A DNA stretch of 64,000 nucleotides. It comes from Hexactinellida sp. DTS-2022. Taxonomy: Eukaryota; Porifera; Hexactinellida. The stretch covers positions 1 to 64,000 of the forward strand of contig JAPNXP010000006.1 in assembly GCA_028753945.1 (NCBI GenBank), written 5' to 3'. Shown piece after piece: positions 1 through 64,000 of this stretch. Below the pieces are notes generated by a model that did not search any database, was not told the origin of the DNA, and saw nothing but the letters and a program-made list of their open reading frames with translations. Within the stretch, counting starts at the first letter, position 1; each line of letters starts with the position of its first letter. The position numbers were made by a program, and so were the translations under genes.

Positions 1-3000
1 TTCCAAATGGACTTTTATAGCATTCTTAAAATCTATCTTTGGTTGGTTAAAAATTGGCTGGGAACGAAGGGAGTGATAGAATTCTTCTTCTTAATTGTGT
101 TTGATGGGGTATAGTGAAAGGACTGGCTATCTTTATGTGATGTTTGGGATGTCTGGTGAAAAGTAAATCTCTTTTTAAAGTGACCTGGATTGTTTATTGT
201 CAAACAGTCACCTTCCAAATGGACTTTTATAGCATTCTTAAAATCTATCTTTGGTTGGTTAAAAATTGGCTGGGAACGAAGGGAGTGATAGAATTCTTCT
301 TCTTAATTGTGTTTGATGGGGTATAGTGAAAGGACTGGCTATCTTTATGTGATGTTTGGGATGTCTGGTGAAAAGTAAATCTCTTTTTAAAGTGACCTGG
401 ATTGTTTATTGTCAAACAGTCACCTTCCAAATGGACTTTTATAGCATTCTTAAAATCTATCTTTGGTTGGTTAAAAATTGGCTGGGAACGAAGGGAGTGA
501 TAGAATTCTTCTTCTTAATTGTGTTTGATGGGGTATAGTGAAAGGACTGGCTATCTTTATGTGATGTTTGGGATGTCTGGTGAAAAGTAAATCTCTTTTT
601 AAAGTGACCTGGATTGTTTATTGTCAAACAGTCACCTTCCAAATGGACTTTTATAGCATTCTTAAAATCTATCTTTGGTTGGTTAAAAATTGGCTGGGAA
701 CGAAGGGAGTGATAGAATTCTTCTTCTTAATTGTGTTTGATGGGGTATAGTGAAAGGACTGGCTATCTTTATGTGATGTTTGGGATGTCTGGTGAAAAGT
801 AAATCTCTTTTTAAAGTGACCTGGATTGTTTATTGTCAAACAGTCACCTTCCAAATGGACTTTTATAGCATTCTTAAAATCTATCTTTGGTTGGTTAAAA
901 ATTGGCTGGGAACGAAGGGAGTGATAGAATTCTTCTTCTTAATTGTGTTTGATGGGGTATAGTGAAAGGACTGGCTATCTTTATGTGATGTTTGGGATGT
1001 CTGGTGAAAAGTAAATCTCTTTTTAAAGTGACCTGGATTGTTTATTGTCAAACAGTCACCTTCCAAATGGACTTTTATAGCATTCTTAAAATCTATCTTT
1101 GGTTGGTTAAAATTGGCTGGGAACGAAGGGAGTGATAGAATTCTTCTTCTTAATTGTGTTTGATGGGGTATAGTGAAAGGACTGGCTATCTTTATGTGAT
1201 GTTTGGGATGTCTGGTGAAAAGTAAATCTCTTTTTAAAGTGACCTGGATTGTTTATTGTCAAACAGTCACCTTCCAAATGGACTTTTATAGCATTCTTAA
1301 AATCTATCTTTGGTTGGTTAAAAATTGGCTGGGAACGAAGGGAGTGATAGAATTCTTCTTCTTAATTGTGTTTGATGGGGTATAGTGAAAGGACTGGCTA
1401 TCTTTATGTGATGTTTGGGATGTCTGGTGAAAAGTAAATCTCTTTTTAAAGTGACCTGGATTGTTTATTGTCAAACAGTCACCTTCCAAATGGACTTTTA
1501 TAGCATTCTTAAAATCTATCTTTGGTTGGTTAAAAATTGGCTGGGAACGAAGGGAGTGATAGAATTCTTCTTCTTAATTGTGTTTGATGGGGTATAGTGA
1601 AAGGACTGGCTATCTTTATGTGATGTTTGGGATGTCTGGTGAAAAGTAAATCTCTTTTTAAAGTGACCTGGATTGTTTATTGTCAAACAGTCACCTTCCA
1701 AATGGACTTTTATAGCATTCTTAAAATCTATCTTTGGTTGGTTAAAAATTGGCTGGGAACGAAGGGAGTGATAGAATTCTTCTTCTTAATTGTGTTTGAT
1801 GGGGTATAGTGAAAGGACTGGCTATCTTTATGTGATGTTTGGGATGTCTGGTGAAAAGTAAATCTCTTTTTAAAGTGACCTGGATTGTTTATTGTCAAAC
1901 AGTCACCTTCCAAATGGACTTTTATAGCATTCTTAAAATCTATCTTTGGTTGGTTAAAAATTGGCTGGGAACGAAGGGAGTGATAGAATTCTTCTTCTTA
2001 ATTGTGTTTGATGGGGTATAGTGAAAGGACTGGCTATCTTTATGTGATGTTTGGGATGTCTGGTGAAAAGTAAATCTCTTTTTAAAGTGACCTGGATTGT
2101 TTATTGTCAAACAGTCACCTTCCAAATGGACTTTTATAGCATTCTTAAAATCTATCTTTGGTTGGTTAAAAATTGGCTGGGAACGAAGGGAGTGATAGAA
2201 TTCTTCTTCTTAATTGTGTTTGATGGGGTATAGTGAAAGGACTGGCTATCTTTATGTGATGTTTGGGATGTCTGGTGAAAAGTAAATCTCTTTTTAAAGT
2301 GACCTGGATTGTTTATTGTCAAACAGTCACCTTCCAAATGGACTTTTATAGCATTCTTAAAATCTATCTTTGGTTGGTTAAAAATTGGCTGGGAACGAAG
2401 GGAGTGATAGAATTCTTCTTCTTAATTGTGTTTGATGGGGTATAGTGAAAGGACTGGCTATCTTTATGTGATGTTTGGGATGTCTGGTGAAAAGTAAATC
2501 TCTTTTTAAAGTGACCTGGATTGTTTATTGTCAAACAGTCACCTTCCAAATGGACTTTTATAGCATTCTTAAAATCTATCTTTGGTTGGTTAAAAATTGG
2601 CTGGGAACGAAGGGAGTGATAGAATTCTTCTTCTTAATTGTGTTTGATGGGGTATAGTGAAAGGACTGGCTATCTTTATGTGATGTTTGGGATGTCTGGT
2701 GAAAAGTAAATCTCTTTTTAAAGTGACCTGGATTGTTTATTGTCAAACAGTCACCTTCCAAATGGACTTTTATAGCATTCTTAAAATCTATCTTTGGTTG
2801 GTTAAAAATTGGCTGGGAACGAAGGGAGTGATAGAATTCTTCTTCTTAATTGTGTTTGATGGGGTATAGTGAAAGGACTGGCTATCTTTATGTGATGTTT
2901 GGGATGTCTGGTGAAAAGTAAATCTCTTTTTAAAGTGACCTGGATTGTTTATTGTCAAACAGTCACCTTCCAAATGGACTTTTATAGCATTCTTAAAATC

Positions 3001-6000
3001 TATCTTTGGTTGGTTAAAAATTGGCTGGGAACGAAGGGAGTGATAGAATTCTTCTTCTTAATTGTGTTTGATGGGGTATAGTGAAAGGACTGGCTATCTT
3101 TATGTGATGTTTGGGATGTCTGGTGAAAAGTAAATCTCTTTTTAAAGTGACCTGGATTGTTTATTGTCAAACAGTCACCTTCCAAATGGACTTTTATAGC
3201 ATTCTTAAAATCTATCTTTGGTTGGTTAAAAATTGGCTGGGAACGAAGGGAGTGATAGAATTCTTCTTCTTAATTGTGTTTGATGGGGTATAGTGAAAGG
3301 ACTGGCTATCTTTATGTGATGTTTGGGATGTCTGGTGAAAAGTAAATCTCTTTTTAAAGTGACCTGGATTGTTTATTGTCAAACAGTCACCTTCCAAATG
3401 GACTTTTATAGCATTCTTAAAATCTATCTTTGGTTGGTTAAAAATTGGCTGGGAACGAAGGGAGTGATAGAATTCTTCTTCTTAATTGTGTTTGATGGGG
3501 TATAGTGAAAGGACTGGCTATCTTTATGTGATGTTTGGGATGTCTGGTGAAAAGTAAATCTCTTTTTAAAGTGACCTGGATTGTTTATTGTCAAACAGTC
3601 ACCTTCCAAATGGACTTTTATAGCATTCTTAAAATCTATCTTTGGTTGGTTAAAAATTGGCTGGGAACGAAGGGAGTGATAGAATTCTTCTTCTTAATTG
3701 TGTTTGATGGGGTATAGTGAAAGGACTGGCTATCTTTATGTGATGTTTGGGATGTCTGGTGAAAAGTAAATCTCTTTTTAAAGTGACCTGGATTGTTTAT
3801 TGTCAAACAGTCACCTTCCAAATGGACTTTTATAGCATTCTTAAAATCTATCTTTGGTTGGTTAAAAATTGGCTGGGAACGAAGGGAGTGATAGAATTCT
3901 TCTTCTTAATTGTGTTTGATGGGGTATAGTGAAAGGACTGGCTATCTTTATGTGATGTTTGGGATGTCTGGTGAAAAGTAAATCTCTTTTTAAAGTGACC
4001 TGGATTGTTTATTGTCAAACAGTCACCTTCCAAATGGACTTTTATAGCATTCTTAAAATCTATCTTTGGTTGGTTAAAAATTGGCTGGGAACGAAGGGAG
4101 TGATAGAATTCTTCTTCTTAATTGTGTTTGATGGGGTATAGTGAAAGGACTGGCTATCTTTATGTGATGTTTGGGATGTCTGGTGAAAAGTAAATCTCTT
4201 TTTAAAGTGACCTGGATTGTTTATTGTCAAACAGTCACCTTCCAAATGGACTTTTATAGCATTCTTAAAATCTATCTTTGGTTGGTTAAAAATTGGCTGG
4301 GAACGAAGGGAGTGATAGAATTCTTCTTCTTAATTGTGTTTGATGGGGTATAGTGAAAGGACTGGCTATCTTTATGTGATGTTTGGGATGTCTGGTGAAA
4401 AGTAAATCTCTTTTTAAAGTGACCTGGATTGTTTATTGTCAAACAGTCACCTTCCAAATGGACTTTTATAGCATTCTTAAAATCTATCTTTGGTTGGTTA
4501 AAAATTGGCTGGGAACGAAGGGAGTGATAGAATTCTTCTTCTTAATTGTGTTTGATGGGGTATAGTGAAAGGACTGGCTATCTTTATGTGATGTTTGGGA
4601 TGTCTGGTGAAAAGTAAATCTCTTTTTAAAGTGACCTGGATTGTTTATTGTCAAACAGTCACCTTCCAAATGGACTTTTATAGCATTCTTAAAATCTATC
4701 TTTGGTTGGTTAAAAATTGGCTGGGAACGAAGGGAGTGATAGAATTCTTCTTCTTAATTGTGTTTGATGGGGTATAGTGAAAGGACTGGCTATCTTTATG
4801 TGATGTTTGGGATGTCTGGTGAAAAGTAAATCTCTTTTTAAAGTGACCTGGATTGTTTATTGTCAAACAGTCACCTTCCAAATGGACTTTTATAGCATTC
4901 TTAAAATCTATCTTTGGTTGGTTAAAAATTGGCTGGGAACGAAGGGAGTGATAGAATTCTTCTTCTTAATTGTGTTTGATGGGGTATAGTGAAAGGACTG
5001 GCTATCTTTATGTGATGTTTGGGATGTCTGGTGAAAAGTAAATCTCTTTTTAAAGTGACCTGGATTGTTTATTGTCAAACAGTCACCTTCCAAATGGACT
5101 TTTATAGCATTCTTAAAATCTATCTTTGGTTGGTTAAAAATTGGCTGGGAACGAAGGGAGTGATAGAATTCTTCTTCTTAATTGTGTTTGATGGGGTATA
5201 GTGAAAGGACTGGCTATCTTTATGTGATGTTTGGGATGTCTGGTGAAAAGTAAATCTCTTTTTAAAGTGACCTGGATTGTTTATTGTCAAACAGTCACCT
5301 TCCAAATGGACTTTTATAGCATTCTTAAAATCTATCTTTGGTTGGTTAAAAATTGGCTGGGAACGAAGGGAGTGATAGAATTCTTCTTCTTAATTGTGTT
5401 TGATGGGGTATAGTGAAAGGACTGGCTATCTTTATGTGATGTTTGGGATGTCTGGTGAAAAGTAAATCTCTTTTTAAAGTGACCTGGATTGTTTATTGTC
5501 AAACAGTCACCTTCCAAATGGACTTTTATAGCATTCTTAAAATCTATCTTTGGTTGGTTAAAAATTGGCTGGGAACGAAGGGAGTGATAGAATTCTTCTT
5601 CTTAATTGTGTTTGATGGGGTATAGTGAAAGGACTGGCTATCTTTATGTGATGTTTGGGATGTCTGGTGAAAAGTAAATCTCTTTTTAAAGTGACCTGGA
5701 TTGTTTATTGTCAAACAGTCACCTTCCAAATGGACTTTTATAGCATTCTTAAAATCTATCTTTGGTTGGTTAAAAATTGGCTGGGAACGAAGGGAGTGAT
5801 AGAATTCTTCTTCTTAATTGTGTTTGATGGGGTATAGTGAAAGGACTGGCTATCTTTATGTGATGTTTGGGATGTCTGGTGAAAAGTAAATCTCTTTTTA
5901 AAGTGACCTGGATTGTTTATTGTCAAACAGTCACCTTCCAAATGGACTTTTATAGCATTCTTAAAATCTATCTTTGGTTGGTTAAAAATTGGCTGGGAAC

Positions 6001-9000
6001 GAAGGGAGTGATAGAATTCTTCTTCTTAATTGTGTTTGATGGGGTATAGTGAAAGGACTGGCTATCTTTATGTGATGTTTGGGATGTCTGGTGAAAAGTA
6101 AATCTCTTTTTAAAGTGACCTGGATTGTTTATTGTCAAACAGTCACCTTCCAAATGGACTTTTATAGCATTCTTAAAATCTATCTTTGGTTGGTTAAAAA
6201 TTGGCTGGGAACGAAGGGAGTGATAGAATTCTTCTTCTTAATTGTGTTTGATGGGGTATAGTGAAAGGACTGGCTATCTTTATGTGATGTTTGGGATGTC
6301 TGGTGAAAAGTAAATCTCTTTTTAAAGTGACCTGGATTGTTTATTGTCAAACAGTCACCTTCCAAATGGACTTTTATAGCATTCTTAAAATCTATCTTTG
6401 GTTGGTTAAAAATTGGCTGGGAACGAAGGGAGTGATAGAATTCTTCTTCTTAATTGTGTTTGATGGGGTATAGTGAAAGGACTGGCTATCTTTATGTGAT
6501 GTTTGGGATGTCTGGTGAAAAGTAAATCTCTTTTTAAAGTGACCTGGATTGTTTATTGTCAAACAGTCACCTTCCAAATGGACTTTTATAGCATTCTTAA
6601 AATCTATCTTTGGTTGGTTAAAAATTGGCTGGGAACGAAGGGAGTGATAGAATTCTTCTTCTTAATTGTGTTTGATGGGGTATAGTGAAAGGACTGGCTA
6701 TCTTTATGTGATGTTTGGGATGTCTGGTGAAAAGTAAATCTCTTTTTAAAGTGACCTGGATTGTTTATTGTCAAACAGTCACCTTCCAAATGGACTTTTA
6801 TAGCATTCTTAAAATCTATCTTTGGTTGGTTAAAAATTGGCTGGGAACGAAGGGAGTGATAGAATTCTTCTTCTTAATTGTGTTTGATGGGGTATAGTGA
6901 AAGGACTGGCTATCTTTATGTGATGTTTGGGATGTCTGGTGAAAAGTAAATCTCTTTTTAAAGTGACCTGGATTGTTTATTGTCAAACAGTCACCTTCCA
7001 AATGGACTTTTATAGCATTCTTAAAATCTATCTTTGGTTGGTTAAAAATTGGCTGGGAACGAAGGGAGTGATAGAATTCTTCTTCTTAATTGTGTTTGAT
7101 GGGGTATAGTGAAAGGACTGGCTATCTTTATGTGATGTTTGGGATGTCTGGTGAAAAGTAAATCTCTTTTTAAAGTGACCTGGATTGTTTATTGTCAAAC
7201 AGTCACCTTCCAAATGGACTTTTATAGCATTCTTAAAATCTATCTTTGGTTGGTTAAAAATTGGCTGGGAACGAAGGGAGTGATAGAATTCTTCTTCTTA
7301 ATTGTGTTTGATGGGGTATAGTGAAAGGACTGGCTATCTTTATGTGATGTTTGGGATGTCTGGTGAAAAGTAAATCTCTTTTTAAAGTGACCTGGATTGT
7401 TTATTGTCAAACAGTCACCTTCCAAATGGACTTTTATAGCATTCTTAAAATCTATCTTTGGTTGGTTAAAAATTGGCTGGGAACGAAGGGAGTGATAGAA
7501 TTCTTCTTCTTAATTGTGTTTGATGGGGTATAGTGAAAGGACTGGCTATCTTTATGTGATGTTTGGGATGTCTGGTGAAAAGTAAATCTCTTTTTAAAGT
7601 GACCTGGATTGTTTATTGTCAAACAGTCACCTTCCAAATGGACTTTTATAGCATTCTTAAAATCTATCTTTGGTTGGTTAAAAATTGGCTGGGAACGAAG
7701 GGAGTGATAGAATTCTTCTTCTTAATTGTGTTTGATGGGGTATAGTGAAAGGACTGGCTATCTTTATGTGATGTTTGGGATGTCTGGTGAAAAGTAAATC
7801 TCTTTTTAAAGTGACCTGGATTGTTTATTGTCAAACAGTCACCTTCCAAATGGACTTTTATAGCATTCTTAAAATCTATCTTTGGTTGGTTAAAAATTGG
7901 CTGGGAACGAAGGGAGTGATAGAATTCTTCTTCTTAATTGTGTTTGATGGGGTATAGTGAAAGGACTGGCTATCTTTATGTGATGTTTGGGATGTCTGGT
8001 GAAAAGTAAATCTCTTTTTAAAGTGACCTGGATTGTTTATTGTCAAACAGTCACCTTCCAAATGGACTTTTATAGCATTCTTAAAATCTATCTTTGGTTG
8101 GTTAAAAATTGGCTGGGAACGAAGGGAGTGATAGAATTCTTCTTCTTAATTGTGTTTGATGGGGTATAGTGAAAGGACTGGCTATCTTTATGTGATGTTT
8201 GGGATGTCTGGTGAAAAGTAAATCTCTTTTTAAAGTGACCTGGATTGTTTATTGTCAAACAGTCACCTTCCAAATGGACTTTTATAGCATTCTTAAAATC
8301 TATCTTTGGTTGGTTAAAAATTGGCTGGGAACGAAGGGAGTGATAGAATTCTTCTTCTTAATTGTGTTTGATGGGGTATAGTGAAAGGACTGGCTATCTT
8401 TATGTGATGTTTGGGATGTCTGGTGAAAAGTAAATCTCTTTTTAAAGTGACCTGGATTGTTTATTGTCAAACAGTCACCTTCCAAATGGACTTTTATAGC
8501 ATTCTTAAAATCTATCTTTGGTTGGTTAAAAATTGGCTGGGAACGAAGGGAGTGATAGAATTCTTCTTCTTAATTGTGTTTGATGGGGTATAGTGAAAGG
8601 ACTGGCTATCTTTATGTGATGTTTGGGATGTCTGGTGAAAAGTAAATCTCTTTTTAAAGTGACCTGGATTGTTTATTGTCAAACAGTCACCTTCCAAATG
8701 GACTTTTATAGCATTCTTAAAATCTATCTTTGGTTGGTTAAAAATTGGCTGGGAACGAAGGGAGTGATAGAATTCTTCTTCTTAATTGTGTTTGATGGGG
8801 TATAGTGAAAGGACTGGCTATCTTTATGTGATGTTTGGGATGTCTGGTGAAAAGTAAATCTCTTTTTAAAGTGACCTGGATTGTTTATTGTCAAACAGTC
8901 ACCTTCCAAATGGACTTTTATAGCATTCTTAAAATCTATCTTTGGTTGGTTAAAAATTGGCTGGGAACGAAGGGAGTGATAGAATTCTTCTTCTTAATTG

Positions 9001-12000
9001 TGTTTGATGGGGTATAGTGAAAGGACTGGCTATCTTTATGTGATGTTTGGGATGTCTGGTGAAAAGTAAATCTCTTTTTAAAGTGACCTGGATTGTTTAT
9101 TGTCAAACAGTCACCTTCCAAATGGACTTTTATAGCATTCTTAAAATCTATCTTTGGTTGGTTAAAAATTGGCTGGGAACGAAGGGAGTGATAGAATTCT
9201 TCTTCTTAATTGTGTTTGATGGGGTATAGTGAAAGGACTGGCTATCTTTATGTGATGTTTGGGATGTCTGGTGAAAAGTAAATCTCTTTTTAAAGTGACC
9301 TGGATTGTTTATTGTCAAACAGTCACCTTCCAAATGGACTTTTATAGCATTCTTAAAATCTATCTTTGGTTGGTTAAAAATTGGCTGGGAACGAAGGGAG
9401 TGATAGAATTCTTCTTCTTAATTGTGTTTGATGGGGTATAGTGAAAGGACTGGCTATCTTTATGTGATGTTTGGGATGTCTGGTGAAAAGTAAATCTCTT
9501 TTTAAAGTGACCTGGATTGTTTATTGTCAAACAGTCACCTTCCAAATGGACTTTTATAGCATTCTTAAAATCTATCTTTGGTTGGTTAAAAATTGGCTGG
9601 GAACGAAGGGAGTGATAGAATTCTTCTTCTTAATTGTGTTTGATGGGGTATAGTGAAAGGACTGGCTATCTTTATGTGATGTTTGGGATGTCTGGTGAAA
9701 AGTAAATCTCTTTTTAAAGTGACCTGGATTGTTTATTGTCAAACAGTCACCTTCCAAATGGACTTTTATAGCATTCTTAAAATCTATCTTTGGTTGGTTA
9801 AAAATTGGCTGGGAACGAAGGGAGTGATAGAATTCTTCTTCTTAATTGTGTTTGATGGGGTATAGTGAAAGGACTGGCTATCTTTATGTGATGTTTGGGA
9901 TGTCTGGTGAAAAGTAAATCTCTTTTTAAAGTGACCTGGATTGTTTATTGTCAAACAGTCACCTTCCAAATGGACTTTTATAGCATTCTTAAAATCTATC
10001 TTTGGTTGGTTAAAAATTGGCTGGGAACGAAGGGAGTGATAGAATTCTTCTTCTTAATTGTGTTTGATGGGGTATAGTGAAAGGACTGGCTATCTTTATG
10101 TGATGTTTGGGATGTCTGGTGAAAAGTAAATCTCTTTTTAAAGTGACCTGGATTGTTTATTGTCAAACAGTCACCTTCCAAATGGACTTTTATAGCATTC
10201 TTAAAATCTATCTTTGGTTGGTTAAAAATTGGCTGGGAACGAAGGGAGTGATAGAATTCTTCTTCTTAATTGTGTTTGATGGGGTATAGTGAAAGGACTG
10301 GCTATCTTTATGTGATGTTTGGGATGTCTGGTGAAAAGTAAATCTCTTTTTAAAGTGACCTGGATTGTTTATTGTCAAACAGTCACCTTCCAAATGGACT
10401 TTTATAGCATTCTTAAAATCTATCTTTGGTTGGTTAAAAATTGGCTGGGAACGAAGGGAGTGATAGAATTCTTCTTCTTAATTGTGTTTGATGGGGTATA
10501 GTGAAAGGACTGGCTATCTTTATGTGATGTTTGGGATGTCTGGTGAAAAGTAAATCTCTTTTTAAAGTGACCTGGATTGTTTATTGTCAAACAGTCACCT
10601 TCCAAATGGACTTTTATAGCATTCTTAAAATCTATCTTTGGTTGGTTAAAAATTGGCTGGGAACGAAGGGAGTGATAGAATTCTTCTTCTTAATTGTGTT
10701 TGATGGGGTATAGTGAAAGGACTGGCTATCTTTATGTGATGTTTGGGATGTCTGGTGAAAAGTAAATCTCTTTTTAAAGTGACCTGGATTGTTTATTGTC
10801 AAACAGTCACCTTCCAAATGGACTTTTATAGCATTCTTAAAATCTATCTTTGGTTGGTTAAAAATTGGCTGGGAACGAAGGGAGTGATAGAATTCTTCTT
10901 CTTAATTGTGTTTGATGGGGTATAGTGAAAGGACTGGCTATCTTTATGTGATGTTTGGGATGTCTGGTGAAAAGTAAATCTCTTTTTAAAGTGACCTGGA
11001 TTGTTTATTGTCAAACAGTCACCTTCCAAATGGACTTTTATAGCATTCTTAAAATCTATCTTTGGTTGGTTAAAAATTGGCTGGGAACGAAGGGAGTGAT
11101 AGAATTCTTCTTCTTAATTGTGTTTGATGGGGTATAGTGAAAGGACTGGCTATCTTTATGTGATGTTTGGGATGTCTGGTGAAAAGTAAATCTCTTTTTA
11201 AAGTGACCTGGATTGTTTATTGTCAAACAGTCACCTTCCAAATGGACTTTTATAGCATTCTTAAAATCTATCTTTGGTTGGTTAAAAATTGGCTGGGAAC
11301 GAAGGGAGTGATAGAATTCTTCTTCTTAATTGTGTTTGATGGGGTATAGTGAAAGGACTGGCTATCTTTATGTGATGTTTGGGATGTCTGGTGAAAAGTA
11401 AATCTCTTTTTAAAGTGACCTGGATTGTTTATTGTCAAACAGTCACCTTCCAAATGGACTTTTATAGCATTCTTAAAATCTATCTTTGGTTGGTTAAAAA
11501 TTGGCTGGGAACGAAGGGAGTGATAGAATTCTTCTTCTTAATTGTGTTTGATGGGGTATAGTGAAAGGACTGGCTATCTTTATGTGATGTTTGGGATGTC
11601 TGGTGAAAAGTAAATCTCTTTTTAAAGTGACCTGGATTGTTTATTGTCAAACAGTCACCTTCCAAATGGACTTTTATAGCATTCTTAAAATCTATCTTTG
11701 GTTGGTTAAAAATTGGCTGGGAACGAAGGGAGTGATAGAATTCTTCTTCTTAATTGTGTTTGATGGGGTATAGTGAAAGGACTGGCTATCTTTATGTGAT
11801 GTTTGGGATGTCTGGTGAAAAGTAAATCTCTTTTTAAAGTGACCTGGATTGTTTATTGTCAAACAGTCACCTTCCAAATGGACTTTTATAGCATTCTTAA
11901 AATCTATCTTTGGTTGGTTAAAAATTGGCTGGGAACGAAGGGAGTGATAGAATTCTTCTTCTTAATTGTGTTTGATGGGGTATAGTGAAAGGACTGGCTA

Positions 12001-13278
12001 TCTTTATGTGATGTTTGGGATGTCTGGTGAAAAGTAAATCTCTTTTTAAAGTGACCTGGATTGTTTATTGTCAAACAGTCACCTTCCAAATGGACTTTTA
12101 TAGCATTCTTAAAATCTATCTTTGGTTGGTTAAAAATTGGCTGGGAACGAAGGGAGTGATAGAATTCTTCTTCTTAATTGTGTTTGATGGGGTATAGTGA
12201 AAGGACTGGCTATCTTTATGTGATGTTTGGGATGTCTGGTGAAAAGTAAATCTCTTTTTAAAGTGACCTGGATTGTTTATTGTCAAACAGTCACCTTCCA
12301 AATGGACTTTTATAGCATTCTTAAAATCTATCTTTGGTTGGTTAAAAATTGGCTGGGAACGAAGGGAGTGATAGAATTCTTCTTCTTAATTGTGTTTGAT
12401 GGGGTATAGTGAAAGGACTGGCTATCTTTATGTGATGTTTGGGATGTCTGGTGAAAAGTAAATCTCTTTTTAAAGTGACCTGGATTGTTTATTGTCAAAC
12501 AGTCACCTTCCAAATGGACTTTTATAGCATTCTTAAAATCTATCTTTGGTTGGTTAAAAATTGGCTGGGAACGAAGGGAGTGATAGAATTCTTCTTCTTA
12601 ATTGTGTTTGATGGGGTATAGTGAAAGGACTGGCTATCTTTATGTGATGTTTGGGATGTCTGGTGAAAAGTAAATCTCTTTTTAAAGTGACCTGGATTGT
12701 TTATTGTCAAACAGTCACCTTCCAAATGGACTTTTATAGCATTCTTAAAATCTATCTTTGGTTGGTTAAAAATTGGCTGGGAACGAAGGGAGTGATAGAA
12801 TTCTTCTTCTTAATTGTGTTTGATGGGGTATAGTGAAAGGACTGGCTATCTTTATGTGATGTTTGGGATGTCTGGTGAAAAGTAAATCTCTTTTTAAAGT
12901 GACCTGGATTGTTTATTGTCAAACAGTCACCTTCCAAATGGACTTTTATAGCATTCTTAAAATCTATCTTTGGTTGGTTAAAAATTGGCTGGGAACGAAG
13001 GGAGTGATAGAATTCTTCTTCTTAATTGTGTTTGATGGGGTATAGTGAAAGGACTGGCTATCTTTATGTGATGTTTGGGATGTCTGGTGAAAAGTAAATC
13101 TCTTTTTAAAGTGACCTGGATTGTTTATTGTCAAACAGTCACCTTCCAAATGGACTTTTATAGCATTCTTAAAATCTATCTTTGGTTGGTTAAAAATTGG
13201 CTGGGAACGAAGGGAGTGATAGAATTCTTCTTCTTAATTGTGTTTGATGGGGTATAGTGAAAGGACTGGCTATCTTAT
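1..13278. repeat. 212-bp satellite DNA array, about 62.6 copies
   Basis: One 212-bp unit repeats head to tail from the first base of the window to about 13,278. The copies look identical by eye. The only variant I see is a single missing A in the A-run near 1,107-1,112. The last copy breaks off inside the ctggctatctt segment. Open frames of 60 aa (plus) and 61 aa (minus) recur in each unit, but 212 is not a multiple of 3, so no longer frame forms. Each unit has a short inverted repeat, GTGAC...GTCAC, around a 26-base AT-rich loop. Such uniformity implies recent amplification or strong homogenisation; centromeric, subtelomeric or interstitial location cannot be decided here. The true length is unknown because it runs off the left edge. 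Confidence 0.98.
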
Positions 13279-13281
13279 GTC

Positions 13282-13566
13282 TAATCTCAAATTTGCAGTC
13301 TGTGCTGAAAGTATTTTTTTGGAGGCACTACTAGATACCCAATGAACAACAGATTACTTATATGGAGCTCAGTTACTGGTAACTGAACTGCCATATAAGG
13401 AGGTGTTTCAATTCTAAAAAACCCATAAGCTCAGAAATGAAATTTATACGTAAATAAAAACCTACTTCAGTTACCAGTAACTCAGCTCCATATAAGTATT
13501 TTGAATGAACAAATGTAGTGCCTCCAAAGGGAAATGCGTCGGCATACACTGTAATTTTGGATTTTT
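13282..13566. mobile_element. Palindromic MITE at the end of the satellite
   Basis: The outer arms (aatctcaaatttgcagtctg on the left, reverse-complement-like tacactgtaattttggatt on the right) match the family whose ends read as AATCTAAAATTACAGCTGTG followed by CCGAC elsewhere in the window. Inside are a second inverted pair, ggaggcacta / tagtgcctcc, and a long pair around cttatatggagctcagttac. The element begins within a few bases of the end of the satellite array. It has no coding capacity. Confidence 0.75.
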
Positions 13567-13683
13567 AAACCATATATTTATATTTATTTATATCCATATA
13601 TTTTGATAATTCGATATTGTTTTATTTGTTTATATTTCCTACATATTTAATACTCAAAACGAAATATACAATCATATCTAACA
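13567..13683. other. AT-rich 3' flank of the tepsin gene
   Basis: A short AT-rich stretch between the MITE and the stop codon of the minus-strand tepsin gene. It probably holds its 3' untranslated region. I see no further gene. Confidence 0.5.
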
Positions 13684-15895
13684 TTATTTGCTCCCTTTCA
13701 GCGATTGAATATGATCAGAAATGAATCCAAAGGAATCTGTTTTAACAGTTTTGGTCGGCTGTTCTCTCTGAATTGGAATCATGGTGGAACAAGTTTGTTG
13801 TGTGGGAGCCGTGTAGTTAGTTAGAATTGATGAATTTAAAGTAGTTAGAGGCACTGGAGTGGCAGTAACACTCGGGGTTCCCATGTCCAGTAGGGGGTCA
13901 AACTCACAGGGCGCCTTGCTTGTTCCTAAACTAATCATGTCAGACAGTCCTGTCGGGCTTGTTCCCCTCTGTGGGATAGCAAACTCCTCGAGTCCTGCGA
14001 TGAGTGTGGGCCCCTCCACCTGGGCAGTGAGCATTCCTTCGAACAGAGAATCCGTAGGCTCTGTTGAGATAAGCGCACTCGCAATGATAGATACTTCCTG
14101 GGTTATAACTTGTTCGTCTGTTTGTATCAGAGTGTTGTTGTCATTATATTCTGTTTGTATCAGAGTGTTGTTGTCATTAGATTCTGTTTGTATTAGAGTG
14201 TTGTTGTCATTATATTCTGTTTGTATTAGAGTGTTGTTGTCATTAGAGCTTGTATGTATTAGAGTGGTGTTGTCATTAGAGCCTGTATGTATTAGAGTGG
14301 TGTTGTCATTAGAGCCTGTATGTATAGGAGTGCTGTTATCAGAGGTGTTACAGGGTATCCCCAGGACGGATATAATCTCCCTGGCCTTCGTCCTGAGAGC
14401 GGGGGACTCTCCCTTGGCAGCCAAACAGCTGATCGCCTCCGCGTGAGCAGCGATGACGTCACCGGTCTGGGCGGGGAAGCTGCGGTAGAGAGCTTCGAGC
14501 GCGAAGAGAGATTTCTAAGACAGGCTATAGATCCCGGGTATCGCTTCACTGAGATTAACTAACCAGTTTGGATCCGGTGCCCTCGGGCCCGAGCAGCGAA
14601 CAGAGCAGCTCGGCCAGCAGACAGCAGTCCAGAGCCCTACACCTACACACCGGTTAGCACTGAGATCACTAAGACTATAGAGACTATAGAGACTCACCTG
14701 ACAGCAAACTCCTCCAGCTCCTGTCGGCTGGGCCTACTCCTGACGCCGCCCTCAGCCGTGAAGGCAGCCACCAGCTGTCTCTCCAGCTGACCCGCCTCCG
14801 CGCGCTCGGGGGCGCCGTTAGACCGGGGCTCCGGTGCCGCGGCTGTGGAGAGGTCCCACTCAGCGCCTGGCGTGCCTAGGGGCTAATTAGTTAAGAGCTG
14901 AGAGATAGGATATAGCAGAGGGGGGGGGAGTACCTGGGGAATGGGGGAAGGATTCGGGGAGACGAGTCTCGAGAGAGGCGGAGTGGGAGCGAGTGGCGCC
15001 GGAGTGGAAACAGCTGTTCTGCGCATACCCGGAGGAAGCGAGGGGCTCAGCCAGACGGCCGGGGTACTCCCGAGAGGAGAACCGGTTGGGGTCCGGGGGC
15101 GGGACCGTGCTGAGCAGGTCCGACACCTTCTCCGAGACCAGAGATATAATCCCGGAGCTGCTGGAAGATCTGTTCTGCACGAAGTGAGGGTTACCTGTCA
15201 AACAGCTGATTAGTTAGACAGCTGACTAGTTAGACAGCTGACTAGTCAAACAGTTGTTTAGTTAGACAGCTGTTTAGTTAGACAGGTGATTAGTTAGACA
15301 GATGATTAGCTGAACAGCTGTTAGGCTACTAACCGAAGCCCTGGTACTGTGTCCGTTGGTAGGAGGGGGCGGCGAGTGCGCTGGCGGGACCTGAGAGGGG
15401 GGCGGATAGGGGGAGGGGGCGACTGGTTTCCTCGAAGAGAACTTCCAGGAGAACAGCTGTTGCCTCTCGGAGGCGCGCGGAGTCGAGAGGGGCCTGTGGG
15501 TCCAGGAAGGAAGCGACGGCTTTCAGCTTGTGTTCCTCTTTCTGGAGGAGCGGCTGGAACTCGGGGTCCCCCTTGGTGACGAGTTCCTAGCAGAGCGTAA
15601 CACGGGGGGGGGGGGCTATAGGGGGCTATAGGGGGCAATAGGGGGTACCTACCTGTAGCAGACGGACGGCCTTAATGCGGGAGTGCAGAGACTTGGAGGC
15701 GGCCTGTGCTATGTCTAGGAGGTGCTCCATGAGGTGCACGCACTTCTGTCGACTCACGAATGAGATGGAGACCACGCGTTGGGAGAGGTGCGGGGGCGTG
15801 GGGCTAGCGTCCGCGTGCGTTGCGGCCATTAGCACCGGGAAGTCGGAGAGGTTGGAGACCTTGTCTCTGAGGGAATATACCCCCGAATTCAGCAT
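13684..15895 (-). CDS. TEPSIN: Tepsin (AP-4 complex accessory protein), 6 exons
   Basis: Exons on the minus strand: 15653-15895, 15334-15586, 14934-15194, 14698-14875, 14564-14636, 13684-14514. Phases join to 612 aa. Exons 1-2 encode an ENTH/VHS-like helical domain (residues about 10-165), followed by the family signature TQYQGFGN at the exon 2/3 junction. Tepsin is the cytosolic coat accessory of the AP-4 trans-Golgi adaptor. Its known AP-4 binding motifs are LFxG[M/L]x[L/V] (for beta4) and a C-terminal S[A/V]F[S/A]FLNA-like motif (for epsilon). Here LFEGMLT lies at about residues 493-499 and SFGFISD at about 597-603. Between them and the second VHS-like region is a 10-residue tandem repeat rich in N, D, T, L and I. 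The start is the first ATG after an in-frame stop. UBA1 ends 124 bp upstream. Identification rests on domain order and both motifs; I am confident. Confidence 0.88.
14119..14313 (-). repeat. 30-bp coding repeat in tepsin tail
   Basis: About 6.5 copies of a 30-bp unit encode [S/Y]NDN[N/T]TLI[Q/H]T in the last tepsin exon. Copies differ by a few substitutions only, so copy number probably varies between individuals. It sits in the disordered linker before the AP-4 binding motif and would lengthen that linker. Confidence 0.9.
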
Positions 15896-16019
15896 GCTAA
15901 CGGTCCGTTCGAAACATTAGTTAGGCACTGGTCATTTGGGATATAATAACGGCAGTCAATAGGTATAAGCACTACTCTCTAAATACACTATACAGTCTAC
16001 ACACACTAGCTAATACAGT

Positions 16020-19000
16020 CTACCTAAAGTCGTACTTAATGTACGGGACCTCGACGTCATTGCCGTCCGGGTCGTCGCAGCACATTTCCAGCACAAGCGA
16101 GCTGAGATACTCGGGAATAGGCTTCTTAGTCACAGTCTCTACTACCTTGGATACGCTAGGGGCACATAGGAATGTGGTAACATGAGTAGACAAGGTGTTA
16201 AAATTTGAAACTATACCTCATTTCCCTTCGCTCTTTCTTTTTCTGTTCTGCGGTGAAGAACGCGAATATGAGCGCCACTCCCTGGGACAGCATAGTCAGT
16301 TTCAGCTTGTACTTATCCTATACACACATTCCTAAGTACCGTACAGGTAACCATGCAGCCCACTTACCCGGAACATGTCTATGAGCTCTCCCAGAGTCAT
16401 TTCCCCCTCGGGCCTCCGTCCGTCTATCTCGAACCTGTCCCAGAGAGTGAACTCGTTCTCGTAGTACTGCGTGGATACCGGGTAGTCAATTGGAATGCAG
16501 GATAACCAATCAGCTTACCTTCTTCTTGGGAGCTAGGATCGGGTCGGAGAAGGCGAAGAAGGGCAGCGCCAGGTTGAAGAATGCGTTCTTGTAACTCTCG
16601 GGGTCTATCTTGTCCCGAGTGCGTCCCTGGTCCCTGACCAGCTTGTACAGCTCCAGACACACGAGTCCCACCACTGCGGCGGTGGTGGTCGCGATGGCTG
16701 GGATTATCTTCCCGGCTATTCCCTTGCTCCGGTGCTTGTCCGCCGGCTCGATCTGGTAGTTGCCCGCTCTAAGGTTAGAGCATGACGTCACGAAGTCTAT
16801 GTGGTGGTTGCTATCGTCGTCCTATTGAATGCAGTTAATCCTATGCTACACAGGGGGGTAGGGTACCTTCTCGAAGTCGAGAGCGGAGATGGAGAGTCCC
16901 TCCGGCGGCGCCAGGGCCCGCAGCCCCTGCGAGACGGTTTGCACATCCGTGTCGCCGGTGGGGCCGCTCAGCTCCTGGGCCTCCTGGTCCGTGGTGGCGA
17001 TCTTCACACCTTCCCGCGGCTTAAACGCCGGCACCGACACCTGCTCCGCCAGAGACACTATCTGCTCCCTGGTTACGCCCTCCGTAGGAATGCAGTGACT
17101 GGCCGCGTACAGGAGAGCCGCAGACTCCACGAAATCGACGTGCAGCGCCTAGAAAGGTGTTAGTTCCGGTTTATAGTTCCTATTGTACCTACAACCTACC
17201 GAGGAGGGGTCGTAGCAGGCGGGGGTGGGGCAGCGCTTGGTGCCGGACCAGAAGAGGGCCCCCTCCGTGGTGAGGTGGTCCGGCGGGAAGTTGAAGAGCA
17301 GCTGACTTATCTGGGAGCAAAACAGATCCTCGAACTGGAGCCGCGCCCAGGCCACACAGTCGGGAAACCCGCGAGGGCACTTGTGCAGAATTAGTTTCAG
17401 TTCCGATAACGTCATGGCTGGAACTGACCCGGGCAGCTTTAGCACACTCTCTATGTAGTCAGGCTCCCTAGGGACAGGATACGGTCAATACGGTCAATAG
17501 GGGACAGGGTGAATAGGATAGCTCACCCCTTGAGTTGGGAGAATAGTTTCCCCGGGCGACAGAAGAACCCCTCGAACAGGTCGCGCGCCCACTGCACTGT
17601 GTGCTGTATGGCGCTGGGGAAGTGCTTGAGAGTGCATATCGGATAGTCCGTCTCGGGGGGGTCGCTGCTGGACGCGTACGACTCGGTGAGGAAGGGGAGC
17701 ACCACCTGCACGTTCCCCTTGGTCCCGAGGGTCCCGCTGTCCAGCAGAGGCAAGTGGTAGTACACGCAGCGCCGGTCCATGTACATTCCTAGCGGACAAC
17801 CGGTAACGGAAAATGTAAAATTACAGCTGTGCCGACAGTATGATGTACATGGGAGCACTATATTAAGGTGGTTGGTAGTGCCTCCAAAATCTTGATGTCG
17901 GCACATGTGTAATTTTAGATTTTTCGTCAAGTAATCGCCACTAAACAGGTGATAAACCATTCCAGAAAGGTGTTTCGAATGGCTACGATCCTTATTCCTA
18001 GTATACACTAGGGGACCAGAGGCTACATATACTCACTGGCATCCACATTGTCCAGGGCATTAGCCACGCCCGAGAGCCGCGAGAAGAACTTGTCGTCGTA
18101 AGTCGCCTCGGTCTCTGCCCCGACTCTATTCTGGTGCGCCTCCACATTAAGAGCCGGGTTCATCTTACGGACAGCCGCGACCGCCACTGCGCTCTTGTTG
18201 CTCTACACACAGCATAGGTTATAGGGACAGCTGACAGCATAGGTTATATGTTATAGGGAAAGAGGGTACTCACCCCCATGTCCCAGGGCCTGAATAGGAA
18301 CTGCCTATTGAGGTTGGACCGCTCTATGATGTCCATGTCCGTAACGACTACGCTCCCCGCGGGCCCGCACCCCAGGCCCATCATAGCGAAGTTCTTAAGC
18401 AGCTCGCAGCCCAGCGCCCCGGCGCCCACTATAAAGTAGCGCTGCTCCTCAAGCTTAGACTGGAACTCCGCGCCGAACACAAGTCTCTGCTTGCTGTATC
18501 TGTCAGCCTATTGGAGAGCTAGCTGTAATGCGTAGTACAGGGGATATGGCATGCTATTATATCCGGTGTTCTTATACCCTGTGTTCTTATACCCTGTGTT
18601 CTTATAACCTGTGTTCTTATAACCTGTGTTCTTATAACCTGTGTTCTTATAACTGTCATGTTCTTATAACCTGTGTTCTTATACCGACTTGCTATTATAC
18701 CCTGTGTTCTTATACCCTGTGTTCTTATAACCTGTGTTCTTATACCCTGTGTTCTTATACCGACTTGCTATTATACCCTGTGTTCTTATAACCTGTGTTC
18801 TTATATCCTGTGTTCTTATAACTCACGGGTATCTCCGGCTGGTCGAAAGGAAGGCTGTCGTCAGAAGGCAGGCACTCCAGTGCGTCGTAGAATAGGAACT
18901 GCTTTATTGGCATAAACTTTCCTGTGCAGGACTTAACGACCTCCTGCGCTGCCAGGCCCCCCAGGAAGGACACCAGCGGCATCAGCTCGCCCCGACTCAC

Positions 19001-20714
19001 GAACGCCAGTTTCTCCACCAGCCCCTTGTCCAGTTCCGGCTGTCCCTCCGGCCCCGCGGCCCTCAGTCCCTCCGCCAACCCCACCAGCACCGCCGCGTCC
19101 TCCTATAGATAAACAGCTGATTCTAGCGAACAGCTGATCCTAGCTAATCAGCTGGCAATATGTTACCTTGTTGTAGGGTCGGGGCAGCTCTCCCTGCTTG
19201 CACAGGAACTCGTCTAACGCCTAGACAGACGGAGTAGCACATTCCTATCGCACATAGCGTAACTAACCTGGAACGCGACCAGCAGCTTGGCCGGCCGGTC
19301 GAACTTAGCATAGTCGGTTATTTGGAACTCGGGATCCTTCAGGGACTCCCTCATGCTTTTCTACAAATAGAAAACAGCTGATCCGTGCATAGCGAGCGGG
19401 TTAACTCACGAATTGCAGGGTCACCGGTGGCTTAACTTCCGTGGCTATCCCGCCCCCCTTGTACTCGCCCAGCTGAGAGGTGTCGCCAATCGAGAAGGAG
19501 TAGGGCGTGAGGACCGTGATCTCCCGGGGCTCGCAGCTGTTCAGCTCGCTCATGCCGGACACCTCTCGGAACACAACCCGGTCCCCCGACTCCAGGTCGT
19601 GTCTGGTGTCCTCGTTGCATAGCACCACGCCCTCAGCGTCCCGCGACACGTGCTGCACGATGCAGGAGCTGGGGTGCTCCCCGTTCTTGTCAACAACAAC
19701 AAAGTCGGAGCCGAAGTCGCAGAATATATTCCTACAGCGGCGGTTAGCTAGTGACGTCACAACAACAGCACACACAGTCTGTTCTCTCTAATTGTCCTCT
19801 TTTTTATTAGTCCACTCATTACTTTGTCCAAATCAACTATTTATATATGTGCAATAGTTCATATTCTCTAATAGTTCACGTTGGCTCAATTGTCCACTGG
19901 TGGATTATTAGAGAGAACAGCACATACCCGAATAGTCCGTAGCTGTTTGTGGAAATGAATCTAATTCCTCGCGCGTGACACAGGTCTCCGACTCTCAGCT
20001 GCTCGCGGAAAGTGGCGTCGCACAGCACCACCACCTACGACACGTCACAACAGATAGCAACCGGAACTAACTATCTGTAACCGGAACTAACTCTGAACTC
20101 TGCCAGCTTGCTCTCGCTCAGCTCCCCCTCCAGAGGCTGCACCTGCACGTAGCTATTCAGCTCCGCCAGCTGACTGCTCACGGCCCGGCAGCGAGACACC
20201 CCCAGCTGACTCTCGGTGAGCAGGAAGTTCCCGCTCAGGTCCCCAAGCTCCGCGGGGGTCGGGTCCCACAGAGAGACGGCCCGCGGGCCCGCCAGGATCA
20301 CGTTCTTAGCTACGGACAGCAGTCAGCTGATTGCTGCTGCTATTTAATACAACAGCTGTACTCACCTATCTCCACGCCCAGGGCCCGCAGCCCGCAGATA
20401 AGCACACGCGTCTCCAGGATGAGCTTCATAGCCTCGTGTCCCAACACATATCTACAGACAACAGATGGTATGACACTTAAACAGTTAAACAGCTAAACAG
20501 TTAAACAGTTAAACAGCTAATTAATAAATCTGTTGATCAGTTAAACAGCTGACTAGTTAAACAGTTAAACAGCTAAACAGCTGACTAGAAATGAGAACTC
20601 ACAGCTGACGCGAGTACAGATCTTCGTCTATTTTCTTGCTGTAGTCCTCCATCTCTACCTAGATACGGAATAGGAACAGAGGAATGCAGAATAGAGACTC
20701 ACGTCTGTAGCCAT
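16020..20714 (-). CDS. UBA1: Ubiquitin-activating enzyme E1 (UBA1 type), 18 exons
   Basis: Minus-strand exons: 20703-20714, 20603-20658, 20366-20451, 20092-20309, 19928-20034, 19410-19731, 19268-19360, 19167-19220, 18827-19102, 18274-18507, 18037-18202, 17527-17788, 17200-17467, 16867-17148, 16519-16821, 16368-16466, 16217-16317, 16020-16155. They join to 1,024 aa, close to animal UBA1. The enzyme adenylates ubiquitin with ATP and transfers it as a thioester to its own cysteine and then to E2s. Visible: [12 protein letters not shown] at the N terminus, the nucleotide loop [19 protein letters not shown] (about residue 436), [10 protein letters not shown], the catalytic cysteine in [12 protein letters not shown] (about residue 593) and the E2-binding ubiquitin-fold end [11 protein letters not shown]. 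That end favours UBA1 over UBA6. The first exon codes only MATD. The enzyme appears intact. Confidence 0.96.
17807..17925. mobile_element. Short MITE in a UBA1 intron
   Basis: Ends read as gtaaaattacagctgtgccg and, inverted, cggcacatgtgtaattttag. An internal gcactatat...tagtgcctcc pair matches the element next to the satellite. It lies entirely inside the intron between the exons at 18037-18202 and 17527-17788. Confidence 0.7.
18559..18832. repeat. 15-bp minisatellite filling a UBA1 intron
   Basis: About 17 copies of a unit like CTGTGTTCTTATAAC, with variants carrying CCC or CGA. It begins with atatccggtgttcttatacc, which matches the 3' end of the GGTTATAAGAAC element family found in the plexin introns, so the array probably grew from such an element. 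It ends directly at the 5' splice site of the exon 18827-19102. Both strands show spurious Cys/Tyr-rich open frames. Confidence 0.9.
19775..19920. mobile_element. MITE with CTGTTCTCTCTAAT termini
   Basis: Inverted ends ctgttctctctaattgtcc and attattagagagaacag enclose about 145 bp inside a UBA1 intron. A second copy lies at 39,709-39,840. The middle repeats half-motifs such as tccactcattactttgtcc and gtccactggtgg. No coding capacity. Confidence 0.85.
20465..20590. repeat. Short tandem repeat in UBA1 intron 2
   Basis: Degenerate 9-11-bp units of the type TTAAACAGCTAAACAG run through the intron between exons 2 and 3. They are rich in CAGCTG. Confidence 0.8.
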
Positions 20715-21023
20715 GGTGTCGTGCTCTGGAATGTGGGAGTTCTGGTTAGGGGAGTGCACTCGTCTGCGCTTGACTCTATCGGCCAGAATGCTAGCTAGCA
20801 AATCTAATAGCTAAACAGTCTAACAGCTAAATAGCTAAACAGCTAAACAGTCAAACAGCTAAACAACTAAACAGCTAAACAGTCAAACGGGTAAACAGCT
20901 AAACAGTCAAACGGTCAAAAAGTCAAACGGGTAATCAGTTGAACAGCTGATTGGGTAGTTCCGAACTTGAATAGATTAATAGCTGAATACAAAACGCATA
21001 TAAATGAATTCTAAAAATAGCTC
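20715..21023. other. UBA1 5' flank with AAACAGCTAAACAGTC repeats
   Basis: This 309-bp gap separates the UBA1 start codon from the dystroglycan stop codon. Positions about 20,810-20,945 are degenerate repeats of the same AAACAGCT/AAACAGTC type as in UBA1 intron 2. The UBA1 promoter should lie here. I see no TATA box or other clear element. Confidence 0.6.
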
Positions 21024-24000
21024 TCATATCAAAGGAGGCGGGGGCTGCCCTAGCAACCACCTCTCCTCCTCAGGAATGTGCGCAATGTCCCCAGGGAGCA
21101 CCGTGGCTCTCCGGGGCTTGTTGGGCACCGGTCGATCTGTGTCCATGACGACGGGTCTCCTCTTGAGGAATGCCTTCCTCTCGGCGTGTGAGAGCCCGGT
21201 ATAGCGGCGGTGTCTATAGCAGCCGCAGAGCGCCAGACAGCTGATTAGCAGGCAGAGCGACAGCAGCGCCGCCAGGACCGGGGCCACCAGGGGGGCCAGA
21301 GGGGGCGACAGGGGGGCGGAGAGGGACGGGAGGGGGGCAGGGGAGGGGGCGGGGCGGCCCGACAGACAGACACCCTGCCCCTCGGCAGCGGCACTCAGCA
21401 GCAACGGGTACTCAGGCTCTGCGGTTAGAATATAAACAGAATACAGACACACATACGGGAATACTCACCGAAAGCTGCGATGAATTCCTTTGTGTAGGAC
21501 CCGTTGCTGAGCTGTATCTTCCCCTGTATTCCCAGGAGCGAGGAGCAGTCCCTGGTCCGCTCCTGGCCCAGGAAGGACACGCGAATAACCGTGGATCCGT
21601 TCGCGAGCCCCAAAAGCCGGATCTCGGTCCCGGCCACTGCGGCAATTCGCGCCGAGAAATTCAGCTGAGCCGAGATTCCCAGCGCCAGCACAGAACTCAG
21701 GTCCGTAGCTATGGTTACACTCAGGGAATGTATGGGATAGGCGAACAGCTCCGGGAGGACGGTTATGACGTCAGCGGCCGATTGGCCGGCGGAATCTGCG
21801 CCGATAAGAGCTACGTAGAAAGCAGTCCCGCCCGAATCTAAGGGGGGAAGTGATTGGCCTACAGAGCTGTTCTAAAAATAGAATAACTAACCAATCGGCG
21901 GGAGCATCACCAGCTGGTATTCAGTCCCGACTGCGGATAGAAACAACCAATCAGGAACCTCCCCGACCGAGGCGGCCAGAGAGAGGGCTATGGGCCCGCC
22001 CTCCGGGTCGTAGAACGTGTCGCTAGGGATGGTGTAGTGGAATGTAACACCTGGAGACGGTGTCAAAGCGGAGAGGCGCTTGGAGAGAACCACTGGGAGA
22101 TTGGGCGCCGGACTTGTCGTAGGGACAGCAGAACTGGTGACAGGTACCACGGATGAGGTAGATAAGAATGGTAACACGGATGAGGTAGTTGATATAGATC
22201 CCAGGGATGATGTAGTTGTGGAGGTAGATAAGACAGGTACTATGGATGAGGTAGATATAACAGGTATTATTGAGGAGCTGGACGGTATAACCTGAAGGGA
22301 AGAGGTTTCAATAGGTGTCAGGAGAGAAGATTGGAAGCTGGATAGTGACGTAACAACTGGTGCAGAGGAAGTAGCAGCAGTGGAGTACAGTGATGACGTC
22401 ACAGCTGATGACGTCACAGCTGATGAGGTGACAAGAGAAGACAGTGTGAATGTAGAGGAAGAGGTGACAGGGATCGCAACAGTGGGAACGACAGAGGAGA
22501 GCTGTGAGGAAATTAAGCTAGATGATGGAACAGCTGATGGGGTAACGGAAGGAACAGCTGATAAGCTAGAAGATATAACAGCTGATGGGCTAGATGATCG
22601 AACAGCTGATGGGCTAGATGATCGAACAGCTGATGGGGTAATTGATGGAACAGCTGATGGGCTAGAAGATATAACAGCTGATGGGCTAGATGATCGAACA
22701 GCTGATGGGGTAATTGATGGAACAGCTGATACCATAGGGGATGGAACAGCTGATGGGGTAACGGAAGGAACAGCTGATAAGCTAGAGGATATAACAGCTG
22801 ATGGGCTAGATGATCGAACAGCTGATGGGGTAATTGATGGAACAGCTGATACCATAGGGGATGGAACAGCTGATGGGGTAACGGAAGGAACAGCTGATAA
22901 GCTAGAGGATATAACAGCTGATGGGCTAGAAGATATAACAGCTGATGGGCTAGATGATCGAACAGCTGATGGGCTAGATGATCGAACAGCTGATGGGGTA
23001 ATTGATGGAACAGCTGATACCATAGGGGATGGAACAGCTGATGGGCTAGAAGATATAACAGCTGATGGGCTAGAAGATCGAACAGCTGATGGGCTAGAAG
23101 ATCGAACAGCTGATGGGGTAATTGATGGAACAGCTGATGGGGTAATTGATGGAACAGCTGATACCATAGGGGATATAACAGCTGATGGGCTAGAAGATAT
23201 AACAGCTGATAAGCTAGGGGATTTAACAGCTGATACCATAGGGGAAGGAACAGCTGATGGGCTAGAGGAAGGAACAGCTGATACCATAGGGGTTATAACA
23301 GCTGATAAGCTAGGAGATATAACAGCTGATGGGGTAGTGAGTGATCGGGTTAACAGAGGCAGTATGGTTGAGGAGAACTCGGCTTGTAGGGAGGAGAGCT
23401 CAGCTGACTGGGAGTCTATGACAGCTGAGACGGAGGCGATATGCTCCGAGAGAGAAGAGAGCTGAATGGCATGAGACTCAATGCTGGAATCAATAGTAAG
23501 CAGAGAGGAGGATACTATAAATAGAATAGAGGTGTTAAACGGTAGGGAACTGGTCGCTAGGGTAGGAAACATGAATGTGGGGGTTATGGGTAGGGAGCTG
23601 GTCGCTAGGGTAGGGGGTAGGAATGTTGCAGAGAGACGTATAGAACTCGTTAGGGGAACAGATAGGAATGTGGAGGAGACAGGTAGGGAACTGGTTACCA
23701 GACTGGTAGAAAGGAATGCTGAAGAGAGAGACGGAAAAATGGTTGTAAGGAAGGAAGATAGGAACGTGGGAGCAATGTGGATAGAACTGGTTGCTATGGA
23801 GGAGGACAGGAATGTAGATAGTGGTATGGAGCTGGTTGCTACGGATGAAGATAGGAATGTGGATGAGGGCGGCTCTACGGTCTCTGTGTTTAACAGCTGT
23901 ACCTCGAGGGGCCCGGGCACCAGCTGGGAGAGCGGGGCGTAGCGGCGGCGCCGGAGCCACGGGGGCTGCGGGGAGAACAGCGACTGCAGGAGGACGGCCC

Positions 24001-24702
24001 CGGGGACAGGGGACAGGGACAGGGGCTCCCAGAGGAGACAGGAGAGCGTGAGGGACACCAGGGGGGCGGAGGGGGCGAGGGTACCGTTCTGAGGGTCTCG
24101 GGAGAGCAACTGGTGCTCTGAGGAGAGCAGTCGCTCCAGAGAGGAGAGCCGGGGCTGAGAGGGGAACAGCGGGGACACCAGCTGGAGGAGGGACACCCGC
24201 GCTAAGGGGGTCAGGGTGCTAGGGGGCGGGAGGGAGGGGAACACGTAGAGTGCCTCCAGGCGCGGCGAGAAGGGACCGCAGGGGGCCTCATAGCCCCCTG
24301 GACAGACACGGGGTCTGATATCTACCGACAGGAGTCTGAAGGTGCGGGAGAGAGAGAGCTGCAGCCTGAGGGTCTGTGTGCCGGTGTCCCCCTCGAGTGG
24401 CACGCCCAGGAGCCGCCACCCCGACACCTCGAGCCACCGGGGCGCTCGGCGGGTCCCCAGTCTGAACACCTAGAGACAGAGCTGTAACGGGACGGGAGTA
24501 TGACCACATTCCTTACCTGCAGGGTGTCGTTAGGGAGCAGCGCGCGGGGGAAATACTCGGGTTTTATAAGAAATGAAAAGAGGCGGCCTTGCACTGCGCA
24601 CAAATCCGGCAATCTCTCCTCGGAAGTATACATTCCTGAGCGGGCCCCTGGCAACCATGTGCATGCTATAAATAGCATCAGAAGGGCAGCAGCATTCCTC
24701 AT
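21024..24702 (-). CDS. DAG1: Dystroglycan, 4 exons, mucin-like repeat region
   Basis: Minus-strand exons 24517-24702, 21892-24469, 21469-21837, 21024-21418 join to 1,175 aa. Order: signal peptide (about residues 1-22), N-terminal region, a long Ser/Pro/Thr/Val tract with an 8-residue repeat, a dystroglycan-type cadherin-like segment (GVTFHYTIPSDTFYDPEGG), a SEA-like segment, one transmembrane helix (about APVLAALLSLCLLISCLALC) and a short basic tail. Vertebrate dystroglycan is cut between Gly and Ser inside its SEA-like fold. Here LLGLANGSTVIRV aligns with that site, and the following conserved cysteines (DCSS, GVCL) are kept. The tail CYRHRRYTG...AFLKRRPVV resembles the beta-dystroglycan juxtamembrane region. 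The protein links laminin-type ligands to the cytoskeleton. The tail stops at QPPPPLI and has no PPxY dystrophin-binding motif. An epsilon-sarcoglycan relative is less likely, because that family has no mucin tract or SEA-like segment. Confidence 0.85.
22520..23336 (-). repeat. 24-bp mucin-type coding repeat, about 33 copies
   Basis: Inside dystroglycan exon 2 a 24-bp unit encodes SAVxSxxP-like octapeptides (SAVRSSSP, SAVPSITP, SAVPSPMV, SAVISSSL). Most units carry CAGCTGAT on the plus strand. Higher-order blocks are repeated almost exactly (for example 22,735-22,790 and 22,855-22,910), showing unequal exchange. The residues are suitable for dense O-glycosylation. The opposite strand is also open for 361 codons only because the repeat lacks stops. 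Confidence 0.95.
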
Positions 24703-25849
24703 GCCGGGAGTGTAACTAAGGTAGCTCGGAGCCTACAGAAGTAACCCGAGTAGTAAGGCATAAATAAATACACCCGAAGTGGCCTATAATTAGAATAGTG
24801 CATATGTCAAGGGTAAAGTTAATCCTAATGGAACTAAATATGGAACTAAATATGGAACTAATAAGCCGTGGGCCTGGTTGCAGTATTTATTCTTAGGACA
24901 CACGACTGAATATCAAATATTAGGTAGAACAGAAAATATGAACTGCTTTAGAATGAGTTGATTTGTGCGCTAAATAAAGTCATTGCATTGTGTATTTTGT
25001 AGAAGTGTTGGCATGTTTGTTGCAGAAAAGATAAATCCTACTTTACGCGCCTGAATAAAGCACGACTAGAATGACTAACTCAGCCCAAATTCCATCTGTC
25101 ACTATTCGTATCCATAGTAGGAATAGCATACAATGTGGTAACTACTAACAAACAACGCTCAAAGTAAACATAGCATTCCTATGGATTGTAGGTGAAAACA
25201 AGGATTGTTCAAAATGTAAAGATGTCAATATGTGATTTAGAAAAAATTTAAAATTCCTTCAGATCCATAGTGAACTAGAATAATTTGTTGTTATTTATTA
25301 AATTAAATAATAAATTCTAGCAAATTTGATGTTTAGCCACCTTCCATGATGCAAGACTTGCATATGCAATATGTTTATATTATGTTGCAAATTCAGTGCT
25401 TTGTGATAACTTAATAATAATTTAGACCCAACATACATGTTATGCAGAGTTCATAAGTTTAAGGTGTTAACTTAATTAATGAATCAATATTATTCAAATC
25501 AGAATAACATTTCCATATCTACAAGGTACTTTTCCTTTTAGACAATAATAATTATATTATTTGCAATACGTAATAGGGTCCACAAGAGCTTAGGAAGCCT
25601 AATTGAATTAAATTGAAATTATTATTATTGCGAGTGCACTGATCACGGGGCAATAATTATAGGTAGTTTTGTAATACAATATTTTCAGTCCCTCATTTGA
25701 TATATTTTCTGTACTTTACACACAAAATAATTTCTACTTTCAATGTAGGGAAGTTTTGCTCTACTCCCCTTGCCAAATTAAAGGTAATTTCCTGGAGGAT
25801 TATCCTTATTCAAACAAAATATTAAGTAAGCAACTTATTCAATGCATTG

Positions 25850-25857
25850 TGACGTCA
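25850..25857. promoter_or_regulatory. Perfect CRE palindrome TGACGTCA
   Basis: The ATF/CREB consensus palindrome lies about 730 bp upstream of the BTG TATA box and about 1.15 kb upstream of the dystroglycan start. The same 8-mer is unusually common across the window, including in coding exons, so a regulatory role here is only possible. Confidence 0.35.
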
Positions 25858-26585
25858 CATAGCACTGCATCAGTAGACATTATGGCGAACTTGCAATAGG
25901 CCACAATTACAGATTAATGCATAATGAAAGCATTACTTGCCAGAGTCATAAACTAATTAATTAATTCAATAACTAATGCAATGATGTTTGTATGCACCTG
26001 TACATAACAACGGCTGGAATTTGTAAAGTGTATTTCTACTAAAATAATTATTTGCAATCAGCCTAGCTGTAGAAATTAGATAGCAATAACAACAAAGGTA
26101 TTTATTCTGATAGAATCAGATTTAGAAAACCACAATGACAGTCAAACAAATAAATTCCTATTGTCAACAGTTTCCATAGCAGCGGAATATATTATTCAAC
26201 ATTTCTATTTCTCAATTTATCACTCAGCTAATAATAGCACTGTTGTGCAATGATTGAAGGAGAAATTCATGTTTTATAAATTACTAAGTCAGGATTAGAT
26301 AACGTGAACTATATGTTCTAGAATTCTCTTTACTTCTTTGCCTTTTAGCTGGTATATTTATTGTTTCATTTGATGCTATAATTATGATAATTATGATAAA
26401 TCCCTAATCAGGGCTGTTATGCTGGTTTGCTAGGTTTCAGTTGAAGCGCCACTTCCTCTTTCCATTAGCAGAATCGCTGCCAACAGAAATGCGTGTAGCT
26501 TTCACTACGGCTTTGCTTTCAATGGCTCTGCGATGTCGTACAAATAGCATGGCTTTATTCAATGCAGTAGGCTATACGGCTACTG

Positions 26586-26593
26586 TATAAATA
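26586..26593 (+). promoter_or_regulatory. TATA box of the BTG gene
   Basis: TATAAATA lies 78 bp before the ATG chosen at 26,664. Transcription would start about 30 bp downstream, near 26,615, which is past the in-frame upstream ATG at 26,601. This spacing is the reason for choosing the second ATG. Confidence 0.6.
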
Positions 26594-26663
26594 CACCCGA
26601 ATGCACTCAGAAAAGCAACACAGTATTCACTATTCAACTCAATACTACAGTACTACAAGCAAC

Positions 26664-27212
26664 ATGTTAGAAGAAGTCTCTCAGGCCATTACGTTCTTCA
26701 AGACGCTCCTTCACACCAGCATCCCCCACATTATATCAACCATGGAACTCGACAGATTCGCGCGGAAGCTCACAGACCTGCTCCTCAAGAAGTTCGAGGC
26801 TCACTGGGACCCGGCGGCCCCACACAAGGGCTCCGGATACCGATGCATTCGGATAAACCACAAACTCGACCCCATCGTCCTGCAGGCATGCCAAGAGTCC
26901 GGCACGGTTACCACGGTCCCCGGAATCCTCCCGAAGGAGCTGACTGTCTGGATCGACCCCCAAGAGGTCGCCTACCGATTCGGAGAAGAGGGGTCCATCT
27001 GTCGTCTCGAGGTTACCCCCCCTGCCTCCCCCAAATCCTCTCCGGAACCGGTCCGTCGCGAGGACAGACAGACGGAGTCCCCCTCGAGCCCGGCGCGCCC
27101 GCGGTCCACCAGACGGCGTACCGCCCGGAAACCCTTCCTCGTGACCGGGTCCGTGACGTCACAGCTGCGGGGATATGAAGAGACGCCGCTGGCCATTTCT
27201 GTGAACGCGTAA
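26664..27212 (+). CDS. BTG: BTG/TOB antiproliferative protein, single exon
   Basis: The 182-aa product starts MLEEVSQAITFF; an in-frame ATG at 26,601 would add 21 residues but probably lies before the transcription start. It carries the APRO domain with Box A (HWDPAAPHKGSGYRCIRI) and Box B (LPKELTVWIDPQEVAYRFG), followed by EEGSICRLEV. BTG/TOB proteins bind the Caf1/CNOT7 deadenylase of the CCR4-NOT complex and restrain proliferation and mRNA stability. The rest (about residues 115-182) is basic and Ser/Pro-rich and is not recognised. No intron is visible. Length and layout resemble BTG1/BTG2 more than the longer TOB proteins, but orthology to one vertebrate member cannot be assigned. Confidence 0.93.
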   Translation: MLEEVSQAITFFKTLLHTSIPHIISTMELDRFARKLTDLLLKKFEAHWDPAAPHKGSGYRCIRINHKLDPIVLQACQESGTVTTVPGILPKELTVWIDPQEVAYRFGEEGSICRLEVTPPASPKSSPEPVRREDRQTESPSSPARPRSTRRRTARKPFLVTGSVTSQLRGYEETPLAISVNA

Positions 27213-28117
27213 TGTACATTCATACACCAGATGTTATTTTTACTCGTTACACAATTCTGTATTAATATGACAGCACCTACTCTATTATTACAATACATGT
27301 ACAAACGGCATCCAAATTAGTGCCACTCCATTAAACTCAGTCTGTTGTTAAGGAGTATACCCAGGAATGTTATAATAGGACCCCTTATACCCATAACTTA
27401 TACTCGCTTATGAGTACAATTGGGTCTAATTTTGATAGCCAAAAGGTTTAGAAATACGAGCATATTTACACACAGGTTCGAATTAATGTTTGCTATCATA
27501 CAAGTCCCCTCGGACCGTATTATGTATGATATTTGTACGGAGTCGCATTAGGTAATATGGAACTGAAACTAAACAAATGCAGTTAAGTTAAGAACCTAGT
27601 AAAAAGAGATCTAATTTGGACAGTCATTGAGCTTCTTCCATTCAGTGATCTCATGCGTAGCAACACTATTATTCAATGGAATGTCTATTGTTTGCTATGG
27701 TTCCGAAGGGCTTTTGTTTCACTGCTTGGTATAATTAGTATTTAACAAATGAGTGCCGTTATCACAATGCCATTATTTGAGCGTATCCTTTGACAGCAAT
27801 TACCCAATTAATTACTATTCAGCCTAAATACTGCAATCGATAGCAGCGGTTTTATTGTTTAACTTATTAAGCGACCACAAATTTGTTTGGCGCTCACGGT
27901 TCAATGATTTGCAACTGATTACAAATACGCCAACGCATGTACTTTCTGGTTGCACTAAGCTGTAATCTGGTTGGTTAATTAATCTCTGATAGCAGCATTC
28001 GTCACAGAACAAACCACAATTGCATTTTATAACTCTGTTCGTTACATTTACAACAACCTCTATAAAGGAACAGAACTAATTAATTGCATTCCTGAGTGCT
28101 GGTAAGTATCCATGTTG
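27213..28117. other. Convergent intergenic region after BTG
   Basis: About 0.9 kb of AT-rich sequence lies between the BTG stop and the stop of the minus-strand small gene. It should hold both 3' ends. I see no supported exon, RNA gene or clear transposable element. Confidence 0.5.
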
Positions 28118-29612
28118 CTACGGGTCTGCTCGGCAGAATATGATTGGCAGTTTGCTCGACAGCGCCGGGTATTCCAGGGGCTCCATCTCCTACAAACACA
28201 AACAAACTTATAAACACAAACAAACTTATAAACACAAACAAACTTATAAACACAAACACAAACGGACTGTTTATATCCTATAAACACACTGTTTATACGC
28301 TACAGTGAACTCCCGTTATAACGAACTTTGATATAACAAAAGAATTTACAAGTTCCAAGCACTTCGTTATAACAAGAGTTGACTGTATAAATATTAGCTA
28401 TCAATATAAATCGATTATTCAGTATAAAATGTATTCGTACTATGTATACATAATACCGCACTATCCCTAATACCGCACTATCCCTAATACCGCACTATAT
28501 ATAAGACAGTGCTATAGGCTATAGCCCCGGTATAGGGATCAGCTGTTACCTCGCAAGTTAGGTTCTCAGTCACGCGTCGCATTACCCGCCGGTTGCTCCC
28601 GGGCGGCAGCTCCCCCCGCACCGCCTCTTCGTAGAACTCGTGTCCCACACTCCCCTCGCTGTCTCGGTACAGGGAGCTATAAACAGAGTAACCTTATGTA
28701 TGTACTATACACCTATAAACAGAGTATACTATGTATGTATGTGCTATACAGCTACAAACAGAGTATGTATGTATGTATGTGCTATAGAGATATAGACAGA
28801 GTATGCTATGTATGTATGTACTATACACCTATAAACCTGTGGTACATAGTTATATACAGAGTACAGTTGAAACCGGTCTTTTCTATCTAACTATTTGTTT
28901 CTAAATTTGTAAGAAATTTCAATTTTGTTTTATTTCCAATCGGTTTATTCTAACTATCGGATTTTTCTTACTTTATTTCCATGCAAATAATTGGTTAGAA
29001 AAACCGGTTTCAACTGTATGTTTATCCTATACACATAGCTATAGACACACAACCTAATAGCAAACTTGCTCTTATAGGACAATTAATTAGCATAATAATG
29101 CTTGCTCTAAGATGGAAAGAGCAATATACTATCCTATTAGAGATATTGCCATTATACTGCCTGTATATGCCTGGGAGAAAATCTAAAATTATAGCTGTGC
29201 CGATCTCAGTTTCTGACATTAACAGTCGGCACAGCTGTAATTTTAGATTTCCTATATGTTCTCAGGCTAGGTATATGCTGTTCCTATAAGTATATAACCA
29301 GGCTTTCATTTAAAAAGCAAAATTTTGTGCGCGCCTAAAATACTCAATTTGTGTTATATTTTTGGCAGCATCTCTCGATTTTCGCGCGCCTAGACAATTT
29401 GTCAGAGTTAAGCTCCTGGATAACCCCTGTATATAACACTATATTCCTGTAAGGAGCACTGACCTCTTTACCCAGTGCACCAGGTAGTGACGTATGTCTA
29501 TCTCGTCCAGACGGGCGTATCTCTTAAGTACCCGCGGCCCCGGGGGTCTCTCCTCCCCCGGCCCCGGCCCCATCCCCATCCACTCCTTCACGCGCCCTAC
29601 TCCGTTACCCAT
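28118..29612 (-). CDS. Unrecognised small protein, 3 exons, possible N-myristoylation
   Basis: Minus-strand exons 29464-29612, 28550-28676 and 28118-28189 have clean GT-AG junctions in matching phases and join to 115 aa. The N terminus MGNGVGRVKEW fits an N-myristoylation signal (Gly2). A Gly/Pro/Arg-rich linker (about residues 13-28) is followed by charged, probably helical sequence RYARLDEIDIRHYLVHWVK, then RDSEGSVGHEFYEEAV, and an end PLEYPALSSKLPIIFCRADP. No transmembrane helix or signal peptide is visible. I do not recognise the family. Coding-like base composition (GC-rich exons between AT-rich introns) and exact phase matching support a real gene. Introns carry several MITEs. Confidence 0.6.
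28192..28262. repeat. AAACTTATAAACACAAAC repeat beside a splice site
   Basis: Four copies of an 18-bp unit of the type AAACTTATAAACACAAAC lie directly upstream, in the sense of the minus-strand gene, of exon 3. They form its pyrimidine-rich acceptor region. Confidence 0.85.
28303..28386. mobile_element. MITE, CAGTnAACTCCCGTTATAACGAA family
   Basis: Inverted ends cagtgaactcccgttataac and gttataacaagagttgactg are flanked by TA. Other copies lie at 29,883-30,038, 42,507-42,642, 46,632-46,768, 52,070-52,318 and 58,984-59,317; truncated ones lie at 34,700-34,833, 35,623-35,690 and 35,874-35,940. The CAGT ends and TA flanks fit pogo/Tigger-type non-autonomous elements. Confidence 0.8.
28677..28866. 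repeat. About 38-bp repeat carrying acceptor-like sequence
   Basis: Five or so degenerate units of the type CTATAAACAGAGTATACTAT plus TATGTATGTGCTATACAC. Each resembles the true 3' splice site of exon 2 at 28,676 (TACTCTGTTTATAG on the minus strand), so the array copies the acceptor region. Confidence 0.8.
28863..29020. mobile_element. MITE, AACCGGTTTTCTAAC family
   Basis: Ends acagttgaaaccggtctttt and, inverted, aaaaaccggtttcaactgt. Copies also lie at 44,902-45,034 and 62,593-62,751. Non-coding. Confidence 0.8.
29041..29290. mobile_element. Palindromic MITE with GTGCCGATC core
   Basis: The core is an inverted pair aaatctaaaattatagctgt / acagctgtaattttagattt around gccgatctcagtttctgaca. Flanks of about 100 bp (gctctaagatggaaagagca; actgcctgtatatgcctggg) are repeated at 58,355-58,680 and, inverted, at 60,428-60,605, so the unit is larger than the palindrome. 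Confidence 0.8.
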
Positions 29613-29860
29613 GCTATAGCTACCTACAGGCTTATGATACCAGTATGTAGTATACCCAGGGTATTATACAGGACTCAAATTGAACGCTCCCTAATTTCCC
29701 TAAGGTCACTATAGTACGAATTTTGTACGCCTAAAAGGTTAGATTTATATTACTCTATGTCTATGGGGACTTTAGGCAGTTTTCGCGCTCCTAAACGCAA
29801 ACATATCCCAATTTATATACGCCTAGTTGCACGCTCCTGGATAAAACCCTGAGTATACCG
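29296..29860. mobile_element. Two degenerate repeats with GCGCGCCTAAAATACTC
   Basis: Segments at 29,296-29,435 and 29,650-29,855 share cgcctaaaa, caatttgtgttat, ctctcgattttcgcgc and tcctggataaacccctg-like words with 55,400-55,540 and 63,718-63,800. They flank and do not overlap exon 1 of the small gene (29,464-29,612). This is a dispersed element family of unclear class; no coding capacity. Confidence 0.5.
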
Positions 29861-29882
29861 CATATATATGCAGACAGATATA

Positions 29883-30038
29883 CAGGGAACTCCCGTTATA
29901 TCGAAGTGATTGGGACGTGTAAATCCCTTCGTTATAAGAGGATAATATTTATGCGTTTAGTGCTCTGGGGGAAAATATCCATTTCGTTATAAGCAGTTAT
30001 TTCTTTATATCCGACTTGGTTATAACGGGAGTTCACTA
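29883..30038. mobile_element. Full-length MITE, CTCCCGTTATAACGAA family
   Basis: A 156-bp copy with ends cagggaactcccgttatatc and tataacgggagttcactatg. The middle has ttagtgctctgggggaaaat, shared by the other long copies. Confidence 0.85.
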
Positions 30039-30049
30039 TGTAGGATATA

Positions 30050-30233
30050 CAGGTAAACCTCCCAAAGCGGCACCCATCGGGAGAATGATTTTGTGCCGCT
30101 TCTCGGAGGTTGCCGCTTTGGGAGGTTGCTCGTAAGGTAAAACTCCCAAAGCGGCACTCATCAGGAGAATGGTTTTGTGCCGCTTCTCGGAGGTTGCCGC
30201 TACTCGGAGGTGCCGATTTGGGAGGTTTACCTG
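30050..30233. mobile_element. MITE with CAGGTAAACCTCCCAAAGCGG ends
   Basis: Ends caggtaaacctcccaaagcg and, inverted, gatttgggaggtttacctg, flanked by TA. It contains two internal near-copies of the arm (gccgcttctcggaggttgcc). Only one copy is seen in this window. Confidence 0.85.
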
Positions 30234-30695
30234 TAGATACTTTTAATGAGCCACTATTTGGTGGCCTAGACAATTGGACCGATTAATTAATGAGTTATAT
30301 AATATCCTATATTGTCCATAAGTGTCCAATATATTATTTGAGATATTATTCGATAGGAAATAAGTTGTAATACCATGGAGTTCTTATGAACTCTAATCAG
30401 TGCTTTGTTATGTGGTTGTGCATAAATTAAACTATTACGGAATACGAATAAGAACTTAGCTTAGCTGTTAGTGGCTACAAACATATCTGATTACTCTCGG
30501 TTCGGAGTATACTCCGCCTATAGCGCTGTACTAATCATGACGTCATTAGAAATAGCGGCGCCATGCAACTGCACTTGTTTGCTAATTGCTGAGTGCTCTG
30601 AGTTCACTGATTACTTCCAGTGCCGCCTCAAATGCTTAGAAGCTATTTGTTTGCAAACTGCTTATAATGAATAATTTGATGATACAGTCGTTATA

Positions 30696-30849
30696 CAGTC
30701 GACTCCGCCTAATAGAGCCACCGGTTAATCGGGTAGAAATTCCACAGGATTTATAGGACGGAATTACATTTTCGGTTAATAGATTTCTCCGCTTAATCGT
30801 GTCTTTATAACCTGGTCCCGAGGTGGCTCTATTAAGCGGAGTTGACTGT
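30696..30849. mobile_element. MITE, CAGTCGACTCCGCTTAATAGAG family
   Basis: Inverted ends cagtcgactccgcctaatag and ctattaagcggagttgactg, flanked by TA. Other copies lie at 38,259-38,361, 57,705-57,861 and 63,073-63,258; a short one lies at 52,147-52,235. A pogo/Tigger-type non-autonomous element is the likely class. Confidence 0.85.
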
Positions 30850-30876
30850 ATTGCTTTGTAGATATAATTAGCACAA

Positions 30877-31014
30877 ATGCCGGTGTCACCGCTTCTAAAG
30901 TCCTGTCGCTATTTGGCGCTCATTCTGGGTGTCATGTACGGTCGGTCCAGATACAACAGACTGGTCAGGCGCCAAAACAAACTGCAGGCCACCACGCCTC
31001 TGCTCGCTACCTAG
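30877..31014 (+). CDS. Possible ATP synthase subunit e (short ORF)
   Basis: A 45-codon frame, MPVSPLLKSCRYLALILGVM followed by YGRSRYNRLVRRQNKLQATT, resembles the N-terminal half of mitochondrial F-type ATP synthase subunit e: VSPLxK, an aromatic RY, a single membrane helix with a GxxxG motif (GVMYG) and RYNxL. Subunit e sits in the inner membrane and helps dimerise the ATP synthase through that GxxxG motif. Vertebrate subunit e is about 69 aa with a charged coiled C terminus. Here the frame stops early at LLAT, so either the protein is short, the real gene splices out near the gt after RYNRL to an exon I could not find, or this is a fragment. A possible 3' splice site (ttgtag) lies 16 bp before the ATG. 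Similarity is judged by eye. Confidence 0.5.
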   Translation: MPVSPLLKSCRYLALILGVMYGRSRYNRLVRRQNKLQATTPLLAT

Positions 31015-31782
31015 TTACCAGTCCGGGTCTTAGATATGCACTATTCGTAGAAGGTAGAACTGCTGAATCAGATTAGAATAATGTTATTACAAATATTATA
31101 AAATTATTGGTAATACCTTATGTGTTTCTATTTTAATCTAAGCGGGTAATTTTATGTACTTTATAGTTGTTGATATGTTTTTGATTTTCTCTGGATAATT
31201 ACAGGAATATCATCAGACATTCCATAGCGGTAACCCTAGTAACGTACTTCAATCCTGAAAGTGCACTGCTTACAATAATATGGGATCTAATCAGTGAGCT
31301 AATAATTGATTGGTTGACGTCAATGAAACTACAATTATTCTGCCCATATGATCTAATTTGGCGCTCAATTAATAGCTTTCAATTTCATAGAATTGCAATT
31401 TGCAAATTGTCCTAAATCAATATTCCAATTCGAACTTTCATAATTAACCATTGTATTTCTCTGAAAGGTTTCATTATGCATACATTTTGCGTTCTGTCCA
31501 AACTTTGTTTTTGGAAATTAAGTCGCGTGCGCCCCGCACTGCTTGCACCATTGAATTATAATCAACCAATAGAAATGCAGTGATTCATACTGTTTTCTGC
31601 TTACTGCTATTATTTAGGATGATTCATAAATGATTCATGTTTATAATATTGGTGTTATAATTTCGGACAATAATATGTTGTTGTTATTATTGGATAATGA
31701 TATGTTATGTGGTGTCATTATTGGATAATAACATGTTATATTGTTGTTGTTGTCGGATATTGATAGTTCGCTTGTCGGCAGA
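31015..31782. other. AT-rich upstream region of the SH3-FAM107 gene
   Basis: No supported gene. It contains a TGACGTCA at 31,315-31,322, GGCGCTCAATTAATAG-type AT-rich sequence and short repeats of ATTGGATAATAACATGTTAT just before the start codon. The promoter of the next gene should lie here. Confidence 0.5.
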
Positions 31783-32337
31783 ATGGAGGGGTCTAACTGG
31801 GCCTCAGGGGACCGGGGGTACGTGTCCGTGTACCCCTACCAGGGGCAGAGGGAGGACATAGTCTCATTTCCGAAGGGTCAGCTTATGTCTGTCTCGGAGC
31901 GCCCCTCCGACACCTGGTGGGTGGCAGAGCTGGAATCCGGAGAGGTGGGGTATGTTCCTGCCGCATACCTGAAGGTACTGCCCGTTGCTAGGCTATGCTA
32001 TAGGATATGTATTGCTGTTACCATGGATACGTTGGAATGTAGGAGCTGTGTGGATCTGTAGACACTTGTGTGGCGGGATCTCCGCCGCCAATCAGATCTC
32101 CGCCTCTGCAGCGCTGCGCCCGACACAAGCTGTAAGCACTGCCCTCTTGTTGTTGTTGTTGTGTTCAAGGAGTTATCCAGGAGCGCTATGGTAGAATGAT
32201 TTTTTGAAAAATTTGAATTAGGACGCGAAAATTTGGAATCTTCTCTCTTATACCGTAAATTAATTTGTGATTAGGCGTATGAAATTGCATCAGACCAGGA
32301 TTAGGAGCGTATATACAAATGTCTGTATATACACTGG

Positions 32338-32373
<36 letters not shown>

Positions 32374-33683
32374 GTGTGTGTAGGGCTCCTGGAGCGGGAC
32401 TCCGGTGGGTGTCGGGGAACCCCGTGGCGGCCCCGCGGGTGGCACAGGCCGGCTGGGAGGCGGTGGATCTGACGTCACAGGACCCGGCGGCGCGGGAGAT
32501 AAAGCGGGAAGCCATGAGTCAGCTGATGGTACGCGTGAGGGGTCACCTCGGGGAGGAGAGCCCCCGGACGCCGCTGGAGCAGGTGCTCACGCCTCCGCAG
32601 ATAGAGGTACATTCCTGCGTTGCCAGGGTACGTATAGGCATTCCTTATGGCCTGTTGTGTTACTAGGACGTGCACCAGATCGAGAGCAAGAAGCTGACCA
32701 ATCCAGTTATGGAGTCCACGCAGCACAAACAGCTGCAGCAGGAGCTGAAGATGCGCACCAAGAGGTCAGCTGGTACCGGAACTATAACCGGAACTGTAAC
32801 TGGGAACTATAACCGGAACTATGATAGGAACTATAACCGGAACTGTAATAGGAACAATAACCGGAACTGTAACTGGAACCATAATAGGAACTACAGTCGA
32901 CAAACGCTAATTATTTCGAACTTTCACTAATTGGCATAAATTTATTTTTCCCTTGGAACTTGGAAGCCCATCCCATACAATATCTGTTCGCTAAATTCCA
33001 CCAATTTATTTTTCCCTTGAGTGTTCGAATTAACTGTGTTGACTGTATAACCGGAACTATAACTGGAACTATAACCGGAACTATAACTTGGCTGCTGTAG
33101 GGGGGACCTGCGGAGGGAGAGGAGCGAGTTGGACAGAATACTTTTCGCGCGGAAGAGAGAGACAGACTCCAGTCAGAGGCGCGCGGAGAGTGCGGGGTAT
33201 CCGGATGATATCAAGTCTCCTCATGGGTCAATGTCCGCAGAGCTGTTCGAACAGCTGCACAAGAGAACTGTGCATCTACAACAGGTATATTCCTGTGTTC
33301 CATAGCCTTATATTCATTCTATTTATAGCATAGTCCCTATCCCATAGCCTTATACTTATTCTATTTATAGCACAGTCCCTGTCACATAGCCTTATACCCA
33401 TTCTATTTATAGCACAATCCTTATATAGTTATAGCTTGTAGTACAGCAAAATAAGTAGTTTTGTTAACCGATAGTTTCCCACAAATTTTACAATTCTCCA
33501 AAGCCATAAACCGGACTAATTTAGTGTCCGGTATATTCGTTAAGGAGTCACTGGTTGCATAACAAACTATGTTACATTCCATTGTACTTATGTGTTGCTA
33601 CGCAGGTAGAAGAAGACCTAACAGCTGAAAAGTTAAAACCCGAATTTTTAAAAATTAAACTTCGCAAGGCCCCCACTTCCTAG
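31783..33683 (+). CDS. SH3 domain plus FAM107 domain protein, 6 exons
   Basis: Exons 31783-31974, 32043-32131, 32384-32606, 32667-32764, 33101-33284, 33606-33683 join in phase to 287 aa. Residues about 10-63 form an SH3 domain (YVSVYPYQGQREDIVSF, DTWWVAELESGEVGYVPAAY). Residues about 65-168 are a Pro/Ala-rich linker with a charged end. Residues about 172-285 match the FAM107 (DUF1151) region: IESKKLTNPVMES, HKQLQQELKMRTKRG, SELDRILFARKRE, ELFEQLHKR and the C-terminal PEFLKIKLRKA. Vertebrate FAM107A/B are short coiled, actin-associated, stress-responsive proteins without an SH3 domain. This fusion would tether that module to proline-rich partners. Exon phases force the linking, but exon 2 (codes a Cys/Pro-rich stretch) is the weakest; the SH3 and FAM107 parts could also belong to two transcripts. 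An in-frame ATG 42 bp upstream is possible. Confidence 0.75.
32167..32320. mobile_element. Dispersed element with ATCCAGGAGCGC start
   Basis: Inside the intron before exon 3. Shares ttatccaggagc, ggaatcttctc, accgtaa, tttgtgatta and ggattaggagcgtat with copies at 41,948-42,115 and 63,822-64,000 (runs off the edge), and a partial copy at 34,118-34,195. Class unknown; non-coding. Confidence 0.65.
32765..33100. repeat. GGAACTATAACC repeat in an intron
   Basis: The intron between exons 4 and 5 begins and ends with 12-bp units of the type AACCGGAACTAT. A unique or MITE-like segment (about 32,905-33,040) with gttgactgta at its end sits in the middle, so an element probably inserted into an older array. 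Confidence 0.7.
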
Positions 33684-34372
33684 CAACGCATTTCTACTCA
33701 GCTATTTATGTATAATAATTCTATTTTATCAAAGTCGTTTCTAATCAGACCAACTGTTCTTACAGAGTTAGTTCCAATTTGAATCGGAACTAAATGGGAT
33801 CACTTTATTGCTAATCAGATCTCAGTTATACAACAGAATTCTTACGATTATTGTTCGTTTCTAGCGCAATTAGATAGTTCCTATTGCAACTAATTTGTTA
33901 TATCAGATATGGAAAAGAAGGCAATATCTCACGTGAGTTACGATATATACATATTTATACTATTTGAGCATATAACAATTCTAAATATAGTACACACAAT
34001 TGTTCAGTTCCATGTGTTCACGCCACTAAAGGAGAAAATAAAATAAAATAAAATAACATTTCAGACACCATGGATAACGTTGTTTTAAACATTAGATTTC
34101 TATTAAAAATGTTATTCAGCAATTCTAGAATTTGTCCCGTTAATATCATACTCCAAAAGGAGCGTCTCGCGCTCCTAGATACATCCTTGAATGTAGCACA
34201 CTGAATTAGAGGTACTCAATAATTTGAAAATTTTTTAAAATTACAGCTATGCCGACAGCATGTCCTTTTTTAATAACTTTCTTTTGATCACACCTCTTAA
34301 GTGGCACTTATTACCCACATATGCCTATAACCCTATATATCCCTATATGCACATAAGGCACACACTAGGTGG
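33684..34372. other. Convergent intergenic region before plexin 1
   Basis: About 0.7 kb, AT-rich, between two converging genes. It contains part of a dispersed element at about 34,118-34,200 and a lone aaaattacagctatgccgac end at 34,237-34,258. No supported gene. Confidence 0.55.
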
Positions 34373-37300
34373 CTACTCACTGTATAGATTCTCTGCTATG
34401 TCCAGACAGACCTCCTCAAAGCTCTGCTGCAGAATGTCCATGTTATCCGCGCTGAGACGCGCCTTTATCTACGCACAATAATCCCATTATACCATGGATA
34501 TCAGCATATTATACCGTGGGTATAACAACATATTATACCATGGATATATCAGCATATTATACCGTGGGTATAACAACATATTATACCATGGATATATCAG
34601 CATATTATACCGTGGGTATAACTTGTATGATAACAAGGGTATATCCGTATATTATACCGTGGGTATAACTTGTATGTTAACAAGGGTATATCCGTATATT
34701 ATACCATTGACCTGTAAATCTCTTCGTTATAAGCGGATAATATTTAATGCATTTATTGCTCTGGGGGGAAATCTCCATTTAATTATAAGCGGGTATTTCG
34801 TTATATCCAACTTTGTTATAACGGGAGTTCTCTTTATATTATATACCATTGATATGCGCCAATATTATACCATGATAATATTGGAGTTATATCGTTTTAT
34901 CATATAACCTATATGATACCATAGATATACCAATTAAGAACCATGGATGTACTCACCCCCTCCTGGTAGGATTGTGCGTAGCTGAATAAACCGTACACTG
35001 CGCTGTCCACGTGAAATATATGCGTCTCTCCCTAACAACGGTATTGTGTTAATGGAATGTGTATCTATTTATCTAACGCAAACCTCTTCCAGGAAATCTG
35101 CTGTGTTGAACACTAGACTGTTCTTGTCGACTGTCGGCGCATTCCTAATCCCCTCGTAGTATCTAGGGACACACGCTATGAGACACGATTCTATTTATAG
35201 AATACAGTAGAACCTCGTTAGTACGAACACGGTTATTACGAACTCCGGATAAGACGAACAAATTTGGACCGTCCGTTGGTTTTGGACCGTCCGTCGTTAT
35301 AGAATAACAATTCTATTTATAGAACAGTTACCTTTTGACTCTCGCTTTGTACGTCTGCACTTCTTTGTGATACAGCAGCTTGTTGGTAGGGCTGTCCTAC
35401 AGGGTTACCATATGTGACACATGGAATGTGTGGCTATATATACTTACTCTTGTTATGTACGTGGTTCCGGTGGAACAGCCGTCAATGAATGCCTGCGAAA
35501 TTACCGAGAGAGCCGCGTCGTGTGCGGCGCTCTTTGCGACGTCCAATAGGAATTCAGGATTCTTGAGAAGATTAACCCAGAACCTCAGAGGGACACTGCG
35601 GGATTTGATTGGTCAGATTACACTCAACTCTCGTTATAAGGAAGCCATATAACATTAGTTTGCTTCGTTATAACAAAGCTTATTGTACAGTAAAACCTCC
35701 ACAGTTTTATCGGTCCCAAATTTTTCCCATTCCTTAGACACACGTTATAATAAATCATGAAAAGTGAAAGTTTTGGTTGGTCCCCAGGGTGTTCACTTTC
35801 TGAAGGTTTTACTGTAGTTCCTAATGAGGCTGTATTTGGTATGTTTCCAATTTGAACTATGGTATTTGGACTATATTTCCCCCCGCTATAAGGAAGCCAT
35901 ATAAACTTAGTTGCTTCGTTATAAGAGGAGCTTACTGTGCATAGAATACCAATGTCGCACTACGGTCGCTATGGCTACCTGTTGTTCTTCCAGGTATGTA
36001 GCACCTCGGGATCCTCCACCCCATAGAGAGTCCCCTGGGCGTCCAGAAAGTCGTATAACACCTTTATAGCCCGGGGCACCTCTCCCGCCTTCTCGTCAGG
36101 AAATATATCTTCGATCAGCTGATCGATGTAGCTCTGGAGGATTCTCTATAGAGAGGAACAGCTGTTATTCTCTTACGGAGCTAAAACGTTATGTAACGCT
36201 TCCAAGGGCCATACCAGCCTGTTTGTATTAACAATGGTAAAAGCCTTTCATAGGGAGGGTAGTAATTGCGAGAATTTCAAAGCCCTTAATTCATCTGTGA
36301 ACACATACAGTTAAGCTGTCTATACTGCACTTAGAATAGGTCCCCACATGACTTCCATTTATAATATCAACGGTTGATATCAACCTGTGTATTAGCGGTC
36401 ACCTGTTATACCAGTTATACTGTAGCTATAAGTACCTTAGTGGCGCTAGCTTATACATACTAACTGTAGCTATACCTTGGTAGCGATTAGCTTATACATA
36501 CAGTGTATACAACAGTACTTTAGTGGCGCTAGCTTATAATGTAGCTATACGTACTTATATGTCGTTATACCTTATACGTACAACAGTACCTTGGTAGCGA
36601 CTAGCTTATACATACAGTAGCTATATAAGTACCTTAGTAGCGATTAGCTTATACATACAGTGTATACAACAGTACTTTAGTGGCGCTAGCTTATAATGTA
36701 GCTATACGTACTTATATGTCGTTATACCTTATACGTACAACAGTACCTTAGTGGCGCTACCTAATACATACAGTAGCTATATACATACCTTGGTGGCGAC
36801 TAGCTTATACATACAGTGTATACAACAGTACCTTGGTGGCGACTAGCTTATACATACAGTGTATATAAGTACCTTGGTGGCGACTAGCTTGGGGAGGAAT
36901 ATCTCGGACCCGTACTGGCGGCGTCGGAGAGTGCTCCTCTGCTCCTGGTACTCCTCCACCTCCTCACTCTTCTGCAGGTGGTACACCTTGCTGCTCTCCT
37001 CGTCCAGGCTAAGCAGCCGCGCCAGGCTACAGGGTATAGCCAGTTATCCATGGTACATGTAGTGTATACGTAGTTATAGCTAATGCCGTTAGTGCGATAA
37101 TATTCATTGGGATAACTTTTTTGGCTTTTCGCTACAAGTCTGGTTCTTTTATTATGAACATTCAAGGGACCAAAAATGTGTTCATACTAAGGAGACTTCA
37201 TAATAAGCGAACTCAAAGTACTACAAACCCTATGTAAGTTGTTAAATTGGGACCATAGGGCTTGTTTACAAATGGCAGACATGATTGTAAGCTAATGTTA

Positions 37301-40300
37301 CGTCTTATCTATGCCTACCTAACCTAGTCACGAGTGCATATCACCCTATACCAGCCCGGAAAGCCTACTAACCTCTGTGTGTGTCCGAAGTCGTATATGG
37401 AGGTCCCAGGGTAGTCCCAGACCTGACCCGGGTTGGGCTTGTGTTTCCTGTGTACCACCCCCAGCACCATGCCGCTCCTTATATGGTAGTGCGCCAGGGT
37501 GTTTATGCGTCTCCACTCCTCATCTCCCTCGTTAGTCATGTCGCTGTCTCGCAGCTGGAGTCTCCCGCCCCCGGCAGATCGCAGCTCCACCTCCACGTCC
37601 TATAATAGGAACTGAAACTAAAGCCCTAGTTAGTTCCATAAGCGTACAGTAGAACCTGCATACCGTATGTCCCGAATAAGCGCAGGGTAAATAATAATGG
37701 CATTGCTATGATTCAAAGTAATACGGTCGTTCCAAAGCTTACAGTAGAACCTGTATATTCCGGAATTAAGCAGAACCGACACTTTCCTTATCCCAACGGG
37801 TGTCTGATTATACAGGTTATACTGTACCTACAAATCTAACTACACATGTGTTCACCTAACAGCAAGTCGCAATTAGCTATAAATTTGCTTGCTAATTAAG
37901 CTGCTAATGGAATTAACATTAAATGTTCGCTTAGGGACTGATAGTAACTTGCTATATATCACTGCTAAGGCATACACCACGTATGAATATGGAACTATAG
38001 GTGTTAGTTCCACTCTCACCTCCAGCTTGGGTCTCCTGGAGCACCCCACGCCCCTGTACAGGGTGTCCATAAGCTTTATCTTCGTCTGCGTGATGGTGTC
38101 GCAGTCCAGGAGTTTGCAGGGAAGTCGCGACCCGTCCTCCGCCTCGGCCTCAACCTCTAGTTTCTAAACACACACATTCCTACGCGTTACTATGGTAACA
38201 TGGCGTGCTTATGCCCCCCCATGGTCACATTTGTATTTTGGGTCAAACACGAAATGTACAATTGACTCCGCTTAATAGAGTCCCCTCGGGACCAGGTTAC
38301 TTAGACCCGGTTAAGCGGAGAAATCTATTAACCGATGGCTCTATTAAGCGGAGTCGACTGTTTTGGTGTTTTTCTAAACACAATGCAATTAGGTGATCAA
38401 AAATCTTATTTGAGCCACCAATTTTGCGTTTGGTGGCTTAGTTAATCCACCATAAATTATGGACTATGTGATTTTGTGTATACGTATTATATTTTTCGTT
38501 GCATTATTTGGTGCATCAGAAATTTGTTAAACCGCCGTTGTTTATTTCCTTACATTGAATGCGACTTCCTGTCTCATGAGCTTCTCCTCGGATAGGGAGT
38601 GCGCGGCGCTCCCATTGAGCACGTCCACGGGCCCCGCCTCCAGGTGTCCCTTCAGGCCCAGGAAGAGTCGGTACATGGCCACGCTAGGGGGCCCCTGCAG
38701 GTGAGGGAACAGGTTGAAGGCCAGCCAGTCAGCCAGCAGCTTCTCCGCAACAGACTCAGTCCTATAAATAGCCATAAACCTTGTTAACATCAAACGAATT
38801 ACTTAGAATCTCGTTAGTATGAACACCAGGGGACCGTCATATTGAAATCGCCTTATCCGGAATTCGTATTAACCAGTATTATTTGCATTGAAAGGCTTTG
38901 AAGGGGACTGAAATAATGTTCGCCTTATCCGTAATTCGTAATAACCAATATCAATTGTATTGAAAGGCTTTGAAGGGGACTGAAATAGTGTTCATATTAA
39001 CCGGAATTCGTATTAACCAATATCATTTGTATTGGAAGGCTTTGAAGGGGACTGAAATAATGTTCGCCTTATCCGGAATTCGTATTAACCAATATCATTG
39101 TATTGAAGGCTTTGAAGGGGACTGAAATAGTGTTCATATTAACCGGATTTTGTATTAACCATGTTGCTACTAACGAGGTTCTACAGTATTCATCTATCAT
39201 AATAATTATGACCAAGACAATATCCTTACGAATACAGTAGAACCTCGTTAGTAGGAACACGGTTAATACGAAATTCCGGATAAGACGAACAAACAGTGCC
39301 ACAAAATCAGGTCCCTACAATGTCTATTCAATGGGTATTACTCCAGTTAATACGAACTCCGGGTAAACCGAACAAATTTTTACCGTCCACTGTATTCTAA
39401 CTACGCTATCCCGTTATACCTCCTCAACAGCAGTTTTGATGTGTTCCTGGTTATGTTCCTGTTGATGAGCTCCTCCATAAGCTCGAATAGCACCTCCGTG
39501 AGATACGGCATATCTCCGTGCAGAGCCACCGTGAGGAGACTGGCCACGTTGCACCGGTCCCGGACCGAGAAGTTACGGTTCTCCTCCATGGAGCGGATAA
39601 GGGCGATTAGGAATGTTCGGTCGTGCAGCAGCCTCTCGAACTTGTGTAGTCCAGTCTCGAATAGCGCAGTGTCCATGTTACGCGGCTTCTACATTGGAAT
39701 GTGTTATACAGTCTGTTCTCTCTAATAGTCCACTTATTTACTTGTCCAAATCAACTATTTATATATCTGTAATAGTCCAGATTCTCTAATAGTCCACATT
39801 GGGCCAATTGTCCACTGCTGGACTATTAGAGAGAACAGTGTTATAGCCTAATAACCGAACATACACGTAGTAGGGTATATAACTGTCCCCTATACACTGA
39901 CCGGCCAAAGGTATTTGAACAATCTACTAATGCTATTATGCTGCTAGAAGCTTGGATATATTAATTCCTAATATTGATTTGCCCCTTGGGTATATAACCA
40001 GTGTTTCATACAGGATTGTATGCAAGGGCAATCTGGGAAATGGAAATTCTTAAGGGGAGCATAAATTAAAACTTCGTTGTGTAAGTGATTTTTCTAGGGG
40101 GCAAGTACACACCCCTTGTATGAACCCTGATAACTGTCCCCTAGGGTACATATCTGTCCCCTGTCCCCTAGGGGTACATAACTACTACGTACCTCCACTG
40201 GGTGCAAGATGGGGTGATCCTGTAGCCCCGGGAAGAGAATGCGCATTGCGAACGTTTTGAAGTTGTGAATCGGAATAGTGCCCAGCACCAAGCTGCCCTC

Positions 40301-41253
40301 ATCCAGTCCAATCTGAGTGTTAAGTTCCGTGAATCCTATAAATAGAATAGCAGTAATTAGCCGCATACATATTGACACCTTCATTAGGAGTTTAATCGGC
40401 GAAATATTATGCGCGGCTAGTAAGTTCTCTCCAAAATTACGCACCAATATCATTCTTATTGACCCGGCGCTTATTCGGGGAAATTACTGTAACTATAATA
40501 TACTGTTATAACATCCCTAACTCCTGGATTAAACCTTGATTGTACCCTATTATATCCAGAAAAGAATAGGATTCTGGGGTTAGAAATTAGAATGCTATAT
40601 CTAGTTACTGTTGTCCCCTATTATACCCCTGTTATACCCTATTGTCCAATATTCGGGGAAATACGGTATGTTGGAAACAGGGGAGAGGAGAACCTCAATT
40701 GTCCGACAAACTTGTTCCCCAAGCTCACCCTTGCGACACTTGTCAGCCAGATCGTTCTCAATATCCTCCATCTCTGCCAACAGGTGCTCAGCCTCCTCCC
40801 GCTTAATCCTTGTGCTCCGTCTGCTTCTGCCCAGAAAACAGCAGCACACACACAGGAACAAACACAGCAGACACATACACACCAGTAGCACCACCCCGGC
40901 CCCTATTAGCGGAGCTAGGTTCATCTCTAGAAATGATAGTATGACCGGTTTCTGTGTAATAGTCAGTGTGCTCCTGAGCTCATATCTATTGTTGTTAAGC
41001 CCGATCTCGATCTAGTAGAACTGTCAACAGCATTCCTATGCACACTTCATATCACTAACCTGTATCTCTAGTTCATTGTTTGTTGTTGTTGTTGTTGTTG
41101 TGTTGAGGGAACACCTAATGCCCGTCTCTGTGATTTGGATACTCGAGCAAATGTATGGGTTGACTGTTTGATTGTTGAATGTTTGTTTTATGCTAATTAC
41201 CTCTGATGGCACTCTATCGATGTTTGGAATCTAAACAGAACAAGCTGTAAGCC

Positions 41254-41287
<34 letters not shown>

Positions 41288-43212
41288 ATGTTACCTCAAA
41301 CATGATCTCTGTATCTCCCACTGTTATCGCCTGTTGTATCGTCTCTGCTCCTCCCACAAACATTGGGTTCGGATACAGTTTGAATGCAAACACTTGGAAG
41401 AATAACTGTGTCACATTAGGAACCGCGTCCATTATAAGATCGAAGCGCACGTCTGTCCCTTCAATGGAACTTGTGACGTTATAGAATCCGGCACCCGGAC
41501 ACTCCAGTCTTATAGCCGTACTGTCAGCAGGAGGCGTACATAGCTATAGAGAGAGGGAAATCTAAAATTGCAGCTGTGCCGACAGCATATCCTGGGCCAC
41601 TATGCTATACTAGTGAGTGAGAATCAATTTATTAGAGGCACAGTAGAAAATTATAGCTGTGCTGTCAGTTGGAGGTACGCATAGGTATAGACAGAATAAC
41701 AGCTGTTAAGGCATTATACAGGACTACAGTATAGGTACTCTGTGAAAAATCTAAAATTATAGCCGTGCTGTCAGCAGGAGTGGTATATAGCTAGAGAATA
41801 ACAGCTGTTCAAAGCATGAAATTATACAGGACTACAGTACATGCACACTATGGTATCGAAAACAATAAAAAATCTAAAATTACAGCTGTGCCGACAGCAT
41901 ATCCAGGGCCACTATACTATAGAATAGTTGGCACAGTAAAAACGTGATAAGGAATTATCCAGGAGCACGAGACGCTCCTTTTGGAGCATGATTTTTGGAA
42001 AATTTAATTAGGAGCGCGAAAATTCGGAATCTTCTCCTATACCGTAACATTAATCTGTGATTTAGGCGTATGGAAATTGCATAATACACTAATTAGAAGC
42101 ATATTTACAACGTCTGTATAACACACATCCCTAAGTACAACTCACGGATCTGCTTATCTCCGTCTCTCCCTGCATGAACACTAGCCACTGTGTTAGCGTA
42201 GCCCCTAGATTCCTCCCTCCCAGCTGGTAGTCTATCGCCCCTGCTTCCACAGTGCCTCTCAGCTGCTGCTCTGTCCCCACGCCCCCCAGGTATACATTGG
42301 TGACCTGTGGGTCTGCTAGCACCATGAGACTCTCGGGCAGGTAGGAGGTGTCAACTGAGTCTATGCGTATGCTCATCAGGGGAGAGCTGGGCGAGGGGGA
42401 GGCGCCCATTATGCACACTATCGTGTCTTCTAAGGGCAGATATAGGCAGTTATATACAGCTTGTATGTACAGTGGCATGCTATGTTAAGGCCTGTACATT
42501 AATATACAGGGAACTGTTATATAATCAACCGAACTTGAGTTTTTCCCCCAGAGCACTATAAATGCATTAATTATTATCTCTTATAACGAATATCTGGATA
42601 TAAAGGGATCCAAAGCACTTCGTTATAACGAGAGTTCACTGTAAGTAGCATGGATACGCCATAGTGAGGCCTGAATAGAGTACAGTATATGCGGTTGTAA
42701 GAACATTAAACTGGAAAACGGTTGCCATATACCCCTATATAATTATGTCGGTTATAAGAACACTATATGCAGTTCCCTATAATGTTATTATACCCTGCAT
42801 CTACTGTATAACTGTCTATACCTATAACTGTTACTAACCTGTTGCATTGTATGGCGTATGCGTAATCTCGCACTGCACCTCCCCCGCCGTGACCTCCCTG
42901 CTGCTGCCCACCAGGAGCTTGTCCCCGGAGAGGGTCACACGGGACCCGCCCGTCTGAGGTGTGAAGATAGGGGATATGCGCGTTATAACCGGCTGCGCAG
43001 TCTCGAAACTAGTGTTGCTGAGCGCACTGAGCCCCGCCACCGTCAGGTTAAGCGGGTCAGACCGCTCCTCTGTGGAGGCCTGCAACTGGCACCTCACGCT
43101 ATAGTGGTGAGACAGGTAAACAGTAGACAATAGACAATAGATAAACAAACACTAACTAACTAACTAACTTACAAACAAACAACCAAACTTACTAACTTAC
43201 TGACTAGCTAAC

Positions 43213-43244
<32 letters not shown>

Positions 43245-46200
43245 AACTTACAAACTTACTGACTAACAAACTTACAAACAAACTAACTAACAAACTTACT
43301 ATTTAAATATCTAACTAACAGACAAACAAACAAACTAACATACAAACTAACTAACTAACTAACTACCAAACAAACTTACAAACTTACTGACTAACAAACT
43401 TACAAACAAACTAACTAACAAACTTACTATTTAAATATCTAACTAACAGACAAACAAACAAACTAACATACAAACTAACAAACAAACAAACTTATTAACT
43501 AACTAACTAACTAACTAGCTAGCATACAAACTATCAGTATCTTACTATGTGTTGTTAGCTGTTGTAACAGAGCAGTATATGTCTCCTATCTTCACGCTCG
43601 TTACTCTGCCACTAACAAACATATTGTATCCCGTAACCTCTATCGCCACTGAGCCGCCAACCGCTGTTGAGTTAGGTAGGAACTATGATGCATATGGTTA
43701 ATCGCTATAAGGTGTTAGATATATGTCATATGGTTAATCGCTATTAGGTGTTAGCTATGTCATATGGTTAATCGCTATAAAGTGTGAACTATATGTCATA
43801 TGATTAATCGCTATAAAGTGTGAACTATAATTTATATGATTAATGGCTGGAAAGTGGCACAAATGTGTCGCAACTAACCGCGGATATCTGGGCCCGCGGA
43901 CACATTTCAGAACTTCTAACAATGTTGGTGCTTGCTGCACATGCGCTGCTGCACTCCCCACTCCTGTTGTCAGCACTGGCGCACCAATTGCACTCAGAGT
44001 TTGATACACAACCCATGCAGTCCAACTGGTTGCCGCAGATAAACACGTTAACTACATAGTGCATAGGGAATAATGTTATAAACACGTTAACTATACACAC
44101 ATACATAGGGAATAATGTTATAAACACGTTAACTACATAGTGCATAGGGAATAATGTTATAAACACGTTAACTACATAGTGCATAGGGAATAATGTTATA
44201 AACACGTTAACTACACACACACATAGGGGATAATGTTATAAACACGTTAACTACACACATACATAGGGGATAATGTTAGACAAGTTAACTATAGGGAATA
44301 ATATTTGTTAGTAGCACATAAACAGAGTTTCATATAGGGGGTGGTAGGGAGTGCCTGCTCCTTCAAGTGCCCCCCTAGAAGAACCACTTTCACAACGAAG
44401 TTTTCATTTATGGCCCCCTTAATAATTTACATATCCCAGATTGCCCCCCCCCCCCCCCCCCTTGCATGCAAACCCTGTATGAAACACTGATATAAACACG
44501 TTTAGGAATTAACAGCTGTTGCATTTAGAATCTCTTCACAATTGATAATATAAGTATTCTATTTCCATGAATGAACGAATAATTTAATCCAAAATTATTC
44601 GTTTCCACGAGACCCCTGCTATAAATACGTAACTCACATTCCAATGTCCCCTGATTGATGCTATGGTTGCTGGGTCCCCACACCAGTTGCACACTCCCTG
44701 TACCGTCGGTAGCAAATGTGTCCATCGACACCAGACAGTCGATCTCAGCTGTTGCCCCACTGGTGTTCCTCCAGACCCCAGGCACCCCTCCCCTCCCCTC
44801 TCCCGTTAGAGTGAGCGCACACCTGTACGTGTATACCTATAGACAGTACATTCCATGCTGCCAGTCCGGTTGCTAACTGACTATACTATAGGTACAGACT
44901 ACAGTAGACACCGGTTTTCTACAAATTCTTTGCATAGTTAGAATAAACCATTTGAAAGTAAAAGAAAATATAAATTTCTTACACATTTGGAATTAGAAAA
45001 ACCGATTAGTTAGAAAAAATACGGTTTCTACTGTATAACGGTACATTACAAGCTACCAGCTCCGTTGCTAGCATATAACTCACCAGTGTGGGTGCTGGGA
45101 GGTTGGCGCCCTGTAGAGTTATGTTGCCGACCTCTTGAGCTGCCACTTGTAGCGTGGAGGTGTTGAAAGTCGATAGAACAATGGGACACAATGTAGGGCT
45201 GTCAGTCGGCTAAAGACACACAAATAAATCGGTCTCCTACCAGTGTTTGCCAGAAAATACCACCCCGGAAAAACGGTTATTTCCACCCTGGAAAAGGCAG
45301 TAAATGTAGAAAAACCACTTATGACCGACTATATATGGCTATGGCAAAAAATATTGCAAGAAACTTGGCACCAGATTAAGTGCCAACCCTAAACCTAAAT
45401 GGAATCACACTGCAAGCACTTTGCACTTCAACCGATGCCTGACTGGCACCTAAACAAATCCCTGATTGGAGGCACTATATTTTGGTGAGTTATGATTGAA
45501 GTGCCTCCAAATGAACATGTTGTCGGCACAGCTGTAATTTTAGATTTTTGTCATCTCATCATTATATAGGCTTCACTTTCAATTTCAATTCCGAACCCTG
45601 TCCCCTGTCCCCTTACCTGCACCCATTCAAGTTTCCTTACAAAATAACGCGGCTCGATGAAACCCTGGTTAATACATAATCTGCACAGCTGTTATTTTAG
45701 ATTTTTGTTATGTCATCATCATTATAAAGGCTTCACTTCTATTCTGTCCCCTGTCCCCTTACCTGCACCCATTCCTCCATGAAACAGCTGATTCTCTCTG
45801 CAACACAGCTGCTGTCGTAGAGACACCAGCCACAGGCCGCGGTTGAGGCCACACAGCCGGAGCAGTTGCTATTGAATCCGCACTGCACCAGTGAGTATAG
45901 GAGGGTGTCTCCTAGCCTCGCGTTGTAAGCAGAGGTGCTCAGGTGAAGGCTGTACACTCTCGTGTCTATATACACACATAAACAACAACAACAACAACAA
46001 CAACATACAGTAGAACCTCGTTAATACCAACATCACAACAACATACAATAGAACATCGTTATTACTAACATCAGGGGATGCCAAAATGTGTTTGCCTTAT
46101 CCTAAATTCGTATTAACCGGCATTAGTATTGAAAAGGCTTTGTAGGGGACTAAAATACTTTTCGTATTAACCAGTGTGCGTATCAACCGTGTTCCTACTA

Positions 46201-49200
46201 ACGAGATTCTACTGTATAACAATAACAATAACAACAACAACAACAACAACAGACCTGACTCCGTGAATGAACTGACTCCAGTCGGGACAGCACACGTCAT
46301 ATTAGCGGTCCCATTAACAGGTCCCTTGATGCTGTTGGTGTTCCCGTTAACAGCTGTTACCGGCAGCGTATAGTTAGTGCCTCCTTCCGAGAAAACGCAT
46401 TCATATCCGCCCACAATGAGCTCAGGGAGATTCACAGCCCTCAGCGTAACCTAGATACGAGATAACGGCATTCCTATCTAGTTGCTATGCAACACGTAAT
46501 ACCATTGTTGTAATGTTATCTCATGGGTCTCGTATTTCTATATTCTGAACCGAATAGGAATTTAATTTCTGTTCAATAGTATAGAAATATGACCCATGAT
46601 ATCAATGGTATTATGTTTTACTTAGCAATTACAGTTAACTCTCGTTATAACGAAGTGCTTAGGTGTAAATTCCTTCGTTATATCCGGTTAATAATTAATG
46701 CATTTAGTGCTCTGGGGGAAAATCTCCATTTCGTTATATCCGACTTCGTTATAACGGGAGTTCACTGTATACTGTAACCTGTATACACAGTTAGTTAGTC
46801 TAGTGCTCTATGGGATAATCTCCATTAGGTTAAGAGCGGTTATGTCGTTATATCCGCTATGTTATAACGGGAGTATTACAGTGTGTGTATGGTACGTACG
46901 TTAGTATCTCGGTTGAGAGGGGAGGTGTCCGGGGTTACGCTAGTGACGGCTAGGCATGCGCCGCTGTCCGTCTGTATCCACCTGCCTACTAGCGCGTGTT
47001 GGGAGCAGAGAGAGCGGCGGCTGCACTCACTCTGCAGGCTGCACCAGCCGCACAGCGGGTCCGGGTCCGACACACAGTCGGAACAGCTGGAGTGTCTGGC
47101 GCAGTCGTCTAGGGGGATGCGATAGAGAAGTGAGCTCGTAATGGCGAACAGATTGGCGCCCGATTGGTCCCTCTCAACAGCTGTTATTGTGTCCGAGAGG
47201 ACCAGCGTCTCCAGGGGAGGCTGCACCAATACCACTCCATTCAGAAGATACTATAAATAGAACAGCGTTAGTAGTAGGAACACCAGGGGACCGTCTTAAT
47301 ATGTTCTTATTAACCGGAATCACTTGCATGTATTTGTAACTAACGGGTCTACTGACGTCACTATGATTGCGTATTATATCACTATGTTATGTGGGTATAG
47401 AGGCGTGTTGACTCACCTTAGATATGCTATTTCCCCGTACAAGGTATAGGTAGTAGTAGGAGTATCCACTGTCGTTTATCGCTGTTGTTGTAACGTGGGT
47501 CTGTTCCACAGAGACCACAACATAAGAAATGAGCTCTGTTCCACTTGTGACAGTACCTGCATCCAGGAACACTCTGTTTGTATCGCTTTCCCCCACTATT
47601 GTCCACAGATTACACTCTGTGTTGATATTTGGGTCTGAGTATAGCTACATAGAAATGTGATTAGTTTAAGTTCCATAAAGCTCCACTTATTACTTATTTT
47701 CATCAAACCTATTAATTCAAGATCAAGTTATTTTCATTAGAAACGAATAGAGCTGCAAATAGGTCATTTTAATTGGTAATGGCCTTTAGAAACGTTGGAA
47801 AAAGCCTTAGAAAAGGCGTTAGAAACGTGTCACTTCGCGAGACCATTTACACCATTTGTTACTTACCGAGCATGGTAATGTAGCAATGGATCCGAACAGC
47901 GCTTCATTAGGGATACTTCCTATTTCATTAACTACACAGCTCTCGTAGGTATCTCGCATCGCTTGGTTGATGGAGCTGAGCGAGTAAGCACACACTGATA
48001 CCATTGTTAAAAACTTGTACGTTACTACCAAATAGTTTGACTCTGAACTGTCGTTAAATACACTCAATCTCGCGTCTAGCACAATTGGGGTGCCAGCGGT
48101 TACACAGGGTGATAGGATAACCTGGTATAGGGAGTGGAACCTATTTAGTAATAGGTTGTCTGACTCGCAAATGCGAGTGACGCGTATATCCACACCATCA
48201 TCAGACACTATGTAGACATATCCCTCTGCTCGAAGCATAGAAATGTAATTTCTGTTGAAAGAAGTAGATTGAGCAATGGCCAGCAATAACGCATCCAATA
48301 CGAGGTTATTAGCCGCTAGTTGTGTCGCCCTAATCGGGTACATTGGGTTTTGATCAGTCTGTCCAATCGTGATACCATTGCCAGACGCCGTATATAGACT
48401 GGGCACGTTATTAGAGGTGTTAGCAAACACAAGCAGCACCCCTAGATCCACCGCCTCTCCCTGATCTCCTTCCAGGACAAGTCCATCTCCATACCCCAGC
48501 ACTTGTAGTGTGTTAATCTGTGGAGATCAGTATAAATATAGACAGTATCAAGGCTGGCGTAAGCGGTCAAGCCAATAGCCTGGCCACTTTATAACTGCTT
48601 CCGCCACCCTTGATTATACTCTGTTAATAGGAACAAGGATAGGGGGATATCGGATGGGGAGTACAAGGTTTAATTCCCCTAGCCCAGTGGTACCAAGCTG
48701 GGCAGTAGGGGTCCACAGAATGCATAGTATTTGCTATAGATGAACAAATGAAAAAGTTTGGAATTCGCTGCGGCCTAGCCTATACAAATGCGTGCTAGTG
48801 ACTCCGGTTAATACAAACATATTTCTAAGGTCCCCTGGTGTTCCTATTAACATAGTAGTTAGTTTCATATTATAGTTCCTATAACTCACGTCCATGTACT
48901 GACATCTCCCCTTCCTATTGGTGCAACTGCCTACATACCCCATATCATCGTCTACGGTAGAATACACATGTGAGAGATTGATAGTGTCGAACAGAGATTG
49001 TCGCACAGTCAAATCAACAGCCCCGACAGTAATGACTCCACCATACGTGTCTAGTACTACTATTTCATCCCTGTACACCCTTAGCCCGGTTAGTACCACG
49101 ATGTTGTCCCTATTAAGAGCCGAGTCTATATCGATTTGTGCGACCCTCGTTGTGCCTTGTGTGAGCGCCCCTGTCACACAGAGTATCAAGATTAAGTTCA

Positions 49201-49207
49201 GCAGCAT
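34373..49207 (-). CDS. Plexin 1, complete, 27 exons
   Basis: Minus-strand exons: 48890-49207, 47867-48517, 47417-47644, 46900-47250, 46255-46450, 45763-45965, 45084-45209, 44638-44836, 43879-44051, 43546-43682, 42839-43098, 42146-42429, 41295-41543, 41060-41230, 40729-41011, 40193-40335, 39420-39688, 38554-38761, 38020-38163, 37373-37599, 36873-37026, 35979-36145, 35448-35595, 35332-35396, 35084-35162, 34957-35031, 34373-34468. All phases match; 1,867 aa. Order: signal peptide, Sema (to about 440), PSI at about 447-515, 582-649 and 758-815, IPT-like folds to about 1,180, one transmembrane helix (about 1,214-1,240), then the split RasGAP with a Rho-binding domain insert. GAP arginines are present: VRDRCNVASLLTVALH (1367/1369) and PLRFWVNLLKNP (about 1718). 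Plexins are semaphorin receptors whose GAP acts on Rap. The C terminus ends SEEVCLDIAENLYSE-like without further motif. Confidence 0.95.
34490..34705. repeat. Minisatellite ATTATACCATGGATATATCAGC in plexin 1
   Basis: About six units of 29-50 bp alternating ttataccatggatatatcag and ttataccgtgggtataacaa, in the last intron just before the terminal exon. A truncated CGTTATAAGCGG-type MITE follows. Confidence 0.85.
35211..35299. mobile_element. MITE, CAGTAGAACCTCGTTAGTACGAAC family
   Basis: Left end cagtagaacctcgttagtac is well preserved; the right end is lost. Other copies lie at 38,803-39,187, 39,235-39,394, 46,006-46,217, 53,391-53,675 and 57,573-57,650, all within plexin introns. Ends and TA flanks suggest a pogo/Tigger type. 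Confidence 0.75.
36433..36872. repeat. 40-80-bp repeat duplicating a plexin 1 donor site
   Basis: The intron after the exon at 36,873-37,026 has about nine units containing GTACCTTGGTGGCGACTAGC (or close variants). That string is the reverse complement of the last codons of the exon (LVATK) plus its 5' splice site. The rest of the unit is ttatacatacagtgtatac. The exon tail and donor have therefore been tandemly copied into the intron. Confidence 0.92.
37076..37290. mobile_element. Repeat with GAGACTTCATAATAAGCGAAC
   Basis: Shares agacttcataataagcgaac, caaaccctatgtaagttgtt and gggaccatagggcttgtt with 50,962-51,097 and, more distantly, 54,120-54,250. Non-coding dispersed element in plexin introns. 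Confidence 0.65.
37648..37828. mobile_element. MITE with CAGTAGAACCTGCATACC ends
   Basis: Ends cagtagaacctgcataccgt and, inverted, gattatacaggttatactgt. The left-end sequence is repeated internally at 37,741 (acagtagaacctgtatattc), so two copies may be fused. Confidence 0.65.
38259..38361. mobile_element. MITE, GACTCCGCTTAATAGAG family
   Basis: Ends attgactccgcttaatagag and ctctattaagcggagtcgac with an internal deletion compared with the 154-bp copy at 30,696. Confidence 0.8.
38803..39187. mobile_element. CGTTAGTACGAAC-type MITE with internal expansion
   Basis: Inverted ends aatctcgttagtatgaacac and ctactaacgaggttctacag. Inside, a block of about 62-66 bp (ttgaaggggactgaaataat; gttcgccttatccggaattc) occurs four times, so the interior has become a short tandem array. 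Confidence 0.85.
39709..39840. mobile_element. MITE, CTGTTCTCTCTAATAGTCC family
   Basis: Ends cagtctgttctctctaatag and attagagagaacagtg. Second copy of the element in the UBA1 intron at 19,775. Confidence 0.85.
41075..41101 (-). repeat. GTT triplet tract coding threonines in plexin 1
   Basis: A GTT array lies inside the exon 41,060-41,230 and is read as six consecutive threonines (ACA) on the minus strand. A longer GTT tract (41,256-41,287) lies in the adjoining intron. AAC/GTT triplet arrays are the commonest microsatellite in this window. Confidence 0.8.
41557..42115. mobile_element. Cluster of CTAAAATTACAGCTGTGCCGAC ends and a dispersed element
   Basis: Three or four copies of the aatctaaaattacagctgtg end lie in a row (41,560; 41,650; 41,755; 41,875) separated by tatagctatagaacagctgtt-like and acaggactacagta sequence. 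The block 41,948-42,115 is a copy of the ATCCAGGAGCGC element. All lie in one plexin 1 intron. Confidence 0.65.
42507..42808. mobile_element. Two adjacent MITEs in a plexin 1 intron
   Basis: 42,507-42,642 is a CGTTATAACGAA-family copy. 42,700-42,808 is a left-truncated copy of the GGTTATAAGAAC family, ending tgcatctactgta. Confidence 0.75.
43141..43545. repeat. AACT/AAAC tetranucleotide tract
   Basis: About 400 bp of aactaactaac and acaaacaaac units fill a plexin 1 intron. A block of about 125 bp (43,255-43,345 and 43,380-43,470) is duplicated. Confidence 0.92.
43690..43860. repeat. TCATATGGTTAATCGCTATAA minisatellite
   Basis: Four to five units of about 45 bp with tcatatggttaatcgctata and aggtgttagctatatg in the plexin 1 intron between PSI3 and the next exon. 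Confidence 0.88.
44036..44280. repeat. 41-bp repeat duplicating a plexin 1 acceptor site
   Basis: About six units of the type ATAAACACGTTAACTACATA followed by gtgcatagggaataatgtt. The first unit overlaps the start of the PSI3 exon (ends at 44,051): its CTATGTAG acceptor and the first 13 exon bases are in every closely related unit. The array thus holds decoy 3' splice sites upstream of the real one. Confidence 0.92.
44902..45034. mobile_element. MITE, ACCGGTTTTCTA family
   Basis: Ends acagtagacaccggttttct and, inverted, aatacggtttctactgta, flanked by TA. Copy of the element at 28,863. Confidence 0.75.
45470..45715. mobile_element. GGAGGCACTATA palindrome with GTCGGCACAGCTG end
   Basis: A ggaggcactata...agtgcctcc pair is followed by gtcggcacagctgtaatttt at 45,521-45,550, as in the satellite-border element. 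A second right end lies at 45,680-45,705. In a plexin 1 intron. Confidence 0.65.
46006..46217. mobile_element. MITE, AGAACCTCGTTA family, flanked by AAC/AATAAC tracts
   Basis: Ends cagtagaacctcgttaatac and, inverted, tactaacgagattctactgt. Triplet tracts (45,975-46,002 and 46,218-46,252) border both sides, suggesting insertion into a microsatellite. Confidence 0.8.
46632..46885. mobile_element. CGTTATAACGAA MITE and a partial copy
   Basis: 46,632-46,768 is a 137-bp copy with good ends. 46,796-46,885 is a second, rearranged copy, and most of it lies in the segment shared with plexin 2. Confidence 0.8.
48600..48855. mobile_element. Dispersed repeat TCCCCTAGCC...GACTCCGGTTAATAC
   Basis: The words ctctgttaataggaacaagg, ggtttaattcccctagcc, cctatacaaat and gtgactccggttaatac recur in order at 56,147-56,262. 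Lies in plexin 1 intron 1. Ends are unclear. Confidence 0.55.
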
Positions 49208-49334
49208 TGAAATGAGGAGTATAAACTGTATGACTCTATTTAAGAGCGCCTAACGGGTATCAGTTGCATTGTAACCTGACTCCCATCCTATCTGCTTATA
49301 AGCAGGAGCCTTGATAAGCTCGTGTGTATAACCA
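49208..49334. promoter_or_regulatory. Bidirectional plexin promoter region
   Basis: Only 127 bp separate the start codons of the two divergent plexins, so both core promoters and 5' UTRs must fit here or begin within the genes. A perfect 14-bp palindrome, CTGCTTATAAGCAG (49,292-49,305), contains a TATA-like core readable on both strands, 30 bp before the plexin 2 ATG. A TTAAATAG on the minus strand (about 49,232-49,240) may serve plexin 1. Assignment of either as a TATA box is inference. Confidence 0.6.
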
Positions 49335-52300
49335 ATGCTCGTCTGTATTTCTATTTCTATCTGCCTATTCATAGGGCTCTGTGTGGCACAGGCCCCGGTG
49401 CGACTGGTCTCGATCTCAAACCCGAACCGATTCGATTTCTCCCTCCTGGCCCTTGGCGCTCCTGATGGGTCCGTTTTAATCGCCGGCACCGATTTTCTGA
49501 CGCGCGTCGCACCTGATTTCCAGCAGAGCTCTATTTCCAATGTTCAGAATCTACCGCAAACCCTCTCAATGGTGGCATTCGACCACTTCAACAACCGCTA
49601 TTTCGCATGTTCGCGCGAGCAAATGTGCCACTTCTATGCCACTTCTAACCTGTCCAACTCAGTGGCTAGTGTCACCGTACTGGGATCCACAGGGGGGATT
49701 CCTAAGGCGGCCGTGTTCGCTATGCAAGGGGGGGCTCCAGCTGTGTTCGTATACGGCAGCTTCCTCACCTCAAGCAAAACCTCCACAAGGTCTGTTCTAT
49801 TTATAGTAGCACTCTATTAAGCGGAGTCGAATGTGCAAGGCAAATATACATATGGGTATACAGTGGATGCCGGTTATAAGAACTTCGTCGGGAACTGCAT
49901 TTAATGTTCTTATAACCGGCATAAATTATATAGGGCACAGTCAGTGTTTTTTTTAAGGAAAATTAGAGGCCCAAAATGGACGTCTAATTTTTCTCAATGG
50001 GCCTCTAATTTTTAACGTGCGAAGTACTCAATATCATGAAATGTAGAGTGTGGGCCTCTAATTGTTGGTGTGAGGGCCTCTAATTGTTGGCAGGGCCCTC
50101 TAAGCAAATCCTTAAAAAAAACACTGGGCACAGTAGATATCGGATATAAGAACACCGGTTATAAGAACATTCTCCTGGAAAAACGGTTGCCATATACCCT
50201 ATATACTTTATGCCGGTTATAAGACCATTATATGCAGTTCCCGATGATGTTCTTATAACCTGCATTCGTATAACAATTCCGTTCTTCAATTTTAACCAAA
50301 TCTTGTTTGTTGGAACAAATGGGCCTTATTAACCCTGAATAATTTCTATATTATAACATTGTCTCCTATAGATATTCTCTGCAAGCATTCCAATTGACTG
50401 ACCTGGTAACCCAGACGGGTCTCTTTGTAGGAGAGCCTTTTGAGACCGGTATACTCAGGAAACTGATTAGCACATTCTCACACGCAGATCGGTTATACTT
50501 TGTAGTGCGACATTTCGAATCCAGTACCCACTCGACCCGACTATTCTCTGTCTGCAACAACACAGGTGTTACTAGCAATAAGTTTGATTCTGTGCTTGAG
50601 ATTGTGCTAACAGAATGCGACTCGAGCTTCCGGTATCTCGTGGAGGCCCGGGTTACGGTGCTACAGAATGGAATGTCACACCTCGTGTTGGTGTATCGGG
50701 CTAGCGAGGAGAGCGACGAGTCCCGGCTTTGTGCGGTCTCTCTCTCTGACTTAGTTATGTTCGTTGTTAACAACTATAATATTATCGGCACATCTGTTCC
50801 CCTGGAATGGCTTGACGGTTCTGAGAGCAGGGCATCCAGCTTCGCGACATCGGTATGTGACACTTATGACACTCAAACTAACTAACAAACAAACAACAAA
50901 CAATACAACTAGTACAGTCAGTTTCTTATATCAATATTCAACGGATTATTGTGTACATATTAGAGACTTCATAATAAGCGAACGCAACTTAATACAAACC
51001 CTATGTAAGTTGTTAATTGGGAACATAGGACTTGTTCATTATACAATGATTAATATTAACCAGACGAATATTATTCAGAATAAGCAGACCTGACTGTAAT
51101 ACTTAATTGTTGGGGCAAGTTCATATTTGTTCTATCTTATAGTTCCTGGCTAGTTTCTCTCCTTGTGACTTTGAAATAGGAACGTGAGTTGTTGTTGTTG
51201 TTGTTGTTGTTGCTATTGTTATTGTTGTTTATATATTATTCCTTTAGCATTGTATTCCCTCTCATGATCCCTGCCTCTGCCTCTGCAACTACTTTCCCCT
51301 CTACCCCCCTCCTCCCCACTGCTTACTCAGCTCAGCCTAACACATACGGTAGGGTGGTTAACCTGCTAGTGGCTACACAGGACACTCTGTACTACCTGTT
51401 CATAGTCACAGAGCAGGGATATCTGCTAAAGGTGAGTATAGGTAGGAAATGATGTCGGCACAGCTGTAATTTTAAATTTTTTAAAGGAAATATTGTCGGC
51501 ACAGCTGTAATTTTAGATTTTTTAAGGAAATACTGTCGGGGCAAGTGTAATTCTAGTTTTTTACGGAAATACTGCCGGCACAGCTGTAATTTTAGATTTT
51601 TTCAAGGAAATACTGTCGGCACAGCTGTAATTTTAGATTTTTTTAATTTTGAGTTAACTATAATATAACACCATTCTATCTAGTACTACATATCCGGGAG
51701 CTCGCTAACTTCTGCTGTATCTCTCCTGGAGGTCCGGCCTGTCTCCTCCTCCTTCCGAGACCGGGTGTCCGCCCTGGAGCCGAGTGGCAGCAGCCACCTC
51801 CTGGCCCTGACACCTCGGGAGCTGTTAAGGATCCCCCTAGACGACTGCGCCAGACACCTGACCTGTTCCGACTGTGTGTCGGACCCGGACCCGCTGTGCG
51901 GCTGGTGCAGCCTGCAGAGAGAGTGCAGCAGCCGCTCTCTCTGCTCCCAACACGCGCTAGTAGGCAGGTGGATACAGACGGACAGCGGCGCATGCCTAGC
52001 CGTCACTAGCGTAACCCCGGACACCTCCCCTCTCAACCTGGATACAAACGTATGTACCATACACACACTGTATACTCCCGTTATAACATAGCGGATATAA
52101 CGATATAACCGCTCGTAACCTAATGGAGATTATCCCCCAGAGCACTACAGTATTCTCCGCTTAATAGATTTCTCCGCTTAATGGGTTCAAAGTAACCTGG
52201 TCCCTAGGTGACTCTATTAAACAGAGTCGACTGTATATGCATTAATTATAACGAATATCGGATATAACGAAGGAATTTACAGGTCCCAAGCACTTCGTTA

Positions 52301-54307
52301 TAACGAGAGTTGACTGTAATTACTATACAACACATAATACCATTGTTATACCATGGGTCATATTTATATACCACTGTTATATCATGGGTCATATTTATAT
52401 ACCATTGTTATATCATGGGTCATATTTCTATACTATTGTTATACCATGGGTCATATTTCTATACCATTGTTATACCATGGGTCATATTTCTATACCATTG
52501 TTATACCATGGGTCATATTTCTATACCATTGTTATACCATGGGTCATATTTCTATACCATTGTTATACCATGGGTCATATTTTTATACCATTGTTATACC
52601 ATGGGTCATATTTCTATACCATTGTTGTTGTTTAGATAACAGTATCAGCTATCAACCTCCCTCAGCTGGCTGCTAACAACACATTCCTGTGCGTATTCCC
52701 GTCGCTAGGGAGCACTCAGGTATCAGCTGTGACAGGAGGACAGAATCTGACTGGTCCCGCCCCCGGGCCTGTGAACCTCACCTGTCCCACCCCTGTCGAT
52801 ATACCCAGCATAAACCAATCAGGTAGGTTAGGTTGTGTTGTGTTATGTTGTTGTGTTATGTTGTTGTGTTGTGTTGTTGTTATTGTTGTTATTATTATTA
52901 TTATTATTATTATTGTTGTTATTATTGTTGTTATTATTGTTGTTATTATTATTATTATTGTTATTGTTTACCTCTCTCTCTAGCCACTACGATTTCCCTC
53001 TATCTCAGCAGTAGCGAGTTCCCCAGCACTATCCTTCACGCTACGTTCCCCTACACCCTATTCTACTGTTCCTATCACACCTCATGTCAGTCCTGTGTGT
53101 CCCTCTCGGACCTGTCCCCCTGCGGTTGGTGCGTATACTCGGGGGGGTGTACCCACTCTCCTGTCCTCTGTCCCTCCTTTAACACCTCTCTTAACACCTC
53201 CCAGTGGGTACAGACAGACGACTGTCCCTCCCTTAGCCCCCTCCCCCTCGGCAGCCTCTTCGCTACGGAGAATAGCAACCTCCTCCAGCTGATGGGGGCA
53301 AATCTGCCCCCTCCCATAGTGAGTCCCTAGATAGCTACCAGGGGGTAACTAACCGTAACTTATGTGGGAACTACAATTCAAACGTTACATACAGTACACC
53401 TGCATAATCCGACCCTCTATAAACAGGAATTCGTTAATACGAACACCAACGGATGGTTTAAATTTGTTCGCTTTATCCGGAGTTCGTATTAACCGGAGTA
53501 ATACCCATTGAATAGCCATTATAGGGACCTGATTTTGTGGAACTGTTTCTTCGTCTTATCCGGAGTTCGTATTAACCGGAGTAATACCCATTGAATAGCC
53601 ATTGTAGGGACCTGATTTTTATTCGTCTTATCCGTAATTCGTATTACCCGTATTCCTACTAGCGAGGTTCTACCAATATCTTATGAGACCCCATATCTCT
53701 ATTTATACTATACCCCCCCTCAGGCTAGCTTCCAGTACGAGTGCCAGCTTCAGTACGGTACCAGCTGGTACAACTCATCAGCTGACTATCTCTCTCCCTC
53801 CTCCCTCTCCTGTCTCCTGCCCTCTGACGTCATATCCCTTGGTGTACCCTCCCTCCCGGCCTCGCTCCTCCTGTCGCTCTCCTCGCGGCCCCTGGCCCTC
53901 TCCCAGCTGTCTCTCTACGCCTGCGGGAGACAGGGGAACAGCTGTTCCGAGTGTCTATCCACTCCCCTGTCCGCCCCGCTATGCGGCTGGTGTCTAGAGA
54001 CAGGTGGCGACACCTGCGACACCAACCGCTGTCAGGGCACCTTCCTGAATGCCACTTGTCCCACTCCGCAGATCTTATCCGTAAGTAAACAACAACAACA
54101 CCTTGTTATAGACACAGGTCTGCTTATAGGAACTAGCCATATCGTACCAGTAGACAACTTATATAGGGTTCGTATTAAGTTGAGTTCGCTTATTATGAAG
54201 TCTCTCTAATATTAACACACTTTTGGCCCTTGAATGTTCATAGTAAGAATCTGACTTGTACTAGTTGTATTTGTTTGTTAGTTTGTGTGTTTGTTTGTTT
54301 GTTTGTT

Positions 54308-54343
<36 letters not shown>

Positions 54344-57307
54344 ATTCGTTTGTTAGTTAGTTAGTTTGTTTGTTTGTTAGTTTGTTTGTTTGTTTGTTTG
54401 TTTATTTATTTATTTGTTTATTTATTTGTTTGTTAGTTAGTTAGTTAGCTTGTTAGTTAGTTTGTTTGTGTTGTATACTTGTTTATCTGTATATTTACAA
54501 GTGTGTCTATCTATGTGTGTGTAGGTGTCCCCCTCTGCCCTGCCGGTGCAGTACAGCGGTCTGCTGTCTATAACCGGAACCGAGCTCGGTACCGTTACGG
54601 ACACGGCTACCGTAACTCTGGAGATCGGCCAGCCCGAGCCAGCCGCGTTCCAATGCGTGCTCAGCGAAACCAACCAGCAGACCATAGGCAGAGAGTGAGA
54701 CTAATCACTAACTAACAACTAACTAACTGACTTACAAACTATCAAACAACAAACAAACAACTAACTAACTAACTAACTGACGAACTAACAAACAAACAAA
54801 CTAACTAACAAACAAACTAACTAGCTGACGAACGGACGAACTAACTAACTACATAACTAACAAACAGTAACTTACAAACTAACAATCAAACAAACAAACA
54901 ACAAACTAACTAACTAACTAACTGACGAACTAACAGACAAACAAACAAACAAACTCACTAACAAACGAATTAACAACATACAAACATACAAACAAACTAA
55001 CATACCATCTACCATATGCACTACTATATCCCATAGGATTAGCTGTACTATAGTTGGTCTTCTCTTCTCCCCATTCCGCATCCCTGGTTCCTCTAACAAC
55101 TTCACCCTCACCCTCCGCATAACCAGCCCCCTAGGGGTCACCCGCACTGCCTCCCACGCCCCCCTCTTGATATCCTCTCCCCTCATTCAGGCCCTGTCGC
55201 CTTCCTTCGGCCCCGCGGCGGGGGGGACACGGGTTAGGGTAACAGGGATCGGACTAGGCATAGGGGTATTCAGGTCTGCTGAGATTATAGGCACGGCTAA
55301 CTGTAGTATAGTGGCCCAGCCTAGCTACGTGGATGGTGATCTGGAATGTGTAACTGAGTCTGTTCCAGCAACTACTAGCGGTAAGGTTGTACAGGATTTC
55401 ATACAGCAAAATTATGCGTGCCTAGATTAAGTTAAAATACTAAAATACTCAATTTGTATTAAGTCTATGGGAGCATCTCTCGATTTTCGCTCGCCTAGAA
55501 AAGTTTCCTTTAAAAATTACGCGCCTGGATGAAACCCTGCTTGTTTACCTTTTCAAACAACAACAATTGAGTTATACAGTGGATACCGGTTATAAGAACA
55601 TCGTCGGGAACTGCATATAGTTTTCTTATAACAGTCATAAATTATATAGGGTATATGGCAACCGTTTTCCAATATAATGTTCTTATTATATCCGGTATGT
55701 TCTTATATCCGGTGTTCTTATATCCGGTATCTACTGTACTACTCTGAATATAATGTTGCCACTTTCCAGGCCAGTTTGGTGTCACTATAGACGGCACAAT
55801 CTACAAATCTACCTCGGGACTGTTCCAGTTCCGAGCTAATCCCCAGATATTATCCTTCTCTCCGAAGGCAGTTATTCCCTCCTCCAACTTCTCTCTCACT
55901 TTTAAGGGAATCTCTCTCGACGCCGCGAGTAGCCCGCGCATTCTATTCTATTCGGGCCGCCAGCCTGGATACCATGTGGGTAATAGGAATGCTATAAATA
56001 GGGGTTATTACTCAGCTAGTTTAGTTTAGGTAGTAGTCAACGAATATCCTTTTCAATCTAATATTTGTTTCGAAACGAACGAATATTTGAATATTCGGTA
56101 GATTCATTTGAGCCCTAGTTATAACAGAAGACTCTGTTAATGGGAACACGGATAAGGGGAATATCGGTTAAGGAGTACAAGGGTTAATTCCCCTAGCCTA
56201 TACAAATCATGCAAGTGACTCCGGTTAATACGAACATATTAAGACGGTCCCCTAATACATTACATTCCTATATAATACAGTGGAATATAGTTATTTGTTA
56301 TTTTTACAATAGTTTGATAATAGTTACAAAGTATTAGACACAAGTTAGTTATTACTCAGCTTATTACTAATCAAAGCATTTTCCTTGAGGCACTATCAAT
56401 TACCCAACCAGTAGCCACCAAAAGATAGTGCCTCCTAAGGGAAATGCGTCGGCACAGCTGCAATTTTAGATTTTTTATATGTTAATGTTACAATAGTTTA
56501 ATAATACAGCGGATGCCGGTTATAAGCACATCGTCGGGAACTGCACTTGATGTGCTTATAACCGGTATGTTCTTATAACCGGTGTGCTTTATATCCGACA
56601 TATACTGTGTAGTTACAAACTGTATTAGACACAAGTTGGTTATTACTCTTACATTCCTATAGCCCTGTATGGTGTTGCCAGCTGAAGAAGGTGTCAGATT
56701 AGTGGCAGAGCTATTGTGTCCCTTCCCCCAAGCTGCCACCTCTGCCACCCGTAGACAGATAGGTGGCACATCAGCTGTTAACTTCACACTAGTGTTTGAC
56801 GGGTACACGGTTCCCTCTGGGGCTGGGGGACTAGATGTAGAGATTGTGGCTAATCCCACTTTCGTGCAGACGGTTTTTCGACTGGAGGACGACATGCACT
56901 TCGTTGTGGACGCCATTAACACCTCCATAGACCTCGCAGTAAGTAAACAACAACAACAACAAACTTCATAGGGCTAATTCCGTTAGCCGAATACAACTAT
57001 GCAACATTTCGTTTATAAGGGTCGAATTAATATTTGTCGTATGTCAGTTTTCCAGTTCCCGTACAATAGCCATATGGACAAATATTAATATTTTAGGCCT
57101 GTCAGTCTAATTAATATTGGTTAACTCGTTTGCTTAATTTGGCCACACCATTACACTTTTAACCTTTAAAACAACAACAAATTAAGGCAGTGAGATTAGA
57201 ACAGGGCCACTATACTATACTATAGTCGGCACAACAACAACAACAACATACAATATTTTTGCACTCAGGACTCACAAATTAGACATCGACCTTACGACTC
57301 TGTCTAT

Positions 57308-57347
<40 letters not shown>

Positions 57348-60300
57348 CCTTACCCTGCCCAGTTTATAGACACCCCTAACTACCAGACCGCAGGGCTATC
57401 AGCTCTGTTCGCTGTGGAGCTGGAGTCAGCTGATTCTCCGCTTAACATAACTTCCGTTGTCACCTACCAACCGGGCAGTCTCAGTGTGGCTCTTGTAAAC
57501 CTACCCGTGGACAAGATACAGACACTCACATTCCAGATATTCGTAAGTGCATCCTACCTATACAGTATACGGTAGAGCCTCGTTAGTACAAACACGGTTA
57601 ATACAAATTTCTTTATAAGACGAACAAACAGTGCCATTCCTACAGGGTATTATACAGGAGTAGAATTGAAGAATAACAACCATATTGTCTAGCGCAGTCG
57701 ACTCCGCTTTAGATTTCTCCGCTTAATCGGGTCAAAATTCACAGGATTTATAGTACGGAATTACAGTTTGGCTACAAATATTTTCGGTTAATAGAATTCT
57801 CCGCTTAACCGGGTCAAATTAACCTGGTCCCGAGGTGACTCTATTAAGCGGAGTCGACTGTATTATAAATTCACTTTACACGAATCAAACTGTACACATT
57901 GTATCCACACGCATTCCAACCTCCCCCTCCCGTGTCTAGGTTACCCTCGGCAGCTACCGGACGCCCGCGGGCCGCGTGGAGGTTGTATCCGGTTTGGAGG
58001 CCGTTTCTGACAAGGGCTACATCGTTATAGGCGGTCTCCTCCCGTCTCTAGTCCTTATCCTGGTTCTAGTGTTGGTGCTGGTATGTCTGTTCTGCTGTCT
58101 CCGGAAGCGGGGTAGGCTGGCCAGCGAGGAGGTGGAGAAACTCCTGTTTGAGATGGACACCATAGAGAATAGAGTGGCACAGGCCTGTCGAACTGGTGAG
58201 TACCCTACTACTAACAGGGCTACTGTATATCAGTGTATTTACAGCCATTTTTTAGCCATGAGTCCATAGCAAATACGGTAAGTAAACCGTCATTGATAGA
58301 AAGTATCCCTGGTTAACTATGGTTATAGTAATAGAGGTAAGTAAACCGTCATACAACAGGATAATTAATTTGCATAATAATGATTGCTATAAGATGGAAA
58401 GAGGAATATAATATCCTATTAGAGACAGTGCCATTAGACTGCCTGTATATGCCTGGGATAAAATCTAAAATTATAGCTGTGCCGATCTCATTTTCTGACA
58501 TAAGCAGTTGGCACAGCTGTAATTTTAGATTTTCTAATTTCTACCAAGGGGGAAATCTAAAATTACTGCTGTGCCGACTGCTTATGTCGGAAAATGAGAT
58601 CGGCACAGCTATAATTTTAGATTTTCCTATATTTTCTAATGCGAGGGTATATGCCTGTCTTAAGGTATATAACAGCACCATATTCCTTAACTTCGTATAG
58701 CAGTACTACCTAGTTACCATTCTGTGCTCTTGTTATGCAGAGTTCGCTGAGCTCAATACTGAGTTGGGAGATGCAGCTGATCTCACACAGGGGGCAATGG
58801 GGGGGACCCCCTTCCTATCTTTCCACAGATTCGTTATGAACGTCATGTTCCCGGGACAGCCCGACCATCCAGTCATGCACCCAGTCAGGGTAAGTTAGTT
58901 CCATATTCACCTAGTTACAGTTCCATATTGTACTCTCGTTACAGTTCCATATTGTACTTAGTTAGTTAGATTTCCATACTGTACAGTCAAACTCCCGTTA
59001 TAACAAGTTGGATATAACGAAGTACCAGCTTATAACGAAGTCGTTCAATGGTCCGGAATTCCTTCTATATTATTACATTATTAAAACTTCGGTTACAACG
59101 AAATGGATATAACGAAATTCCGCTTATAACGAAGTTATTTATTATAGCCCATATAACCTCTAAACTATTGATTTTACTCCAGTTATAACGAACTCGGTTA
59201 TAACGAAATCCGTTTATAACGAAATCAACTTGTAATGAACTCTTTTAAGTCGAACTCCGCTTATAACGAAATGAAACTACTGTCCTAAGCAATTCGTTAC
59301 AACGGGAGTTGACTGTACTTCATTAGTTTCAGTTCCACATTGCACTTAGTTAGATTTCAATATTGCACCTCAGTTATAGCAAGGTCTGTTTAACACAGGC
59401 CACCTGCTTTGCTTTGGTTAGTACAGTTAGTACCGGTTTAACCTGCCCAGTTTAAATCTGCTGCTCTGCCCTGGTTAGTTACAGTTCCACATTGCACCTA
59501 ACTAGTTAGTTACAGTTCCACATTCCCAGATTCCGCCTGACATTGACGACAAGGAGTTCCTACGAGCCCTGGAGCTGTTCGAAGAGCTCTTGAGAGACAA
59601 GGACTACTTCCTATCCCTCGTAAACTGCATTGAGTCCAACCGCTCCTTCTCCCTCAGGGACAGGTAACCGGAACTATACATACAACTATACATACAACTA
59701 TATGTCCAACTATGCATACAACTATGCATACAACTATACATACAACTATACATACAACTACACATACAACTACTGTGGAATTGCTTTATTAGCAACTCGC
59801 ATTTATCATGAAATTTGGTTGCAAATAGGCGAAGTTGCTATTAGAGGAACAGAAATAACATTAAAAGCTCGCTTGGGAACTTGAAATAAGTTGCTAATAG
59901 AGCAAAGTTGCTAATAGGGGAGTTGCAAATAAAGCAACTCCACTGTATACATACACTATTGAACTATAGATTGAACTATATATCCAACTATACATGGCAC
60001 TATATATCCAACTATATATATGGCACTATGTAAATATCTAACTATATATGGCACTATACATACAACTATATATGGCACTATACATACAACTACGTGTATA
60101 TCCAACTATATACATTCAACTATACATGGCAAGATACATGGCACAATATATCCAACTATACATGGCACAATATATCCAACTATACATGGCACTATACATG
60201 GCACTATATACGGCAGTATTACAATAGGCTGTGTGTAGATCTAACATCGCTAGTCTCTTCGCGCTGTGCATGCATGAGGACATCCGGTACCTGACAGAGG

Positions 60301-61044
60301 TGTTGCGGACCCTTCTGGAGGACCTGGCGGAGAGGATGGTGGCACAGTCACGCGCCAAACTAATGTTCCGAAGGTACACCTGTTAGCCCCTAGGGTGCTA
60401 GATATTATACCCTCTTATGACAGAGGGAGGAAATGTAAAATTACAGCTGTGCCGACTGTTTATGTCATAAACTGAGAAAGGCACAGCAGTAATTTTAGAT
60501 TTTCTCCCAGGCTTATACAGACAGTCTAATGGCAAATTGCCAATGTCTCTAATATGATTTATATTTCTCTTTCCATCTTAGAGCAATAATTATTTTTGCT
60601 AACCAATAGCATAACTGTATACCCTTGATTTCCTGTCTATTTATACTGTTGTAACTGCAGGACTGAGTCCGTAGCGGAGAAGCTGCTATCGGATTGGTTG
60701 GCAATGCTTATGTACGGACACCTTATCGAGGGGGCGGGCCCGGCTATCCACCTGGCGTATCGCGCCACGAAGCGGCAGACCGAGAAGGGACCCGTGGACG
60801 TGTTTACAGGGGAGGCGAGACACTCTCTGGCCAAGGAGCGGATACTCACACAGCTGGCAGACATAGAGGACATGCGGGTACGCAATGACAATGATAACAA
60901 CACACAATAATAACAACAACACACAATAATAACACAATGATAACAACAACAACACAATGATAACACAATGATAACAACAACAACACAATGATAACAACAA
61001 CAAGACAATAATAATAACAACAACAAGACAATAATAATAGCTAT

Positions 61045-61075
<31 letters not shown>

Positions 61076-61247
61076 TTAAAACAACAACACAATAATAATA
61101 GCAATAACAACAACAAACAATACAGTGGAGTTCACGTATTAGCAATTCATCTAATAGTCTAATAGCAATAAAATTTCGTTAAAATGCGACTTGTTATTAC
61201 GCGATCTCCACTACAACAACAACACAACAACACAACAACACAACAAC

Positions 61248-61286
<39 letters not shown>

Positions 61287-61325
61287 CTACAACACAACAA
61301 CACAACAACACTACAACACAACAAC

Positions 61326-61382
<57 letters not shown>

Positions 61383-61386
61383 CTGT

Positions 61387-61417
<31 letters not shown>

Positions 61418-63538
61418 CCTGTATTATTAGGAGGTGGAGGCAGAGGTGCTAACAGAGAAGGATGAATCTATCCGAGTTAAGCTATTGGACTGCGACACGA
61501 TCTCTCAGGCTAAGCTTAAGATTATGGACGCCATATACTGCGGGGTCCCTGTGTCCCAGCGGCCCCTGCCCACCGTGAGTAATAGAGCAGTATATTGATA
61601 GACCCATATACCTATATACCCTATAGATAAGCCTATATACTATAGCTATACCTATATAAGCCCATATATAATACTCTGGTCATACCTGCCCACCGTGAGT
61701 AATAGAGCAGTATATTGATAGACCCATACAGTGGATGCCGGTTTTAAGCACATCGTCGGGAACTCACTGCACTTAATGTGCTTATAACCGACATGTTCTT
61801 ATAACCGACATAAATTATACAAGGTATATGGCAACAGTTTTCCAACATAGTGTGCTTATATCCGATATGTTCTTAAAACCGGTGTGCTTATGTCCGACAT
61901 CTACTGTATACCTATAGATCACTGGAGTGTAATTCCATTGATTTTTGCAACTTCGGTAAGACCTAAATATTATATTATGGATTTCCCAAAAAAACTTTAA
62001 GGCGCAAGCAATAAGGTATGTATAAAGCAGTTTGAATCCTAAGTATGTAACTCTGTTATACCGGGCTACTTATAACCTTCCTACGTAACCGGAACTAACT
62101 TAGTTCCTATATCCCCTATCCCCAGACGCTGGACCTGGAGTTGCACTCTACGCGCAAGCAGGGGGCGGGTCTGATCCTGCGTGACAGCGACCACACCTCC
62201 CAAGTGCAGGAGGACTGGAAACGGGTTAACACCCTGTCCCATTACGGGGCCATTAAGCAGGTGTTTAAACTGGTGCCGCGGACCCAGAAGATGCAGGGGG
62301 GACAGGTGTTCGACTATATGGGGACCCTCCTGCCTGTGTCCGCTATGAGCCCCCATAGGGACAGGAGTCAGCAGGAGGAGGAGAGAGTCTGGCATCTGGT
62401 TAGTTATATAGACTGTGTGATATTGTGATATACTGTGTTATACTAACGTGTTATAGTTAGTGTATTGTGTGTCTCGTTAGGGAACTGATAATTTATAGGA
62501 ACTAAGTTATATACAGTAGAACTGGTTTGTGATATTGGGCTATCTCGTTATGGAACTGTTATAGGAACTGACTGATAGTAGATAAGTTATATACAGTAGA
62601 ATCGTTTTTTTTCTAACACCGGTTTCTAACTAACTATTTATTCTAAATGTGTAAGAAATTCCAATAAAAGTTTTATTTTCTATCGGTTTATTCTAACTAT
62701 CGAACTTTTCTTCTTTATTTCCATGCAAAGAATGGGTTAGAAAACAACTGTATAACTGTATCTCGTTTTGGAAGCTAGGTTATATACAGTAACTAATGGC
62801 ATTTGGTTAATGATACCGTGATGTCTCGTTAGGGAACTGATTACTTATAGGAACTAAGTTAAACTACAGTCACTATTATAGGATCCCTGTTATTGGAACT
62901 GGAACTAACTATCCTGTTCTATTTATAGGTTAAGCCGCAGGAGCAAACACAGACCAGTGCCAAGTCTAAGAAGCTAGCCACCGAGATATACCTGATGAGA
63001 CTCATCTCCACAAAGGTGACAACTGGTTATATGTCCCCTTAGTCTGACAGGGATAGACAATGATATATTATACAATCAACTCCGCTTAATAGAGTCACCT
63101 GTTAATAGGTTTCTCCGCTTAATCGGGTCAAAATTTCACAGGATTTATAGGACAGAATTACAGTTTGTCTTACAATATTTTCGGTTAATCGGTTTCTCCG
63201 CTTAATCGGGTCAGAACAACCTGCTCCCGAGGTGGCTCTATTAAGCGGAGTCGACTGTATGTTAATTCAAATCGATGATTTATATTTCTCGAAAAATCAA
63301 ATAAATCCTACATTTCAATCCCTGCTATAACAGCTCTGTTATAACAGCTGTTTCTGTTCTAGAATATTCTCCAGAAGTACCTTGACGACATGATCGCTGC
63401 CATATTTCCTGACATCGCACTGGAGCCACATAAACTGGCGCCTCCCATAAAGTTCCTGTTTGACCTCCTCGAGAAGCAAGCAGATAATTACGACATAGAC
63501 GATAAGCCTAACACGATCAGGCTATGGAAGAATAACAG
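49335..63538 (+). CDS. Plexin 2, 22 exons visible, 3' end beyond window
   Basis: Exons: 49335-49789, 50372-50852, 51143-51183, 51248-51431, 51684-52049, 52636-52822, 52984-53318, 53724-54080, 54525-54694, 55037-55380, 55770-55975, 56663-56938, 57363-57542, 57940-58195, 58741-58889, 59530-59663, 60239-60373, 60661-60877, 61431-61574, 62126-62398, 62929-63015, 63363-63538. They give 1,717 residues. Signal peptide, Sema, three PSI domains ([44 protein letters not shown]), IPT repeats ([16 protein letters not shown]), a transmembrane helix (about 1,222-1,246), the first GAP half with [12 protein letters not shown] (arginines 1372/1374) and the Rho-binding insert are visible. The last exon stops at RLWKNN in phase 2; the LRFWVN part and C terminus (about 150 aa) lie outside. 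The donor at 55,975 was chosen on phase over a better-looking gtaata site 4 bp on. Confidence 0.94.
49860..50272. mobile_element. GGTTATAAGAAC MITE split by another element
   Basis: Left end cagtggatgccggttataag and right end cttataacctgcattcgta belong to one element family (copies at 55,577-55,736, 56,512-56,612 and 61,729-61,907). It is interrupted at 49,942-50,126 by a hAT-like element. In plexin 2 intron 1. Confidence 0.85.
49942..50126. mobile_element. hAT-like MITE with perfect 8-bp target duplication
   Basis: A 185-bp element with ends CAGTGTTTTTTTTAAGGA and, inverted, TCCTTAAAAAAAACACTG, flanked on both sides by GGCACAGT (49,934-49,941 and 50,127-50,134). An 8-bp duplication and short CAGTG ends are typical of hAT transposons. 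The middle has repeated ggcctctaatt words. No coding capacity, so non-autonomous. Confidence 0.92.
50962..51097. mobile_element. Dispersed repeat GACTTCATAATAAGCGAAC
   Basis: Second copy of the element at 37,076-37,290; ends near agcagacctgactgtaa. In plexin 2 intron 2, followed by a GTT tract (51,187-51,217) in the next intron. Confidence 0.65.
51443..51640. repeat. 40-48-bp tandem repeat of a MITE end
   Basis: Five units of ggaaatactgtcggcacagc plus tgtaattttagatttttt follow each other in one plexin 2 intron. The unit is the terminal sequence of the GCCGACAGCTGTAATTTTAG element family, multiplied as a tandem array. Confidence 0.9.
52070..52318. mobile_element. Nested MITEs in plexin 2 intron 5
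   Basis: An outer CGTTATAACGAA element (ends ctcccgttataacatagcgg and cgttataacgagagttgact) is interrupted by a CCGCTTAATAG element at about 52,147-52,235 (tattctccgcttaatagatt to ctattaaacagagtcgactg). Confidence 0.75.
52330..52625. repeat. 31-bp minisatellite TATACCATTGTTATACCATGGGTC
   Basis: About nine or ten near-identical 31-bp units containing ttgttataccatgggtcata fill the intron up to the acceptor of the exon at 52,636. A single unit-like stretch also occurs at 46,490-46,620 in plexin 1. The open frames here are repeat artefacts. Confidence 0.93.
52830..52972. repeat. GTT/ATT triplet tract
   Basis: Mixed ttg, tta and gtt triplets fill the short intron between exons 52,636-52,822 and 52,984-53,318. 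Confidence 0.9.
53391..53675. mobile_element. AGAACCTCGCTAGTA-type MITE with internal duplication
   Basis: Ends tacagtacacctgcataatc and, inverted, tactagcgaggttctacc. A block of about 85 bp (ttatccggagttcgtattaa to gggacctgatttt) is present twice. Confidence 0.7.
54250..54470. repeat. GTTT/GTTA tetranucleotide tract
   Basis: Over 200 bp of gtttgtttg and agttagtt units in the plexin 2 intron before exon 54,525. Confidence 0.93.
54700..55010. repeat. AACT/AAAC tetranucleotide tract
   Basis: About 300 bp of aactaactaac and aaacaaacaa units fill the next plexin 2 intron. Confidence 0.93.
55400..55736. mobile_element. Two elements in plexin 2 intron 10
   Basis: 55,400-55,540 resembles the CTCTCGATTTTCGCTCGCC repeat at 29,296. 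55,577-55,736 is a full GGTTATAAGAAC-family MITE (cagtggataccggttataag to ccggtatctactg). Confidence 0.75.
56147..56612. mobile_element. Three elements in plexin 2 intron 11
   Basis: 56,147-56,262 is a copy of the CTCCGGTTAATACGAAC repeat also at 48,600. 56,385-56,478 has the ttgaggcactatc...tagtgcctcctaagg palindrome with the gtcggcacagctgcaatttt end. 56,512-56,612 is a short GGTTATAAGCAC-type MITE. Confidence 0.7.
57225..57350. repeat. AAC triplet tracts near a plexin 2 acceptor
   Basis: AAC arrays at about 57,233-57,248 and 57,306-57,348 precede the exon at 57,363. Confidence 0.9.
57573..57861. mobile_element. Two MITEs in plexin 2 intron 13
   Basis: 57,573-57,650 is a truncated AGAGCCTCGTTAGTACAAAC copy. 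57,705-57,861 is a complete CAGTCGACTCCGCTT element ending ctattaagcggagtcgactg. Confidence 0.8.
58355..58680. mobile_element. Long palindromic MITE, second copy
   Basis: Contains the GTGCCGATCTCA palindrome twice (58,460-58,530 and 58,555-58,626, the second inverted), flanked by the gctataagatggaaagagga and gcctgtatatgcctggga arms seen at 29,041. Confidence 0.8.
58984..59317. mobile_element. Long CGTTATAACAAG-type MITE
   Basis: A 334-bp element with ends cagtcaaactcccgttataa and caacgggagttgactgta and many internal ttataacgaa half-motifs. It is the longest member of the family here. Confidence 0.85.
59675..60215. repeat. ACTATACATACA repeats split by a MITE
   Basis: Units of actatacatacaactatac and actatacatggcacaatata fill plexin 2 intron 16. 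At 59,772-59,946 they are interrupted by a MITE with ends ctgtggaattgctttattag and aataaagcaactccactgt. A related element lies at 61,124-61,212. Confidence 0.88.
60428..60605. mobile_element. Palindromic MITE, inverted third copy
   Basis: aaaattacagctgtgccgac and cacagcagtaattttagatt enclose a tgtcataaactgaga loop. The right arm cccaggcttatacagacagt and tttccatcttagagcaataa match the element at 29,041 in inverse orientation. Confidence 0.8.
60886..61420. repeat. AAC/AATAAC microsatellite filling plexin 2 intron 18
   Basis: More than 450 bp of aac, aacac and aataat units, interrupted by the small MITE at 61,124-61,212. It ends 10 bp before the exon at 61,431. The poly-Asn, poly-Thr and poly-Leu open frames on both strands are artefacts. 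Confidence 0.95.
61686..61728 (+). repeat. Copy of a plexin 2 exon-intron junction
   Basis: The 43 bp beginning ctgcccaccgtgagtaatag are an exact-looking copy of 61,566-61,608, which is the last nine bases of the exon (61,431-61,574), its donor site and the start of the intron. A MITE (61,729-61,907) follows at once. Confidence 0.93.
62593..62751. mobile_element. MITE, CCGGTTTCTAAC family
   Basis: Third copy of the element at 28,863, with acagtagaatcg at the left end and gttagaaaacaactgta at the right. Confidence 0.75.
63073..63258. mobile_element. MITE, CAACTCCGCTTAATAGAG family
   Basis: Complete element, 186 bp, ends caatcaactccgcttaatag and tattaagcggagtcgactgt, in the intron after the exon 62,929-63,015. 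Confidence 0.85.
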
Positions 63539-63712
63539 GTGCCGTTAACCAATTAGATTATAGGGTGTAACCGTGTGTATTAACAGCTATAATAACAGGT
63601 AGCATTAACCAATTAGATTATAGGGTGTAACCGTATGTATTAACAGCTATAATAACAGGTGCCATTAACCAATTAGATTATAGGGTGTAACGTATGTATT
63701 AACCAATTAGAT
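63539..63712 (+). repeat. 60-bp repeat duplicating a plexin 2 donor site
   Basis: Nearly three units of 60 bp, each running from a gtgccattaaccaattagat-like start to gctataataacag. AATAACAG followed by GT is also the end of the exon at 63,538, so each unit boundary recreates the exon tail plus donor. The last unit is shortened. Confidence 0.92.
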
Positions 63713-63717
63713 TATAA

Positions 63718-64000
63718 GGTTTCATCCAAGGACGCAAAATCGAGAGATGCTCCGAATAAACGAAATACAAATTGAGTATTTTTAGTGTGCTTATTCTAGT
63801 AAAAACTTTATTAGAGTCCTACTTAGTTTTCAAGCGCAAGACGCTCTTATGGGAGTATTACTTTGGAAATTATAATTTAGTTTAGGATTTAGGAACGACA
63901 AAATTTTAGAATTTTCTCCTATACCGTACGTAACATTAATTTGTGATTTAAGCGTATAGAAATTGTATCAGACCAGGATTAGGAGCGTATTTACAAATGC
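63718..64000. mobile_element. Two dispersed elements at the right edge
   Basis: 63,718-63,800 resembles the CTCTCGATTTTGCGTCC repeat in inverse orientation. 63,822-64,000 is a copy of the GGATTAGGAGCGTATTTACAA element and continues beyond the window. No plexin exon is visible here. Confidence 0.6.

Follow-up and report, generated by a model that had tools for sequence, protein, structure and literature searches.

A near-identical PSI module in two highly divergent, head-to-head plexin genes of a glass sponge: probable interlocus gene conversion

Contig C15 of a glass sponge genome begins with a stretch of 64,000 nucleotides, called the window below, in which two plexin genes, here named A and B, stand head to head. 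Outside one short block, their aligned coding DNA is 38% identical. Inside that block, which covers the codons of the PSI domain and runs through a splice site into the following intron, it is 96% identical. The explanation that we favour, with a probability of roughly 0.85, is interlocus (ectopic) gene conversion, in which A-type DNA entered B. Conversion had been suggested by a reading of the sequence alone, and the island supports it. Judged by its sequence, B would be a mosaic receptor gene, having its own Sema-region and IPT exons but an A-type PSI module. Gene conversion is, of course, a known process. The unusual point is how far apart the two genes are in the rest of their sequence.

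The gene models come from splice-site scoring and chaining, with comparison to a further plexin gene, D, as a guide; they have no RNA basis. Gene A lies on the minus strand (35496..49207), with a modelled start codon at 49,207; it was traced to 35.5 kb, and its 3' end may lie lower. Gene B lies on the plus strand (49335..64000), with a modelled start codon at 49,335, and extends beyond the end of the window. The start codons in these models are back to back, about 130 bases apart (49207-49335), an arrangement that would fit one common promoter region.

Pfam recognizes PSI, IPT/TIG, Plexin_RBD and Plexin_cytopl domains in A, the last two on joined exon pieces; the PSI domain scores 46.5 bits on the joined protein. 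In B, whose RBD was left out of the scan, it recognizes PSI and TIG. The cytoplasmic exons of B match Plexin_cytopl (PF08337) in the genome search at C15:60237, 60659, 63336 and 64094, and past the window end B matches the cytoplasmic part of A at 64094-64198. For the Sema domain, Pfam gives no match at E 0.001 in either gene; A still aligns with gene D through the Sema region. The best PDB matches of the PSI block are plexins.

Together with A and B, loci F (C15:273-302 kb) and G (C15:573-620 kb) bring the number of plexin loci within the first 0.62 Mb of C15 to four or more; the parts of G are scattered over about 37 kb and may represent more than one gene. Positions 1-13280 of the window, at the contig end, are a satellite of 212 bp in 62.7 copies with 99% matches, possibly subtelomeric. 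At 22517-23337, a 24-bp/120-bp tandem repeat lies inside long open frames on both strands; the stop-free frames over it, in a translation of 22301-23600, are 387 and 433 residues long, and they may encode a repetitive protein or be due to chance.

A blastn comparison of the window with itself aligns 46801-47118 of A with 52147-51831 of B, inverted, at 95.283% identity over 318 columns, with 14 mismatches, one gap and E 1e-142. This bears out the inverted match of about 320 bp that the sequence-only reading had described. The A copy (46801..47118, minus strand) comprises 219 coding and 99 intron bases; the B copy (51831..52147, plus strand) comprises 219 coding and 98 intron bases; 4,712 bases separate them. 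In A, the coding part is the last 219 bases (47118-46900) of the PSI exon, which splice-site chaining with D as a guide places at 46900..47250 on the minus strand, in phase 0. In B, the splice-site models place the PSI exon at 51684..52049 on the plus strand, likewise in phase 0. Its first part, 51684-51830, is B's own sequence and has no other match in the genome search. The block starts within the PSI exon, where Sema region and PSI domain meet (residues IPLDDC), and it is in frame.

Within the block, A and B are identical at 210 of 219 bases and at 68 of 73 residues. Nine mismatches in about 220 bases had been counted by eye, eight of them in changed codons, and this is exactly what the alignment gives: eight of the nine fall in five changed codons (SS to LT, four bases; S to R, one; R to S, one; R to L, two), and one is silent. 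Upstream of the block in the same exon, only 48 of 129 bases are identical, and in the exon after the PSI exon, 87 of 183. In the aligned ectodomain coding sequence outside the block, where exon 3 of B was started at 51261 to omit an uncertain leucine-repeat stretch, the counts are 1132 of 3000 bases (37.7%) and 259 of 1000 residues (26%). The earlier impression that the same exon just upstream, and the other domains, were clearly diverged was thus correct. When codon columns were permuted 10,000 times, no permutation reached the longest identical run (108, versus a permuted maximum of 24) or the best 219-base window (210 identical, versus 130). A uniform identity along both genes, the outcome that would have undone the conversion reading, is rejected by these numbers.

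Strong purifying selection, or convergence, might be imagined to have kept the PSI domain alike since an ancient duplication; all eight cysteine codons of the block are, after all, the same in A and B. Gene D, however, is a nearer relative of A than B is, and it shares only 120 of the 219 block bases. Further, the likeness of A and B extends through silent sites and, as had been claimed, across the splice site into the intron, where 93 of 98 bases match. Selection on the protein is rejected on account of these silent sites and this intron, and we give it next to no credence. The sequence-only reading had reached the same exclusion simply from the fact that the intron is shared. The exclusion holds, but that argument is insufficient, since a dispersed repeat makes up a large part of the intron sequence in common. 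The exclusion follows instead from the 93 matches in 98 bases, from the donor-site bases that do not belong to the repeat, and from a minisatellite unit that the searches located only in A-type introns.

These intronic elements deserve a closer description. In A, the intron that follows the PSI exon (46451..46899, minus strand) contains one partial and one full copy (46630-46769) of the repeat, which is MITE-like, and about one copy of a 31-bp unit (46574-46611). The inverted ends of the full copy match at 25 of 28 bases. This MITE-like repeat is common in the genome, with 1907 candidate places, 40 of them scored. Because it is common, the MITE-like part of the intron is by itself weak evidence for copying. 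The 31-bp unit is different. Outside B, the genome search found it only in introns of A and of two A-type copies, C and E, and since the DNA search passes over simple repeats and very common words, its restriction to A-type introns is strong rather than absolute.

The tract had been thought to end in B at 52146. It does not. A dispersed repeat at about 52148..52240, absent from A and C at this place, interrupts it; other copies of this repeat in the window lie at 30773, 38254, 57779 and 63173, at 82-87%. An A-type intron then resumes in B (52246..52376, plus strand), no closer to A than to C, and it leads into a minisatellite of 9.4 copies of the 31-bp unit (52337..52626). A single approximate match in the intron of A stands against these 9.4 copies in B, where the array presumably grew after the transfer. 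The shared tract thus extends past 52146, resuming near 52246 and reaching, by minisatellite units, to about 52626. Apart from the inserted repeat, the intron of B is A-type as well, and the transferred piece comprises the PSI codons together with nearly all of that intron, to about 52635. This end depends on the acceptor at 52636, which was picked for the likeness of its exon to that of A and whose score (7.1) is second to that of 52666 (7.4).

A search of the genome (112.4 Mb in 18 contigs) with the block found 38 places. In just three of them, A, B and C, does the match extend over the PSI codons; in C, a copy of A on contig C1, it lies at C1:13,529,990-13,530,309. In the remaining 35 places, the match is confined to the first 88 of 322 bases, with 79-87% identity, and one of these is the incomplete plexin copy E. 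These results bear on the idea that a mobile element carrying the PSI exon inserted in each gene, for which the MITE-like repeats in the intron part of the block might speak. However, each of the three PSI matches lies at the corresponding position in a plexin or a copy of one, and this search found no copy of the exon outside plexin loci. A mobile exon is rejected for this reason, and we consider it very improbable. Viral contigs were also scanned for relatives of the PSI block; two stretches fit a pattern, and neither is a relative.

The relatives of A also show which way the DNA moved. Six stretches of A between 40.8 and 48.4 kb match the C locus with 78-89% identity; exons 1 and 6-9 of A have no blastn match there. 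Gaps shift the reading frame of C in exons 2, 10 and 11; the gaps in exon 3 amount to a multiple of three, those in exon 4 cancel out, and neither set was counted as frame shifts. E is a second A-type copy, 370 kb from C and 96-98% identical to it over most of its length, in which exons 1, 3, 4 (the PSI exon) and 6-10 of A find no match. The regions C1:13,152,000-13,169,999 and C1:13,521,000-13,539,000 appear to be a recent duplication, with about 9.9 kb aligned in the rows listed, mostly at 96-98% and in one short row at 90%; besides the incomplete plexin copies of A type, it contains some 7 kb of other sequence.

Upstream of the block in the same exon, A and C are identical at 122 of 132 bases, whereas A and B are identical at 48 of 129. 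In the next exon, the corresponding counts are 181 of 195 and 87 of 183. Inside the block, all three are alike (A-C 200/219, B-C 200/219, A-B 210/219), and gene D (C1:16.48 Mb) matches each of them at 118-120 of 219 bases. C is A-like both inside and outside the block, while B is A-like only inside. This, in turn, means that A-type DNA entered B: the donor would be A-type and the recipient B, a direction that rests on the identity counts. As guides to the former PSI domain of B, loci F and G were of no help: the PSI domain of G is 41% identical to that of A, and F gave no PSI match in one search and, in the other, a weak match with two internal stops at C15:291648.

Trees add little to these counts, the pieces being short. 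For the flanks, the topology AC|BD has an HKY bootstrap of 100, and an AU test under GTR+G rejects no topology, with AC|BD best and the others at p 0.13. For the block, the AU test under GTR+G likewise rejects none of the three topologies (p 0.42-0.59); AC|BD is best by at most 0.4 log units, and the HKY bootstrap for AB|CD is 44. Four neighboring sites, at block offsets 27, 28, 29 and 31, group B with C, and A equals D at two of them. Such a pattern may reflect a mosaic, or a donor that was another allele of A or an A-type copy since lost.

Might the island be an artifact, with reads of A placed in B or haplotypes mixed? The window does lie at a contig end. Yet the two copies differ at 14 sites and by one gap, each has its own flanks, and the tract in B holds the 9.4-copy minisatellite and also a repeat that is missing from A and C. 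We therefore hold an assembly error to be most unlikely.

Under gene conversion, A-type plexin DNA, most likely that of A itself, would have taken the place of the PSI codons of B and of the intron behind them, presumably by replacing the homologous segment there; the piece measures about 800 bp today. The tract crosses weakly constrained sequence, both silent sites and intron. Against conversion stands the 38% identity of the partners outside the block, as high sequence identity favors gene conversion (PMC3966223). Thus, other routes to the same mosaic gene must be considered that need little or no homology: a template switch of the MMBIR/FoSTeS type, double-strand-break repair, or unequal exchange that made B a chimera. 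That the partners share so little sequence outside the block, that the copies are inverted and 4,712 bases apart, and that the transferred piece includes an intron all suit such a route. However, the piece lies in frame at exactly the corresponding position, and both the exon end and the phase are preserved, which is easy with homology and costly without it, and the younger of the two rounds discussed below fits a homology-driven conversion. A route of this kind is accordingly rated as unlikely, although well above the alternatives rejected above.

The age of the tract does not seem to be the same throughout. In the block, sites at which C stands apart outnumber those at which A or B stands apart by 23 to 13. 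In the further intron, beyond the inserted repeat, the ratio is 2:11 (Fisher p 0.0036 against the block), or 1:7 without the minisatellite unit (p 0.015); both counts use only the part of the alignment from TAACGAAGG onward. A first count over a longer alignment of the further intron gave 4:13 (p 0.008), but its initial columns were unreliable, and unique bases of C had been swapped for those of E where E differs. The Fisher tests take neighboring sites as independent, while the sites are few and some are clustered. Over 107 columns of the further intron, B differs from C at 7 and from A at 11.

These counts are suggestive, though not proof, of at least two rounds. The older would be a transfer at around the time when A and C separated; the younger, a homogenization of A and B limited to the 318-bp island. 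Through the older transfer, B would have acquired a PSI exon and intron of A type, and the 318-bp stretch would then have served as an inverted-repeat substrate for ordinary conversion between A and B. The ends of the island are where homology stops, at a diverged exon on one side and at the inserted repeat on the other. The first transfer could have started from a PSI exon that was formerly more similar, from the MITE-like repeat in both introns, or from a template switch between inverted neighbors. We entertain, tentatively and at less than even odds, a combination in which a homology-poor template switch between the inverted neighbors seeded the A-type PSI module in B, and repeated conversion since then keeps the island alike.

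The sequence-only reading had hinted that the changed residues around the PSI fold matter. This is unsupported. Between A and B, the block has pN 0.035 and pS 0.061 (pN/pS about 0.6), from pathway-averaged counts of 5.8 nonsynonymous and 3.2 synonymous changes; a single five-base cluster accounts for four of them. Intron (5 differences in 98) and codons (9 in 219) have diverged to a like degree, as is expected for a copied piece that has aged since. Positive selection after the event is rejected on these grounds. The synonymous divergence of A and B, 0.061, compares with a pS of 0.10-0.16 between A and C.

Inverted neighbors are well known to undergo gene conversion. In Caenorhabditis elegans, interlocus conversion is described between linked inverted paralogues, for example the hsp16 pairs and fog-2/ftr-1 (PMC3966223). 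There, as here, the genes are neighbors, head to head or otherwise, with a tract of high identity between diverged flanks, and in col-12/col-13 the tract includes an intron (PMC3966223). The cases differ in the divergence of the partners: synonymous divergence in fog-2/ftr-1 is 28% (PMC3966223), against the roughly 38% identity of A and B in aligned coding DNA. The same paper reports a survey of pairs of 35-99% identity and states that a firm minimum identity is not known, which leaves room there for distant pairs (PMC3966223). In CEACAM1 and its relatives, conversion likewise keeps one extracellular domain exon of membrane receptors alike, flanking intron is included in one pair, and inverted clusters are thought to favor the process (PMC2832619). 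But the CEACAM exon encodes a ligand-binding domain of closely related immune receptors, for which selection by pathogens is proposed (PMC2832619), while the piece in B is the PSI module of old plexin paralogues, with no selection seen. Non-bilaterian animals likewise have several plexins per genome, with six in the sponge Amphimedon queenslandica; the main text of that study has 0 occurrences of the term "gene conversion" (PMC6374515). A narrow search of openly licensed literature found no paper on plexins and gene conversion, and its matches for sponges and gene conversion were judged unrelated from title and the start of the abstract.

If a homology-poor template switch did seed the module and conversion has maintained it since, the case would show how concerted evolution can begin in a pair of genes much too dissimilar for conversion. 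Should there have been two rounds, it would be the first transfer that enabled the later conversions. The pair illustrates the passage of one domain between old paralogues: other copies give the direction, an intron went with the domain, and the order of the steps can be read from later scars. Such a transfer could mislead plexin trees that are based on Sema plus PSI sequence (as in PMC6374515).
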